49,169 nucleotides of DNA from Accumulibacter sp. (GTDB lineage: Bacteria; Pseudomonadota; Gammaproteobacteria; Burkholderiales; Rhodocyclaceae), in assembly GCA_017302455.1 (NCBI GenBank), contig JAFLDO010000036.1:1-49169 (forward strand), given 5' to 3'. The notes under the pieces are model-generated. The model made no database searches, was not told the DNA's origin, and was given only the letters and a program-made list of their open reading frames with translations. Every line of letters starts with the position of its first letter. Position 1 is the stretch's first letter. Below, in pieces: positions 1 to 49,169 of this stretch. A program made the translations under genes and the position numbers.

Positions 1-114
1 CAATCGGTCCGGGTAGGGCAAGTTGCGCCTGCTGCATGACGACGGACGGGAAATGGGGGAACTCATGCCGGAAACGAGGAATCCAGTTTCATTGAATATT
101 AGCAATTACTAATA

Positions 115-558
115 GTGCACCAACGCCTTGCGGCACCGTTCTTCTCTCAAAGTGAGAGACTATTCAATGACCATTGCGTTCGGGCGCTCGAGACGGCGTG
201 GGGCGTGTTCTATCCGCATCGGGACGGACCGCGTATGGCCGATCTGATCGCCCAGGGCATCAACTTAGACGATGCCGCGCATCAGGTCTGGCTCTGCGAC
301 CTTGAACAGATTCGTAGCTGTGATCTTGTGGTGGCGGTGCTCGACGGGCGAGTTCCCGATGAAGGCGTGTGCGTAGAACTCGGCCTTGCTAGCGGGTTGG
401 ACAAGATCGTTATCGGGTTGCTCACCGATTCCAGACGCTGCTTCCCCTGGGGCGCCAACCCAATGGTGACAGGATGTCTTTCGGCCATATGCACTGATCC
501 GTCGCTCCTTTTGAGAATGGTAAAGGAGTGCTTCGACGGGCAGGCTGCCCAAATCTAG
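115..558 (+). CDS. Nucleoside 2-deoxyribosyltransferase-like protein
   Basis: 147 residues from a GTG start; an in-frame TAG lies just upstream (100-102), so little extension is possible. The N-terminus (RLAAPFFSQSER) and the central stretch CDLVVAVLDG...DEGVCVELGLASGLDK match the nucleoside 2-deoxyribosyltransferase fold, in which these segments form the nucleotide-binding strand and carry the catalytic Glu (here in VCVELG). Family members exchange or hydrolyse the N-glycosidic bond of deoxynucleosides in the cytoplasm; some relatives only bind nucleotides. No convincing Shine-Dalgarno sequence is seen. The last codon and the TAG stop lie inside a group II intron 3' fragment on the other strand, so the native C-terminus may have been a few residues different. 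The length is normal for the family, so it may still work. Substrate unknown. Confidence 0.7.
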   Translation: MHQRLAAPFFSQSERLFNDHCVRALETAWGVFYPHRDGPRMADLIAQGINLDDAAHQVWLCDLEQIRSCDLVVAVLDGRVPDEGVCVELGLASGLDKIVIGLLTDSRRCFPWGANPMVTGCLSAICTDPSLLLRMVKECFDGQAAQI

Positions 559-625
559 TAGCCGGAGGTTTCTCTCCCCCGGCCCCCACACCACCCACCG
601 TGCCGGTCCGCAGTGGGTGGTTCAA
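553..625 (-). mobile_element. Group II intron 3' fragment (domains V-VI)
   Basis: Read on the minus strand, this stretch has a domain V-like hairpin (ACCACCCAC...GTGGGTGGT, 590-622), then GTGTGGGGG, a G-rich/C-rich domain VI stem and a terminal CTACTAGAT. That is the same order as the 3' end of the intron at 1186-1871. Only about 70 nt remain; no intron core or reverse transcriptase lies upstream, where a transposase fragment begins instead. The intron edge falls at 552/553, inside the last codons of the preceding gene. The assignment rests on memory of bacterial intron 3' ends and on the match to the second copy. Confidence 0.6.
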
Positions 626-639
626 CGAGTTGGCGCGCT

Positions 640-1107
640 CGACGCCTGCTGGAACTCGCCCGCTACGTGGTTCTCAACCCGGTTCGTGCAGGAATGGTAC
701 GCACTCCTGGAGACTGGCCGTGGAGCAACTATCGCGCAACGATGGGCGATGAATCTACGCCGGACTGGTTGGCAACGCCGTGGATCCTGTCAGGATTCGG
801 CGAGACCATGCCGGAAGCCGTTGCCGCGTACAGTCGCTTCGTCACCGAAGGAAACCGCCAGGCGACGACGCCATGGGAACAACGCAAGCAGCAACTGTTC
901 CTGGGCTCTGACGTTTTTGTCGGTTCAGTACGCCGCCACGTTCCTGCCGGCAGCGATCTGCGCGACGGTCCGCAAGCCCGGGGTCGGCCCGTCCCGAAGC
1001 CTCTCGCTGACTTCGCGCGGCAATGTGACGATCGGAACGGCGCCATCGCCGCGGCCTACGCCAGCGGCAAGGGTAAAGGGCGGGTAAAGGGGCCAGGGTC
1101 GGATTAA
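640..1107 (+). pseudogene. RAYT / Y1-type (REP-associated) transposase, truncated
   Basis: The readable part starts abruptly with LLELARYVVLNPVRAGMV and continues W-PWSNYRATMG. This is the conserved region after the catalytic Tyr of REP-associated tyrosine transposases (usual form YxxxNPVRAGLV...W.WSS). The N-terminal half with the HUH motif is absent, cut off by the intron fragment at 553-625. The C-terminus is also damaged: after GAIAAAYASG the usual helix-turn-helix tail is replaced by a low-complexity GKGKGRVKG run and a stop. Both ends being lost makes it a non-functional relic. RAYTs normally mobilise or maintain REP palindromes; a perfect hairpin lies 33 nt downstream. Confidence 0.75.
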
Positions 1108-1139
1108 ATGCAAATCAATAGCCCAACTCTGCGCTCCAC

Positions 1140-1172
1140 GGGACGCTGCGCGATAAGACCGCGCAGCGTCCC
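1140..1172. repeat. Perfect 13-bp inverted repeat (hairpin)
   Basis: GGGACGCTGCGCG (1140-1152) pairs fully with CGCGCAGCGTCCC (1160-1172) across a 7-nt loop. It sits between the RAYT relic and the 5' end of the group II intron, whose first base is 14 nt further on. It has no T-run, so it is not an ordinary intrinsic terminator. It could be a REP-type palindrome tied to the RAYT, or a stem-loop used as an intron target. Confidence 0.7.
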
Positions 1173-1185
1173 TGAGCTTTGACGT

Positions 1186-1871
1186 GTGCGCCGGGCATGG
1201 CGCGTTACTTCATAGGTGGAAGTCCTATGGCCAGGTTTTGCCGCACTTGCGGTGCGTCCAGCCCCACTACGCAGAGCCGAAGGCAAGGAGAAGGGCAAGG
1301 GCGTCGCCGCGAGGCGGGGTCTGAAGGAAGCCCAATCCAAAGCTGCGGGGCGATGAACAAAAACCGGATATCAGGCGTGATGTACTCGGGACGAGCGGGC
1401 ACGTGACGGCGAAGTCCTCCATCTGCGCTTGGAGTGCATTTTGTAGATCCGGCGTCTATGCAGCGAAGGCAACGAGTCTTACACCGGGAGATCTCCCCGG
1501 TGCCTCAGAGGACCGAGGCTGGGGTTAGGTAACTGGCGTTGAATACCGTGGAGAAGGCAGCAGAGGGCATAGTAGGGTAGGCGACGGCGAGGAGTCAGAG
1601 AGCCAACCGAAGGCCCGAATGGTGTTCCGAGAGGAACTTGAAAGAGAGGAGTGATCGTTGTCCAATGAAGGCTGTGACTGCATCCGACCGGATGAACATG
1701 GGCTTGGAGCGGACAGAGATGAGGCTCCGGTTTGCGGGTCGCGAACCCTCGAGCTGCTCCAGCACTGGGCCAGTCGACTTGCCGACTCAATCTGCCGAAC
1801 CACCGTGTACGTGACCCGTCCGCACGGTGGTGTGGGAAGGGGGGAGCCGTGAGGCTTCTCCCTATCCCGAT
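1186..1871 (+). mobile_element. ORF-less group II intron
   Basis: The 5' end reads GTGCGCC...GGCGCG followed by the ATAGGTGGAAGTCCTAT stem, as in bacterial group II introns (consensus GUGYG, then the domain I base). The middle has the GAGCCGAAGGC- and GAACCGTGGA-type purine-rich segments of domain I. The 3' end has a domain V-like hairpin (ACCACCGTG...CACGGTGGT, about 1799-1832), GTGTGGG, a domain VI stem built of GGGGGGAG and CTTCTCCC, and a terminal CCCGAT at 1871. At about 690 nt there is no room for the usual reverse transcriptase/maturase, and no RT motifs are readable in any frame; about 200 nt of unassigned sequence remain where the ORF would sit. It would need a maturase in trans to splice. 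Exact ends are inferred within a few bases. Confidence 0.65.
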
Positions 1872-1896
1872 TGGGCCTATCAACAGGGAGAGCGCA

Positions 1897-2112
1897 ATGT
1901 CATGCGAGTGTGGTTGTGGTGAAGTGCCGCGCAGGGGCTTGTTTTGTCCGGGGCATGACCAGCGGCTTCGAGCAAGTCTCGAGCATCGGGTAGGTGGAAT
2001 TCTCGCCCTGCGGTCGCTAGTTGAAGCTGCCGAACGCTCGGCGTCTGGAACCTACGCCCCCGAAGAACTTGCACGCCGAGTGCGCGAAATAGTTGAAGCC
2101 GCCAATGTCTAG
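1897..2112 (+). CDS. Small Cys-rich protein (putative zinc-binding)
   Basis: 71 residues with a good ribosome binding site (GGGAG, 7 nt before ATG). The N-terminus CECGCGEVPRRGLFCPGHD holds four Cys and a His in a compact CxCxC...CxxH arrangement that suggests one metal-binding knuckle. The rest is helical and acidic/basic (HRVGGILALRSLVEAAER...EELARRVREIVEAA). Similar short proteins occur as uncharacterised genes in many proteobacteria; I know no function. It starts 25 nt after the 3' end of the ORF-less intron, so its original promoter may lie on the far side of the intron. Confidence 0.6.
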   Translation: MSCECGCGEVPRRGLFCPGHDQRLRASLEHRVGGILALRSLVEAAERSASGTYAPEELARRVREIVEAANV

Positions 2113-2412
2113 GCCCAACGAACGAGGATAGATCGTGCGCAGCCACGAACTATCGGTCTGTTGGACGAGCCCGGGCCAGAGCGCTGGGCGCGCCCTCTGC
2201 AAATATCTTTTTTTGATTTACCCCAAAGGCATGAACGCCGGGGGGCTGGGAGCGGGAAGTCCCGAAGTGCCGGTGCCCAGGTGGCAAAGGTTTCGCGAAT
2301 GAGGCGGTTCTTTGCGTCGCGGGTGCGGAACTCCGGGCGGCCGAGTCGTTCAGCTTGGGGAAACTGAAGTCCCGAATGCGGCCGGGCAGCGCTGAGGGCT
2401 CGGCTTACATGA
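2113..2412. other. Intergenic, no gene recognised
   Basis: No reading frame here resembles a known protein. It contains a short T-run (about 2209-2216) after the small Cys-rich gene but no convincing stem before it. The right part lies beyond the 3' end of the IS91 relic and may hold that element's terminus, which I could not place. Confidence 0.4.
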
Positions 2413-3219
2413 TCAGAGGGCGACCCCGATGCGCGGCACGACCGCGACGACTGCGGACGACGTCGGTCGAATCCGCGTCCTGACGATCGCCATCTCGGCG
2501 CCACAGCACGAGCAAAGCATCGGTGGCCGCTCCTTGCGCGGTGGCTTGAAGCGGTTCGGATCGAACTTCAGCAAGAGATGCAGCAAGGCAATGAGGCGCT
2601 TGCAGTTGGCGTGCAGGAAGCCGAAATTGCGCGCGCGGCGAAAGCCCTTGGGCAGCACGTGCTGGAGAATCAGCCAGAGGAACTCAGCGCCGGTAAGCGA
2701 GCGCTTTTCCGACTTGCCGGTTTCGGCGTTGCGATAGCGGAAGCTCACCCGGCCATTCTCGCAGGCGAGGATGTCCTGTTCACGGATGACGCCGCGGTAG
2801 AGGTAACGACCGAGGTAGATCAGGGCCTTCTCGCCGCTGCCAACCGATTTGCAGTGCGCCACCCATTCCCGCGGATAGCACGGCGGCAGGCAAATGCCGG
2901 CCGCCTCGATCGCCGCCAGCATCTTGGCCCGAAAGACCTTGGCCATCGCCTTCTCGTTGAACAGGTAGGTGCCGTTCTTGCCGCGCCGCTTGCGTCGCCA
3001 GCGCGGCTTCGTCGCATCGACCGCCGCTGCGGGGACGACGAGATGGACATGCGGGTGGAAGTCGAGCCGACGCTAGTGCGTGTGCAGGACCGCGATCGCC
3101 CCCGGCGTCCCCTGCAACTGCCGGTCGTTCTGACTAAAGCGGTGCACCGTTTCCCAGGCACAGCGCATCAAAAAATCGAAGACGATGTCGGCGTGCGCCG
3201 CCGCCAGCCCGCAGATCAT
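2413..3219 (-). pseudogene. IS91-family transposase, truncated with internal stop
   Basis: The C-terminal half is open (2413-2946) and continues upstream in the same frame to an ATG at 3219. The core motif DFHPHVHLVVPAAAV is the HUH motif of IS91 (Y2) rolling-circle transposases. It is followed by W-RRK...GKNGTYLFN, YLGRYLYRG and a C-terminal CSCCGAEM knuckle. A TAG at 3073-3075 interrupts the frame in LHTH*RRLDFHPH, where relatives have a sense codon. The N-terminal zinc-finger region is missing: the frame begins at ICGLAAAHADIVF, so only about two thirds of the usual 400 residues remain. The ATG overlaps the stop of the recombinase upstream (ATGA). Confidence 0.8.
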
Positions 3220-3420
3220 CGCGGCGTCCCCTTGGCCAGGCGATAGCGGTCCATCAACGCGTTGATGCGGTCGATGGCGTGATGCTTAGTTTGATCCGTC
3301 AGATGGGTGTAGTGAACCGTCGTGAGAATCGAGTGATGCCGAGAATGCGCTGCACCTCGGGGAGCTCGACGCCCGCCTCGACGAGGTGTGTGGCTTAAGC
3401 GTGGCGCCTATGCCGAGTCC
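3216..3420 (-). pseudogene. Tyrosine recombinase C-terminal remnant (IS91 partner)
   Basis: Spliced over a one-base deletion, the minus strand reads ATHLVEAGVELPEVQRILG then HHSILTTVHYTHLTDQTK and ends RLAKGTPR*. This is the C-terminal box of XerC/D-like recombinases (usual LRHxxATHLLExG...LGHxSIxTTxxYTH), including the catalytic Tyr in HYTHLT. Damage: a TAA just before ATHLVE and the frameshift inside LGHHS. Many IS91-type elements carry such a recombinase just upstream of the transposase, overlapping by ATGA as here, so the two were one element. Nothing readable remains of its N-terminal part. Confidence 0.7.
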
Positions 3421-3518
3421 CGAGCAATGCCGAGTTCGAGCGTTTAGGCTATCAGGGCAGACCGGTTAGCGTCGGTCTACTCGGCATGGTTCTATTCTTC
3501 TTCCAGGGCGATACGTCC

Positions 3519-3559
3519 CTATGGACTACCTTGGATTGCTTTGTGGTGCCAGGAAGGGA
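3519..3559. repeat. attL-like direct repeat of the tRNA-Leu end
   Basis: The 32 bases at 3519-3550 (CTATGGACTACC...TGGTGCC) are identical to 13598-13629. After one missing C, AGGAAGGGA follows in both. At the far copy this sequence is the 3' end of tRNA-Leu plus 25 flanking bases. It marks the distal edge of a genomic island of about 10.1 kb. Confidence 0.85.
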
Positions 3560-3617
3560 CTGAAACAGCAAGCCACAACTCTTGCTAAACAAGGCTTCAC
3601 GCTTCTGGCATTTCTGA

Positions 3618-3637
3618 GTTACCCCGAGAGTTACCCC
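3618..3637. promoter_or_regulatory. Two GTTACCCC repeats (candidate integrase arm sites)
   Basis: GTTACCCC occurs at 3618-3625 and 3630-3637, 12 nt apart with spacer GAGA, just inside the left island edge. The same pair with the same spacing and spacer (4-nt GAGA) stands at 13489-13508 near the integrase stump. Repeats flanking the core on both sides are what arm-binding domains of P4-type integrases recognise. The role is inferred. Confidence 0.55.
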
Positions 3638-3691
3638 ACTTTTGTCGACGCTGCCCCTGAAAAGGGTGGGAGTATGCCCTGCCCCGCACCA

Positions 3692-3719
3692 AAGAAAAAC
3701 CCGGCACGCGGCCGGGTTG
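3692..3719 (-). terminator. Intrinsic terminator of the small-gene operon
   Basis: On the minus strand AACCCGGC and GCCGGGTT form an 8-bp stem with a 5-nt loop, followed by TTTTTCTTT. It lies 22 nt after the stop of the last gene of the four-gene operon. Confidence 0.85.
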
Positions 3720-3740
3720 GCGCTGCCGGACCGGTAGGAT

Positions 3741-4016
3741 TCAGCGGCCGTCGCCGACCAGCAAGCCAGTCAGGTTGGCCAGCTCACGGCACTCCTCGAC
3801 GATCGCGTCGTGGCAGGACCACATGAAACCGTCTTGTACCGCGACGCTTTGTTTCCTGAACGCCTCGCCGCCAACGCCCCAGGTCATCACCAGCATGGCG
3901 TCAAGGTGCATCAGCTTGACTTCCAACAGTTCGCGGACGTCGACAGAGGTGGCGCCGGGGGAGATGTCGTAGACGGACGAGTTGATGGACTGGCGGGGCT
4001 CGGCGATGGCGGTCAT
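3741..4016 (-). CDS. Small protein, fourth gene of micro-operon
   Basis: 91 residues, unrecognised by name. The second half (LEVKLMHLDAMLVMTWGVGGEAFRKQ...DGFMWSCHDAIVEECRELANL) is amphipathic helix with Cys and Trp, and resembles small proteins from pseudomonads and betaproteobacteria annotated only as DUF3077-like or hypothetical. No signal peptide or transmembrane segment. Its ATG overlaps the stop of the gene before it by 4 nt, implying coupled translation, and an intrinsic terminator follows. Confidence 0.65.
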   Translation of the reverse strand: MTAIAEPRQSINSSVYDISPGATSVDVRELLEVKLMHLDAMLVMTWGVGGEAFRKQSVAVQDGFMWSCHDAIVEECRELANLTGLLVGDGR

Positions 4017-4195
4017 CGTGAGTCCTCCTCGTGGTGGGCGCCCAGATCGGCGGCGGCAGAGAGAAACATCGAAGCGCCTTCCAGCGCGTCATCGGTCGAG
4101 ATGCCTTCGCTGACCACGAACAGCTGTGCAGAGCTGCCGGCCGGCGCGAAGTAGGGATTGGCTGCAGACGGGGTCACGTGCTGTGTCGCTCTCAT
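4013..4195 (-). CDS. DUF3077-like small protein, third gene of micro-operon
   Basis: 60 residues. The stretch LFVVSEGISTDDALEGASMFLSAAADLG fits the short pattern of DUF3077 proteins (F-V-xxG-x-x-x-DAL-xxAS-x-LL). These are small cytoplasmic proteins of unknown role, common on islands and near phage genes in pseudomonads. It overlaps its upstream and downstream neighbours by 4 nt each. Function unknown. Confidence 0.6.
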   Translation of the reverse strand: MRATQHVTPSAANPYFAPAGSSAQLFVVSEGISTDDALEGASMFLSAAADLGAHHEEDSR

Positions 4196-4425
4196 GGTTT
4201 CAGCCCTCCCGCGGCCGCCTCGTCGCGCCAGGTGTTCGCCACACGCGCAAACCTGTCGGCGACATGCATCCCGGCGACGATCAGGGCGTCGGTTGTCGAG
4301 GGGTTATCGTCGTCCTGGATGGCGCCCATGATGACCGACAGACAGGCGAAGGCATCGCCACAGCACTGGAAGTACGCAACGGCATCGGCGGCGGACAGCG
4401 GCATCGGGGTGGTCTTCTCAGCCAT
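4192..4425 (-). CDS. Small protein, second gene of micro-operon
   Basis: 77 residues, unrecognised. Predicted mostly helical: AADAVAYFQCCGDAFACLSVIMGAIQ, a DDDN-PSTTDAL turn, then IVAGMHVADRFARVANTWRDEAAA. It shares with the other three genes the layout of a short polar N-terminus followed by one or two helices rich in Ala, Leu and Cys. It overlaps the first gene by 8 nt and the third by 4 nt. GGAGGTGCGCC before the ATG gives a strong ribosome binding site. Confidence 0.6.
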   Translation of the reverse strand: MAEKTTPMPLSAADAVAYFQCCGDAFACLSVIMGAIQDDDNPSTTDALIVAGMHVADRFARVANTWRDEAAAGGLKP

Positions 4426-4687
4426 GGCGCACCTCCTTTCCGACGGCGGCCAGGTGCGGGTTTTCGCTCTCGTACTTCAGGGCGGCGCTGATGGTGCCAC
4501 ACAAGAGGTAGAGGCTGCCCAAGCTCGGCTCGGTGCCATCCGGCGGGTTGTCGACCTGGGACAGCAGGTAGCCCAGATCGTCGACCATGCGCGACAGGTT
4601 GCTGAGGGAATCCTCCGTAAAGGATCCGATGAGGGGATTGATGGTTGACGCGGCGGCGCGTCCAATGGGTGCGGAGTTGTGGGTCAT
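4418..4687 (-). CDS. Small protein, first gene of micro-operon
   Basis: 89 residues from the ATG at 4687, with AAGG about 10 nt before it; an upstream extension in the same frame is possible but has no similar support. The helices SLSNLSRMVDDLGYLLSQVD and SLGSLYLLCGTISAALKYESEN are the main features; there is no signal peptide. First of four tightly overlapping genes that share one terminator, so it is the likely site of transcription start. Function unknown. Confidence 0.6.
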   Translation of the reverse strand: MTHNSAPIGRAAASTINPLIGSFTEDSLSNLSRMVDDLGYLLSQVDNPPDGTEPSLGSLYLLCGTISAALKYESENPHLAAVGKEVRHG

Positions 4688-4834
4688 GGATTGCGCCTTT
4701 GTCTGAGACCAATGCGGTGGCCGGAGATCATGTGAAGTGGTGAGGCTGGCCGGGCGACGTTCGTGCGGAATCCCTGGCTGCGCTGGGTTGTCGAGACCTG
4801 GGGCCGGTGGGTGGGCGGCGCCGATTTCGGTCCA

Positions 4835-4886
4835 TGACAGCAGCCGACCCTTATGGAAAGCTTTGCATAAGGGTCGGCTACCGTCA
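4835..4886. repeat. 52-bp near-perfect palindrome
   Basis: Arms centred on 4860/4861. The core GCCGACCCTTATG (4843-4855) pairs fully with 4866-4878, AAAG with CTTT in the middle, and TGAC with GTCA at the tips. Only three of 26 pairs mismatch. There is no T-run on either side. It could be a large operator, a MITE-like element or a REP-type unit. Confidence 0.75.
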
Positions 4887-5329
4887 CTCACAATCCACCC
4901 GATCCGACCAATTGCGCGTGTCCCTGTCGAGTTCGCTGTGGAAACTGCCAATCATAGAATACTCCTGCGACCCGCCAGCGCCCACGCGCCCTCTTGGCAG
5001 AGGCAGTTCTGGACCCCCCTGAACATCTTGCCAACCCCCTTGCGCCGTGCCCAGGCACGCGGCTTTGGTGCGCTGTATGGTCTTTTTCAACGCGTCTGAG
5101 CACGGATCAGCCAGGTGCTCTTTGGCACGTTGAACGCACTCCTGAGGCCTGCGCCAACCCGGTCAGTGCGAAGCGGCTCCGCACTGCACGTACGAGATCA
5201 GTCTCAGCAGCGGCTGCCCGCGCCTCTCGCAAGCCCACCTGCAGATCGTTCGCCGATGTTCTCCTGACGCTGGCAACGTGCAGGCCTTCAGCGTTCGTGG
5301 CCGACGTCGCGCACCGATTTCCCCCGGAA

Positions 5330-5359
5330 TTGGTCCAGTCACGCACCCCGATGCATAAT
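5330..5359 (+). promoter_or_regulatory. Possible sigma-70 promoter of hsdMSR
   Basis: TTGGTC (5330-5335) and CATAAT (5354-5359) with an 18-nt spacer, about 36 nt upstream of the hsdM ATG. It is the best match in this gap, but in GC-rich DNA such calls are weak. Confidence 0.4.
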
Positions 5360-5394
5360 GGATAGCTGGATCAACAGACTGTGCTTGCCACCCC

Positions 5395-6942
5395 ATGCTC
5401 GACGACATCAAGAAGACCTTGTGGGCAACCGCCGACAAGCTGCGCGCCAACATGGATGCCGCCGAATACAAGCACCTGGTCCTCGGGCTGATCTTCGTCA
5501 AGTACATCTCGGACACCTTTGCCGCGCGGCGTGCCGAATTGGCGCGCCGCTTTGCTGACCCGGCCGACGATTACTACCTCGACGCGGCCGACCTGATCGC
5601 GGAAGAACTCGAAGATCGCGACTACTACCGCGAGGTGAACGTGTTCTGGGTGCCCGAATCCGCCCGCTGGGAAGCCCTGCGCACCGCCGCCAAGCAGCCG
5701 GACATCGGCAAGCGCATCGACGATGCCCTCACCCTCATCGAGGTCGAGAACCCCAAGCTCAAGGGCATCCTCGACAAGCGCTATGCGCGCGCCCAGTTGC
5801 CCGACGGCAAGCTCGGCGAACTGGTTGATCTGGTCTCCACCATCGGCTTCGGTGCCGACCCGGGCAAGGCCCGCGACGTGCTCGGGCAGGTCTATGAATA
5901 CTTCCTCGGCCAGTTCGCCAGCGCCGAAGGCAAGAAGGGCGGCCAGTTCTACACGCCGGCTTCCATCGTCAAGACTCTGGTTGCCGTGCTCGCCCCCCAC
6001 CATGGCAAGGTCTATGACCCGTGCTGCGGCTCCGGCGGTATGTTCGTCCAGTCCGAGAAATTCGTCGAGGCGCACGGGGGCAAGCTGGGTAACGTGTCCA
6101 TCTACGGTCAGGAGTCCAATCCGACGACCTGGCGCCTCGCCGCGATGAACCTCGCGATCCGTGGCATCGACTTCAACCTCGGCCGCGAGCCCGCCGATAC
6201 CTTCACCCGCAACCAGCACCCGGACCTGCGCGCCGACTTCATCCTGGCCAACCCGCCGTTCAACGTCAGCGACTGGTGGCATGGCAGCCTGGAAGGCGAC
6301 CCGCGCTGGGAGTTCGGCACCCCGCCGCAGGGCAATGCCAACTACGCGTGGTTGCAGCACATGCTGTACCACCTGAAGCCGAGCGGCCGCGCCGGCATCG
6401 TGCTGGCGAATGGCTCGATGAGTTCCAGCCAGAACAGCGAGGGTGACATCCGCCGGGCGATGGTCGATGCCGATGTGGTCGAGGTGATGATCGCGTTGCC
6501 GGGGCAACTTTTCTTCAACACGCAGATCCCCGCTTGTCTGTGGTTCCTGACCAAGCACAAAGCTGCTCGTCCGGGTGAAGTGCTGTTCATCGACGCCAGA
6601 AAGCTGGCCCGCATGATCAGCCGGGTACAGACGGAGTTGTCCGATGAAGTCATTGACCGCATTGCCGGCACCGTCGCTGCCTGGCGTGATGAGGCAGACG
6701 CTGAGGAGTATCAGGACATCCCTGGCTACTGTCGAAGCGTGAATCTGGCCGAGATCGCCGACCACGGCCACGTGCTGACGCCGGGGCGCTACGTGGGTGC
6801 CGAAGAGGTCGAGGACGACGACGAAGCCTTCGCCGACAAGATGCAGAAGCTGACCGAGAAGCTCGGCGAACAGATGGCGAAGGGGGCGGAGCTTGATGCT
6901 TTGATCCGGCAGAAGCTAGGAGGGCTGGGGTATGAATTTTGA
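5395..6942 (+). CDS. hsdM: Type I restriction-modification, methyltransferase subunit
   Basis: 515 residues. The N-terminal helical domain begins LWATADKLRANMDAAEYKHLVLGLIFVKYISD, typical of HsdM. GGQFYTP (182-188) precedes the SAM-binding motif DPCCGSGG (208-215) and the catalytic adenine-N6 motif NPPF (286-289). With HsdS it forms the M2S modification enzyme that methylates adenine in a split recognition site. The ATG has no clear ribosome binding site, but no better start lies upstream in frame. It overlaps hsdS by 11 nt. Full length with all motifs, so expected to be active. Confidence 0.96.
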   Translation: MLDDIKKTLWATADKLRANMDAAEYKHLVLGLIFVKYISDTFAARRAELARRFADPADDYYLDAADLIAEELEDRDYYREVNVFWVPESARWEALRTAAKQPDIGKRIDDALTLIEVENPKLKGILDKRYARAQLPDGKLGELVDLVSTIGFGADPGKARDVLGQVYEYFLGQFASAEGKKGGQFYTPASIVKTLVAVLAPHHGKVYDPCCGSGGMFVQSEKFVEAHGGKLGNVSIYGQESNPTTWRLAAMNLAIRGIDFNLGREPADTFTRNQHPDLRADFILANPPFNVSDWWHGSLEGDPRWEFGTPPQGNANYAWLQHMLYHLKPSGRAGIVLANGSMSSSQNSEGDIRRAMVDADVVEVMIALPGQLFFNTQIPACLWFLTKHKAARPGEVLFIDARKLARMISRVQTELSDEVIDRIAGTVAAWRDEADAEEYQDIPGYCRSVNLAEIADHGHVLTPGRYVGAEEVEDDDEAFADKMQKLTEKLGEQMAKGAELDALIRQKLGGLGYEF

Positions 6943-8266
6943 TCTTCCAGCGTTGCCAGAAGGCTGGGTGTATTCGTCCCTTGAAGATTGCGCGAGAGCT
7001 AACTCAATAAGCTATGGCGTGGTTCAGCCAGGGTCACCCGTTACAGGAGGGGTGCCAATCATTCGCGTCAATAATTTCCGTGGCACCCGTATTGATCTTT
7101 CTGAAACCATGCGAGTTGCGCCTGAGATAGAGGCTAAGTACGCGCGAACCCGTTTGGCTGGTGGCGAGGTGTTACTGACTCTGGTCGGTTCTGTCGGTCA
7201 GGTAGCTGTTGTTCCCGATGCACTGAAAGGCTTCAATGTGGCTCGGGCAGTTGCGGTTATTGACCCGCTTCAACACGTAAGTGCCGAGTGGATTGCCCTT
7301 TGCCTCAGGTCGCCACTATCGCAACACCTCTTGACCAGTAGGGCGAACACGACGGTTCAAACAACAATCAATCTCAAGGATGTTCGGGCCTTACCCATTC
7401 CTATGCCACCTGCGGCAGAGCGGCAAACTATCACCAAGATGGTGTCGGCTCTCGACGACCGCATCACCCTCCTGCGCGAGACCAACGCCACGCTCGAAGC
7501 CATCGCGCAGGCGCTGTTCAAGTCGTGGTTCGTCGATTTCGACCCCGTTCGCGCCAAGCAGGAAGGCCGCGCCCCGGAAGGGATGGACGAAGCCACCGCT
7601 GCGCTGTTTCCGGATGAGTTCGAGGAATCGGAGCTGGGACTGGTGCCGAGGGGGTGGCGTAGTTGCTCCTTCATCGAAACTATCACGGTGATCGGCGGAG
7701 GAACGCCGAAGACCTCGATCAGAGAATACTGGAATGGGCATATCCCGTGGTTCTCGGTCGTGGATGCGCCTGCAGTAACCGATGTCTTTGTTATCGACAC
7801 GGTAAAGCACATCACTGAACAAGGATTGCGTAATTCATCCACGAGTTTGCTTCCCCTTGGAACTACCATTATTTCGGCCCGAGGCACGGTAGGACGACTC
7901 GCGCTTGTCGGGCGAGAAATGGCGATGAATCAATCCTGTTACGGCTTGCGAGGAAAAGCCAGTGATGATTACTTCACCTATTTCAACACCTACCGAATTG
8001 TCGAGACATTGAAGCAAAGAACTCACGGTTCGGTCTTTGACACAATCACCCGAGACACTTTGGCCGGTGTTTGCGTCGTTTATCCAAATGGTGCGTTTAT
8101 CACAGCCTTCGAGCGCACGGTGTCGCCGGTCATGGAGCGAGTCAAGGAAAACCTTAAACAAGCCCAAACCCTCGCCACCCTGCGCGACACCCTGCTCCCT
8201 CGCCTGATCTCCGGCAAGCTGCGCCTGTCGGAGGCCGAAGCCGTGCTCGAGGAAGTCGCCGCATGA
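6932..8266 (+). CDS. hsdS: Type I restriction-modification, specificity subunit
   Basis: 444 residues with the normal two-TRD layout. TRD1 (about 1-170) is followed by the conserved helical spacer ([30 protein letters not shown], then [19 protein letters not shown]), TRD2 (about 230-400), and a second conserved helix ending [19 protein letters not shown]. Each TRD recognises one half of a bipartite DNA site, and the helices set the spacing. Codon choice and A+T content in the TRDs look different from hsdM and hsdR, as expected for segments that are swapped by recombination. Overlaps hsdM (11 nt) and hsdR (4 nt, ATGA). The recognition site cannot be read from sequence. Confidence 0.95.
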
Positions 8267-11200
8267 CCGAAGATCACCTCGAACAAGAAGCGCTCGGCTG
8301 GCTGACCGAAGTCGGCTACGACACCCTTTACGGCCCTGACATCGCCCCCGACGGCGCCAACCCGGAGCGCGCTGGCTACCAGCAGGTGCTGCTGCCGTTC
8401 CGGTTGCGCGAGGCGATTCACCGCCTGAACCCCTCCATCCCTCTCGCCGCCCGCGAGGATGCACTCAAGCAAGTGCTCGACCTCGGCATCCCGGCCTTGC
8501 TGTCGGCCAACCGCCACTTTCACAAGCTGCTGGTCGGCGGCGTACCGGTGCAATACCAGAAGGACGGCGAAACCCGGGGTGACCTGGTCCGCCTGATCGA
8601 CTGGACCAACCCCGCCAAGAACAAGTGGCTGGCGATCAACCAACACTCGATCAAGGGGCCGCACCACACCCGCCGGCCGGACATCATCCTGTTCATCAAC
8701 GGGCTGCCCCTGGTGTTGATCGAACTGAAGAACCCGGCCGACGGAAACGCGGACATCTGGCGGGCCTACGACCAGCTTCAGACCTACAAGGAACAGATTC
8801 CGGACGCCTTCCAGTACAACGAGGTGCTGATCATCTCCGACGGCAGCGAGGCACGCTTCGGATCCCTCTCGGCCAATGCCGAGCGATTCATGCAGTGGCG
8901 CACGATCGACGGGGTGGCGCTCGACCCACTCGGCGAATTCAACGAACTGGAGACGCTGGTACGCGGCCTGCTGGCTCCGGCCATCCTGCTCGACTACCTG
9001 CGCTTCTTCGTCCTCTTCGAAGATGACGGCGCATTGGTCAAGAAGATCGCCGGCTATCACCAGTTCCATGCGGTGCGCGCGGCGATCGATCAGGTGGTTA
9101 CCGCCTCGCGCCCCGGCGGTACGCACAAGGGCGGCGTCGTCTGGCATACGCAGGGCAGCGGCAAGAGCATCACGATGACCTGCTTCGCCGCCCGGGTGAT
9201 GCAGGAAGCGGTGATGGAGAACCCGACCATCGTCGTCATCACCGACCGCAACGACCTCGACGGCCAGCTGTTCGGCGTCTTCTCGCTGGCGCAGGACCTT
9301 CTGCGCGAGGAACCGGTACAAGCCAACACCCGGCAAGACCTGCGCGCCAAGCTCGGCAACCGCCCCTCGGGCGGCATCGTCTTCGCCACCATCCAGAAGT
9401 TCATGCCTGGCGAGGACGAGGACGCCTACCCGACCCTCTCCGACCGCCACAACATCGTGGTGATTGCCGACGAAGCCCACCGCACCCAGTACGGCTTCGA
9501 GGCCAGGCTCAAGACCGTCCGGGCGCCCCGGAACACGGCCGGCGACGGCGTCAACGACGCCAACGCGCGGCTCGCCGCCGAGCCCGCCGCGTCGTACCTT
9601 TCGCGCTACCAGGTCGGCTACGCCCAGCACCTGCGCGACGCCTTGCCCAATGCGACCTTCGTCGCCTTCACGGGGACCCCGGTATCGAGCGAGGACCGCG
9701 ACACGCGTGCCGTGTTCGGCGACTACATCCACGTCTACGACATGCAACAGGCGAAGGAGGATGGGGCGACCGTCGCCATCTACTTCGAGTCGCGCCTCGC
9801 AAAACTGTCGCTGAACGAGGCCGAGCTGCCGCACATCGACGACGAGGTCGATGAACTCGCCGAGGACGAGGAGGAAGGACAGCAGGCCCGGCTGAAGAGC
9901 AAGTGGGCAGCGCTCGAAAAGGTGGTCGGTGCCGAACCCCGTATCGCCAGCGTCGCCGCCGATCTGGTCGCCCACTTCGAAGAACGCAGCCAGGCCCAGA
10001 CCGGCAAGGCGATGGTCGTCGCCATGAGCCGCGAAATCTGCGTCCATCTCTACAACGAGATCACCAGGTTGCGCCCCGAGTGGCATGACGCCGATCCGGA
10101 AAAGGGGGCGATCAAGATCGTGATGACCGGCTCCGCCAGCGACAAGGCCCTGCTCCGGCCGCACATCTACAGCGCCCAGGTCAAGAAGCGCCTCGAAAAG
10201 CGCTTCAAGGATCCCGCGGATCCGCTGCGCATCGTCATCGTGCGGGACATGTGGCTGACCGGCTTCGATGCGCCCTGCGTGCATACGATGTACATCGACA
10301 AGCCGATGAAGGGCCACAACCTGATGCAGGCCATCGCCCGCGTCAATCGCGTGTTCAAGGACAAGCAGGGCGGGTTGGTGGTCGATTACATCGGCATCGC
10401 CAACGAACTCAAGAGCGCCCTCAAGGAATACACCGCCAGCCAGGGTCGCGGCCGGCCGACGGTCGATGTCGCTGAAGCGTATGCGGTGCTGGAGGAGAAA
10501 CTCGACATCCTGCGCGGGATGTTGCACGGCTTCGATTACAGCGACTTCCTGACCACCGGCCACCGGCGACTCGCCGGCGCCGCCAACCATGTGCTCGGGC
10601 AGAAGGACGGCAAGAAGCGCTTTGCGGATACCGCACTGGCGATGAGCAGGGCATTCACCCTCTGCTGCACACTGGACGCGGCCAAGGAAGTACGCGAAGA
10701 GGTCGCCTTCATGCAGGCGGTGAAGGTCATCCTGACCAAGCGCGACCTCAGTCAGCAGCGCCGTACGGATGAGCAGCGCGAACTGGCAATCCGGCAGATC
10801 ATCAATTCGGCCATCGTTTCCGAGGAAGTGGTCGATGTGTTCGACGCGGTCGGCCTCGACAAGCCGAACATCGGGATTCTCGACGACGCCTTTCTCGCCG
10901 AGGTGCGCAACCTGCCCGAGCGCAATCTTGCCGTCGAACTGCTGGAGCGCCTGCTCGAAGGGGAGATCAAGAGCCGCTTTGCCGGCAACGTGGTGCAGGC
11001 GAAGAAGTTCTCCGAGTTGCTGACCAACGTGATCAAGCGCTACCAGAACCGGGCCATCGAAACTGCGCAGGTCATCGAAGAACTGATCGAGATGGCCAAG
11101 AAGTTCCGCGCGGCGGCGAACCGGGGCGAGGCACTGGGGCTGACCGAAGACGAGGTTCGCTTCTACGATGCCTTGGCCGACAACGAATCGGCGGTACGTG

Positions 11201-11421
11201 AGCTGTCTGACGAAACCTTGAAGAAGATCGCCCACGAACTGACCGAGAGCCTGCGCCAGAACATCACCGTGGATTGGTCGGCGCGGGACAGCATCCGCGC
11301 CAGGCTTCGACTCATGGTCAAACGCATCCTCCGCAAGTACAAGTACCCCCCGGATCAGCAGGAGGCGGCAATCGAGCTGGTGCTGAAGCAGGCTGAGGTG
11401 TTGGGCGAAGAGTGGATGTGA
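8263..11421 (+). CDS. hsdR: Type I restriction-modification, restriction/translocase subunit
   Basis: 1052 residues. The N-terminal nuclease domain has RPD (138-140) ... IELK (153-156), the PD-(D/E)xK site that cuts DNA. The superfamily 2 motor follows with Walker A TQGSGKS (296-302), DEAH (403-406) and TGTP in [11 protein letters not shown]. Further motor and helical domains lead to a C-terminus that binds the M2S core. It pumps DNA past the bound complex and cuts far from the unmethylated site. Translation is coupled to hsdS through ATGA. Intact, so the host should restrict foreign DNA. Confidence 0.96.
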
Positions 11422-11645
11422 GCATTGCCGCGCTGGCGCAGTCGGAGCTGATCGGCCTGCACATGAGCCTGGGCGCCTGGATTCGGAACAACCTGGGGCT
11501 GTGGAAGGGGAACGATCGGTTGATGATGGCTGTTCGGGATGGCGATCAGCCGATGCACCCTGACGATGCATCGACGGCGATCGTCGAGGCGGTGTGGGAG
11601 AGGCTGCGGGAAATGCTGGAACTGTTTTGTCCCGACCCCGTCTGA
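11412..11645 (+). CDS. DUF6794-type small protein after hsdR
   Basis: 77 residues from a GTG at 11412 (a second GTG is at 11418), overlapping the end of hsdR. The pattern [22 protein letters not shown]...[19 protein letters not shown] is that of DUF6794-like domains (LHxxxGxxIRNxxGLWxxN, then HPDDAS). Such proteins turn up alone or near restriction and other defence genes; no activity is known to me. Overlap with hsdR means it is made with the restriction enzyme, so an accessory role is possible. Confidence 0.7.
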
Positions 11646-11870
11646 CGCATGGTGGCCTTACCAACTTGGCGACCCACACGCGGGTGAAGTGTTCAGATGT
11701 CGGTGCGAGCCTTGAACGCTATGTGCTTTGACGTCCGGACTCGCCGACTCGACGGTGGGTTCTTGTGACTTCAAGAATCGCCAATTCGGTGGGATCACCC
11801 TGTTGTCGAGGTGGAAGCGACATCACTTTTCGATCGGCGTGCCGGTCGGCTTCGAAGGAGGATCAAAGTC

Positions 11871-12197
11871 ATGAGGAATACCGCTCGCTGCGTCGGCCTG
11901 GCTGTCGGCGCTTTGATGTTTGTGTCGGTCGCAGCCCCTGTCTACGCTGGCGGGGCTAATTCGTCGGGCCCCTACGACCCTTACCCCGACAATGTTGGTG
12001 CACCGTCGGGCAACGGCAATGGGGTCGGCAATGCGTACGGAAAGCCAGCCGCCGGCACGGTTGGCAATGCTGATGCGAAAAACCCGCCTGGTCAGCTTCC
12101 TGGTCCATGGGATGCCAACAACGGGTACGAATGCGATGACAACAGCGGCATTGCCAAGGGGAACCCAGCGCACAGTGTCTGCGAGGAGCTGAAGTAG
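11871..12197 (+). CDS. Secreted Gly/Asn-rich protein of unknown function
   Basis: 108 residues with a strong AAGGAGGA ribosome binding site 8 nt before the ATG. Residues 1-26 form a classic signal peptide (RNTARC, hydrophobic core, APVYA cut). The mature part is low in hydrophobics with a SGPYDPY-type turn, a GNGNGVGNAYGKPAAG run, VGNADAKNPPGQ, and a tail GYECDDNSGIAKGNPAHSVC. The order PYDPY / GNGNG / GNAD.KNPPGQ / GYECD.N.GI..NPAH..C recurs in secreted proteins I associate mainly with actinobacteria, so transfer is likely. The two Cys of the tail may form a disulphide. No enzyme motif. Confidence 0.75.
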   Translation: MRNTARCVGLAVGALMFVSVAAPVYAGGANSSGPYDPYPDNVGAPSGNGNGVGNAYGKPAAGTVGNADAKNPPGQLPGPWDANNGYECDDNSGIAKGNPAHSVCEELK

Positions 12198-12534
12198 CAT
12201 GACTCTTGTGGACACCCTATCGCCACGCAAGTTGAGGACGTAAGGGTGTCCGGTGCGGTCCCGTCACGACGCCGTACTGCACAGTAGGACGTCGTGATAC
12301 CGGCTCATCGCAGAAGCAGCGGTGGGCAGAGTGTTCGCCGGCTGGCACATGATGGCGAACGCCCCCCCGGCTCTGCTCTGCAATACCGCCCACTGCGGAC
12401 CCGCACGGTGGGTGGTATTGCTGCACGCAGCCAGGATGCGTGTGGCGCGGTCGGCGCGGAGGCTTGTCGAATAAACGGTTCAGCTCGTGCCTTCGCTCGC
12501 ACGTTCCAACCATATTCGTCCGACGGCGCCGCGG
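12198..12534. other. Gene-free stretch with stacked palindromes
   Basis: Three inverted repeats follow each other. GGACACCCT/AGGGTGTCC spans 12210-12251 (24-nt loop) and may end the secreted-protein transcript. A 32-nt palindrome at 12265-12296 has outer arms CACGACG/CGTCGTG and inner TACTG/CAGTA. The domain V-like hairpin is at 12381-12420. No protein is readable between them; the stretch looks like debris of inserted elements. Confidence 0.5.
12381..12420 (+). repeat. Group II intron domain V-like hairpin
   Basis: CAATACCGCCCAC pairs with GTGGGTGGTATTG (one G-T pair). The central 30 or so bases match the minus-strand hairpin at 590-622 almost exactly (CCCACTGCGGACC-GCACGGTGGGTGGT, one difference). 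Domain VI does not follow, so it is at most an intron scrap. Confidence 0.45.
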
Positions 12535-13173
12535 TTAGGGAACGAGCTTCCCTAGGCCATGCTTCCCGTCCTTCAGCTTCGCGGGGCGGAAGGTCGATCG
12601 ATTGTCTCTCACCAGTCCATCGAGAATGTCGTCGGTTAGAGTCGGATCGATGCGACTGCGGATTCGGTCGTAGCTGACAAATTGATAGCCCCTCTGTCGC
12701 AAGTAGGAGAGGATCGAATTGACCCTCGGATCCTGCGGCGGGATGTCAGGCATCGCGCCGACAGCATCGAGATCCTCTTGCGAGGGTGACTCCGACTCAA
12801 GTTCACGGATGCGCTCGACAAGCAGGTTCCAAGGGAGTTGACCTGGCATAGAGAAGTCCAGATGTTGAATAGGTTCGAGGCGCGGGTGTACCTTGCACGG
12901 TTCAAGCCTCACGGGAAGGATTGTCTTGCCCTTGCCCAATCCGTAAGCCCACTCGAAGGTCACGTAAGACGAACTCGCGGAGTTTTCGCTCAATGCGACA
13001 AGGACAGCGACCGAATCGGAGATGCCGCGCTCGATTCCATCGCGCCAGTCGCTTCCGGCACGCAGTTGCCCGTGGTCTCGCCAAAGCATGATGCCCGACT
13101 CAGCGAGTTTGATACTGGCTAGCTCGGCAAAGTAGTGGTCCTTTGTCGAGTAGCTTAAGAAAATTGTCGGCAT
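12535..13173 (-). CDS. TIR-domain protein with C-terminal helical domain
   Basis: 212 residues from the ATG at 13173, which has GGAGG six nt before it. Residues 1-108 are a TIR domain: FLSYSTKD (box 1), LWRDHGQLRAGSDWRDGIERGI, then VLVALSENSASSSYVTFEWAYGLGKGKTILPVRL. E74 in TFEWAYG stands where catalytic TIR domains have the Glu that splits NAD+. Residues 150-210 look like a winged helix (ILSYLRQRGYQFVSYDRIRSRID...DDILDGLVRDN). Bacterial TIR proteins commonly act in anti-phage defence by depleting NAD+ or making signal molecules; a role here is inferred from its place with a type I R-M system on an island. Its 5' region lies on the broken integrase gene. Confidence 0.85.
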   Translation of the reverse strand: MPTIFLSYSTKDHYFAELASIKLAESGIMLWRDHGQLRAGSDWRDGIERGISDSVAVLVALSENSASSSYVTFEWAYGLGKGKTILPVRLEPCKVHPRLEPIQHLDFSMPGQLPWNLLVERIRELESESPSQEDLDAVGAMPDIPPQDPRVNSILSYLRQRGYQFVSYDRIRSRIDPTLTDDILDGLVRDNRSTFRPAKLKDGKHGLGKLVP

Positions 13174-13230
13174 CACGCACCTCCAGAAGGTCTCTTGCCA
13201 ATTCACCTGTAGAGTCGATTGGTCGCTCCG

Positions 13231-13399
13231 AAGCCGCGTCGGGATAGGTACCGAAAGGGAGCAGCTTTTCTTTGCCCTCGAAACTGTACCGGAAGCGCCA
13301 CCACTTGCCGCCGGCGGCGGTCACGATGAGGAACAACCCGAGCTTGACTGGTTTCGCGCCGGGCTTGGCGTTGCGTACTGTGGTGTCCGTGAGTGGCAT
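13231..13399 (-). pseudogene. Island integrase, N-terminal stump
   Basis: From an ATG at 13399 the frame reads PLTDTTVRNAKPGAKPVKL then GLFLIVTAAGGKWWRFRYSFEGKEKLLPFGTYPDA. This is the arm-binding DUF4102 domain of P4/CP4-57-type tyrosine integrases. Four or so residues (usual S/YDGGG) are missing after PVKL, and homology stops after about 56 residues, where the upstream region of the TIR gene takes over in the same frame. The catalytic domain is gone. Position beside tRNA-Leu and on the same strand as it is normal for such integrases, so this was the island's own. Confidence 0.85.
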
Positions 13400-13434
13400 A
13401 GCGGCCTGCGTCCGGGTTCGTTTCATCCCTTGGA

Positions 13435-13544
13435 GTTACCCCGGGGCCAAGAGGAATTACCCCAAAAGTTACCCCACCAGCAGCTGGACTTACCCCGAGA
13501 GTTACCGCAGTTTCTCGCCGGATGCTTTGGGACCATGTTACCCC
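13435..13544. promoter_or_regulatory. Cluster of six TTACCCC-type repeats (candidate arm sites)
   Basis: [ACG]TTACCCC stands at 13435, 13456, 13468, 13489 and 13537, with a variant GTTACCGC at 13501. All point the same way and lie between the integrase start and the attachment core. The 13489/13501 pair has the 12-nt spacing seen at 3618/3630. This fits arm-type binding sites of the lost integrase. Confidence 0.6.
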
Positions 13545-13563
13545 GCAATGGACAAAAGGCAAC

Positions 13564-13585
13564 AAAAAACCCGCACTTAGGCGGG
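13564..13585 (-). terminator. Intrinsic terminator downstream of tRNA-Leu
   Basis: On the minus strand CCCGC and GCGGG form a 5-bp stem with a 6-nt loop, followed by six T. It lies about 40 nt past the tRNA 3' end, just inside the island. Confidence 0.7.
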
Positions 13586-13597
13586 CTCTCTGGACTG

Positions 13598-13639
13598 CTA
13601 TGGACTACCTTGGATTGCTTTGTGGTGCCCAGGAAGGGA
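13598..13639. repeat. att repeat at the tRNA-Leu 3' end (proximal edge)
   Basis: Proximal copy of the 32-bp repeat at 3519-3550, plus nine more matching bases after a one-base difference. It covers the CCA end, acceptor strand and first T-arm bases of tRNA-Leu, plus 25 bases of downstream flank. The tRNA stays whole on this side, as is usual for tRNA-targeting islands. Confidence 0.85.
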
Positions 13640-13707
13640 ATCGAACCCCCACACCTTGCGGCGGCAGGACCTAAACCTGCTGCGTCTACCAATTTCGCCA
13701 CCTGGGC
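13623..13707 (-). tRNA. tRNA-Leu(UAG)
   Basis: 85 nt including an encoded CCA. The 5' acceptor strand GCCCAGG pairs with CCTGGGC. The D-arm has GGTAGACGC, the anticodon arm GCAGG-TTTAGGT-CCTGC gives anticodon TAG, the long variable arm of a class II tRNA follows (CCGCAAGG), and the T-arm reads GGGGGTTCGATTCCC. Discriminator A fits leucine. It is the integration target of the island at 3519-13639. Confidence 0.97.
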
Positions 13708-14311
13708 TCTGCCACCAACCAAACAGTATGCCGGACGACAGGGGCGCTCTGAACTCATCCCGGCGGCACCCGATGGCTCCCCTGCCCTCGCGCCAATACG
13801 GCATTCTACCCGGGACGGTCCCGCGCTGTCAGCTTCGCGAAGAGGGTTCCACGCCACCGGCAGGCCCAGCCTGGGCCGACACAGCGATCGGCCGACGGAT
13901 CGAGCAGGCGCCTTGCCACGTGCAGCCGGGCCTCGCGCGTCACGGTGCGGCGGGAGTGCCGTACCGCTCCCCGTCGCGGACGCGGAGGACGAAGACGAGG
14001 ATTTCTGGCATGATATGAAATTCGAGATCACCATCATTTCGGCCACACGACCGTAGCACCACGCAGCGCGCGGTTGTTGGGCTTGCAGAACGAGCCGGCT
14101 GCGCTGGATCTAATGACGGTCGAAAGGTCGAAAGCTCGGAAGGCCGTCTTCCCGCCGGAAGGGCTGCGCATGAGGGAATTGACGTGGGTCGCCCCCGGAT
14201 GCGCTTGGCGGCCACCGCTGGTGCCAGGACTGCCTGGCGAATGCCTGGAAGGAACGGGGGCTCCTGACCCGAACTCCCGGCTTCTCTCCCCCCATTACTC
14301 AGGAGCGCGAA
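13708..14311. other. Intergenic between tRNA-Leu and rfbA
   Basis: 600 bases without a recognisable gene. It must contain the leftward tRNA promoter and the rightward rfbAC promoter, but I see no clear -35/-10 pair for either. The last bases hold the AGGAG ribosome binding site of rfbA. Confidence 0.4.
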
Positions 14312-15226
14312 ATGACATCTGATCTCTTCAAGACACCGGCCGCCCATGCCCAATCCGACCGGCGTGGCATTATCCTGGCGGGAGGTTCGGGAACGCGCCT
14401 GTACCCGGCCACCCTCGCGGTGTCCAAGCAATTGCTGCCGATCTACGACAAACCCATGATCTACTACCCGCTGACAACGTTGATGCTGGCGGGGATTCGC
14501 GACTTCCTGATCATTTCGACGCCTCAGGACACGCCACGCTTCGCGCAATTGCTGGGCGATGGCCGGCGGTGGGGACTCGACATCCGCTACGCGGTCCAGC
14601 CCACGCCGGACGGCCTGGCGCAGGCGTTCATCATCGGCGCGGACTTCATCGGTAACCGACCTTCCGCCCTGGTGTTGGGCGACAACATCTTCTACGGTCA
14701 CGAGATCGCCAATGACCTGCAGTGGGCCAATGCGCGGCAGGAGGGGGCCACCGTGTTCGCCTACCGCGTCCAGGATCCACAGCGTTACGGGGTGGTCGAA
14801 TTCGACAGTACGGGACGCGCCATCAGCCTGGAAGAGAAGCCGAGCGAGCCGAAATCGCACTACGCCGTAACCGGGCTCTATTTCTACGACCAGCGCGTGG
14901 TGGACGTCGCCCGGAACCTGCGGCCCTCGCCACGCGGTGAACTCGAGATCACCGATGTCAACCGACAGTATCTGGACTGGGGCGACCTTTCTGTTTCGAT
15001 GATGGGCCGCGGCCATGCCTGGCTGGATACCGGAACCCATGAGTCACTCCTCGAGGCGAGCCTGTTCATCGAAACCATCGAGAAACGGCAGGGGCTGAAA
15101 ATCGCCTGCCCGGAGGAAATCGCTTACCACCAGGGTTACATCACGGCGAGTGAAGTCGAAGCGCTGGCCCAGCCGATGAAGAAGAACCTCTACGGGCAGT
15201 ATCTGCTGGCACTGCTCGACGAGTAG
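14312..15226 (+). CDS. rfbA: Glucose-1-phosphate thymidylyltransferase
   Basis: 304 residues. [14 protein letters not shown] is the nucleotidyltransferase signature, followed by [34 protein letters not shown] and VLGDNIFYG, all characteristic of RfbA/RmlA. The enzyme joins dTTP and glucose-1-phosphate to dTDP-glucose, the first step to dTDP-rhamnose in the cytoplasm. The ATG has AGGAG 8 nt ahead; the first 18 residues are an extra tail compared with most relatives. rfbC follows 59 nt downstream. rfbB and rfbD are not in this window, so the pathway must be completed elsewhere. Confidence 0.95.
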
Positions 15227-15285
15227 CGGCGTCGGCTGTTTTCCATGCCTGTGGATCCCCCTCCCCAACCTCTGGTGCCCTTGCC

Positions 15286-15828
15286 ATGAAACGAATTCCA
15301 ACCGACCTCCCCGATGTATGGATCGTCGAACCGAAGGTCTTCGGCGACGCCCGCGGCTTCTTCATGGAAACATGGAACCGCAGGACCTTTGCCGATCTGG
15401 GTCTGGACGTGGAGTTCGTCCAGGACAACCATTCGCGGTCCCGCCAGGGCGTACTGCGCGGACTCCACTACCAGATCCACGAACCGCAGGGCAAACTGGT
15501 CCGGGTCACCAGCGGCGAAGTGTTCGACGTGGCAGTGGATCTGCGCAGGTCGTCGCCGCATTTTGGCCGCTGGGCAGGGGTGACGCTCTCCGGCGAGAAC
15601 CAGCGCATGCTCTGGGTTCCGCCAGGCTTTGCCCATGGTTTCCTGGTGGTGTCGCCAGCAGCAGACTTTCTGTACAAGACCACCGCCTACTACGCACCGG
15701 AACATGAGCGCTGCGTCGCGTGGAACGACCCCGACATCGGCATCCGCTGGCCCCTCGATGACGAGCCTGCCCTGTCCGCCAAGGACCGTATCGGAACCCC
15801 CCTACGGCTGGCCGAAGCCTACGCCTGA
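15286..15828 (+). CDS. rfbC: dTDP-4-dehydrorhamnose 3,5-epimerase
   Basis: 180 residues, the normal RfbC/RmlC length. FGDARGFFMETWN, VQDNHSRSRQGVLRGLHYQ (H61 as the catalytic His) and the later WVPPGFAHGFLV are family landmarks of this cupin enzyme. It epimerises C3 and C5 of dTDP-4-keto-6-deoxyglucose on the way to dTDP-L-rhamnose, used in O-antigen or exopolysaccharide. Second gene after rfbA, probably on the same transcript. Confidence 0.95.
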   Translation: MKRIPTDLPDVWIVEPKVFGDARGFFMETWNRRTFADLGLDVEFVQDNHSRSRQGVLRGLHYQIHEPQGKLVRVTSGEVFDVAVDLRRSSPHFGRWAGVTLSGENQRMLWVPPGFAHGFLVVSPAADFLYKTTAYYAPEHERCVAWNDPDIGIRWPLDDEPALSAKDRIGTPLRLAEAYA

Positions 15829-16008
15829 GAACCACCACCCGGCGACCCACCTGTGCAGTCGGGTGCGGTGCAACGTGCGGCAGGCGTCGGCCAGCGCAAA
15901 CCCGTTCTCCCCGAGTCCAGGACTCGGCTGGCCCCGCCCACCCGACCACCGGCCTGCGGTCTTCAGCGCGAGTATCGCGGCAGACGACCCCACGAAATTC
16001 CGCGCGTG

Positions 16009-16596
16009 TCAGACAATCCGGCACGCTTCCTCGAAGGCGAGCCGTGGACCGCGAGGATGCAGTCTGGCGGGGTCGCCGATGCCGAGATTGCAGAGAAAGT
16101 TGGCCTGATAGCGCCCGTCCGGGAAGAACGCCGCATTCAACGTGGCCGTGTCGAACCCCGACATCGGGCCGCAATCGAGTCCGAGCGCGCGCGCGGCCAG
16201 AATCAGGTAGGCGCCCTGCAAGGTGCCGTTGCGAAAGGCCGTAGTGGCCGCCAGCTCGGCGTTGCCGGCAAACATCGGCCGGGCGTCGTAGGACGGAAAC
16301 ATCGTCGGCAGGTGCTCGTAGAAGGCACTGTCGGTGGCAACGATAACGGTCACCGGAGCCGCCAGCGTCTTGTCGAGGTTGCCCGGAGAAAGCGCAGGCG
16401 CGAGCCTGGCCTTGCCCTCTGGCGAGCTGACGAAGAGCAGGCGCGCCGGCTGGCAGTTCATCGAGGTGGGCCCCCACTTCATCAGGTCGTAGAGGCGGCG
16501 CAAGGTGGACTCGGGGATCGGCTCGTGGGCGAAACCGTTGTGGGTTCTCGCCTGCACGAAAAGTTGCTCGAGGGCTTCGGTGCTCAGGGCTGGCAT
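16009..16596 (-). CDS. rutE: RutE/HadB-type nitroreductase family protein
   Basis: 195 residues with AGGAG before the [44 protein letters not shown] is the FMN-binding start typical of the RutE subgroup, followed by [31 protein letters not shown]. RutE reduces malonic semialdehyde to 3-hydroxypropionate in uracil breakdown; others of the group reduce quinones or nitro compounds. No rut genes are nearby, so the exact substrate is open and the symbol is only a subgroup label. Confidence 0.8.
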
Positions 16597-16897
16597 GGTG
16601 GCTCCTTGTGGTTCGGTCTACGGGTTCAGGGGCGCGAAGGCGACGTCGAGTATGACATCTTCGGTGACCTGTGAGGCGCACTTGCCGACATGAATGGCAA
16701 GCGCCTGAAGCGACCGCACACGAAACACAAAGCGGGGCCCTGGTTTGAAGAAACCGCCTTCGGCGCGCCGGCTGGGATGACGAGCAGGACGGCCAGATCG
16801 AGATCAAGCATTGCCGAACACGCGCGCAAGGTGGGAACATACGCCTGCAGCGCGCTCGGCACTGCCTGATCTCACGCAATCAACCGGAGGAAACGAC

Positions 16898-17677
16898 ATG
16901 ATCAACGGCCCTGTCTGGAATGAATCGATCCTGAAGCGGGAAGGCGTATTTCCGACCATCCTCGCGATCGGCGATTCGTGGTTCTGGTATCCCGAGAACA
17001 ACCTGGCTTCTCCGCTGCACAACATCGTCAACCGCCGACACACTCATGTCATCCTCGTGCGGGGACACAACGGGGCGGAGGCGCTCGAGTATCAGTCGGG
17101 CCCCATTCGGGCTCAGATCGAAAAGGACCTCGACCGCGACAAGGGCTATGGCCGAACCCTGAAGGCGGTCTTTCTTTCCGGAGGCGGCAACGACCTCGCA
17201 GGCAGTGACGACCTGCCGCAGACGTTGCTCGACAACTGCAGTGCTGCCACCGCGGCCGCCGCTTGTTTGCGTGCCGGACAGCCCGAGCAGCTTTTCCGGC
17301 GCGTTCGCGACTCGCTGCTGAGCGTCGTCGCGCTCGTCGAAAAGAAGATCCCGGGTACGCCGGTGTTCATACACGGCTACGACTACGCCTGCCCGAACGG
17401 CGAAGGCTTCCTCGGGCTCGGGCAATGGCTGCAGTTTCCGATGGACCAATGCAAGGTGAAGCGAACCCTGCAGCAGGATCTGGTCAATGTCCTGATCGAT
17501 CGCTTCCGCGTCGCACTGGAGGAGGTCCAGGCCCAGGCGCCCAGCGTCCGACTGGTGGACGGACGCAAGACCCTGTCTTCCGCCGATTGGGCCAATGAGT
17601 TGCATCCGACCGTCCCCGGATTCAATCGCCTCGCGAAATGCTGGCAGGCCCCGCTGGAAGCCGCCGGGATTGCCTGA
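16898..17677 (+). CDS. SGNH/GDSL-type hydrolase
   Basis: 259 residues from the ATG at 16898, with CCGGAGG 7 nt before it. GDSWFWYP (nucleophile S27), RGHNGAEALEY, SGGGNDLAG (95-102) and, near the end, DWANELHPT (D230, H236) are the four SGNH blocks in order. The protein should be an esterase or acyl hydrolase. It has no signal peptide, so it is likely cytoplasmic. The residues after GDS (WFWYP) are a recurring variant in a little-known betaproteobacterial subgroup. Substrate unknown. Confidence 0.8.
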   Translation: MINGPVWNESILKREGVFPTILAIGDSWFWYPENNLASPLHNIVNRRHTHVILVRGHNGAEALEYQSGPIRAQIEKDLDRDKGYGRTLKAVFLSGGGNDLAGSDDLPQTLLDNCSAATAAAACLRAGQPEQLFRRVRDSLLSVVALVEKKIPGTPVFIHGYDYACPNGEGFLGLGQWLQFPMDQCKVKRTLQQDLVNVLIDRFRVALEEVQAQAPSVRLVDGRKTLSSADWANELHPTVPGFNRLAKCWQAPLEAAGIA

Positions 17678-17780
17678 ACCCCACCCGCGCATCGGGCCAT
17701 GAGTCACCGCGCCATCCCCGGCGTACGCCGTCTGCCGTCGATTGCCATGGGCAGGGTCTCCTCGGCCGGCGGTGGCCAGC

Positions 17781-19121
17781 TTACACCAGCCCGCGTGCGG
17801 TCGCCAGGATGTAGCCGATGACGCAGGAGGTGCTGACGCCGATCAGCCCGGGAAGTATGAAGCTATGGTTGATCAGGTACTTGCCGATGTGCGTCGTCCC
17901 TGAGCGGTCGAACTGAATGGTCGCCAGGTCGCTCGGGTAGGTCGGCAGGATGTAGTAACCATAGCAGGCTGCAGCGAAGGCGACGACGTAACCCGGCGGG
18001 ACGCCGATCGACAGCGCCACCGGCACCATCGCACTGATCGCGGCCGCCTGCGAGTTGACGAACTTCGAAACGATCAGCAGTGCCACCGCATAAGTCCAGG
18101 GTTGCGTCTTGACGAGGTCGGCCAGGGCGTCCTTGATGATCGGGAGGTTGGCCTCGAAGACCGAATCGGCCATCCAGGCGACACCGAACACGGCAACCAC
18201 GGCAATCATTCCCGCCCGGAATACCTCGGTCTTGCCGATCGTCGCGGGATTGGTCTTGGTGAAGATGATGATGAATGCGCCGGCCATCATCATGAACATC
18301 TGGATCGTCAACACCATCGACAGGGGCTTGCCGGCGAAACTCGGCCGCAGGGCCTCGAACGCACCCAGAGTCGCGACGGTGGCGATCGCGCCGACGAAGA
18401 TCCACATTGCCACCCACTGGCCCCGATCCAGCGTCTTGCCGAGCAAGGTCGCCGTCTCGCCGTACACGAATTTGCGGTTCTCCGGATCGGCGATCAGCTT
18501 CTGGAAGTCCTCGTCCTGGTCGAGGTCCTTGCCGCGGAACCAGCTGAAGATGCCGATCATCAGCACACCGGCCAGCGTCGACGGGATGGTGATCGACAGC
18601 AGCGTCACGAAATCGATCACCGGCGCGCCCGCCGGCGCCTTGGCGAGAAACGCCGCCAGCGAGACGACGGCCACCGACACCGGACTGGCGATGATGCCCA
18701 TCTGGGCGCCGATCGAGGAGCCCGCCATCGGCCGCTCCGGCCGGATACCGTTCTTGATGGCGATGTCGTAGATGATCGGCAGCATCGTATAAACGACGTG
18801 CCCGGTACCACAGAGCATGGTCAGGAAGGTGGTGACGAAGGGTGCCAGGATCGACACGTACTTCGGATTTCGCCGCAGCACCTTCTCGGCCAGCAGCAGC
18901 AGTACCTCCAGGCCGCCCGAGGCCTGCAAGGTCGCCGAGGCGGCGACGACCGCGACAATGGTCAGCATCACGTCGACCGGCGGCTTGCCCGGCGGAATGT
19001 GAAACACGAAAACGAGCACCACGACGCCGATACCACCCAGCAGGCCGAGCGCCACCCCGCCCTTGCGCGCGCCGTAGAACAGACAGACGAGAATTAGCAG
19101 CAGTTCGAGCGTCAACGTCAT
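17781..19121 (-). CDS. dcuB: Anaerobic C4-dicarboxylate transporter
   Basis: 446 residues and about a dozen membrane segments. [12 protein letters not shown]-like start, [50 protein letters not shown] and [25 protein letters not shown] are shared with DcuA/DcuB, and the overall reading is closest to DcuB. DcuB swaps fumarate for succinate across the inner membrane during fumarate respiration. It stands alone; GAAGAGG before the ATG serves as ribosome binding site. No FNR or DcuR box was recognised upstream. Confidence 0.93.
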
Positions 19122-19352
19122 GATGGGACCTCTTCCTCGGGTTCAGCAATGTCGTAGCGGCGACTGACGGCAAGTGGCATTGTGCATCCAGGCCGTACCG
19201 GAACGTTCACCAACAGTCTCACTAGCCGGCCTGACGACCGCGTCCAGCCAGCACGCCCGCATTCTCTCCCGGTGGCAATATCGCACGGTTGACCCATCTC
19301 AACTGGCGCCTTCATTTGCCCCCCACGGCAGCCCAGTGCGCCGGGCATGCCG

Positions 19353-20576
19353 TCAGGCCGCAGCCTGACGCGTCACGCCGCCAACCCGAAACGCGGTCAC
19401 GATGGCCATACCCTGCAAAGCCGCGATGCCTATCAGCACCGCAGCAAAACGCCCGCGGTCCATCAGTCCGCCGAAGACCAGTGGCGCCAGCGCCAGGCCG
19501 AGGTCGAGACCCGAATAGACGAAACCATAGACGCGCCCGTAGGCGGCCTGACCAAAACGCGAGGTTGCCGCCCGGCGCACCAGCAGGTCCCGCGAGGGCC
19601 CGGCGATGCCGGTGCAGAAGCCGATGCAGGCCATCACCGGCAGCACGCTCCAGGCCGGCAACGGTAATGTCGCCAAGGCAACCGCGAGCAGCGCGCCGGT
19701 GCCGAGCGCGGCGGCGATCAGCCGCTCCTGGTCGCCCTTCCGCGCCAGGAAGCCACCGGTAAGGATGCCGCCCGCCCCACCGGCCAGATAGGCGGAGAGC
19801 GCTGTTGCCCCGGCCGCCAGTGACAAACCGTAGAGATTCTGCAGGATCGGCGTCGCAAAGTTCTGGATCGCGCCGAACGCCGTGGTGATCAGAAAGAAAA
19901 AGGCAAAACACAGCCATACCGCCGGCGAACGCAGGAACGCCAGAAGCGGCGCCGGCGTCGCGACATCAAGGGCCTGCAGGCTGTTCGGCGGATCGGCCAG
20001 CGTGCGACGACGCCAGAACAGGAGAACCAGTGCGAGGGCCGCCAGCCCGGCGGCGGCCAGCGCCGCAACCCGCCAGCCGGCGGTCGCGGCAATGCCGGTC
20101 ATGAACACCGGCGCCAGCGCCCAGCCGAGATTGCCGGAGAGGCCATGAATCGAGAACGCGTAGCTCAGCCTGGGTGGCGATACGTGGCGATTGAGCACCG
20201 TGAAATCGGCCGGGTGGAAAACACTGTTGCCCAGCCCGGCCAACGCCGCGACGACGACCAGCCCGGCATAGCCATCAGCGACCGAAAGCAGCAGCGACGC
20301 GACCAGAAAACAGCCGATGCCACTGCCGAGAACCCTCGCCGCGCCGTAGCGATCGACGAGGAAGCCGGCAAGCGCCTGACCGATCGCCGAGACAACGAAA
20401 AACACCGTCATCGTCGCCCCGATGCCGGTGAAACTGAGTGCGAAGTCCTTCATCAGCCACGGAAAGAGTGGCGGCAGGAGAAGGTGGAAGAAATGCGAGA
20501 CGCCATGCGCGCAGCCGATCAGCGAAACGACTTCGAAATCACGGTTGGGCGGCACCACCGCGGGGCTGGCAGTCAT
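19353..20576 (-). CDS. MFS transporter
   Basis: 407 residues, 12 hydrophobic segments in two halves. The first loop carries GFLVDRYGAARVLGSG (the MFS motif A position), and GNSVFHPADFTVLNRHVSPPRLSYAFSIHGLSGNLGWALAP recalls the Fsr-like (fosmidomycin-resistance) subgroup. The starting ATG has AGGAG 7 nt ahead. The substrate cannot be told; efflux is more likely than uptake from the subgroup. Confidence 0.85.
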   Translation of the reverse strand: MTASPAVVPPNRDFEVVSLIGCAHGVSHFFHLLLPPLFPWLMKDFALSFTGIGATMTVFFVVSAIGQALAGFLVDRYGAARVLGSGIGCFLVASLLLSVADGYAGLVVVAALAGLGNSVFHPADFTVLNRHVSPPRLSYAFSIHGLSGNLGWALAPVFMTGIAATAGWRVAALAAAGLAALALVLLFWRRRTLADPPNSLQALDVATPAPLLAFLRSPAVWLCFAFFFLITTAFGAIQNFATPILQNLYGLSLAAGATALSAYLAGGAGGILTGGFLARKGDQERLIAAALGTGALLAVALATLPLPAWSVLPVMACIGFCTGIAGPSRDLLVRRAATSRFGQAAYGRVYGFVYSGLDLGLALAPLVFGGLMDRGRFAAVLIGIAALQGMAIVTAFRVGGVTRQAAA

Positions 20577-20793
20577 GGCGAGGCTCCTGGACGAAAGCGT
20601 GCGGCAGTGCAGTGTACTGGGTTTTGCCAGGCGCCGTGCCTCGGCGCCGCGCTACCCGCGACGGCCGCCGCCATCCCCGGCACCGCCGCCGATGGAGACT
20701 GCCGGCAACCGACCGGCCACGGTCGTACGGGGCCGATCGACCTGGCCTGATGCCCTGCCAGCGGCACGGCGTCAGGCCAGGTCGCGGCAGCAA

Positions 20794-22701
20794 CTAGACC
20801 TGTTCGGAGATCGACAACCTGCGCAACATGTTGCGCCGCTTGTGCTGATGGGCGTGCATGCGCTCGAGTACGCCGTTGAGGAAGCGCACCGCCTCGACGA
20901 TGTAGGGCCCCTTGTTGAGCATCACCGCTTCGGCACGGCCGCTCATGACGGCGTCGGAAACTTCCGCACGCGTCGGCGCGCCGGTCTTCGCCAGCCCCTC
21001 CAGCACCTGGGTGGCCCAGATCACCGGCACGTGGGCGGCTTCACACAGCCAGAGAATCTCTTCCTGCACCTCGGCCAGACGCTCGAAGCCCACTTCGACG
21101 GCCAGATCGCCGCGCGCCACCATCACGCCGACCGGCGGCGAGTACATGGCGGTCAACAGCAGGCGCGGCAGGTTCTCGAAAGCCTCCCGGTTCTCGACCT
21201 TGAGCACGACACCGATGTCGCCGCCGCCCAGCCTCTCGAGATGCCGTTGCAGGAGCAGCACGTCCTCGGGCGTGCGCACGAAGGATAGTCCGACCATGTC
21301 CACGTGCTTTACCAGAAACGCCAGGTCATGGACATCCTTGTCCGTCAGGGCGGCGATAGCGAGTTCGGTGTCCGGCAGATTGATCCCTTTTTCCGACCGC
21401 AGCCTGGCGGTTGTCGGGCCGGTGTCGCCGATCTGCACGACGATTTCATGACCGTCGTTGGCCACGACGCGGCTGCCGATCTTGCCATCGTCGAAAAAGA
21501 TGACCTCCCCGGGCTTTGCGGCATCGAAAGCGGCGTCCAGGGAGCACGAAATGCGCGCCGGCTCGATGATCCGACCCTCGGCGTCGCGCACGGCCGACCG
21601 CCCCGGGATGCCGTCGCGTGTCAGGATCAGCCTGTCGCCCACCGCCAACTCGATCGGCGAGACGACCTCGGGCAAGGGACCGAAGTCGCCTTCGCCAATC
21701 ACCTCGCCGGCGCGCAGCAGGCGTGCCAGTCCGCCCTCTTCCACGTAGGCCGTCTGGCTCGACAGCGCCAGGCACGAGGCATTGCGCACCTCGCTCACGA
21801 CGAGTTCGCGATACTTTCCCCGGCAATCGTCGAAGGCGATGACGTCACCGGCAAGCGCGGACTCGATCAGGCGGCCTTCGATCGGCACAGTGAAACGCAC
21901 ACCCGGAGGTGGCGGCTCCGGCGCTTCGGCGGGCGTCAGCCAGACCTGCGCCGGCTCGCTTACCGAACCGCGCAGGTCGCGGCGCGGCCGGTACTTGAGG
22001 ACACGCCCGAGCGACTCGATCATGCCGGTACGCAGCTTCGGACCCGCCAGGTCGGCATAGATCTTGGCCGAGCGACCGAGTTCCCTCTCGGCACGGTGCA
22101 GGTTGTTGATCATGCCCAGCCAGGCCGTCTCGTCGTCGTGCGCGCAGTTGATGCGCACCACGTCCATGCCGGCCGCCAGCAGGTTGCGCACCAGCGCGTA
22201 GTCGACGGCGGCTTCACTGGGCATTGTCACCATGATCCGCACCGAACGCTTGCCCGCCGGCGAGCCGAGAAGAAGCTGGCTGTGGTGATCGAGGACGATC
22301 GTGCCGTCGTCGATGCTCAACGGCGAGGGCGGAGACTGCCGCGGCCGCGACCGGCCGGCAAGGCCATGCAGGGCCGCCAGAACGGCATCCAGCGAGCTGA
22401 GTGTCTGCGCCTCGCAGCCGCCCAGCGAGGTGAGGCCGAGAGCGGTCAGTTCTTCCTGCAGCGGTCGCAGATCGATCTGCCGCAGGGCGAGATAGTGCAA
22501 CAGGTTGCGGGCGCTGGCCTGATAGCTGGGCTCGATACCCTGAAGATGGTCGACGTGGCTCTGTTCGAGCGCTATGGCGCGCGCACGCAACTCACTGATC
22601 CTCGGGATCAGACGTTCTGCCTGCGGGTGGTCCAGGCCGGCAGCGGCCTCGGCGCCGTCACGGTGGCATGGGCTGTCCTGGAGTTGCTGGGTTTGCTTCA
22701 T
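20794..22701 (-). CDS. Pyruvate kinase-like protein, atypical architecture
   Basis: 635 residues from the ATG at 22701. The barrel is clear: VTMPSEAAVDYALVRNLLAAGMDVVRINCAHD, YADLAGPKLRTG, KVENREAFENL, VMVARGDLAVEVG and PVIWATQVLEGLAKTGAPTRAEVSDAV. Against standard pyruvate kinases (about 470 residues) it has an extra helical N-terminus of about 140 residues, an enlarged B-domain region, and stops soon after MLNKGPYIVEAV, so the C-terminal allosteric domain is missing. It may still move phosphate from PEP to ADP but is unlikely to respond to the usual effectors. Comparable long forms occur in some cyanobacteria and betaproteobacteria. Confidence 0.82.
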   Translation of the reverse strand: MKQTQQLQDSPCHRDGAEAAAGLDHPQAERLIPRISELRARAIALEQSHVDHLQGIEPSYQASARNLLHYLALRQIDLRPLQEELTALGLTSLGGCEAQTLSSLDAVLAALHGLAGRSRPRQSPPSPLSIDDGTIVLDHHSQLLLGSPAGKRSVRIMVTMPSEAAVDYALVRNLLAAGMDVVRINCAHDDETAWLGMINNLHRAERELGRSAKIYADLAGPKLRTGMIESLGRVLKYRPRRDLRGSVSEPAQVWLTPAEAPEPPPPGVRFTVPIEGRLIESALAGDVIAFDDCRGKYRELVVSEVRNASCLALSSQTAYVEEGGLARLLRAGEVIGEGDFGPLPEVVSPIELAVGDRLILTRDGIPGRSAVRDAEGRIIEPARISCSLDAAFDAAKPGEVIFFDDGKIGSRVVANDGHEIVVQIGDTGPTTARLRSEKGINLPDTELAIAALTDKDVHDLAFLVKHVDMVGLSFVRTPEDVLLLQRHLERLGGGDIGVVLKVENREAFENLPRLLLTAMYSPPVGVMVARGDLAVEVGFERLAEVQEEILWLCEAAHVPVIWATQVLEGLAKTGAPTRAEVSDAVMSGRAEAVMLNKGPYIVEAVRFLNGVLERMHAHQHKRRNMLRRLSISEQV

Positions 22702-22859
22702 TGGCTGATTCCCGTCCGTGGAGTGGCTGGAGCGTCGCGAGCCGCGCTGGCGCGCTCTCCGCCGCAGACTACGCCAGCAATGTTGCGGCAGCGTGACGGC
22801 GACGCGATCGCCGCCAGGGCCGCGATCGCGCGCCGGCCTCCGGCAGCTTCCCCGCTCGC

Positions 22860-23951
22860 TCACAGGGGCGCGAAAAAGACCTTCAGAGCCGCCTGAAGCC
22901 GCCGTTCCTCCTGCACTCGTTGCGGGAAATCGAAGTGCCCGGCCGTAAGGACGAACAAGTCCTTGCGCCCACCGATGGCGTTGAAGACGGAGAACTGGCC
23001 GGGCGGCGCGACTGCCGGGTCGAACAGGGCCGCGGCGACGTGCATCGGCTGCTGGATGAAGCGAGCTGCCACGGCAGCGTCGTAGAACGCCAGGGTCTCC
23101 ACGACCTGCGGGTGCTGTTGCGCGAAAGCCTGCACCGCCACACCGCTGCCGACGGTGGGCAGGACCAGGCGAAGAGCCTGGTTGCCGAAAGTCGGCACGT
23201 TCAGATGCGCACGCTCGATGCGCCCATCCCAGGCCAGACCGAGCGCACCGACGCCGCCGCCGAGACTGATGCCCATGTAGCCGACGTGGCCGGCCGTGTG
23301 CGGCGCCACCTGCAGCAAGGCCGTGACTCCGGTCCACAGGTCGTCGACACAGCCACCGATAATGTAGCGATCGCGCAGGTGGATGTCGTGCAGCACATGG
23401 TAGTTGGGATCGTCGGATATCGGCCAGCGGCGACTGCGCGAGAGGCCTCGAAAACACGGAACCACATAGACGGCATCGTCACATGGCAGGTCGCTTGGCG
23501 GCGACTCGATGCCGCCGTAGCCGTGCCCGAGGACGAAGCCCCGGCGGGCAACCCGCGAAGTGGGCCACAACAGCCAGCCACGGACCGGGAAACCTTCGGT
23601 AGACGCATACTCGAGGTCAAAAACACAGAAACCCTGCAGCCGGTGCTGGCTGGGAGCGAGCCTGGGCTGAGGGTCGATGCGCAAGGCGCGCTGATAGCGT
23701 TCCTGCCAGAAGGCAGCGAAACCCTCAGGCGGCAGCGGCGGCTCGATGGCGCAGAGGCTCTGCAGGTCATGGCCGTAACGCGGATCGAACGGATAGGCGT
23801 GCGACAGACCGGCAGGCCCGGGCGAGCAAGCAGCAGCATGGCTGCTCGCCGCCAGGCGCGACTTCCTGGCCGCAGCCCTTCGCGAGCGCAGCCAGAGGTG
23901 GAAATCGCGCGACATGGCCGCACTCTTGGGAATCACGCCAGCAGTCGGCAT
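22860..23951 (-). CDS. Acetylxylan esterase / AXE1-type alpha/beta hydrolase
   Basis: 363 residues; GGAGG lies 7 nt before the ATG, and a second ATG sits 12 codons in. GWLLWPTS...FVLGHGYGG (oxyanion side), GISLGG with S229 as nucleophile, D311 in ALFDPAVAPPG and H339 in TAGHFDF form the triad. The layout matches the AXE1/cephalosporin-C deacetylase family, which removes acetyl groups from sugars or small molecules. No typical signal peptide. It is 158 nt upstream of the pyruvate-kinase-like gene on the same strand; no functional link is evident. Confidence 0.8.
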   Translation of the reverse strand: MPTAGVIPKSAAMSRDFHLWLRSRRAAARKSRLAASSHAAACSPGPAGLSHAYPFDPRYGHDLQSLCAIEPPLPPEGFAAFWQERYQRALRIDPQPRLAPSQHRLQGFCVFDLEYASTEGFPVRGWLLWPTSRVARRGFVLGHGYGGIESPPSDLPCDDAVYVVPCFRGLSRSRRWPISDDPNYHVLHDIHLRDRYIIGGCVDDLWTGVTALLQVAPHTAGHVGYMGISLGGGVGALGLAWDGRIERAHLNVPTFGNQALRLVLPTVGSGVAVQAFAQQHPQVVETLAFYDAAVAARFIQQPMHVAAALFDPAVAPPGQFSVFNAIGGRKDLFVLTAGHFDFPQRVQEERRLQAALKVFFAPL

Positions 23952-24049
23952 CGTCGTCCTCCGCAGCCTTGGTCAGGTCGCACTCATCATGGCGGAAAGG
24001 CCTCCGGCCGCTGGGCAAGCGCCACAGGCAAGCGCCCCACAGGTCGCCG

Positions 24050-24607
24050 TCAGTCCAGCCAGCGGATCGGTGACGCCAATTCCGGACGCTTGCCGCAGCG
24101 GCCGGCGTAGTGGCGCGCGATAACCGCCAGGTCGCTCGCTGGATCGCCGGACAGCGTCACGTAGGCGAGAATTCCCGCTTCGCGGCGCGCATAGTCCACA
24201 AAGCCCAGGGCAACCGGCACATCAGCGGCCAGCGCCATCCGGTAGAAGCCGCTCTTCCAGCCTCTGGTCAGTCTGCGTGTGCCTTCCGGGGCGAGAACCA
24301 GGAGCAGGCGAGGCTGGGTTGCAAACTGCTCCACCATTTCGGCGACGAAGCCCTGACGAACGCGCCGATCGACGGGGATGCCGCCCAAGTGGCGCAGCAA
24401 GCCGCCAAAGGGCCAGCGAAACAGCGAATCCTTGGCCACCCAGCGGGCATCGAGAGTGAGCCCGAACTTGCCGAGCAGCGCGTAGAAGGCGTCCCAGTTG
24501 GAAGTGTGCGGATAGGCGATCAGCACGGCGCGTGCCGGCCGCTCCGGCGGTTCGCTCAGGGTCCAGCCCAGCAGGGCGAGCAGACGGCATGAAAGGATCT
24601 TCAACAT
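24050..24607 (-). CDS. 1-acyl-glycerol-3-phosphate acyltransferase-like protein
   Basis: 185 residues. HTSNWD (H34-D39) is the HX4D catalytic motif and APEGTRR (107-112) the substrate-binding motif of the PlsC family. A hydrophobic N-terminus would anchor it to the inner membrane. It is shorter than PlsC itself (about 240) and lies in the small, uncharacterised branch. Probable acyl transfer to a lysolipid. Confidence 0.82.
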   Translation of the reverse strand: MLKILSCRLLALLGWTLSEPPERPARAVLIAYPHTSNWDAFYALLGKFGLTLDARWVAKDSLFRWPFGGLLRHLGGIPVDRRVRQGFVAEMVEQFATQPRLLLVLAPEGTRRLTRGWKSGFYRMALAADVPVALGFVDYARREAGILAYVTLSGDPASDLAVIARHYAGRCGKRPELASPIRWLD

Positions 24608-24687
24608 GTGCGCAGTGTAACCTGCGGGCGCGAGCGGGCCGGGGGAATCACTGACCCGACAGAGCGCTTCCCCGGCTGGACGCCCGA

Positions 24688-26610
24688 TCAGAGTTCGACC
24701 TGCGCTCCGAGTTCGACGACGCGGTTCGGCGGAATTTTGAAGAATGCGGTCGCCGTATCGGCGTTGCGGAACATCCAGTTGAAAAGAACCTGCCGCCAGT
24801 GCGCCATTCGTGAATGCCGCGCTAGTGGCAGACCGACGACCGTTTCGCGGCCGAGGAAGAAGGACGTCTCCATCATCGCAAAGCACAGTCCGTGGGCCGC
24901 GCACCGCTCCAGGGCCTGCGGCAGGTCGGGGTCGTCCTTGAAGCCATAGCGGACGAACACGCGGTGAAACCCGGCCGGCAAGCTCTCGACGGCGATGCGC
25001 TCGTCTTCGGGAACGTGCGGGACGTCCTCGGTACTGACATTGAGAACGACAATCCGTTGGTGCAGCACCTTGTTGTGATTCAGGTTGTGCAATAGCGCCC
25101 GCGGCACGCCTTCCGGGTGGGCAGTCAAAAAGACGCCGGTACCGTCGACGCGCTGCGGTCCGCCCTCGGCAAGACCGGCGATGAAGGCGTCGAGTGGAAT
25201 GGCTTGCTCCTTCTGCCGTTCCGACAACAAGCGACGACCCAGCTTCCAGGTCGACAGCAGCACGAAGACCGAGACGCCGAGCACCAGCGGGAACCAACCG
25301 CCATCGAAGACCTTGATGATGTTGGCGGAAAAGAAAGCAAAATCGACGACGACGAAAAACACCAGGAACAGCGCCGCCCAGCCCCAACTCCATTTCCACA
25401 GCGCCCGGACGACGACGAACGCAAGGATCGTATCGATCATCATTGTCAGGGTAACCGCGATACCGTAGGCGGAAGCGAGGTTCGACGACGAGCGAAAGCC
25501 AAGCACGACGACGATGACGGCCAGCAGCAGCAGCCAGTTGATGTTCGGCACGTAGATCTGCCCCTTTTCGCGCTCCGAGGTAAACCTGACCTGGATGCGC
25601 GGGCAGTAACCGAGTTGCATCGCCTGACTGGTCAGCGAAAAAGCCCCGGAAATCACCGCTTGCGAGGCAATCACGGTCGCCGCGGTGGCGAGGACGACGA
25701 GCGGCACGAGCAGGCTCTCGCTCGGAACCATGAGAAAGAACGGGTTGTCGATCGCCTGCGGATTGCTGAGGATCAGCGCACCCTGCCCGAGGTAGTTGAG
25801 ATACAGGAGAGGAAAGACGGCCGCAAACCACGCCCACTTGATGGCGCGCCGACCGAAATGACCCATGTCGGCGTAGAGAGCTTCCCCGCCGGTGATCGCC
25901 AGCACCACCGAACCCAGCGCGAGAAACGACAGGCGCTGGTTTTCGGCGATGAAGGCCACCGCGTACCAGGGATTGACTGCCGCCAGAACCGCCGGAGTTT
26001 CGATCACCTTCCACAAGCCCAGCGCACCGAGAGTGGCAAACCAGAACAGCATCACCGGACCGAAAAGGGCCGCCACCGCCGCCGTGCCGCGCCGCTGAAA
26101 GAAGAACAGAAGAAAAAGGATGATCACCGCGATCGGCAGAACGTAGGGATCGAGTTGCGGCGTGACGACCTTCAGCCCCTCCACGGCACTCAGCACCGAC
26201 ATCGCCGGCGTGATCACCGCATCGCCGTAGAACAGTGCGGCGCCGAAGATGCCCAGTGCCGACATCAGCCAGAGCAGGCGCGGCGAGGCATTCGCTGTAC
26301 GCAGGGCGAGCGCGGTCAGCGCCATGATGCCTCCCTCGCCCTTGTTGTCGGCACGGGTGATGAAGAGGACGTACTTCAACGAAACGGTAATGGTCATCGC
26401 CCAGAAGACGAGCGAGAGGATACCCAGCACGTTGTCCGGCGTCACCGCCACCGGGTGATGGCCGGCAAAGATCTCGCGCACCGTATAGAGCGGACTGGTA
26501 CCGATGTCGCCGAAAACAACGCCCATTGCCGCCAGTGCGGCCGCCGCCAGACCCGGCTTCTCGCCCGGCTTCTCGCCCGGCTTGGCGCGCTCGGGCGCCG
26601 GCGCGGGCAC
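24688..26610 (-). CDS. kup: Low-affinity potassium transporter Kup
   Basis: About 640 residues. The GTG at 26610 has GGGAGG 5 nt ahead and is preferred; a GTG five codons further upstream (26625) lacks such a site. LAAMGVVFGDIGTSPLYTVREIF is the Kup signature, followed by KYVLFITRADNKGEGGIMAL and about 12 membrane segments, then a cytoplasmic tail ending in RVVELGAQVEL. Kup brings in K+ with protons. The N-terminus before the signature carries a short GEKPGEKPG repeat encoded by a 12-bp tandem copy. Confidence 0.94.
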   Translation of the reverse strand: MPAPAPERAKPGEKPGEKPGLAAAALAAMGVVFGDIGTSPLYTVREIFAGHHPVAVTPDNVLGILSLVFWAMTITVSLKYVLFITRADNKGEGGIMALTALALRTANASPRLLWLMSALGIFGAALFYGDAVITPAMSVLSAVEGLKVVTPQLDPYVLPIAVIILFLLFFFQRRGTAAVAALFGPVMLFWFATLGALGLWKVIETPAVLAAVNPWYAVAFIAENQRLSFLALGSVVLAITGGEALYADMGHFGRRAIKWAWFAAVFPLLYLNYLGQGALILSNPQAIDNPFFLMVPSESLLVPLVVLATAATVIASQAVISGAFSLTSQAMQLGYCPRIQVRFTSEREKGQIYVPNINWLLLLAVIVVVLGFRSSSNLASAYGIAVTLTMMIDTILAFVVVRALWKWSWGWAALFLVFFVVVDFAFFSANIIKVFDGGWFPLVLGVSVFVLLSTWKLGRRLLSERQKEQAIPLDAFIAGLAEGGPQRVDGTGVFLTAHPEGVPRALLHNLNHNKVLHQRIVVLNVSTEDVPHVPEDERIAVESLPAGFHRVFVRYGFKDDPDLPQALERCAAHGLCFAMMETSFFLGRETVVGLPLARHSRMAHWRQVLFNWMFRNADTATAFFKIPPNRVVELGAQVEL

Positions 26611-27000
26611 GGCGACCTCCCTCACCGACGCGCGCCCGTATCGGCGACCATCGGCTTTTCGGGCCCGGTGCCGCAGGGTCCAGACGCAACGCGGCTGCCG
26701 CCCCGGCGAGCGTGGTCGCCAATGGCGATGACAGAGCGGACGGCCGCGACCAAGCCGACGGCAGGCATGGCACGCTCGGACGACGAAGCATTGTGAAACC
26801 AGATCATGGAGGTGCAGCCCGAAGGGAGAACCGTCTGCATTCTAACGGCTCCCGCCGGACATGGGGACTCTCGCCACCGGATGGGGCAAGGGCCTCGTGG
26901 CGATATAATGGCAAGTCGGGCTCGGGTACCTCACCGCCAAGATGGTGGCCACAGCGCCCCCTGGCCTGCTGACCGTCCCGACCCTCCGGAGTGCGTCGAA

Positions 27001-27813
27001 ATGTCCTGCCTGCTGCTACTGCGCCTCACGCAACGGTTTCACCTGGTCCTCTGCACAACAACTCTCGGCCTGCTGCTCGGCGCTGGTGCTGCGCTGGCGG
27101 AAGCCGGCAAGAGCGAATTGCTGCTTTACTGCGGCATTACCATGGTGCGGCCGATGACCGAAATCGCACAAGCCTTCGAGAAGCGGGAAAGCGTCAAGGT
27201 GACGCTGGCGCAAGGTGGCTCGGAAGATCTGTACCAGGCGGCAAGAAAGAGCGGTGTCGGGGATCTTTACTTGCCGGGCGAGCCATCGTATCGCGAGAAG
27301 CACCTCCCTGAAGGCTTGCTCGGTGAGTTCCAGCTCGTCGGCTACAACCAGTTGGCAATCATCGTTGCCAAGGGCAACCCGAAGAAAGTCAAGGCCGATC
27401 CGCGCGAGTTGCTGCGCAAGGATCTGACGGCGAGCATCGGCAACGCGACGTCGGGCAGCGTCGGCAAGGAATCCAAGGACGTCCTCGACCAGTTGAAGAT
27501 CTACCACGCCGTGGTCAGTGCCGTCGCCTTTCTGGCGCCCGATTCGCGCGGCCTGAGCACCGCCTTGAAGAAAGGCGAGGTGGATGTGGTGCTCAATTGG
27601 CGAGCCACCGGGTTCTTCGCCGACAACGTCGACAAGCTGGAGGTGATCGACCTCGACCCGAAACTGGCGAGGCCGCAGGCACTGCTTCTCAACCTGCTCA
27701 CCTTCTCCCGACACAAGGAGCTTGCACGCCGTTTCATCGCCTTCGCGGCCGGCGAGGAGGGGCAGGCCATCTTTCGCAAGCATGGCTTCCTGGACAACCG
27801 GTCAAGGCCCTGA
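27001..27813 (+). CDS. ModA-like periplasmic substrate-binding protein
   Basis: 270 residues, GGAG 9 nt before the ATG. A signal peptide (to about GAALAEA) leads to LLLYCGITMVRPMTEIAQAFEKRESVKVTLAQGGSEDLYQAARKSGVGDLYLPGEP, the type II periplasmic binding fold near ModA-type anion binders. No permease or ATPase follows. Instead a hybrid histidine kinase starts 6 nt after the stop, so it is probably the periplasmic sensor of that kinase rather than an importer component. Ligand unknown; molybdate, tungstate or another oxyanion is possible. Confidence 0.82.
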   Translation: MSCLLLLRLTQRFHLVLCTTTLGLLLGAGAALAEAGKSELLLYCGITMVRPMTEIAQAFEKRESVKVTLAQGGSEDLYQAARKSGVGDLYLPGEPSYREKHLPEGLLGEFQLVGYNQLAIIVAKGNPKKVKADPRELLRKDLTASIGNATSGSVGKESKDVLDQLKIYHAVVSAVAFLAPDSRGLSTALKKGEVDVVLNWRATGFFADNVDKLEVIDLDPKLARPQALLLNLLTFSRHKELARRFIAFAAGEEGQAIFRKHGFLDNRSRP

Positions 27814-27819
27814 ATCCAC

Positions 27820-29865
27820 ATGGCTCACGTCACAGTCAGTCCCGGCAGCGTTGGCATCCTCCCGCCGGACCCGCCGGAGAAGAGCCCGGATGCACTGCAG
27901 GCGGTATCGGCAAACCGCATGCCCTGGCTCTTCGGGACTTTCATCGTCGGTATCGCACTCCTCGTCGGACTCAAGGTCTTCTTTGCCGAGCTCTACGTCG
28001 AACTCGAACAGCGCGGTGGCAACGAGCGCTCGCGCCTGTTCATCGGTGACGAGATCGTGCGCGAGATCGGCAGCATCGAAACGGCCGTCTACCGCCTGGC
28101 GCTGGCCGACAACCCGCCGGCACTCAAGCGGGCGCGCCAGGACATCGAAGCGCAGCTCGCCAAGCTCGAACGTGACCTCCTGGTCCTCCAGCACGGTGGC
28201 ACGGTGCGCCGCGAAATCCAGCTCAACATCGAGGGACGCGACGAGATGGTTCGCGAATTCCCTTACGCACCACAGTTCGACGACTCGTCCTTCGTCATGG
28301 AGGTGATCGAGATCGCACCCCTTCTCGATGTCATCCGCAGCAAGGCGGCCGGACTCGAAGAACTGCTGGTGCGGCGCGGCAGGTACCGCGAGGAGGGAAA
28401 ACGAGACCAGCTCTTTCTTGTCGACGCAGAAATCAGTGTCTTTGCGAAAAACGTTCCGCCGCTCTTCTTCCGCATCAACGAGAACGCCAATCGCCTGTAC
28501 GTCGACAGCAGCGAGCGACTGCGCCGGATCGAGTCGGCCCTCGCCACGCAGCGCGAGCATTTTCGGCTCACCGAGTGGTTCCTGGTCGGGCTGGTGGTGC
28601 TTCTGGCCACCGTCGCCGGCTGGTTCTTCGTGCGCCAGACCAGGGAGGCCAACGACAAGCTGCGCAAGACCTGGACCGCCATGCGCGTCGCCAGGGACGA
28701 GGCAGAGCGCGCCAGCCGGGCCAAATCGGACTTCGTCTCGCGCATGAGCCACGAACTGCGAACACCGCTGAACGCGATCCTGGGATTTGCGCAAGTACTC
28801 GACCGCGAGCCGCTGCAGGCATCGCACCAGGACTACGTGCGGCTGATCATGCGCTCCGGACAGCACCTGCTCGAACTGGTCAATCAGGTTCTCGATCTGG
28901 CCAAGATCGAAGCCGGACGGCTGACGCTCGAAGCGATTGTTTTCGATTTCCGCCAGACGATCGCCGAAGTCGGCGGCATCGTCGCGCAGCGCGCCGCCGA
29001 CAAGGGACTGGACTTCATCCCCAAGGTCGCGGAAGACCTGCCGTCGCATGTGATCGGCGACCCGACGCGCCTGCGTCAGGTCCTCATCAACCTCACTGCC
29101 AACGCCGTCAAGTTCACCGAGGCCGGCTCGGTCGAATTGGCCATCGACGCGCACGACCAGCGCCTCCTCTTCAGCATTCGCGACACCGGCATCGGCATGG
29201 ACGAGGCAGCGCTGGGCCGCCTGTTCCTGCCCTTTGGTCAGGGTGACGAATCAATCACCCGCAAGTACGGCGGCACTGGTCTGGGCCTGATGATTGCGCG
29301 CGAGCTGGTGCAGGCGATGGGCGGGGAAATCGAGGTCGACAGCAAGCCCGGTGCCGGCAGCTGCTTCCGTTTCTCGCTCCCCCTGCATCTTGCCGACGCG
29401 CCACGCGAAGCAGCGCAGCCGATGGCGGAGGCAGCCGCCGGCACGTCTGGCCAGCGGCGATCGCTGGCCGAGTTGGTGACCGGACCTGTCTTGCTGGTCG
29501 ACGACAACGCGATCAATCAATTGGTCGGCGGCGCCATGCTCGAGCGACTTGGCCTGACCTACGACACCGCGGCCGATGGCCTGGAGGCGCTGAGCCGAGT
29601 CGCCCAGAAACCTTACCGACTCGTCCTGATGGACATGGAGATGCCGGAAATGGATGGCCTCACGGCAACCCGCCGGCTACGCGCGCGGGAAGCCGGAAGC
29701 GGCAACCGTACCGCCATCATCGCGATGACCGCCAACGCTCTGCAGGGAGACCGCGAGCGCTGCCTGCAGGCGGGAATGGACGGCTACGTTGCCAAACCGA
29801 TCGACGTGAGCCTCCTCGAGGAGGAACTGCGCCGGGTTTTGGCGACGGACCCCTTTGCCCTTTGA
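27820..29865 (+). CDS. Hybrid sensor histidine kinase/response regulator
   Basis: 681 residues. Membrane segments at about 36-56 and 253-271 enclose a helical periplasmic domain of about 195 residues. Then follow a coiled segment, HisKA with H311 in SRMSHELRTPLNAILGF, an HATPase domain (NLTANAV near 424-430, DTGIGM 455-460, GGTGLGL 484-490), and a receiver domain from about 556 with DD at 561-562 and phospho-acceptor D605 in LMDMEMPEMDG. It passes phosphate from His to the attached receiver; no output domain or separate regulator is nearby. Placed 6 nt after a ModA-like gene, so both are surely co-expressed. Confidence 0.93.
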   Translation: MAHVTVSPGSVGILPPDPPEKSPDALQAVSANRMPWLFGTFIVGIALLVGLKVFFAELYVELEQRGGNERSRLFIGDEIVREIGSIETAVYRLALADNPPALKRARQDIEAQLAKLERDLLVLQHGGTVRREIQLNIEGRDEMVREFPYAPQFDDSSFVMEVIEIAPLLDVIRSKAAGLEELLVRRGRYREEGKRDQLFLVDAEISVFAKNVPPLFFRINENANRLYVDSSERLRRIESALATQREHFRLTEWFLVGLVVLLATVAGWFFVRQTREANDKLRKTWTAMRVARDEAERASRAKSDFVSRMSHELRTPLNAILGFAQVLDREPLQASHQDYVRLIMRSGQHLLELVNQVLDLAKIEAGRLTLEAIVFDFRQTIAEVGGIVAQRAADKGLDFIPKVAEDLPSHVIGDPTRLRQVLINLTANAVKFTEAGSVELAIDAHDQRLLFSIRDTGIGMDEAALGRLFLPFGQGDESITRKYGGTGLGLMIARELVQAMGGEIEVDSKPGAGSCFRFSLPLHLADAPREAAQPMAEAAAGTSGQRRSLAELVTGPVLLVDDNAINQLVGGAMLERLGLTYDTAADGLEALSRVAQKPYRLVLMDMEMPEMDGLTATRRLRAREAGSGNRTAIIAMTANALQGDRERCLQAGMDGYVAKPIDVSLLEEELRRVLATDPFAL

Positions 29866-29960
29866 TCCGTGGCCACGCGCGGGGCCGTCGCTGTTGCCGG
29901 CGCCCGCTTCCCTCGCCGGATCAGGGGAGAATTCAGGGTTCCTCGGCGCACGGACCGTCC

Positions 29961-30731
29961 CTACTGGAGCCCACCCACGGGCAGGAAGATCATGGTCGCG
30001 ACCGATTGGGAGAAACGCGACAGCGCGCGGCCGTTGCGGTCGGCAACGACGCTCGCCATCAGATCGAGCAGACCGATTTCACGGCCGAACTCGCGCTCGA
30101 ACGACAGGTTGCGCCGTGCCGGATCGCCTTCGTTCGAGAGCAGGTAGAGTTCGCCGGCGCCGTTGCGGTCGTTGGCGAGCTTCCAGATCGCCACTTCCAT
30201 GTTGCGCGCACAGTTGTACAGCTTCGTTTCGTTCAGGCTGTCGAGAATGTAGAAATCGGCCTTGTGCTCGAAAGCGGCGTCGACCATGGTCAGCAGACCG
30301 AATACCAGCGCCGCGACGCGATCGCCGCCATAGGAGTCGCTGAAAGCCAGCGCCGCCGCCTTGCCTTCGCGCGCGCCAAGCAGTTCCGGAGAGCTGACGC
30401 TGGGGTGCAACCGCAGGCGTTCGAGCGCGGCCTCACGGCTTGCCACGCCCGTCTTCCGCCACTCCCTGGGGTTGCGCTTGTAGAGCTTGTCGGCGATCCG
30501 CAGCAGTCCCTCGTCGACTTCGCGGCGAACCGTATCGGCGAGCCGGTCGGCCTCGGTCTTGGCGAGATAGCGGGCATGCACATCGGTCTCGGTCCGCCCG
30601 TCCTTGCCCAGCCGGGTTGCGCAGCCGGCGACCAGAACCAGCGCCAGGACGGCCAGCCAGCGCCGCCGGTCACCCCGGCCTGCAGGTGGCCGCCTGAGCG
30701 AAGCGCCGGCGCTGCGCGTCGACTTGACCAT
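29961..30731 (-). CDS. Putative outer-membrane lipoprotein
   Basis: 256 residues from the ATG at 30731 with GGGAGAG upstream. A basic N-terminus, hydrophobic stretch LAVLALVLVAGC and Cys form a lipobox. The body (REWRKTGVASREAALERLRLHP...LAFSDSYGGDRVAALVFGLLTMVDAAFEHKADFYILDSLNETKLYNCARNMEVAIW) matches uncharacterised lipoproteins of betaproteobacteria; no catalytic motif is recognised. It is convergent with the hybrid kinase. Confidence 0.75.
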   Translation of the reverse strand: MVKSTRSAGASLRRPPAGRGDRRRWLAVLALVLVAGCATRLGKDGRTETDVHARYLAKTEADRLADTVRREVDEGLLRIADKLYKRNPREWRKTGVASREAALERLRLHPSVSSPELLGAREGKAAALAFSDSYGGDRVAALVFGLLTMVDAAFEHKADFYILDSLNETKLYNCARNMEVAIWKLANDRNGAGELYLLSNEGDPARRNLSFEREFGREIGLLDLMASVVADRNGRALSRFSQSVATMIFLPVGGLQ

Positions 30732-30862
30732 GGCTGAAGACTCTCCCGGATTCCGCCTGACGGCTCCGGAGCGGCGGCCAGCAACCCGTACCCGGTGCCT
30801 GAGGCAACGAAGCGTCACTTTAGCAGCCTATCGGCCTCGCCGTCGAAAAACGGCGACAGGCT

Positions 30863-32308
30863 CTACAACCGGTTCGCTGGGGAAGCTGCCGCGTCGGCTC
30901 TGTCGACCACCGCCGTTAGCGGTGATGCGATGGCGGCAAGGCTGCCGCCGGCAGCGCCAGCGGCAGTTGGCGCGACGGATCCGGGCTCCCGGCCACGCCC
31001 ATCACGGGCGACGCCGAACGCGCGCAGGCGCCGACTGCTTGCCTGCAGAGTCCGCCGGTCGATCTCGCCTCGGGCGAGTGCCCGGGCGGCACCGCTAAGC
31101 GCACGAAAATACTGGTCGGGGTCGTAGGAAACGAGAACCAGATCGACGCCGGCCGCCAGCGACTGGGCCGCGACGCGACCGATTCCCTGGCCGTACACGG
31201 CGCCCATGTTGAGATCGTCGGTGATCAGCACGCCGCGATAGCCCCATTGCCCACGCAGGACGTTCTGCACGACGATCCGCGAATGCGAAACCGCGTGTTC
31301 GGGGTCCACCGCCTGCAAGACCACGTGGCCGAGCATGATCGCCACCCGCGAGCCGTTGCCGACGCTGCGAAACGGCTGCCAGTCGCCGCGCAGATCCTCG
31401 GTTGTCGCCGCCAGACTGGCGCGCCGCAGATGCGTGTCCTCGCGCACCCGCGCAAGCCCCGGAAAGTGCTTGAGAGTGGCGCCGACACCGGCATCGGCGA
31501 GGCCGGCGACATACGCCCGGGCCACCTCGGTGACGACCGCCGGATCGTCGTCGATGGCCCGGCCGCCGCTGCCGGTCAGGAAAGCGAGGGCGGCATTCGG
31601 TTCTGAAGGCCGCAGGTCCACCACCGGCGCCAGATTCAGATTGACGCCGAGTGCGGCCAAGCTGGCCCCCTGTCGTTCGCCGTGCAGCCGCGCGCGCACC
31701 GCCAGCGTCTCGGGCGGCGCCGCGTGCACCAGGCTGGACAGCGCCGGCAGCCGTTCCAGCCATGGCGACAGGTGGGCAACCGGCCCGCCTTCCTGGTCGG
31801 CCGCGACGATCAGCGGCGGCAGGCCGGCCAGGCGACGGGCTTCCTGGAGCTGGGCGATCCCGGCGGCGACAGTCACCACACCGTCGGGCAGGAGGTTGCG
31901 CCGAGTCAGGTAGATGCCGCCGATGAGGCCTCGTGCCGCCAGCGGCTCGACCTCGGCGAAGCTGCGAAAGCCGACGATGAAATGCTCGCCCAGCATCTGC
32001 AGGTCGCGGCCACCGGCCAGGACGTGCCGGCGATCGGCGTGAAACTCCAGCTCTCGCCACAGGGTCAGGCCGGCGAGGGCGAGCAGGCCGAGCGCCAGGA
32101 GTCGCCGCCTGCCAGGCGAACGCTGCGCAGGCGGCTGCCGCAGCGCGGCGCTGCCGCCGAGCACGGCGACAGCCAGCAGCAGAGCCGTCTCGCAGGGGCG
32201 CAGCCAGTACAGCAGCGGATGCTTGAGATTCCAGGCGACGGCGAGCAGGCTGCCAAGCGCCGCCCAGGCAAGCAGCGAGCGCCAGCAACGCGGGACAGCG
32301 CGGGGCAT
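30863..32308 (-). CDS. Membrane-bound glycoside hydrolase family 3 (NagZ-like)
   Basis: 481 residues. Three hydrophobic N-terminal segments (about 10-25, 38-52, 68-82) anchor it; the catalytic part begins near FIVGFRSF. IVAADQEGGPVAHL, GVNLNLAPVVDL, GVGATLKHFPGLARVREDTH and VLITDDLNMGAV (with the nucleophile Asp) follow the NagZ order. NagZ cuts N-acetylglucosamine from muropeptides in the cytoplasm, whereas this one is membrane-tied, so it may work on the periplasmic side. It starts 9 nt after creD and is likely the fourth gene of the cre operon. Confidence 0.88.
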   Translation of the reverse strand: MPRAVPRCWRSLLAWAALGSLLAVAWNLKHPLLYWLRPCETALLLAVAVLGGSAALRQPPAQRSPGRRRLLALGLLALAGLTLWRELEFHADRRHVLAGGRDLQMLGEHFIVGFRSFAEVEPLAARGLIGGIYLTRRNLLPDGVVTVAAGIAQLQEARRLAGLPPLIVAADQEGGPVAHLSPWLERLPALSSLVHAAPPETLAVRARLHGERQGASLAALGVNLNLAPVVDLRPSEPNAALAFLTGSGGRAIDDDPAVVTEVARAYVAGLADAGVGATLKHFPGLARVREDTHLRRASLAATTEDLRGDWQPFRSVGNGSRVAIMLGHVVLQAVDPEHAVSHSRIVVQNVLRGQWGYRGVLITDDLNMGAVYGQGIGRVAAQSLAAGVDLVLVSYDPDQYFRALSGAARALARGEIDRRTLQASSRRLRAFGVARDGRGREPGSVAPTAAGAAGGSLAAIASPLTAVVDRADAAASPANRL

Positions 32309-32317
32309 GTCGCTGCC

Positions 32318-33670
32318 TCATTCCGCCGGCCGAGCCGCAGCAGCCGGCGCGATCCGATACCAGTCGATGCGCCGCGTCGCCAGCATGATGGCGCCGAGCG
32401 CAAGGAAGAGCAGCACGCTACCCATCAGCAACGAGTTGTCCTCGGAGAGCAGCACCCCGTAGAGCACGCCGTAGAGTCCGGTCAGCGCCGCGGCGAAGGC
32501 GAGTCCCTGGCGGCGATCGCCGAGCGCGCCGGCCAGGTAGCTACCGATCAGGCCGATACAGGCCGACGCGGCTATCGCATAGGCGGCGACGAAGGGCAGG
32601 TGCTCGGAAAGGGCAATCAGCAGCAGAAAGAAGAGCGCGAGGGCGAGTCCGACCAGCAGATACTGCAGCGGGTGAATCGGCGCCCGACGCAGGATCTCGC
32701 TGAGAAAGAAACCGGCGAAGGTCAGGGCGATGAACAGGATTCCGTACTTCACTGCACGCTCGGACTGCAGGTAAACATTGACGGGATCGACGAAGAGGAT
32801 GTCGAGCACTTCGGGTGCGGGCCCGCCCTTCGCGGCAGCCAGCGTATTGGGAAAGTTGCGCGCCAGATGCGAGACCTCCCAGCGGGCCGTGAAGCCGTCG
32901 TCACCGACCGTACGCTGCCGCGGCAAGAAGCGGCCGCCGAAGCTCGGGTGACGCCAGTCCGACTTGATGGCGATGGTGTTGGCTTCGCCGGTCGGCGCGA
33001 TCGCCAGCCGCTCGGTGCCGGTGAGTTGCAGCGGAAAATCGAAATCGAGCGTGCGCGCGGCCTCGAGAGCGATCGCCCCGAGCGGGATCGCCAGGCGTTC
33101 GCCGGCCAGCGCATCGCCGTCCTGTGCCGAGATCTTGGGGGTCGCGAAGCGGTAGCGCTGGCCGTCCAGGTTCACCACCGGGTCGTTGTCGACGCCGCGC
33201 GGATCGGCAACGCCGAGCAGCAGCGTCGCCTCGGCACTGAGAATGACGCGCTTGCTGTCGAACCCGAGATGCGCGGGCAGTACGAAGCGCCCGGCGACCG
33301 CCAGATCGAGGTGATAGAGACGCACCTGGTAAATGCCACGCTGGCGGGTTTCGACGCGCGCGTCACCACTCAGGCGCAGGGTCTCTGCCGGCAGGTAGAA
33401 GGTCCGCTCGGCAAAGCGCGGGATGCTCTTGAGGCGACCGGTGGCGGGGTCCTCCTTGATTTCCGGCTCGAGTTTTTCGCGATAGTGAATCGCCAGCACC
33501 GGCCCGGTGAGAGTCTGCTGGCCTGCCGAGCTGTTGGCGATACCGCGCTGGACCTCGTCCTGACGCGAGCTGCGCTGGCGGATCTGGTCCTCGATGAGGG
33601 CCAGCGGCACCAGCAGCAGCAGCGACATGAAGCCGATGGCGATGAGTTTGAGAAGCAGCTTCTTGTCCAT
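32318..33670 (-). CDS. creD: Inner-membrane protein CreD
   Basis: 450 residues with AGGGAG 7 nt before the ATG. One N-terminal membrane segment, a large periplasmic domain (GPVLAIHYREK..., LPAETLRLSGDARVETRQRGIYQV) and a C-terminal bundle of about five membrane segments (YLLVGLALALFFLLLIALSEHLPF) are diagnostic of CreD. It is the target of CreBC in enterobacteria and its over-production changes envelope and beta-lactam response. A TTCAC-N6-TTCAC box lies 77 nt upstream, so creD probably has its own CreB-driven promoter inside the operon. Confidence 0.93.
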   Translation of the reverse strand: MDKKLLLKLIAIGFMSLLLLVPLALIEDQIRQRSSRQDEVQRGIANSSAGQQTLTGPVLAIHYREKLEPEIKEDPATGRLKSIPRFAERTFYLPAETLRLSGDARVETRQRGIYQVRLYHLDLAVAGRFVLPAHLGFDSKRVILSAEATLLLGVADPRGVDNDPVVNLDGQRYRFATPKISAQDGDALAGERLAIPLGAIALEAARTLDFDFPLQLTGTERLAIAPTGEANTIAIKSDWRHPSFGGRFLPRQRTVGDDGFTARWEVSHLARNFPNTLAAAKGGPAPEVLDILFVDPVNVYLQSERAVKYGILFIALTFAGFFLSEILRRAPIHPLQYLLVGLALALFFLLLIALSEHLPFVAAYAIAASACIGLIGSYLAGALGDRRQGLAFAAALTGLYGVLYGVLLSEDNSLLMGSVLLFLALGAIMLATRRIDWYRIAPAAAARPAE

Positions 33671-33736
33671 GAGTTTCTCCCTGGTTGACGGTACCGGGAG
33701 TCTGCGGCGTCTCGATGAACCGACGAGGAAGCGGCC

Positions 33737-33762
33737 GTGAAGCTCGGTGAAGCGTAGGTGAA
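33737..33762 (-). promoter_or_regulatory. CreB-binding site (cre tag) upstream of creD
   Basis: On the minus strand TTCAC-CTACGC-TTCAC (33762-33747) is an exact match to the known CreB box TTCAC-N6-TTCAC; a third TTCAC follows after 5 nt (33741-33737). It starts one base after the creC stop and ends about 67 nt before the creD ATG. Position and sequence both fit control of creD. Confidence 0.85.
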
Positions 33763-33763
33763 G

Positions 33764-35200
33764 TCAGCCCGCCCCGGCAATGGGCAGCAGCAGGCGGGCC
33801 AGCGCGCCACCCTCGGGATGGTTGGCGAAATCGGCTTCGCCCGCGTGCAGGCGGGCCACCTCGCGCACCAGTGCCAGCCCGAGCCCGGAACTCTTCTTGC
33901 CGCTGGCGGTGCACGGCAGCGAATAGAAGCGGTCGAAGACCTGCGCCAGCGCGTAGTCCGGAGCGCCACTGCCATGATCGCGGATCGCCACTTCGGCGTG
34001 CTGCTCGTGATGCCGCAGAGCGATTTCGATGCACCCCCCGGTCGGCGAGAAGGCGATGGCGTTATCGAGCAGGTTGAGCAGCGCCTGCTGCAGCAGGAAG
34101 GGGTCGCCACGCACACCGAGCGGCTTGTCGATGGCGAGCCGGCAGTTCACTTGACGTGCCTGCAGCGCCAGACTGCGTTCGTCGACGCAGCGCCGCAACA
34201 GTTCGCCCAGGTCGACCTGGACCGCCTCTTCCGGCGCCTGCAGTTGCTCGACCCGGGCCAGCATCAGCATCCGTTCGATGATTCCCTGCAAGCGCCGCGC
34301 CTGCTCGCTGACGCTTGCTGCAAAGCGTCGGCGATCGCCATCGGCGGGGCTGCCTTCGAGGATCTCGGCGGCGCCGACGATCGCCGAGAGCGGGCTCTTC
34401 ATTTCGTGCGCCAGGTTCTGGACGTAGCGTTCGACGTACTGCTTGCCTTCGAGTCTCTCGCGCATCAGCGCCAGGGCGCGCGCCAACTCGGAGAACTGGC
34501 GACCGCCGGACGTCGGCGGATCGGCCTTGCGGCCTTCCGAGACGTCACGCGCATAGTTGCGCAGACGGTTGATCGACCAACTGAGCCAGGCCGAGAAAGC
34601 CACCCCGATCAGTGCCGAGGCCGCCAGCAGGATGTAGCCGGCACGCTTGACGCGCTGCTCGGCGTGGCCGATGTAGGGCAAGACGCTCGACAGGGGTTTG
34701 GCCAGCGACAACACGCCGATCAACTGGCCGTCGCGCAGGATCGGAGCGGCGACGTACATGACCGACGAACTGGCATCGCCGGCCTGCTCGCGCGTGCTGC
34801 GCGCCCCGTACTCGCCCTTGAGGACGCGCGCCACGTCGCGCCATTGCGAGTAGTCGGCGCCCAGGGCAAGCGCCTCGGAATCGAAGATCACCCGCCCTTG
34901 CCGGTCGGTGATGTAGACACGAAAGTCGATGCGATCCTTTTGCACTCCCCAGATGCTGGCCTGCGGCGAGCGCTCGCGAGCCGCCGCCAGGGCCCTGGCG
35001 AAGCCGCCGTCGGCGATCTGGCCGGCAATGAGTTCCGGCGCGGCCAGTTCGGCAAGGACGTGTGCCGTGTCGACCAGAGTTTCTTCGGTGGCCTGGCGGA
35101 TTCCCGGCTCGGCCTCGTGCATGAAGATGTTGAGGACAAACCACGCCGCCAGGCCGAGCATCAGGAAATAGCCGACGAAGAGGCGGACGGAAACGTTCAC
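33764..35200 (-). CDS. creC: Sensor histidine kinase CreC
   Basis: 478 residues from a GTG, 7 nt after creB. Membrane segments at about 6-26 and 190-210 flank a periplasmic sensor domain (IWGVQKDRIDFRVYITDRQGRVIFDSEALALGADYSQWRDVARVLKGEYGARSTR). HAMP, HisKA with NLAHEMKSPLSAI, and an HATPase domain (NLLDNAIAFSPTGG, DHGSGAPD, SSGLGLALV) follow. It phosphorylates CreB. The WRDVxRVLKGxYGARSTR segment is typical of CreC. Confidence 0.93.
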   Translation of the reverse strand: MNVSVRLFVGYFLMLGLAAWFVLNIFMHEAEPGIRQATEETLVDTAHVLAELAAPELIAGQIADGGFARALAAARERSPQASIWGVQKDRIDFRVYITDRQGRVIFDSEALALGADYSQWRDVARVLKGEYGARSTREQAGDASSSVMYVAAPILRDGQLIGVLSLAKPLSSVLPYIGHAEQRVKRAGYILLAASALIGVAFSAWLSWSINRLRNYARDVSEGRKADPPTSGGRQFSELARALALMRERLEGKQYVERYVQNLAHEMKSPLSAIVGAAEILEGSPADGDRRRFAASVSEQARRLQGIIERMLMLARVEQLQAPEEAVQVDLGELLRRCVDERSLALQARQVNCRLAIDKPLGVRGDPFLLQQALLNLLDNAIAFSPTGGCIEIALRHHEQHAEVAIRDHGSGAPDYALAQVFDRFYSLPCTASGKKSSGLGLALVREVARLHAGEADFANHPEGGALARLLLPIAGAG

Positions 35201-35207
35201 CGGCCGC

Positions 35208-35888
35208 TTACCGTGGCGCGATGCTGTAGCCCAGACCGCGGTGGGTCAGGATGGGTTCCTCGTCGGCGCGCACCGCGCGCAGTTTGCCGCGCAGCGTCTT
35301 GACGTGGGTATCGACGGTCCGCTCCAGGCTCTCGCCGCTATCCTGCCAGACGTTTTCCATGATCTGGCCGCGACTGAGGATGCGCCCCGGACGTGCCAGC
35401 AACAGCGTCAGCAGGAGGTACTCGTAACGCGTGAGATTGAGCCAGACGCCGTGGTAGGCGACGCGCAGGCCTTCGCCATCGACCGTGAAGCGCGCCGACG
35501 CGGTCGCGCCGGCGCCGTTGCGCAACTCGGGGCGACTGCGGCGCAGGATGGCGCGGACGCGCGAGACGACTTCGCGCGGACTGAAGGGTTTGGCCACGTA
35601 GTCGTCGGCGCCCAGTTCCAGGCCGACGATGCGGTCCACCTCGTCGGAACGGGCGGTGAGAAAGATCACCGGCACGTCCGAGTTCCGGCGCAGGAGGCGG
35701 CAGACATCGAAACCGCTGATGTCCGGGAGGCCGACGTCGAGCACAACCAGGTCGTGCCCGCCGGCATCCAGGAGTGCCAGCGCCTCGGCACCCAGCGTAC
35801 AGCAGTCGCTGGCGAACCCCTCAGCCTGCAAGGCATAGGCCAGGGTATCGGAAATCGCGGGCTCGTCGTCGACGATGAGGATTCTCAT
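35208..35888 (-). CDS. creB: Response regulator CreB
   Basis: 226 residues from MRILIVDDE. Receiver domain with the acidic pair in VDDEP, phospho-acceptor Asp in LVVLDVGLPD and Lys in VAKPFSP; then an OmpR-type winged helix (VWLNLTRYEYLLLTLLLARPGRILSRGQIMENVW...TVDTHVKTLRGKLR). It activates genes with TTCAC-N6-TTCAC boxes; one stands before creD. First gene of creB-creC-creD-GH3. Confidence 0.93.
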   Translation of the reverse strand: MRILIVDDEPAISDTLAYALQAEGFASDCCTLGAEALALLDAGGHDLVVLDVGLPDISGFDVCRLLRRNSDVPVIFLTARSDEVDRIVGLELGADDYVAKPFSPREVVSRVRAILRRSRPELRNGAGATASARFTVDGEGLRVAYHGVWLNLTRYEYLLLTLLLARPGRILSRGQIMENVWQDSGESLERTVDTHVKTLRGKLRAVRADEEPILTHRGLGYSIAPR

Positions 35889-35963
35889 GGCCGGAATGGT
35901 AATGCAATCCGCGCCTGCCGGCGGGCCGGCCAAGGCGCCGCGGCGCCGGCGGCAAAGGCCATG

Positions 35964-37979
35964 TCAGGTGACGCGGAAACGGCCAAGCGCCTGGTCGAGC
36001 CGCGCCGCCAGGTCGCGCAGCGCCTGTGCCGCGTTCTCCGAATCCTGAGACGCCGAATGGTTGGCCTCGGCCATCTGGGCAATCTGTTCGACGCCACGGG
36101 CAATCGTCTGGCTGGCCACGCTCTGCTCGCTGATCGCCTCCGAAATACTGCCGACGGCGGCGATGACTTCGCGCGTGCTGGCGTCGATTTCGCCGATCGC
36201 CTGGCCCGCGCGATCGGCCAGGACACCACCCTGGGCGACCTGTGCGACGCCATGCTCCATCTGCTCGACCGCTGCCCCGGCGCCGTCCTGGATACCGGTG
36301 ATCATCTCGCCGATCGAGCGGGTCGAGTTCGCCGTCCGCTCCGCCAGTTTGCGCACTTCGTCGGCGACCACCGCGAAGCCCCGGCCCTGCTCGCCCGCGC
36401 GCGCCGCCTCGATGGCGGCGTTGAGGGCCAGCAGATTGGTCTGTTCGGCGATTTCGCGAATCACCTGGACGACTTCCGAGATGTCCTGCGAGCGCCGCCC
36501 GAGTTCGCCGACGGTCGTGGACGCCTGGCGCACGAAACCGGTGATCTGGCCCATCGCACCGGCCGCCTGCTGGATGACCTCGGCGCCGTTGTTCGCCGCC
36601 TCCCCGGAACCGCTCGACAGCCGCTGCGCATCGCGCGCGTGTTGCGCCACCTGTTCGATACTGACGCTCATCTCCTCGACGGAGGCCGCCATGCCGGTCG
36701 CCGCGTCGCGCTGAACCTCGGAACTTTGGCTGACCTGCTGGGCCGAGTTCACCAGTGCCGTCGACTGTTCGAGCATGGTCGCCGCCGCCTGGCGCACATC
36801 GCCGATCGTCGTCTTCAGGTTTTCGGCCATCGTGCCGATGGCGCGCTTCAGGGAACCGACCTCGTCGCCGCCATCGGCAAGCAGCCGGCTGCTCAGGTCG
36901 CCGCCAGCGATCCTTTCGGCCTCGAGGACGATCTCGTGCAGGGGGCGGCTCACCCAGGCGCGAGTCGCCACGTAGCCGCTGGCCAGGGCAGCCAGGATGA
37001 TCGCCACCGCCATCATGGCAATGTCGCGGACGGCCGCATCGGCGCCGCGGCTGATCTCTTCGACATAGCTGGTGGACACGACCACCCAGTTCCACGCCGG
37101 GTAGTGGTCGAACACCGCGACCTTCCGGCGGGGGCTGCTCTCGCCGGGATTGGCCCAGTCGTAACGGATGACGCCGGACTTCTTGTCGAGCATCTCGCGA
37201 ACGAACTCGAAGCCCTGACTGTCCTTGGCCGCCAGCAGGTTGGCGCCTTCCTTGGCCGGATGGATGGTCGCCACACCCTTCTGGATGCCGGCGTCGAGCG
37301 CCAAGACGTAGCCCGTTTCGCCGACCTTCATGGCGAGAATCCCCTGCTTCAATGCCTTGAGCCCTTCGGTCAGCTCAAGTCCGACGAAGAAGGCACCGAT
37401 CACCTTGCCGGTGGCATCGCGTACCGGGACGTAGTGAGTGATGAAGTCGCGACCGAACATCAACGCCTTGCCGGTGTAGGTGTTGCCGCCGAGCAGAGCC
37501 TGGCGTGCCGGATGATCGGTGCCGAGCGGTGTGCCGGTGGACCGGGTGCCGTCCTCCTTCTTCAGTGAAGTGGCCGTACGCAGAAAGTCGTCGCCCTGGC
37601 GAACGAGAATCGTCGCCACGGTTCCCGCCTTCGCCGTGAAGGCCTCGACCACATCGAAGCGGTCGTTGAGTGGCGTCCCCTTCTGCAGCAGGCGAGGCGC
37701 TTCGCCAGCCGCCTGCAGTTCCAGTGGCTGGTCGAACATCCCGGCAAAAAGGCGGCCGCTGCGTTCAATGTCGCTGCGCAGGCTGCGATCGTAGGCTTCG
37801 AGCATCGAGACGACGAGGCGGTTGGTCTGCCCGAGATCGTGAACGGCGGTATCTTCGAGTTGTTGGCGCAGATGCCAGGCCGTGGCCACCGCAGCGGCGA
37901 CGATGATCGCCAGCAGGACCAGGCCCTGGACGAGATTGAGCTTCAGGGCGATCGAAAGATTTCGGAACTGGCGAAACAT
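35964..37979 (-). CDS. Methyl-accepting chemotaxis protein
   Basis: 671 residues from the ATG at 37979 (AAGGAGCG 6 nt ahead). Segment at about 12-32, a large Cache-type periplasmic domain ([27 protein letters not shown], and GYVLALDAG), a second membrane segment near 310-330, HAMP, then the signalling hairpin with [38 protein letters not shown]. It senses a small ligand outside and controls CheA. No CheR-binding pentapeptide (xWxxF) at the C-terminus, which ends LGRFRVT. Confidence 0.93.
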
Positions 37980-38105
37980 GCGCGCTCCTTTGCACGGTGG
38001 TTCAACAAGATGACGGTCCACAGTAGATAACGGCAGCCGGCGGCAAAGCTTGAGCGACGCTCGGCACTGGCCGCGAGGAACAGGCGGCGCGTGCGCGTGC
38101 GCGGC

Positions 38106-40523
38106 TCACCCGCGCCGGGCGTTGTCCAGCGCGGCGATCACGACATTCTCGAAAGCGCGAACGACGCGCGTGTCCCCATCCACGCGGCCGGCAGCCGCAC
38201 GTTGACGCTCGCGCCGGGCAGCGCGCAGGCCGGTATCGCGCGACTCGTCCGCCAGCCGCACCGCCAGCCGCAGGTATTCCGCGCGCGAAGCCGCCACGGT
38301 CTCGGACAGGCCGGCCTGGCGCAATACACCCGCCGCCAGCCGCTGCCGCATGCAGGCGCCTTCCATGGTGACGATCGGAATGCCCCGGTGCAAGGCCTGC
38401 CAGGCCGTCGTGTAGCCCGAGAAGGCGGGGCAATCGAGATAGACGTCACAGCCATCCATCAGCGACAGGAACGCCCCTGCGGCAAGCCACGGAAGCACCA
38501 GGAAGCGCCCCTCGGCGGCCAGGCCACGATTGCGGAAGGCGCCGGCAAGGCGATCCAGCAGTCTGTCGGTCGCCCAGGGATAAACCGGGTCGCGACAAAG
38601 GATGAACAGCGCATCGGGCACCTGCTCGGCGAGATCCACGAACAGCTCATCATCGGACGGATCGAACTTCATCGGTCGCTGCGGAACGACAAAGCGCACA
38701 CCGCGACTTCTCGCCAGCTCGGCCTCGACCTCGGGGATCGGCGTCGCGGGCAAGAGCAACGGAACGGTGCAACAGCCGGCTCCCGGCAGGAGCACCAGCC
38801 GTTCCCGGTAGTGCGCGCTCGCCGCCGGCGGCTCGATCAACTCGCCCGAGAGGAACAGGTCGATGCTGGCCAGCCCGGTGGTTATCGGATGGCCCCATCC
38901 CGCCATCTGCAGTGGCGCCAGGCGTCGTGCCGCCAGATGGTAGGTCAGCGGATCCATGCCCAGTTCGGGATAGAAGATGGCATCGGGCGCATCGGCGATC
39001 ACCGCCGCTTGCCAGGCGGCCGCATCGGCGACCGATGCACGGTCGCGCCAGACGTCGGCAAGGTTGCGGGCGACGGCCGTCTCTGCGTCCTCGACCACGC
39101 CGAGGTGGTAGAGAACGACCTCGAAGCGCGTCCGATCGAGGTGGCGAAGGAGACCGTGCAGAACGACATCCCAGACGGAATGTCGGCGCAGATGCCGGGA
39201 GATCACCAGCAGACGAATGCGCTCGCGCGCCGGTGGCAGAGACGCCAGCGGCGCCGAGCTGCCGACGAGATCGCCAAAAGCGGACAAGGAGGCGAGATGA
39301 TTGCCGTAACGGTAGGCCAGAAAGAAAGGCATCAGCGAGGCCGCCGGCTCGCCGACCCCGGCATCTTCCCGGTGATGATCCAGCGCACACGCGGCGAGAG
39401 CCGACGCGAAGCGCGCGGGAGCGGAACTGGCCTCCTCGGAAGTCGAGGCGACGATCGGCAGCAAGGAAAGCGCGTGTTGCAGGTGGAGTTCGCGGCGTCC
39501 CGGCGCCATCTCCAGAGCCTGTCGCAGGGTGGCCTCCGCGTCTGCCGCCTGGCCACGTTCCGCGAGGACGGCGGCGAGCCGTGCCAGCGCCGGCAGGTGT
39601 CCGGGCAGTTGCTGCACGACTCGCCGATAGGCAGCTTCCGCCTCGCCAAGACGATCTTGTTCGCCAAGCAGACGACCGAGGTTCATCAGCGCATCAAGGT
39701 AAGCGGGGGCAATCGCCAGCACGTCGGTAAAGGTCTTCTCGGCGGCGGCCAGTTGCCCGAGCTCGATCAGTACGTTGCCGAGATTGTTGTAGGCCGGGAG
39801 ATACGCCGGCGCCAGCTGGATCACGCGGGCATATTCGGCAGCCGCTTCCGGCAGCCGCCCCGAAAGACGTCGCAGCTCACCCTTGCAGAAATGCGGCATC
39901 GGATGCTGCGGATGGACAACGAGGGCGCGCTCGCAGAGAAGCTCCGCTTCGGCCAGGCAGCCTCTTCGCGACAGCGTGTCGGCAAGGCCGAGCATGGCAT
40001 CCACGGAGTCGCCGTCGAGGCCGAGTGCACCGCGAAAGGCGGCTTCGGCCTCCGCATCGCGTCCGGCGTGGGCCAGGGCATTGCCGAGCTGAACGGTCGT
40101 TGCAGGGTTTGCCGGGCGCAACTCGACGGCCCGCCGCAAGGCGGCGACGGCCTCACTGGCGCGTCCCTGCGCCAACAAGGCAGTCCCCAGATTGAGCAAG
40201 GCATCCGCATCGCCGGGAGCAAGATCGGCCGCACGCTGCAGCGCGGCGAGACCATCGTCGCCGCGCATCTGCAGGGTCACACCAAGCAGCCCCCAGAGAA
40301 AGGCCGAGCCGGGCGCCGAAGGCAGCAGTCGCTTGATCTCCATCTCGAGCCGGGAATGCTGCCCGGCATGCAGCAGACCGATCAAGCGTCGCCCCTCGGC
40401 CGACTGGGCCCCGAACAGCCGCTCGCTCGCCACCACGCCAGACGCACTCTTCGCCTGACAGCAGGCCTTGAACTTCCGCCCACTGCCGCAAGGGCAGGGA
40501 TCATTGCGCCCAACGCGTGTCAT
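38106..40523 (-). CDS. SEC-C / TPR / GT41-like O-GlcNAc-type glycosyltransferase
   Basis: 805 residues from the ATG at 40523, chosen for GGAGG 8 nt ahead. Residues 5-22 (GRNDPCPCGSGRKFKACC) are a SEC-C zinc motif. About ten tetratricopeptide repeats follow (ADALLNLGTALLAQGRASEAVAALRRAVELRP and later copies), then a C-terminal half with LLVISRHLRRHSVWDVV, FEVVLYHLG, YPELGMDPLTYHLAARRLAPLQMAGWGHP and DVYLDCPAFSGYTTAWQALHRGIPIVT. That half matches the bacterial SPINDLY/OGT-like (GT41) domain. It would transfer a sugar to protein. The SEC-C head is an unusual addition. Overlaps the lipase-like gene upstream by 23 nt. Confidence 0.88.
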   Translation of the reverse strand: MTRVGRNDPCPCGSGRKFKACCQAKSASGVVASERLFGAQSAEGRRLIGLLHAGQHSRLEMEIKRLLPSAPGSAFLWGLLGVTLQMRGDDGLAALQRAADLAPGDADALLNLGTALLAQGRASEAVAALRRAVELRPANPATTVQLGNALAHAGRDAEAEAAFRGALGLDGDSVDAMLGLADTLSRRGCLAEAELLCERALVVHPQHPMPHFCKGELRRLSGRLPEAAAEYARVIQLAPAYLPAYNNLGNVLIELGQLAAAEKTFTDVLAIAPAYLDALMNLGRLLGEQDRLGEAEAAYRRVVQQLPGHLPALARLAAVLAERGQAADAEATLRQALEMAPGRRELHLQHALSLLPIVASTSEEASSAPARFASALAACALDHHREDAGVGEPAASLMPFFLAYRYGNHLASLSAFGDLVGSSAPLASLPPARERIRLLVISRHLRRHSVWDVVLHGLLRHLDRTRFEVVLYHLGVVEDAETAVARNLADVWRDRASVADAAAWQAAVIADAPDAIFYPELGMDPLTYHLAARRLAPLQMAGWGHPITTGLASIDLFLSGELIEPPAASAHYRERLVLLPGAGCCTVPLLLPATPIPEVEAELARSRGVRFVVPQRPMKFDPSDDELFVDLAEQVPDALFILCRDPVYPWATDRLLDRLAGAFRNRGLAAEGRFLVLPWLAAGAFLSLMDGCDVYLDCPAFSGYTTAWQALHRGIPIVTMEGACMRQRLAAGVLRQAGLSETVAASRAEYLRLAVRLADESRDTGLRAARRERQRAAAGRVDGDTRVVRAFENVVIAALDNARRG

Positions 40524-41883
40524 TCTGTCCTCCCCCGGCAAGTAGATGGTCACCGCCGGAGCCTGACAGGACCCGGTTCACGTAGGCATGGACCGCGTCG
40601 TCGTCGAGGATGCCGCTGTGGTCCTGGTCAAAGCCGCGCATCGCCCGGGACTGGGCCTGCGCCTCCGCCCGCAGCTGGCTGTCCAGCGGTATGACTCCAT
40701 CACCACTGCGGAAGGTCGTCCGGCTACTGTTGCGATAGCCGAACAGCAGGTAATGGGAAACCCTCGGCGGCAGCGGCCGGGCGAAAAGCTCGCGCAGGAA
40801 GCGACTACCCGGCGCGATGCTTTTCCACACCGGCACGACGACAGGCGAGCGATCCACGCCGGTCTGCGCCGCCCGACTGCCGCCGAAGGGCGTCGAGATC
40901 GACGTGAAGGAGCGGACGTAAGCGCAGTGCTGCAGTTCTTCGCAAGCCTTGAGATAGGATTGGGCGAGGAGGCCGCCGAGACTGTGCGCGACAAGATGCA
41001 ATTCCTTCAGGTTGTAGCGCAGATCCAGTTCGCTCAGCATGCCCAGCAAGCCATTGCCCAGCGCGTCCAGCGCCAGGCCGGAAGGATAGTGGAGCAACCA
41101 GGGCTGAAAGCGCGTCCGATCCAGCCCGGCGATCATCCCGGCGAAGTCCCGCGGGCTGCCGTTGATGCCGTGCATGAACAGTACGGGCACCTTGTGCGGC
41201 GTGTATTCCTCGAGAAAGTACAGGCCGGCGTGGCCGGCCTTCATGAAGCCGATGGGTTGCCAGACGCCCATGCTGGCCACCTCGGGTTCGAAGCGTGCAT
41301 CATCCAGATCGACCACCTGTCCCAGTTGCACATCCACCGATCCCAGGGTGATCCCGCGCAACTCGGAGAGGTCGCCCATCTGTGGTCCCTCCCGGGCATC
41401 CGGCTCGGCGGGCCTGATGCGCAGCACGATCCCGGCGACCTCGCGCTTGCCGCTTGGCGATTCGGTCAACTCATACCAACCGGAAGGCTCGTCCGGCTGG
41501 TACTCGAAATCTCCGTTCAGATCGTTGAAGGCAAACAGATAGCGCGACCCGGCAAGGATCACCATGTCGAACTTGCCAGGCTTTTCGAAGACGCGATAGG
41601 TGTGCACCTGGCGCCCGGATCTGTCACCAAGGGCGACGACGATCGTCGGGCAATCGGCACAGGTCGGCGACTCGATCCGACCGGCGACGCGATGGAAGGT
41701 CTTGCGCGCCTCCTTGAGATCGGCGTGCAGGCTCATCAGGTTGCCGCAACCGGCCAGCAGCAGCCCGAGAAAAACGGCAAGCAGCAAGCGCCGGACGCCG
41801 GACCTGTCGCGGGTGGGCGACGGGCCCCAGTGGCGCTGCAGGCCAGGCCGCCAAGCGCCGGCGTCCAACGCCGCAAGCCACAT
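40501..41883 (-). CDS. Lipase-like alpha/beta-hydrolase lipoprotein
   Basis: 460 residues from the ATG at 41883, which leaves a rather long N-terminal region before the lipobox LLLAVFLGLLLAGC; the true start is uncertain. VLFMHGINGSPRDFAGMI (oxyanion region) and LHLVAHSLGGLLAQSYL (nucleophile Ser in the GxSxG-like HSLGG) mark a triacylglycerol-lipase/PGAP1-like fold; the catalytic His is probably in FDQDHSGIL. It should sit in the envelope as a lipoprotein. Its end overlaps the glycosyltransferase gene, so the two are translated together. Confidence 0.82.
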   Translation of the reverse strand: MWLAALDAGAWRPGLQRHWGPSPTRDRSGVRRLLLAVFLGLLLAGCGNLMSLHADLKEARKTFHRVAGRIESPTCADCPTIVVALGDRSGRQVHTYRVFEKPGKFDMVILAGSRYLFAFNDLNGDFEYQPDEPSGWYELTESPSGKREVAGIVLRIRPAEPDAREGPQMGDLSELRGITLGSVDVQLGQVVDLDDARFEPEVASMGVWQPIGFMKAGHAGLYFLEEYTPHKVPVLFMHGINGSPRDFAGMIAGLDRTRFQPWLLHYPSGLALDALGNGLLGMLSELDLRYNLKELHLVAHSLGGLLAQSYLKACEELQHCAYVRSFTSISTPFGGSRAAQTGVDRSPVVVPVWKSIAPGSRFLRELFARPLPPRVSHYLLFGYRNSSRTTFRSGDGVIPLDSQLRAEAQAQSRAMRGFDQDHSGILDDDAVHAYVNRVLSGSGGDHLLAGGGQNDTRWAQ

Positions 41884-42084
41884 CCCGTGGATCCCACAAC
41901 CCTGACGGCCTGCGCCCGGCGCTTGCGCAGGCCTGCTCGGCGGGTTAATCTCGCCGTCAGGCGTTGGCGCCGGCACCACCCCCGTCGAGCAGATGCGGCG
42001 GGTTTGTCGGTCGCTATCCCTGAGCGAGATCAACCTGCACGTCCGCCTTCGTATTCCACCGCAACCAGCCACGGAAATCCAGTC

Positions 42085-42564
42085 ATGAACAAGCTGCTTG
42101 CCCTCACTCTCTCGATCGCAGCCGCAAGCGCGGCGTTTCAACAACCCGTGCTGGCCGACAGCAAGCCCAGCGTGGCAACAACGCCCGACAAGCTGGCACA
42201 GGCGCGCACGCAGGTGGAAGCCCGGCAATGGGCGGCGGCACTGGCGGAACTCCGGCGCATCAACGATACGAGCAGCGCCGACTGGAACAACCTGATGGGC
42301 TACTGCCTGCGCAAGTCGCCGTCACCCGATCTCGATGCCGCCGAGCGCCACTACAACGAGGCGCTGCGCATCGCCCCGCAGCATCGCGGAGCGCTCGAGT
42401 ACTCGGGTGAACTGTACCTCATGAAGGGTGACCTCGCCAGCGCCGAGAAGCGACTGGCCGCCCTCGACAAGGAATGCCTGTTCGGTTGCGAGGAATACAC
42501 CGATCTGAAGAAGGCCATCGAGCGTTTCAAGGCAGCCGGCAACCGCTTCGTGGCACCCCGCTGA
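42085..42564 (+). CDS. Periplasmic TPR-type protein
   Basis: 159 residues. The signal peptide ends about PVLADS. The mature part has two or three TPR-like helix pairs (RTQVEARQWAAALAELRRIN, DAAERHYNEALRIAPQHRGALEYSGELYLMKGDLASAEKRLAAL) and a Cys pair near CLFGCEEY. Such small proteins usually serve as binding platforms; partner unknown. Divergent from the lipase gene. Confidence 0.75.
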   Translation: MNKLLALTLSIAAASAAFQQPVLADSKPSVATTPDKLAQARTQVEARQWAAALAELRRINDTSSADWNNLMGYCLRKSPSPDLDAAERHYNEALRIAPQHRGALEYSGELYLMKGDLASAEKRLAALDKECLFGCEEYTDLKKAIERFKAAGNRFVAPR

Positions 42565-42629
42565 GGCTGCGGTTCCGCACGTCGAAGCAGCCGCGTTGCA
42601 CACGGTCAGGCACTCTTCGCGATCACCGC

Positions 42630-42962
42630 CGCTACAACCCGCCGGGGATCACCGCCTATAACGTGGTCCCGGGCCTGCTGGGCGTCATACTCACCATGAC
42701 CATGGTGCTCATGACGGGGCTGGCGATGACTCGCGAACGCGAGCGCGGCACTTTCGAGCAACCGCTGGCAACCGCGGCGACGCCGCTGGAGGTGATGACC
42801 GGCAAGATCATTCCCTGCATGCTCATCGGCCTCATCCAGGTCACGCTGATACTGCTGGCCGCGCGCTGGGTGTTCGACGTCCCCATGCGCGGCAGCATTC
42901 TCCTCCTCTACGGCGTCGTGCTCGCCGTTGGGCTGAAGGCCTTCCGGCGTACGCTCGACTGA
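42630..42962 (+). pseudogene. ABC-2 permease fragment, doubly truncated
   Basis: Frame reads RYNPPGITAYNVVPGLLGVILTMTMVLMTGLAMTRERERGTFE...TPLEVMTGKIIPCMLIGLIQVTLILLAARWVFDVPMRGSILLLYG. This is the central part of ABC-2 type permeases of the YbhS/YhhJ type, and it then jumps to the family's last residues LKAFRRTLD*. So the N-terminal half is absent and an internal piece between LLLYG and the tail was deleted. No cognate ATPase is nearby. It cannot form a working transporter. Confidence 0.8.
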
Positions 42963-43016
42963 CTCGGCGACAACGACATGGCAAGGCGTCGCAGGCAGTC
43001 GCGACGTCCCTGGGGA

Positions 43017-43913
43017 TTACGTTTGCGCGTGTTGCGGGGCATCGGCACCCACATGCGCGAGCTGCTTGCGGCGCATCGGTTCGGCCGCCTTGAGCACCTG
43101 CCGGATCAGTTCCTTGCCGCCAGCATCCAGCCGCCGGGTCTGCCGGTAGTCGAGCAGGAAGCGCAGCCGCTCGCTGCGCCGGAAGAACCGTTGTGCCGGC
43201 GCGTCCAGCGCCGCGAGGTCGCTTGCCCGCGCCGCCACGCTGAGTTCCCGCCGATGCGACCGCCCGCGCGGCATGTCGATGAGCGAGAGCCGCGCCAGTT
43301 CGTTGCCCGCGATTACCAGGTTCCGCCAGTACAGGTCGCCATGCGTGAACTGCCGTGCATGCATCACGCGCGTGAGCCGGGCCACCTGACGCAGGAGTTC
43401 GCCGCGAACCGACCGCCGTTCGGCGCCGGCCAAGCGCGGCAGCACGTCCCGGATGAACACATCCACGGGCATCGGTTCGGCGATGCCCGTAGTAATCAGG
43501 AAGGACCGCCACAACCAGCCGGCCCGCCGTTCCTCGCCGAAGGCCAGCGGCATCGCCTCGGTCAGCTGCCACTCGTGCAGCCGCGCCAGATTGGCAAACT
43601 CGCGGCGCACCTGCGAAGCACCGAAGAGCATCCCGCGAAACACGCGGCTGCGCAGTTGCGCCCAGCGCGTCACCCAGGATTTCTTCAGGAACAAGACCTG
43701 GCGCGCGCCCTCGACCTCGACGCGCCGCACCTCGCTGCTGCCGCTGCGGCGCACGACCGTCCCCTGGTCGCCGAGGAACGCGGGTTCGAAGCTGTTCAGT
43801 CCGGCGGCGCGCAGCCGCGCTTCCCAGCCCGGCGCAAAATGGAGGTACTGGCGGCGGAGCACGCTGACCGCGGGCGGCGACGGCTCAAGCCGATACGCGT
43901 TCAAAGACCGCAA
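43017..43913 (-). CDS. InaA/Kdo-type lipopolysaccharide kinase family protein
   Basis: 298 residues from a TTG at 43913 that overlaps the upstream methyltransferase by 29 nt; a GTG at 43862, just past that gene's stop, is an alternative. MHARQFTHGDLYWRNLVI (catalytic Asp in HGDLYWRN) and LSLIDMPRGR (metal-binding Asp) are the kinase motifs; VLFLKKSW provides the ATP Lys. Family members phosphorylate heptose or Kdo in the LPS core. Co-directional with the methyltransferase. Confidence 0.85.
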   Translation of the reverse strand: MRSLNAYRLEPSPPAVSVLRRQYLHFAPGWEARLRAAGLNSFEPAFLGDQGTVVRRSGSSEVRRVEVEGARQVLFLKKSWVTRWAQLRSRVFRGMLFGASQVRREFANLARLHEWQLTEAMPLAFGEERRAGWLWRSFLITTGIAEPMPVDVFIRDVLPRLAGAERRSVRGELLRQVARLTRVMHARQFTHGDLYWRNLVIAGNELARLSLIDMPRGRSHRRELSVAARASDLAALDAPAQRFFRRSERLRFLLDYRQTRRLDAGGKELIRQVLKAAEPMRRKQLAHVGADAPQHAQT

Positions 43914-44529
43914 GGTGGAGATTGTTGGTCAGGTCGAGCGGAAAGTTCTTCACCAGCCTGAAGCCATTGGCCGCGAAATAATCCGTGACCTCGGCCAGCG
44001 GCGTGTTGAAGACCGAAAGCTTCTTGCCGCGCCAGCGACGCAGTTTCTGTTCCAGCGCGCGCAGGGTTCTCGGGTTGAAGTAGGACATGACCACGTGCTG
44101 GCGCGCGACGCGGCAGAGTTCTCCGACGACCTTGCGGCGCAACTCCTCGCTGGGCAGATGGTGAAAGAAACGAAAACAGACGATCGCATCGAAACTCCGG
44201 TCGGCCTGCGAGAGATTTTCGATGTCTTCTTTGAACACGGGAACCTTCAGCCCCGTAGCGGCGGCGGTCTCGCGGGTGATGTCGCGCATAGGCTCCGAGT
44301 AATCTGCCGCGCTCATCTCGTACCCGAGCTGGCTCAGCAGCACCGTCACCCGGCCGCCGCCGCAGGGCACGTCGAGGACGGAGGCGGGCCTGGGGATGAG
44401 CTCGAAAGCGCTCTCGACCAGCTTCAATTCCGGAACGTTGCGCCGTGCCTCGCGGTTGGCATAGCCGCGAGCCTTGTCCTCGGTGTAATTGGTCTTGGCG
44501 CGGTAGGTCGCGCAGGGAGTATCGTTCAT
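43885..44529 (-). CDS. Class I SAM-dependent methyltransferase
   Basis: 214 residues from the ATG at 44529; another ATG lies 4 codons upstream. SVLDVPCGGGRVTVLLSQLGYEMSAADYS is motif I with the SAM pocket, FDAIVCFRFFHHLPSEELRRKVVGELCRV motifs II-III. The C-terminus (LTNNLHLAVFERVSA) has the shape of sugar/lipid-linked methylases. Its end overlaps an InaA-type kinase gene, so a role in modifying a surface glycan or lipid is likely. Target unknown. Confidence 0.82.
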   Translation of the reverse strand: MNDTPCATYRAKTNYTEDKARGYANREARRNVPELKLVESAFELIPRPASVLDVPCGGGRVTVLLSQLGYEMSAADYSEPMRDITRETAAATGLKVPVFKEDIENLSQADRSFDAIVCFRFFHHLPSEELRRKVVGELCRVARQHVVMSYFNPRTLRALEQKLRRWRGKKLSVFNTPLAEVTDYFAANGFRLVKNFPLDLTNNLHLAVFERVSA

Positions 44530-45115
44530 GCTCGTCACCATCTGGACGTGAGGATGAGGCGCTGGCGGCGCTTGGCGATGTCGCCGAGCGACGGCGCCTG
44601 GCGTAAGGACGGGCTCGAGATCATCCACACCATCTTGCCGCGCAGGCCTGAAGCCCACCTTAACGCATGCTCGGGTGGCTTCCGCGAACATTCATGACTC
44701 ATACGGTGCGCGCCGTTCGGATCAAGTGGTCCCGTGTGGGACGACGCGGGTTTCGTTACCGCCTGGCGATGCGATCGGCAAACTCGATCATCCGTTTGAG
44801 AAACTGCGCGTGCCGACCATTGCTTTCGGGCCGCCAGCAGCCTTCATCGGAGTGTCTGTGACGTGAGAATACCCGTCGGGAACGCGACGCTTCCACCGCC
44901 CGGAGGAGCTGTCGATGATGAAGTCGCTGGCCTTCGCCGAGTAGCCGAAGGACGGATGGAGGAAGCCACTGTCTTGATTGACAGGACCAGACGGCGTGTG
45001 TTCGTCCTGACACCCCCTGTCGTAGTCAGCCACCTGATTGTGACTGCGGTGTCGATGGCGAATCATCGCGAGTGAGGCCGGCCCTCCCCTGCAGGCAGCG
45101 CAGCAGCGCCAGCAC
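44530..45115. other. Intergenic, possible gene remnants
   Basis: About 590 bases between methyltransferase and second kinase. On the minus strand near 44760-45010 short frames such as GRHAQFLKRMIEFADRIARR and SFGYSAKASDFIIDSSSGRW look protein-like but break into different frames. This suggests a decayed gene that I could not identify. Confidence 0.35.
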
Positions 45116-45877
45116 TCAGCGATCGAAGAAGCGGACGATCTTGCCGATCCGTTTGCGGTCGTCGTCGGTCACTCGCGCGTGCCCGGCATAGTCAAGATAG
45201 AAACGCAGTCGTTGCGTGCGCGACAACAGGCGCCGGGCAAGCTTGTCGAGCCAGGCGAGGTCCTTGACGATGCGGTACCGGAGAACTGCGCCACGGTAGA
45301 AGGTGCCGCTCGGGCAATCGATCAAATAGACTGTGGGCAAGGGCCCGTCATCGACCAATAGGTTGCGCCATTTCAGATCGTTGTGCGCGAAGCCGTGGCC
45401 GTGCAGAGTGCGCGCGATGCCGGCAATCTGCCGCGCGACATGGGCAACCCAGCGACGATCACCCAGGCGCGAATCGTTGGCGCGGGCCAATTGCGCCAGA
45501 TCGCACGTAGCCGGGATCTCGTCGGTCACCACGGCACCACGTATGAAGCCGCCGAAGCGACGCTCGAGGCCGTAGGCGACCAGCGTTGCCGTTGGAATTC
45601 CCCAGTCCCGGAAAGCCTGCAAGTTCCGCCACTCGGCGCGCACTCGCGGCGGACCCAGCCAGCGGCGCAGGCCAAACCAGCGGCGCTTGAGGTTCTTGCC
45701 GGTGCCACTGTAGCGCTTGACGTAATAGCGCTTGCCGCCGGCACTGACGCGCAGGACGCGGCTGAGCGAATCGCTGGTAATCAACTCGCCGTCGAGCGCA
45801 AAGACGCGGTCGATGTCGTCAAACAGTTCTGCCACCTCGCTTGCCGGGTGTTGCCGGTTGACCCACCAGAACCTCAC
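45116..45877 (-). CDS. InaA/Kdo-type lipopolysaccharide kinase family protein (second)
   Basis: 253 residues from a GTG at 45877 with GAGAGG about 10 nt before it; no ATG in frame suits. VSAGGKRYYVKRYSGTGKN supplies the ATP Lys; LHGHGFAHNDLKWRNLLVD the catalytic Asp (HNDLKWRN) and VYLIDCPSG the metal Asp. Only distantly like the first kinase (43017-43913), so not a fresh duplication. Probable phosphorylation of an LPS core sugar at the inner face of the membrane. Confidence 0.85.
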   Translation of the reverse strand: MRFWWVNRQHPASEVAELFDDIDRVFALDGELITSDSLSRVLRVSAGGKRYYVKRYSGTGKNLKRRWFGLRRWLGPPRVRAEWRNLQAFRDWGIPTATLVAYGLERRFGGFIRGAVVTDEIPATCDLAQLARANDSRLGDRRWVAHVARQIAGIARTLHGHGFAHNDLKWRNLLVDDGPLPTVYLIDCPSGTFYRGAVLRYRIVKDLAWLDKLARRLLSRTQRLRFYLDYAGHARVTDDDRKRIGKIVRFFDR

Positions 45878-46347
45878 GTCATTTTCCTCTCGCCCACTTT
45901 GCCAATGCAACGGGCGAGCAGGTGCCGCACCTGCTTCGCCAAATCGGTGTCCGGCCACTGCCCGGCGCCGCAAGACGCAACGCGGCAAGATCCTTGGCGT
46001 TCCCGCGCCGCGGCACCCTGGCCCAGACCGGTGCGCAACGGCGGTGGATCGATCGGAGCCACGGCTGATCGGCCATTGGCCGCGAATCAAGGTGCGGCAG
46101 AAAGCGACGGTTACAGGAATTCCATTGCCTTACCCCGAGCGCGTGCATTCTTTCCCCCATCGCGGCGACACCTCTGCATGACACGCGCCCCAGGCAAGCT
46201 GCGAGGCAGATCCTGCCATTACCCAGCCTCCGCGCACGCGCCGAAAAGTCCCGGTGAAATCCGGAGCGCGAGAGTATTTGCGAAACTGGCATCGACCGTC
46301 AAGCGTACACGCACGCACCACCACGTACCACTTCCGGTCCGCGGAAA
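45878..46347. other. Intergenic, nothing recognised
   Basis: About 470 bases between lpdA and the kinase gene. No frame shows protein-family motifs in either strand. It should hold the promoter of the second kinase; none is obvious. Confidence 0.4.
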
Positions 46348-46386
46348 CGATGACGCCGCCGCACTTGACGTGCGGCGGCGTCATCG
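46348..46386 (-). terminator. 17-bp hairpin after lpdA
   Basis: CGATGACGCCGCCGCAC (46348-46364) pairs without mismatch to 46370-46386 over a TTGAC loop, 21 nt after the lpdA stop. Only three T follow on the minus strand, so it may end transcription weakly or protect the mRNA 3' end. Confidence 0.6.
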
Positions 46387-46407
46387 CAAGACCAGAACTT
46401 GCCGCAC

Positions 46408-48159
46408 CTATCGCTTTTTCACCGCCGGCAGATCCGTGCACACCCCCTCATACACCTCCGCCGCCATCCCCACCGACTCGCCGAGAGTCGGGTGCGGGTG
46501 GATGGTGTGGCCGATATCGGTGGCGTCACAGCCCATTTCAATCGCCAGGCAGACTTCGCCGATCAGGTCGCCGGCGTCGGTGCCGACAATGCTGCCGCCG
46601 ATGATGCGGTGCGTGCCTTCGTCGAAGATCAGCTTGGTGAAGCCCTCTTCGCGGCCATTGGCCAGCGCCCGCCCCGAGGCAGCCCAGGGGAAGACGCTCT
46701 TGCCGTACGTGATTCCCTCGACCCGGCATTGCTCTTCCGTCTTGCCAGCCCAGGCGATTTCGGGATCGGTGTAGGCCACCGAGGGGATTTGCAGGGCGTC
46801 GAAGCAGCGCTTGCCACCGTTGGCGGCTTCGGCCGCCACATGCGCCTCATGCACGCCCTTGTGCGCAAGCATCGGCTGCCCGACGATGTCGCCGATGGCG
46901 AAGATGTGCGGGACGTTGGTTCGCAACTGCGTATCGACGGGAATGAAGCCACGCTCCGTGACGGCCACGCCGGCTTTTTCGGCCGCAAGCTTCCTGCCGT
47001 TCGGCGAACGGCCGACGGCGACCAGCACGAGGTCGAAGACTTCCTTCTCGCCGTTGCTGTAGCTGACTTCGATGCCGGCGGCACTGGCTGCGGCGGCGAC
47101 GACACCGGTGTTGAGCAGGATGCGGTCGAAACGATGGGCGTTCTTTTTCTCCCAGACCTTGACGAGATCGCGGTCGGCGCCCGGCATCAGGACGCCTCCG
47201 AGTTCGACGACGGTGATGCGCGAGCCGAGCGCCGAGTAGACACTGGCCATTTCGAGGCCGATGATGCCGCCGCCGACGACCAGCAGGCGCGGCGGGATCT
47301 GGCGCAGTTCAAGAGCGCCGGTCGAGTCGACGACGCGCGGGTCGTCGGGCATGAAGGGCAGCGCGATCGGTTGCGAGCCGGCGGCGATGATCGCTTTCTC
47401 GAAGCGGATCAGCTTGCGGCCACCGCCGGCAAGCGCGACTTCGAGGTGATGCGGGTCGACGAACTGGCCGACGCCCTGCACGACCTCGACCTTGCGCCCC
47501 TTGGCCATGCCGGCGAGGCCACCGGTGAGTTTGCCGACGACCTTGTCCTTGTGCGCGCGCAACTTGTCGAGGTCGATGTTCGGGGCGGCGAAGCTGACGC
47601 CGCAGTCGCCCATGTGCTGCGCTTCTTCCATGACGCCGGCGATGTGCAGCAGGGCTTTCGACGGAATGCAGCCGACATTGAGGCAGACGCCGCCGAGCGT
47701 CGGATAACGCTCGACAAGGACAGTCTGCATGCCGAGGTCGGCGCTGCGGAAAGCCGCCGAGTAGCCGCCCGGGCCGGCGCCGAGGACGAGCATTTCGCAC
47801 TCGAGGTCGGCCTTGCCCGTGATCGGTGCCGCGGCCTGCGGCGCCGCTGCCGCGCTGGCCGGCGGCACCGTCGAAGCGGCGGCGACTGGCGTCACGACGG
47901 CCGTCGCCTCGGCAACGCCGGCGGTCTCGATGAGGACGACGATCGCTCCTTCGGACACCTTGTCGCCGAGCTTGACCTTCACTTCCTTGACGACGCCGGC
48001 GACGCTGCTCGGGATGTCCATCGTCGCCTTGTCGGACTCCAGGGTGACGAGTGGGTCGTCGCTCTTGACCGTATCGCCGGCCTTGACGCAGACGTCGATC
48101 ACCGGCACGTCGTGGTAGTCGCCGATGTCGGGCACTTTTGCTTCAATGATCTGGCTCAT
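46408..48159 (-). CDS. lpdA: Dihydrolipoyl dehydrogenase with N-terminal lipoyl domain
   Basis: 583 residues from MSQIIEAKVPDIG (GGGAG 8 nt ahead). Residues 1-80 are a lipoyl domain with the lipoylated Lys in LESDKATMDIPS; an Ala/Pro linker (about 84-112) follows. Then the flavoenzyme: GAGPGGYSAA (FAD), GGVCLNVGCIPSK (redox Cys pair), GGGIIGLEMA (NAD), GDIVGQPMLAHKG, and HIHPHPT-type C-terminus (HTIHPHPTLGES) with the catalytic His. It re-oxidises lipoyl groups of the pyruvate dehydrogenase complex. Lies 13 nt after aceF. Confidence 0.96.
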   Translation of the reverse strand: MSQIIEAKVPDIGDYHDVPVIDVCVKAGDTVKSDDPLVTLESDKATMDIPSSVAGVVKEVKVKLGDKVSEGAIVVLIETAGVAEATAVVTPVAAASTVPPASAAAAPQAAAPITGKADLECEMLVLGAGPGGYSAAFRSADLGMQTVLVERYPTLGGVCLNVGCIPSKALLHIAGVMEEAQHMGDCGVSFAAPNIDLDKLRAHKDKVVGKLTGGLAGMAKGRKVEVVQGVGQFVDPHHLEVALAGGGRKLIRFEKAIIAAGSQPIALPFMPDDPRVVDSTGALELRQIPPRLLVVGGGIIGLEMASVYSALGSRITVVELGGVLMPGADRDLVKVWEKKNAHRFDRILLNTGVVAAAASAAGIEVSYSNGEKEVFDLVLVAVGRSPNGRKLAAEKAGVAVTERGFIPVDTQLRTNVPHIFAIGDIVGQPMLAHKGVHEAHVAAEAANGGKRCFDALQIPSVAYTDPEIAWAGKTEEQCRVEGITYGKSVFPWAASGRALANGREEGFTKLIFDEGTHRIIGGSIVGTDAGDLIGEVCLAIEMGCDATDIGHTIHPHPTLGESVGMAAEVYEGVCTDLPAVKKR

Positions 48160-48172
48160 GATTTTCTCCCGA

Positions 48173-49169
48173 TCAGAGCAGCACGCGCCGCATGTCGGCA
48201 AGCAGTTGCGCAACAAATACGTTGAAACGCGTCGCCAGCGCACCGTCGATGACGCGGTGGTCGGCCGACAGCGACATCGGCAGGATCAGGCGCGGCGCGA
48301 ACTCCTTGCCGTTCCAGACCGGCTTCATCACCGACCGGTTCACCCCGAGGATGGCGACTTCCGGCGCATTGACGATCGGCGAGAAGTGCGTGCCGCCGAT
48401 GCCACCGAGGCTGGAAATGGTGAAGCAGGCACCGGACATCTCCCCCGGCGTGAGCTTGCCGTCGCGTGCCTTTCTCGCCAGTTCGCCGCTTTCGACGGCG
48501 AGTTGGCTCACCGACTTCTGGTCGGCGTTCCTGATCACCGGCACGACGAGGCCGTTCGGCGTGTCGGCGGCGAAAGCGACGTGGCAATACTGCTTGAGCA
48601 CCAGATTGTCACCATCGAGCGAGCTGTTGAACTCGGGGAACTTCTTCAGTGCCACGGCACAGGCCTTGATCAGGAAAGCAAGCATGGTGATCTTGAGACC
48701 ACCAGACTGGGCCGACTTCTCGTTCTCCTTGTTCATGGCGACGCGGAAGGCTTCGAGATCGGTGATGTCGGCGTCCTCGTGGTAGGTGACCGCCGGGATC
48801 ATCACCCAGTTGCGCGCCAGGTTCTGCGCGGAGATCTTCTTGATGCGCGCCAGTGGCTTGACTTCGACCGCACCGTATTTGGCGAAGTCCATCTTCGGCC
48901 ACGGCAGGAGGTCGAGCCCACCGCCGAGCGAAGGTGCCGCGGCGGCCACGGCCGGGGCGCTCAGGACGCCCTTGACGTAGGCCGTCACATCCTCCTTGAG
49001 GATGCGGGCCTTGGGTCCGCTGGCAGTCACCTTGTTCAGATCGACACCGAGTTCGCGCGCCAGCATACGTACCGACGGGCTGGCGTGCATTCTGGCACCG
49101 GGCGCCAGCGCTGGGACCGGCGCAGCGGCCAGCATAGCCGCTGGCGCGGGCGGCGGTGCAACGCCGCCG
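48173..49169 (-). CDS. aceF: Dihydrolipoamide acetyltransferase (E2), 3' part
   Basis: The frame is open to the window edge, so the 5' part with the lipoyl domain(s) lies outside. Visible: Ala/Pro linker, peripheral-subunit-binding domain (ASPSVRMLARELGVDLNKVTASGPKARILKEDV), a second linker and the catalytic core ending SLSADHRVIDGA (active-site His) and AQLLADMRRVLL. It moves acetyl from lipoyl to CoA and forms the core of the pyruvate dehydrogenase complex. lpdA follows at once, so an aceE-aceF-lpdA order is expected beyond the edge. Confidence 0.95.
   Translation of the reverse strand, partial: GGVAPPPAPAAMLAAAPVPALAPGARMHASPSVRMLARELGVDLNKVTASGPKARILKEDVTAYVKGVLSAPAVAAAAPSLGGGLDLLPWPKMDFAKYGAVEVKPLARIKKISAQNLARNWVMIPAVTYHEDADITDLEAFRVAMNKENEKSAQSGGLKITMLAFLIKACAVALKKFPEFNSSLDGDNLVLKQYCHVAFAADTPNGLVVPVIRNADQKSVSQLAVESGELARKARDGKLTPGEMSGACFTISSLGGIGGTHFSPIVNAPEVAILGVNRSVMKPVWNGKEFAPRLILPMSLSADHRVIDGALATRFNVFVAQLLADMRRVLL

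Follow-up and report, generated by a model that had tools for sequence, protein, structure and literature searches.

A probable decayed tRNA-Leu(UAG) element with retained defence cargo in Accumulibacter sp.

Positions 3551-13597 of a contig of Accumulibacter sp. (JAFLDO010000036.1, assembly GCA_017302455.1) are very probably a once-mobile tRNA-Leu(UAG) element, now decayed, that has kept its defence cargo. The contig was analysed over its whole length of 49,169 nucleotides and is referred to here as the window. The reading draws on the ends, a direct repeat, the tRNA, a truncated integrase, uninterrupted restriction-modification (R-M) genes and sister elements in the genus, all established at the level of sequence. 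The original prediction, an island in a tRNA gene that carries defence cargo and has had its integrase destroyed, is the best explanation, and the sister elements agree with it, one of them carrying an intact integrase at the same tRNA.

The target gene, tRNA-Leu(UAG), is complete (13623-13707, minus strand, anticodon TAG) and is the sole tRNA detected in the window. A 32-nt direct repeat, predicted earlier to link the 3' end of this gene to a copy 10 kb away, was found at both places and is exact (3519-3550 and 13598-13629), with just 7 of the 32 bases held by the tRNA gene and the other 25 directly downstream of it. Past the exact part the repeat extends to 3564 and 13645, respectively (93.75% identity over 48 columns, one base absent). 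The far attachment-site copy (3519..3564, plus strand) carries a displaced fragment of the tRNA 3' end and does not form a tRNA, and the near copy (13598..13645, plus strand) overlaps the 3' end of the gene; as in a tRNA-integrated island, the block is bounded on one side by the complete tRNA gene and on the other by a direct repeat of the tRNA end. The far copy in a related genome, G009, lacks the same base as the far copy in the window. The end coordinate first proposed for the island, 13639, lies 10 bases past the exact repeat. By our own arithmetic, an exact 32-base pair within 20 kb has a probability of about 1e-11 and is not expected by chance. A search with positions 13580-13710 against the same genome matched just four places: the query region, the left copy, and the tRNA-Leu genes with anticodons CAG (80%) and CAA (72%), so the repeat is not scattered over many unrelated spots, as might have counted against an island.

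A conserved far-end motif with two GTTACCCC sites follows the far copy (3608..3664, plus strand), and a cluster of GTTACCCC-type sites lies at the integrase end (13433..13545, without assigned strand); both are putative integrase arm sites. The far-end motif is matched at 91% over 57 bases in G002:C8, 96% over 45 in G008:C43, 90% over 50 in G009:C78 and 92% over 36 in G008:C99, and clusters similar to that at the integrase end are present in G006, G007 and G009. The expected integrase stump adjoins the tRNA (13239..13426, minus strand). It consists of the arm-binding domain only (Arm-DNA-bind_3, E 4e-11), its likeness to the integrases of relatives ends at about 13238, and the central and catalytic domains are missing. 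No second integrase of its family was found in the same draft genome of 126 contigs at E<=0.001, and nine core proteins of the sister elements gave no meaningful match in the window, two integrases excepted. Since the central and catalytic integrase parts and the replication genes are gone, the element would be immobile by its own means. In the proposed sequence of events, a tyrosine integrase of the Arm-DNA-bind_3 type would have inserted the element at the tRNA-Leu(UAG) 3' end; the gene itself would have stayed complete, a displaced copy of the attachment site would have come to lie 10 kb off, and the missing integrase parts and replication genes would then have been lost from the window copy.

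Sister elements were sought with the end motif in 28 genomes of the genus. Five of ten matches were counted as far ends; short matches to near-end arm sites (G006:C32, G002:C8:9190, G000:C57:13487 and G009:C78:57484) and a 21-base match elsewhere (G000:C35) were not counted. Each of the five far ends is paired, within its own contig, with a matching near end 7.4-13.3 kb away, and four carry a repeat of a tRNA end (tRNA-Leu(UAG) twice, tRNA-Leu(CAA) and tRNA-Thr(UGU)). The related elements combine variable cargo with an integrase and either a DUF3987-type primase-helicase or a pair of AAA and Toprim proteins, and look like satellites or small integrative elements. That of G009 is built like the window copy and occupies the same tRNA; its integrase retains all three domains, and it also encodes IetA/IetS and a DUF3987/Toprim protein. 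The tRNA loci were also read directly: at tRNA-Leu(UAG), read in 20 of 27 relatives, a relative of the integrase lies within 0.6 kb of the gene in 8. The element at G008:C43 lacks a far repeat, has a near end without integrase, shows its far-end motif beside a fragment of another integrase and has unassigned genes between this motif and hsdM; on these grounds it is regarded as a hybrid. Viral contigs gave no exact match to the end-motif pattern and two integrase relatives (65-66%) from 18 candidate stretches, a single one of these loci being read. Among the matches listed, no account of this element family was recognised in the open-licence literature.

No relative sharing both flanks was found, and, as insertion-sequence debris makes up the DNA beyond the left copy, no empty site with a single repeat copy was seen. 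The left-flank query matched multi-copy, insertion-sequence-like DNA, and copies of a Y2-transposase element part from the window sequence at 3407. The right-flank query (13560-14420) had matches in all 61 genomes; among the matches listed these covered only query positions 1-163 (the tRNA and its edges), save one row matching rmlA. This gene was matched in 27 of the 28 genus genomes, including the one under study, and in the matches listed it lies on a different contig from tRNA-Leu(UAG) or more than 700 kb off. The block and the left flank do not differ in GC content (0.616), and the right flank has 0.659. A plasmid origin of the whole block was rejected, as none of 15 matched records covers 80% of the query (the best about 46%, over hsd), and so was a phage origin, for which two records matched the tRNA gene only.

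The largest part of the cargo is a type I R-M operon, which proved as complete as had been claimed. It comprises hsdM (methyltransferase, 5395..6942), hsdS (specificity subunit, 6932..8266) and hsdR (restriction subunit, 8263..11421), all on the plus strand and uninterrupted, with one terminal stop each. DPCCGSG/NPPF, which we take to be HsdM motifs, and D-x14-ExK and DEAH, taken likewise as HsdR motifs, are retained; uninterrupted genes and catalytic motifs are present together. The operon resembles the EcoR124I kind of type I system in its full hsdM-hsdS-hsdR set and in an HsdR related by sequence (E about 1e-30), and differs in that a DUF6794 gene overlaps hsdR in the window. The R-M genes are presumably active in methylation and restriction: the system would methylate host DNA at the sequence set by HsdS and cut unmethylated incoming DNA.

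The same R-M operon was found beside the same tRNA in G008, with hsdM 93.4% and hsdR 93.8% identical. These values are well above the background between the two genomes (83, 84 and 78% for the three longest matches of window positions 26000-45000; rmlA 81%), which suggests transfer. The target-recognition parts of HsdS differ between the two copies. Similarity begins about 80 bases before hsdM, and the genes on either side of the operon are not common to both. As to an hsd-TIR block elsewhere without repeats, the G008 copy, at the same tRNA, was the only close hsd operon among the tRNA loci read for the 20 relatives; less similar hsd operons (about 76-81% DNA identity) occur on plasmids, in other settings.

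Four small overlapping frames precede the operon on the minus strand (3741-4016, 4013-4195, 4192-4425 and 4418-4687). All are open, as predicted, and relatives were found for two only, 3741-4016 and 4418-4687; the frame at 4013-4195 matches DUF3077 under the Pfam cut-off. The DUF6794 protein overlapping the end of hsdR (11412..11645, plus strand) matches PF20594 at E 1e-13. A small putative secreted protein follows (11871..12197, plus strand), its signal peptide judged by eye; Pfam, PADLOC and NCBIfam gave no match for it at the thresholds applied, and plasmids gave none either. A promoter scan gave one site, against 1.9 expected.

The TIR-domain protein that had been claimed is encoded at 12535-13173 on the minus strand (212 residues, TIR_2 E 6e-23), with a conserved C-terminal part and a TFEW stretch whose conserved glutamate is the putative catalytic residue. 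Searches with it used the sequence minus its first residue, and orthologues are 52-72% identical. Its predicted fold is poor (mean pLDDT 55), with residues 151-210 in blocks of 73-88. The model had no Foldseek match at E<=0.001, the top of the list mixing TIR domains with unrelated chains, and the protein had no match among PDB sequences at E<=0.01. An assignment to Thoeris, which pairs a ThsB-type TIR protein with ThsA, was not supported: ThsB_TIR was below the Pfam cut-off, PADLOC ThsB reached just E 0.05 and no ThsA was found in the ten island proteins scanned. Ten further proteins were profile-checked, eight of them from three TIR orthologue loci. At the P. aalborgensis locus a protein 5.5 kb away matches HSDR_N_2 just under the cut-off, and in a planctomycete MAG the orthologue has, 1.5-3 kb away, a CHAT protein and an Mrr_cat protein that also matches TIR_2, which hints at a defence setting there. 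The TIR protein likely acts in defence, and probably does so on NAD during infection. The claim of defence cargo holds in two degrees, clear from the DNA for the R-M operon only and likely for the TIR protein.

No hsdMSR operon was seen, read by eye, in the frames beside three TIR orthologues. A fixed TIR-hsd system is unsupported on this evidence, and the TIR gene and the R-M genes may have arrived separately. The same observation bears on a possible, though doubtful, alternative in which the ends belong to a decayed element and the hsd operon and TIR gene are later insertions that came by other routes. This version is compatible with the best explanation and would imply, at the same low probability, that the element responsible for the repeat never carried the R-M system. 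It is favoured by the TIR orthologues occurring without an hsdMSR operon, by the sharing with G008 of the hsd operon and not its flanking genes, by insertion-sequence remnants just outside the island and by a REP-like repeat separating the putative secreted-protein gene from the TIR gene. Against this, the two hsd copies are both found at this tRNA with ends of one kind around them, and a defence system is also the cargo of another family member.

It is rather improbable that the repeats stem from two tandem integrations, in which case 3519-13629 would not be one element and the left copy would represent the near end of an earlier neighbour that has been destroyed. The 25 repeat bases outside the tRNA do resemble an integrase-side end, with TGGACT repeats, and outnumber the 9 and 18 bases that the two G009 copies have in common, and G008:C43 is a hybrid of this kind. 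However, the far-end motif inside the left copy has the orientation seen in G009 and stands about as far from that copy as it does there, and TGGACT-type tails downstream of tRNA-Leu(UAG) also occur in relatives with no related integrase in the stretch read (e.g. G021), so that the tail can belong to the target. A chance repeat or assembly artefact, with the hsd operon as ordinary chromosomal DNA beside a tRNA, is very improbable. In its favour is the draft state of the genome, in 126 contigs of which the window is one in full; against it speak the 32 exact bases, the conserved end motif, the integrase stump where one would be expected and the sister elements at this tRNA.

Weighing against the decayed tRNA-Leu(UAG) element, which we continue to prefer, are the lack of an empty site with both flanks, the hybrid at G008:C43, the TIR orthologues without hsdMSR and the GC content of the block. 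A satellite lifestyle of the family is putative. The further proposal that the window copy is the fossil of an undescribed satellite-like family and that its TIR protein is an unrecognised single-gene defence is tentative and, taken as a whole, unlikely. Such a family would be defined by the GTTACCCC end motif, an Arm-DNA-bind_3 integrase using tRNA-Leu(UAG), tRNA-Leu(CAA) or tRNA-Thr(UGU) and a DUF3987-type primase, with an exchangeable defence slot holding type I R-M with swapped specificity or IetAS. The window copy represents a step toward host-fixed mobile defence cargo, its catalytic and replication genes lost and its R-M genes still uninterrupted. One tRNA site with interchangeable cargo across sister species offers a natural set for R-M specificity swaps, and the conserved end motif a handle for finding further such elements.

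This kind of element is already known, and the window island is a clear yet fairly ordinary case of it. As in the tRNA-targeted islands of tyrosine integrases of the Islander account (PMC4383910), a complete tRNA lies at one end, a displaced fragment at the other and an integrase gene adjoins the tRNA, as a stump here and intact in G009; the window differs in its truncated integrase and in that the empty site was not seen. PICMI satellites of Vibrionaceae (PMC10803314), which have AlpA and Fis genes and integrate at fis, carry several systems, type I and type II R-M included. The sister elements share with them an integrase, a DUF3987 protein and defence cargo, the pairing of integrase and DUF3987-type primase in one element being found in G009 and G002; the differences are a tRNA gene as target, not fis, the lack of a known helper phage, and a window copy with no primase match in the window. 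In P4-like satellites, which are recognised by P4 marker genes and a helper phage, an antiviral hotspot swaps defence genes, R-M and TIR genes included (PMC9122126); these are likewise small integrated elements with an exchangeable defence slot, in another host group. Integrase-only defence islands of E. coli (PMC10121019) are often at tRNA hotspots and without other known mobility genes. The window island is like them in its defence genes beside an integrase and differs in that the integrase is destroyed and that sister elements with replication genes suggest its origin.

The island at 3551-13597 belongs to a family of elements that target tRNA genes, and this copy has decayed. As originally noted, a 32-base exact direct repeat (3519-3550 and 13598-13629) links the end of tRNA-Leu (anticodon TAG; 13623-13707, minus strand), the sole tRNA detected in the window, to a copy about 10 kb away. 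Seven of its bases lie within the tRNA gene and 25 immediately downstream, and the alignment of the two copies extends to 48 columns (93.75%) with one missing base. A scattered repeat had been named as contrary evidence; an own-genome search with the tRNA end as query returned only itself, the left copy and two further tRNA-Leu genes (72-80%). The source assembly is a draft of 126 contigs, and the window is one entire contig (49,169 bases).

No empty site was found: left of 3519, the remnant of a multi-copy Y2-transposase element runs as far as 3407 and is followed by unplaced DNA, and the genes to the right of the tRNA are not those of relatives at the same tRNA. The window carries rmlA and rmlC there (13708-15828), and the relatives read have other genes, often squalene/phytoene-synthase-like or rdgC-like (by eye). 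The remnant (2117-3407, IS91-type) has relatives of about 88% in its own genome and the genus, and about 300 bases near 3211 are absent compared with three other copies. Positions 1-127 recur identically at the end of contig C116 of genome G000; the window's contig thus terminates in a repeat. A 32-base palindrome-like repeat at 590-621, which recurs in inverted form within the island (12385-12416) and has three own-genome copies at ≤2 mismatches, adjoins a frame (613-1107) without Pfam match that resembles a REP-associated transposase by eye.

The presumed integrase stump next to the tRNA was borne out: Arm-DNA-bind_3 was the sole domain matched, and similarity to the integrases of two relatives in the genus (G009 and G006) stops at about 13238, the DNA from there to the TIR start being different. 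Since the stump keeps this domain alone, the island is predicted to be incapable of moving by its own means. The G009 integrase is a 460-residue open frame with arm, central and catalytic domains; searched against the 126-contig draft, it had no matches beyond the stump and the adjoining upstream stretch, so that the draft shows no second integrase of this family. Among 20 relatives read, an integrase relative lay ≤0.6 kb from the tRNA in eight (one long match in three, broken in four, off the contig edge in one) and was absent in 12, four of which have <750 bases on that side. tRNA-Leu(UAG) is a busy integration site.

A motif with two GTTACCCC sites begins about 50 bases inside the left repeat copy, and GTTACCCC-like sites are clustered upstream of the integrase start. 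Arm sites are a feature of lambda-type integrases, and the sites at both ends are putative integrase arm sites. With 3551-3665 as query, 28 genomes of the genus yielded five far ends (window, G002:C8, G008:C43, G008:C99 and G009:C78, named by genome and contig), each with a matching near end on the same contig, 7.4-13.3 kb away. The tRNA-end repeat was present in four, comprising 32 bases at tRNA-Leu(UAG) in the window, 9 + 18 bases flanking one missing base at tRNA-Leu(UAG) in G009, 25 bases at tRNA-Leu(CAA) in G008:C99 and 9 + 16 bases at tRNA-Thr(UGU) in G002. G009 and the window miss the same base in their far copies, which fits that part having arrived with the element. G008:C43, at tRNA-Leu(UAG) and without the repeat, is a hybrid, because no integrase remains at its near end and the motif at its far end adjoins a piece of a different integrase.

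The G009 element encodes a DUF3987/Toprim protein, IetS (a subtilase; PADLOC, E 2e-248) and IetA (an AAA ATPase; PADLOC, E 1e-135), accompanied by a DEDDh-like exonuclease. In G002, one protein joins PriCT_2, DUF3987 and Toprim, and the integrase has three domains. The G008:C99 element has an AAA_25 protein, a protein that shares 40% identity with the Toprim part of the G009 protein, and a Phage_Nu1 protein, which hints at phage-style packaging; at this locus (L145, in tRNA-Leu(CAA)) Phage_Nu1 was read as a DNA-packaging protein. Nine sister core proteins gave no meaningful match to the window except the two integrases.

The type I R-M operon is complete, as claimed: none of hsdM, hsdS and hsdR is interrupted and all three match type I profiles, HsdR being a relative of that of EcoR124I. 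The same operon adjoins the same tRNA in G008, with DNA identities of 93.4% (hsdM) and 93.8% (hsdR), against a background of 83, 84 and 78% for the longest three alignments of 26000-45000 to G008 and 81% for rmlA; this excess suggests transfer of the operon within the genus. The HsdS proteins are about 40% identical overall, with a nearly identical middle, a similar end and different target-recognition parts. Acidovorax, Polaromonas, Azotobacter and Pseudomonas plasmids carry more distant hsd relatives.

The TIR protein matched TIR_2, and about 100 residues at its C-terminus are conserved too in the orthologues, which come from Candidatus Propionivibrio aalborgensis (70% identical), a planctomycete MAG (72%) and G099, a genome of the same family (52%). 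In a weak predicted model the order of helices and strands at the C-terminus is like that of a winged helix, which is no more than a hint. The gene starts within the integrase stump's open frame and may therefore now be under the integrase promoter. No hsdMSR operon was seen beside the three orthologues (neighbouring frames by eye), and no plasmid record covered 80% of the gene. Mrr_cat and CHAT proteins lie near the planctomycete orthologue, and 5.5 kb from that of P. aalborgensis is a protein whose HSDR_N_2 match falls slightly short of the cut-off. The Mrr_cat protein near the planctomycete orthologue (L122:4818-5675) combines a TIR_2-like part with the Mrr_cat nuclease domain.

A DUF6794 gene overlaps the hsdR end, and the presumed secreted protein had no family match in profile searches. 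Of the four small genes, the first has relatives in five further genomes out of 199 family genomes searched, the own genome counted, and two of the five have 16 and 12 copies. A relative of the fourth sits next to one of these relatives, and part of the G008:C99 element is similar to the second. The originally proposed defence cargo stands, the defence role being putative for part of it.

The exact repeat, the stump beside the tRNA and the sister elements uphold a tRNA-integrated island. On a bolder reading, the elements may form a satellite-like family, so far undescribed, whose defence genes occupy an exchangeable slot. In its way of working the family probably resembles satellites of the PICMI or P4 kind; by the primase test for membership, the window copy is not a PICMI, and the island adds one decayed member to an already known sort of element.
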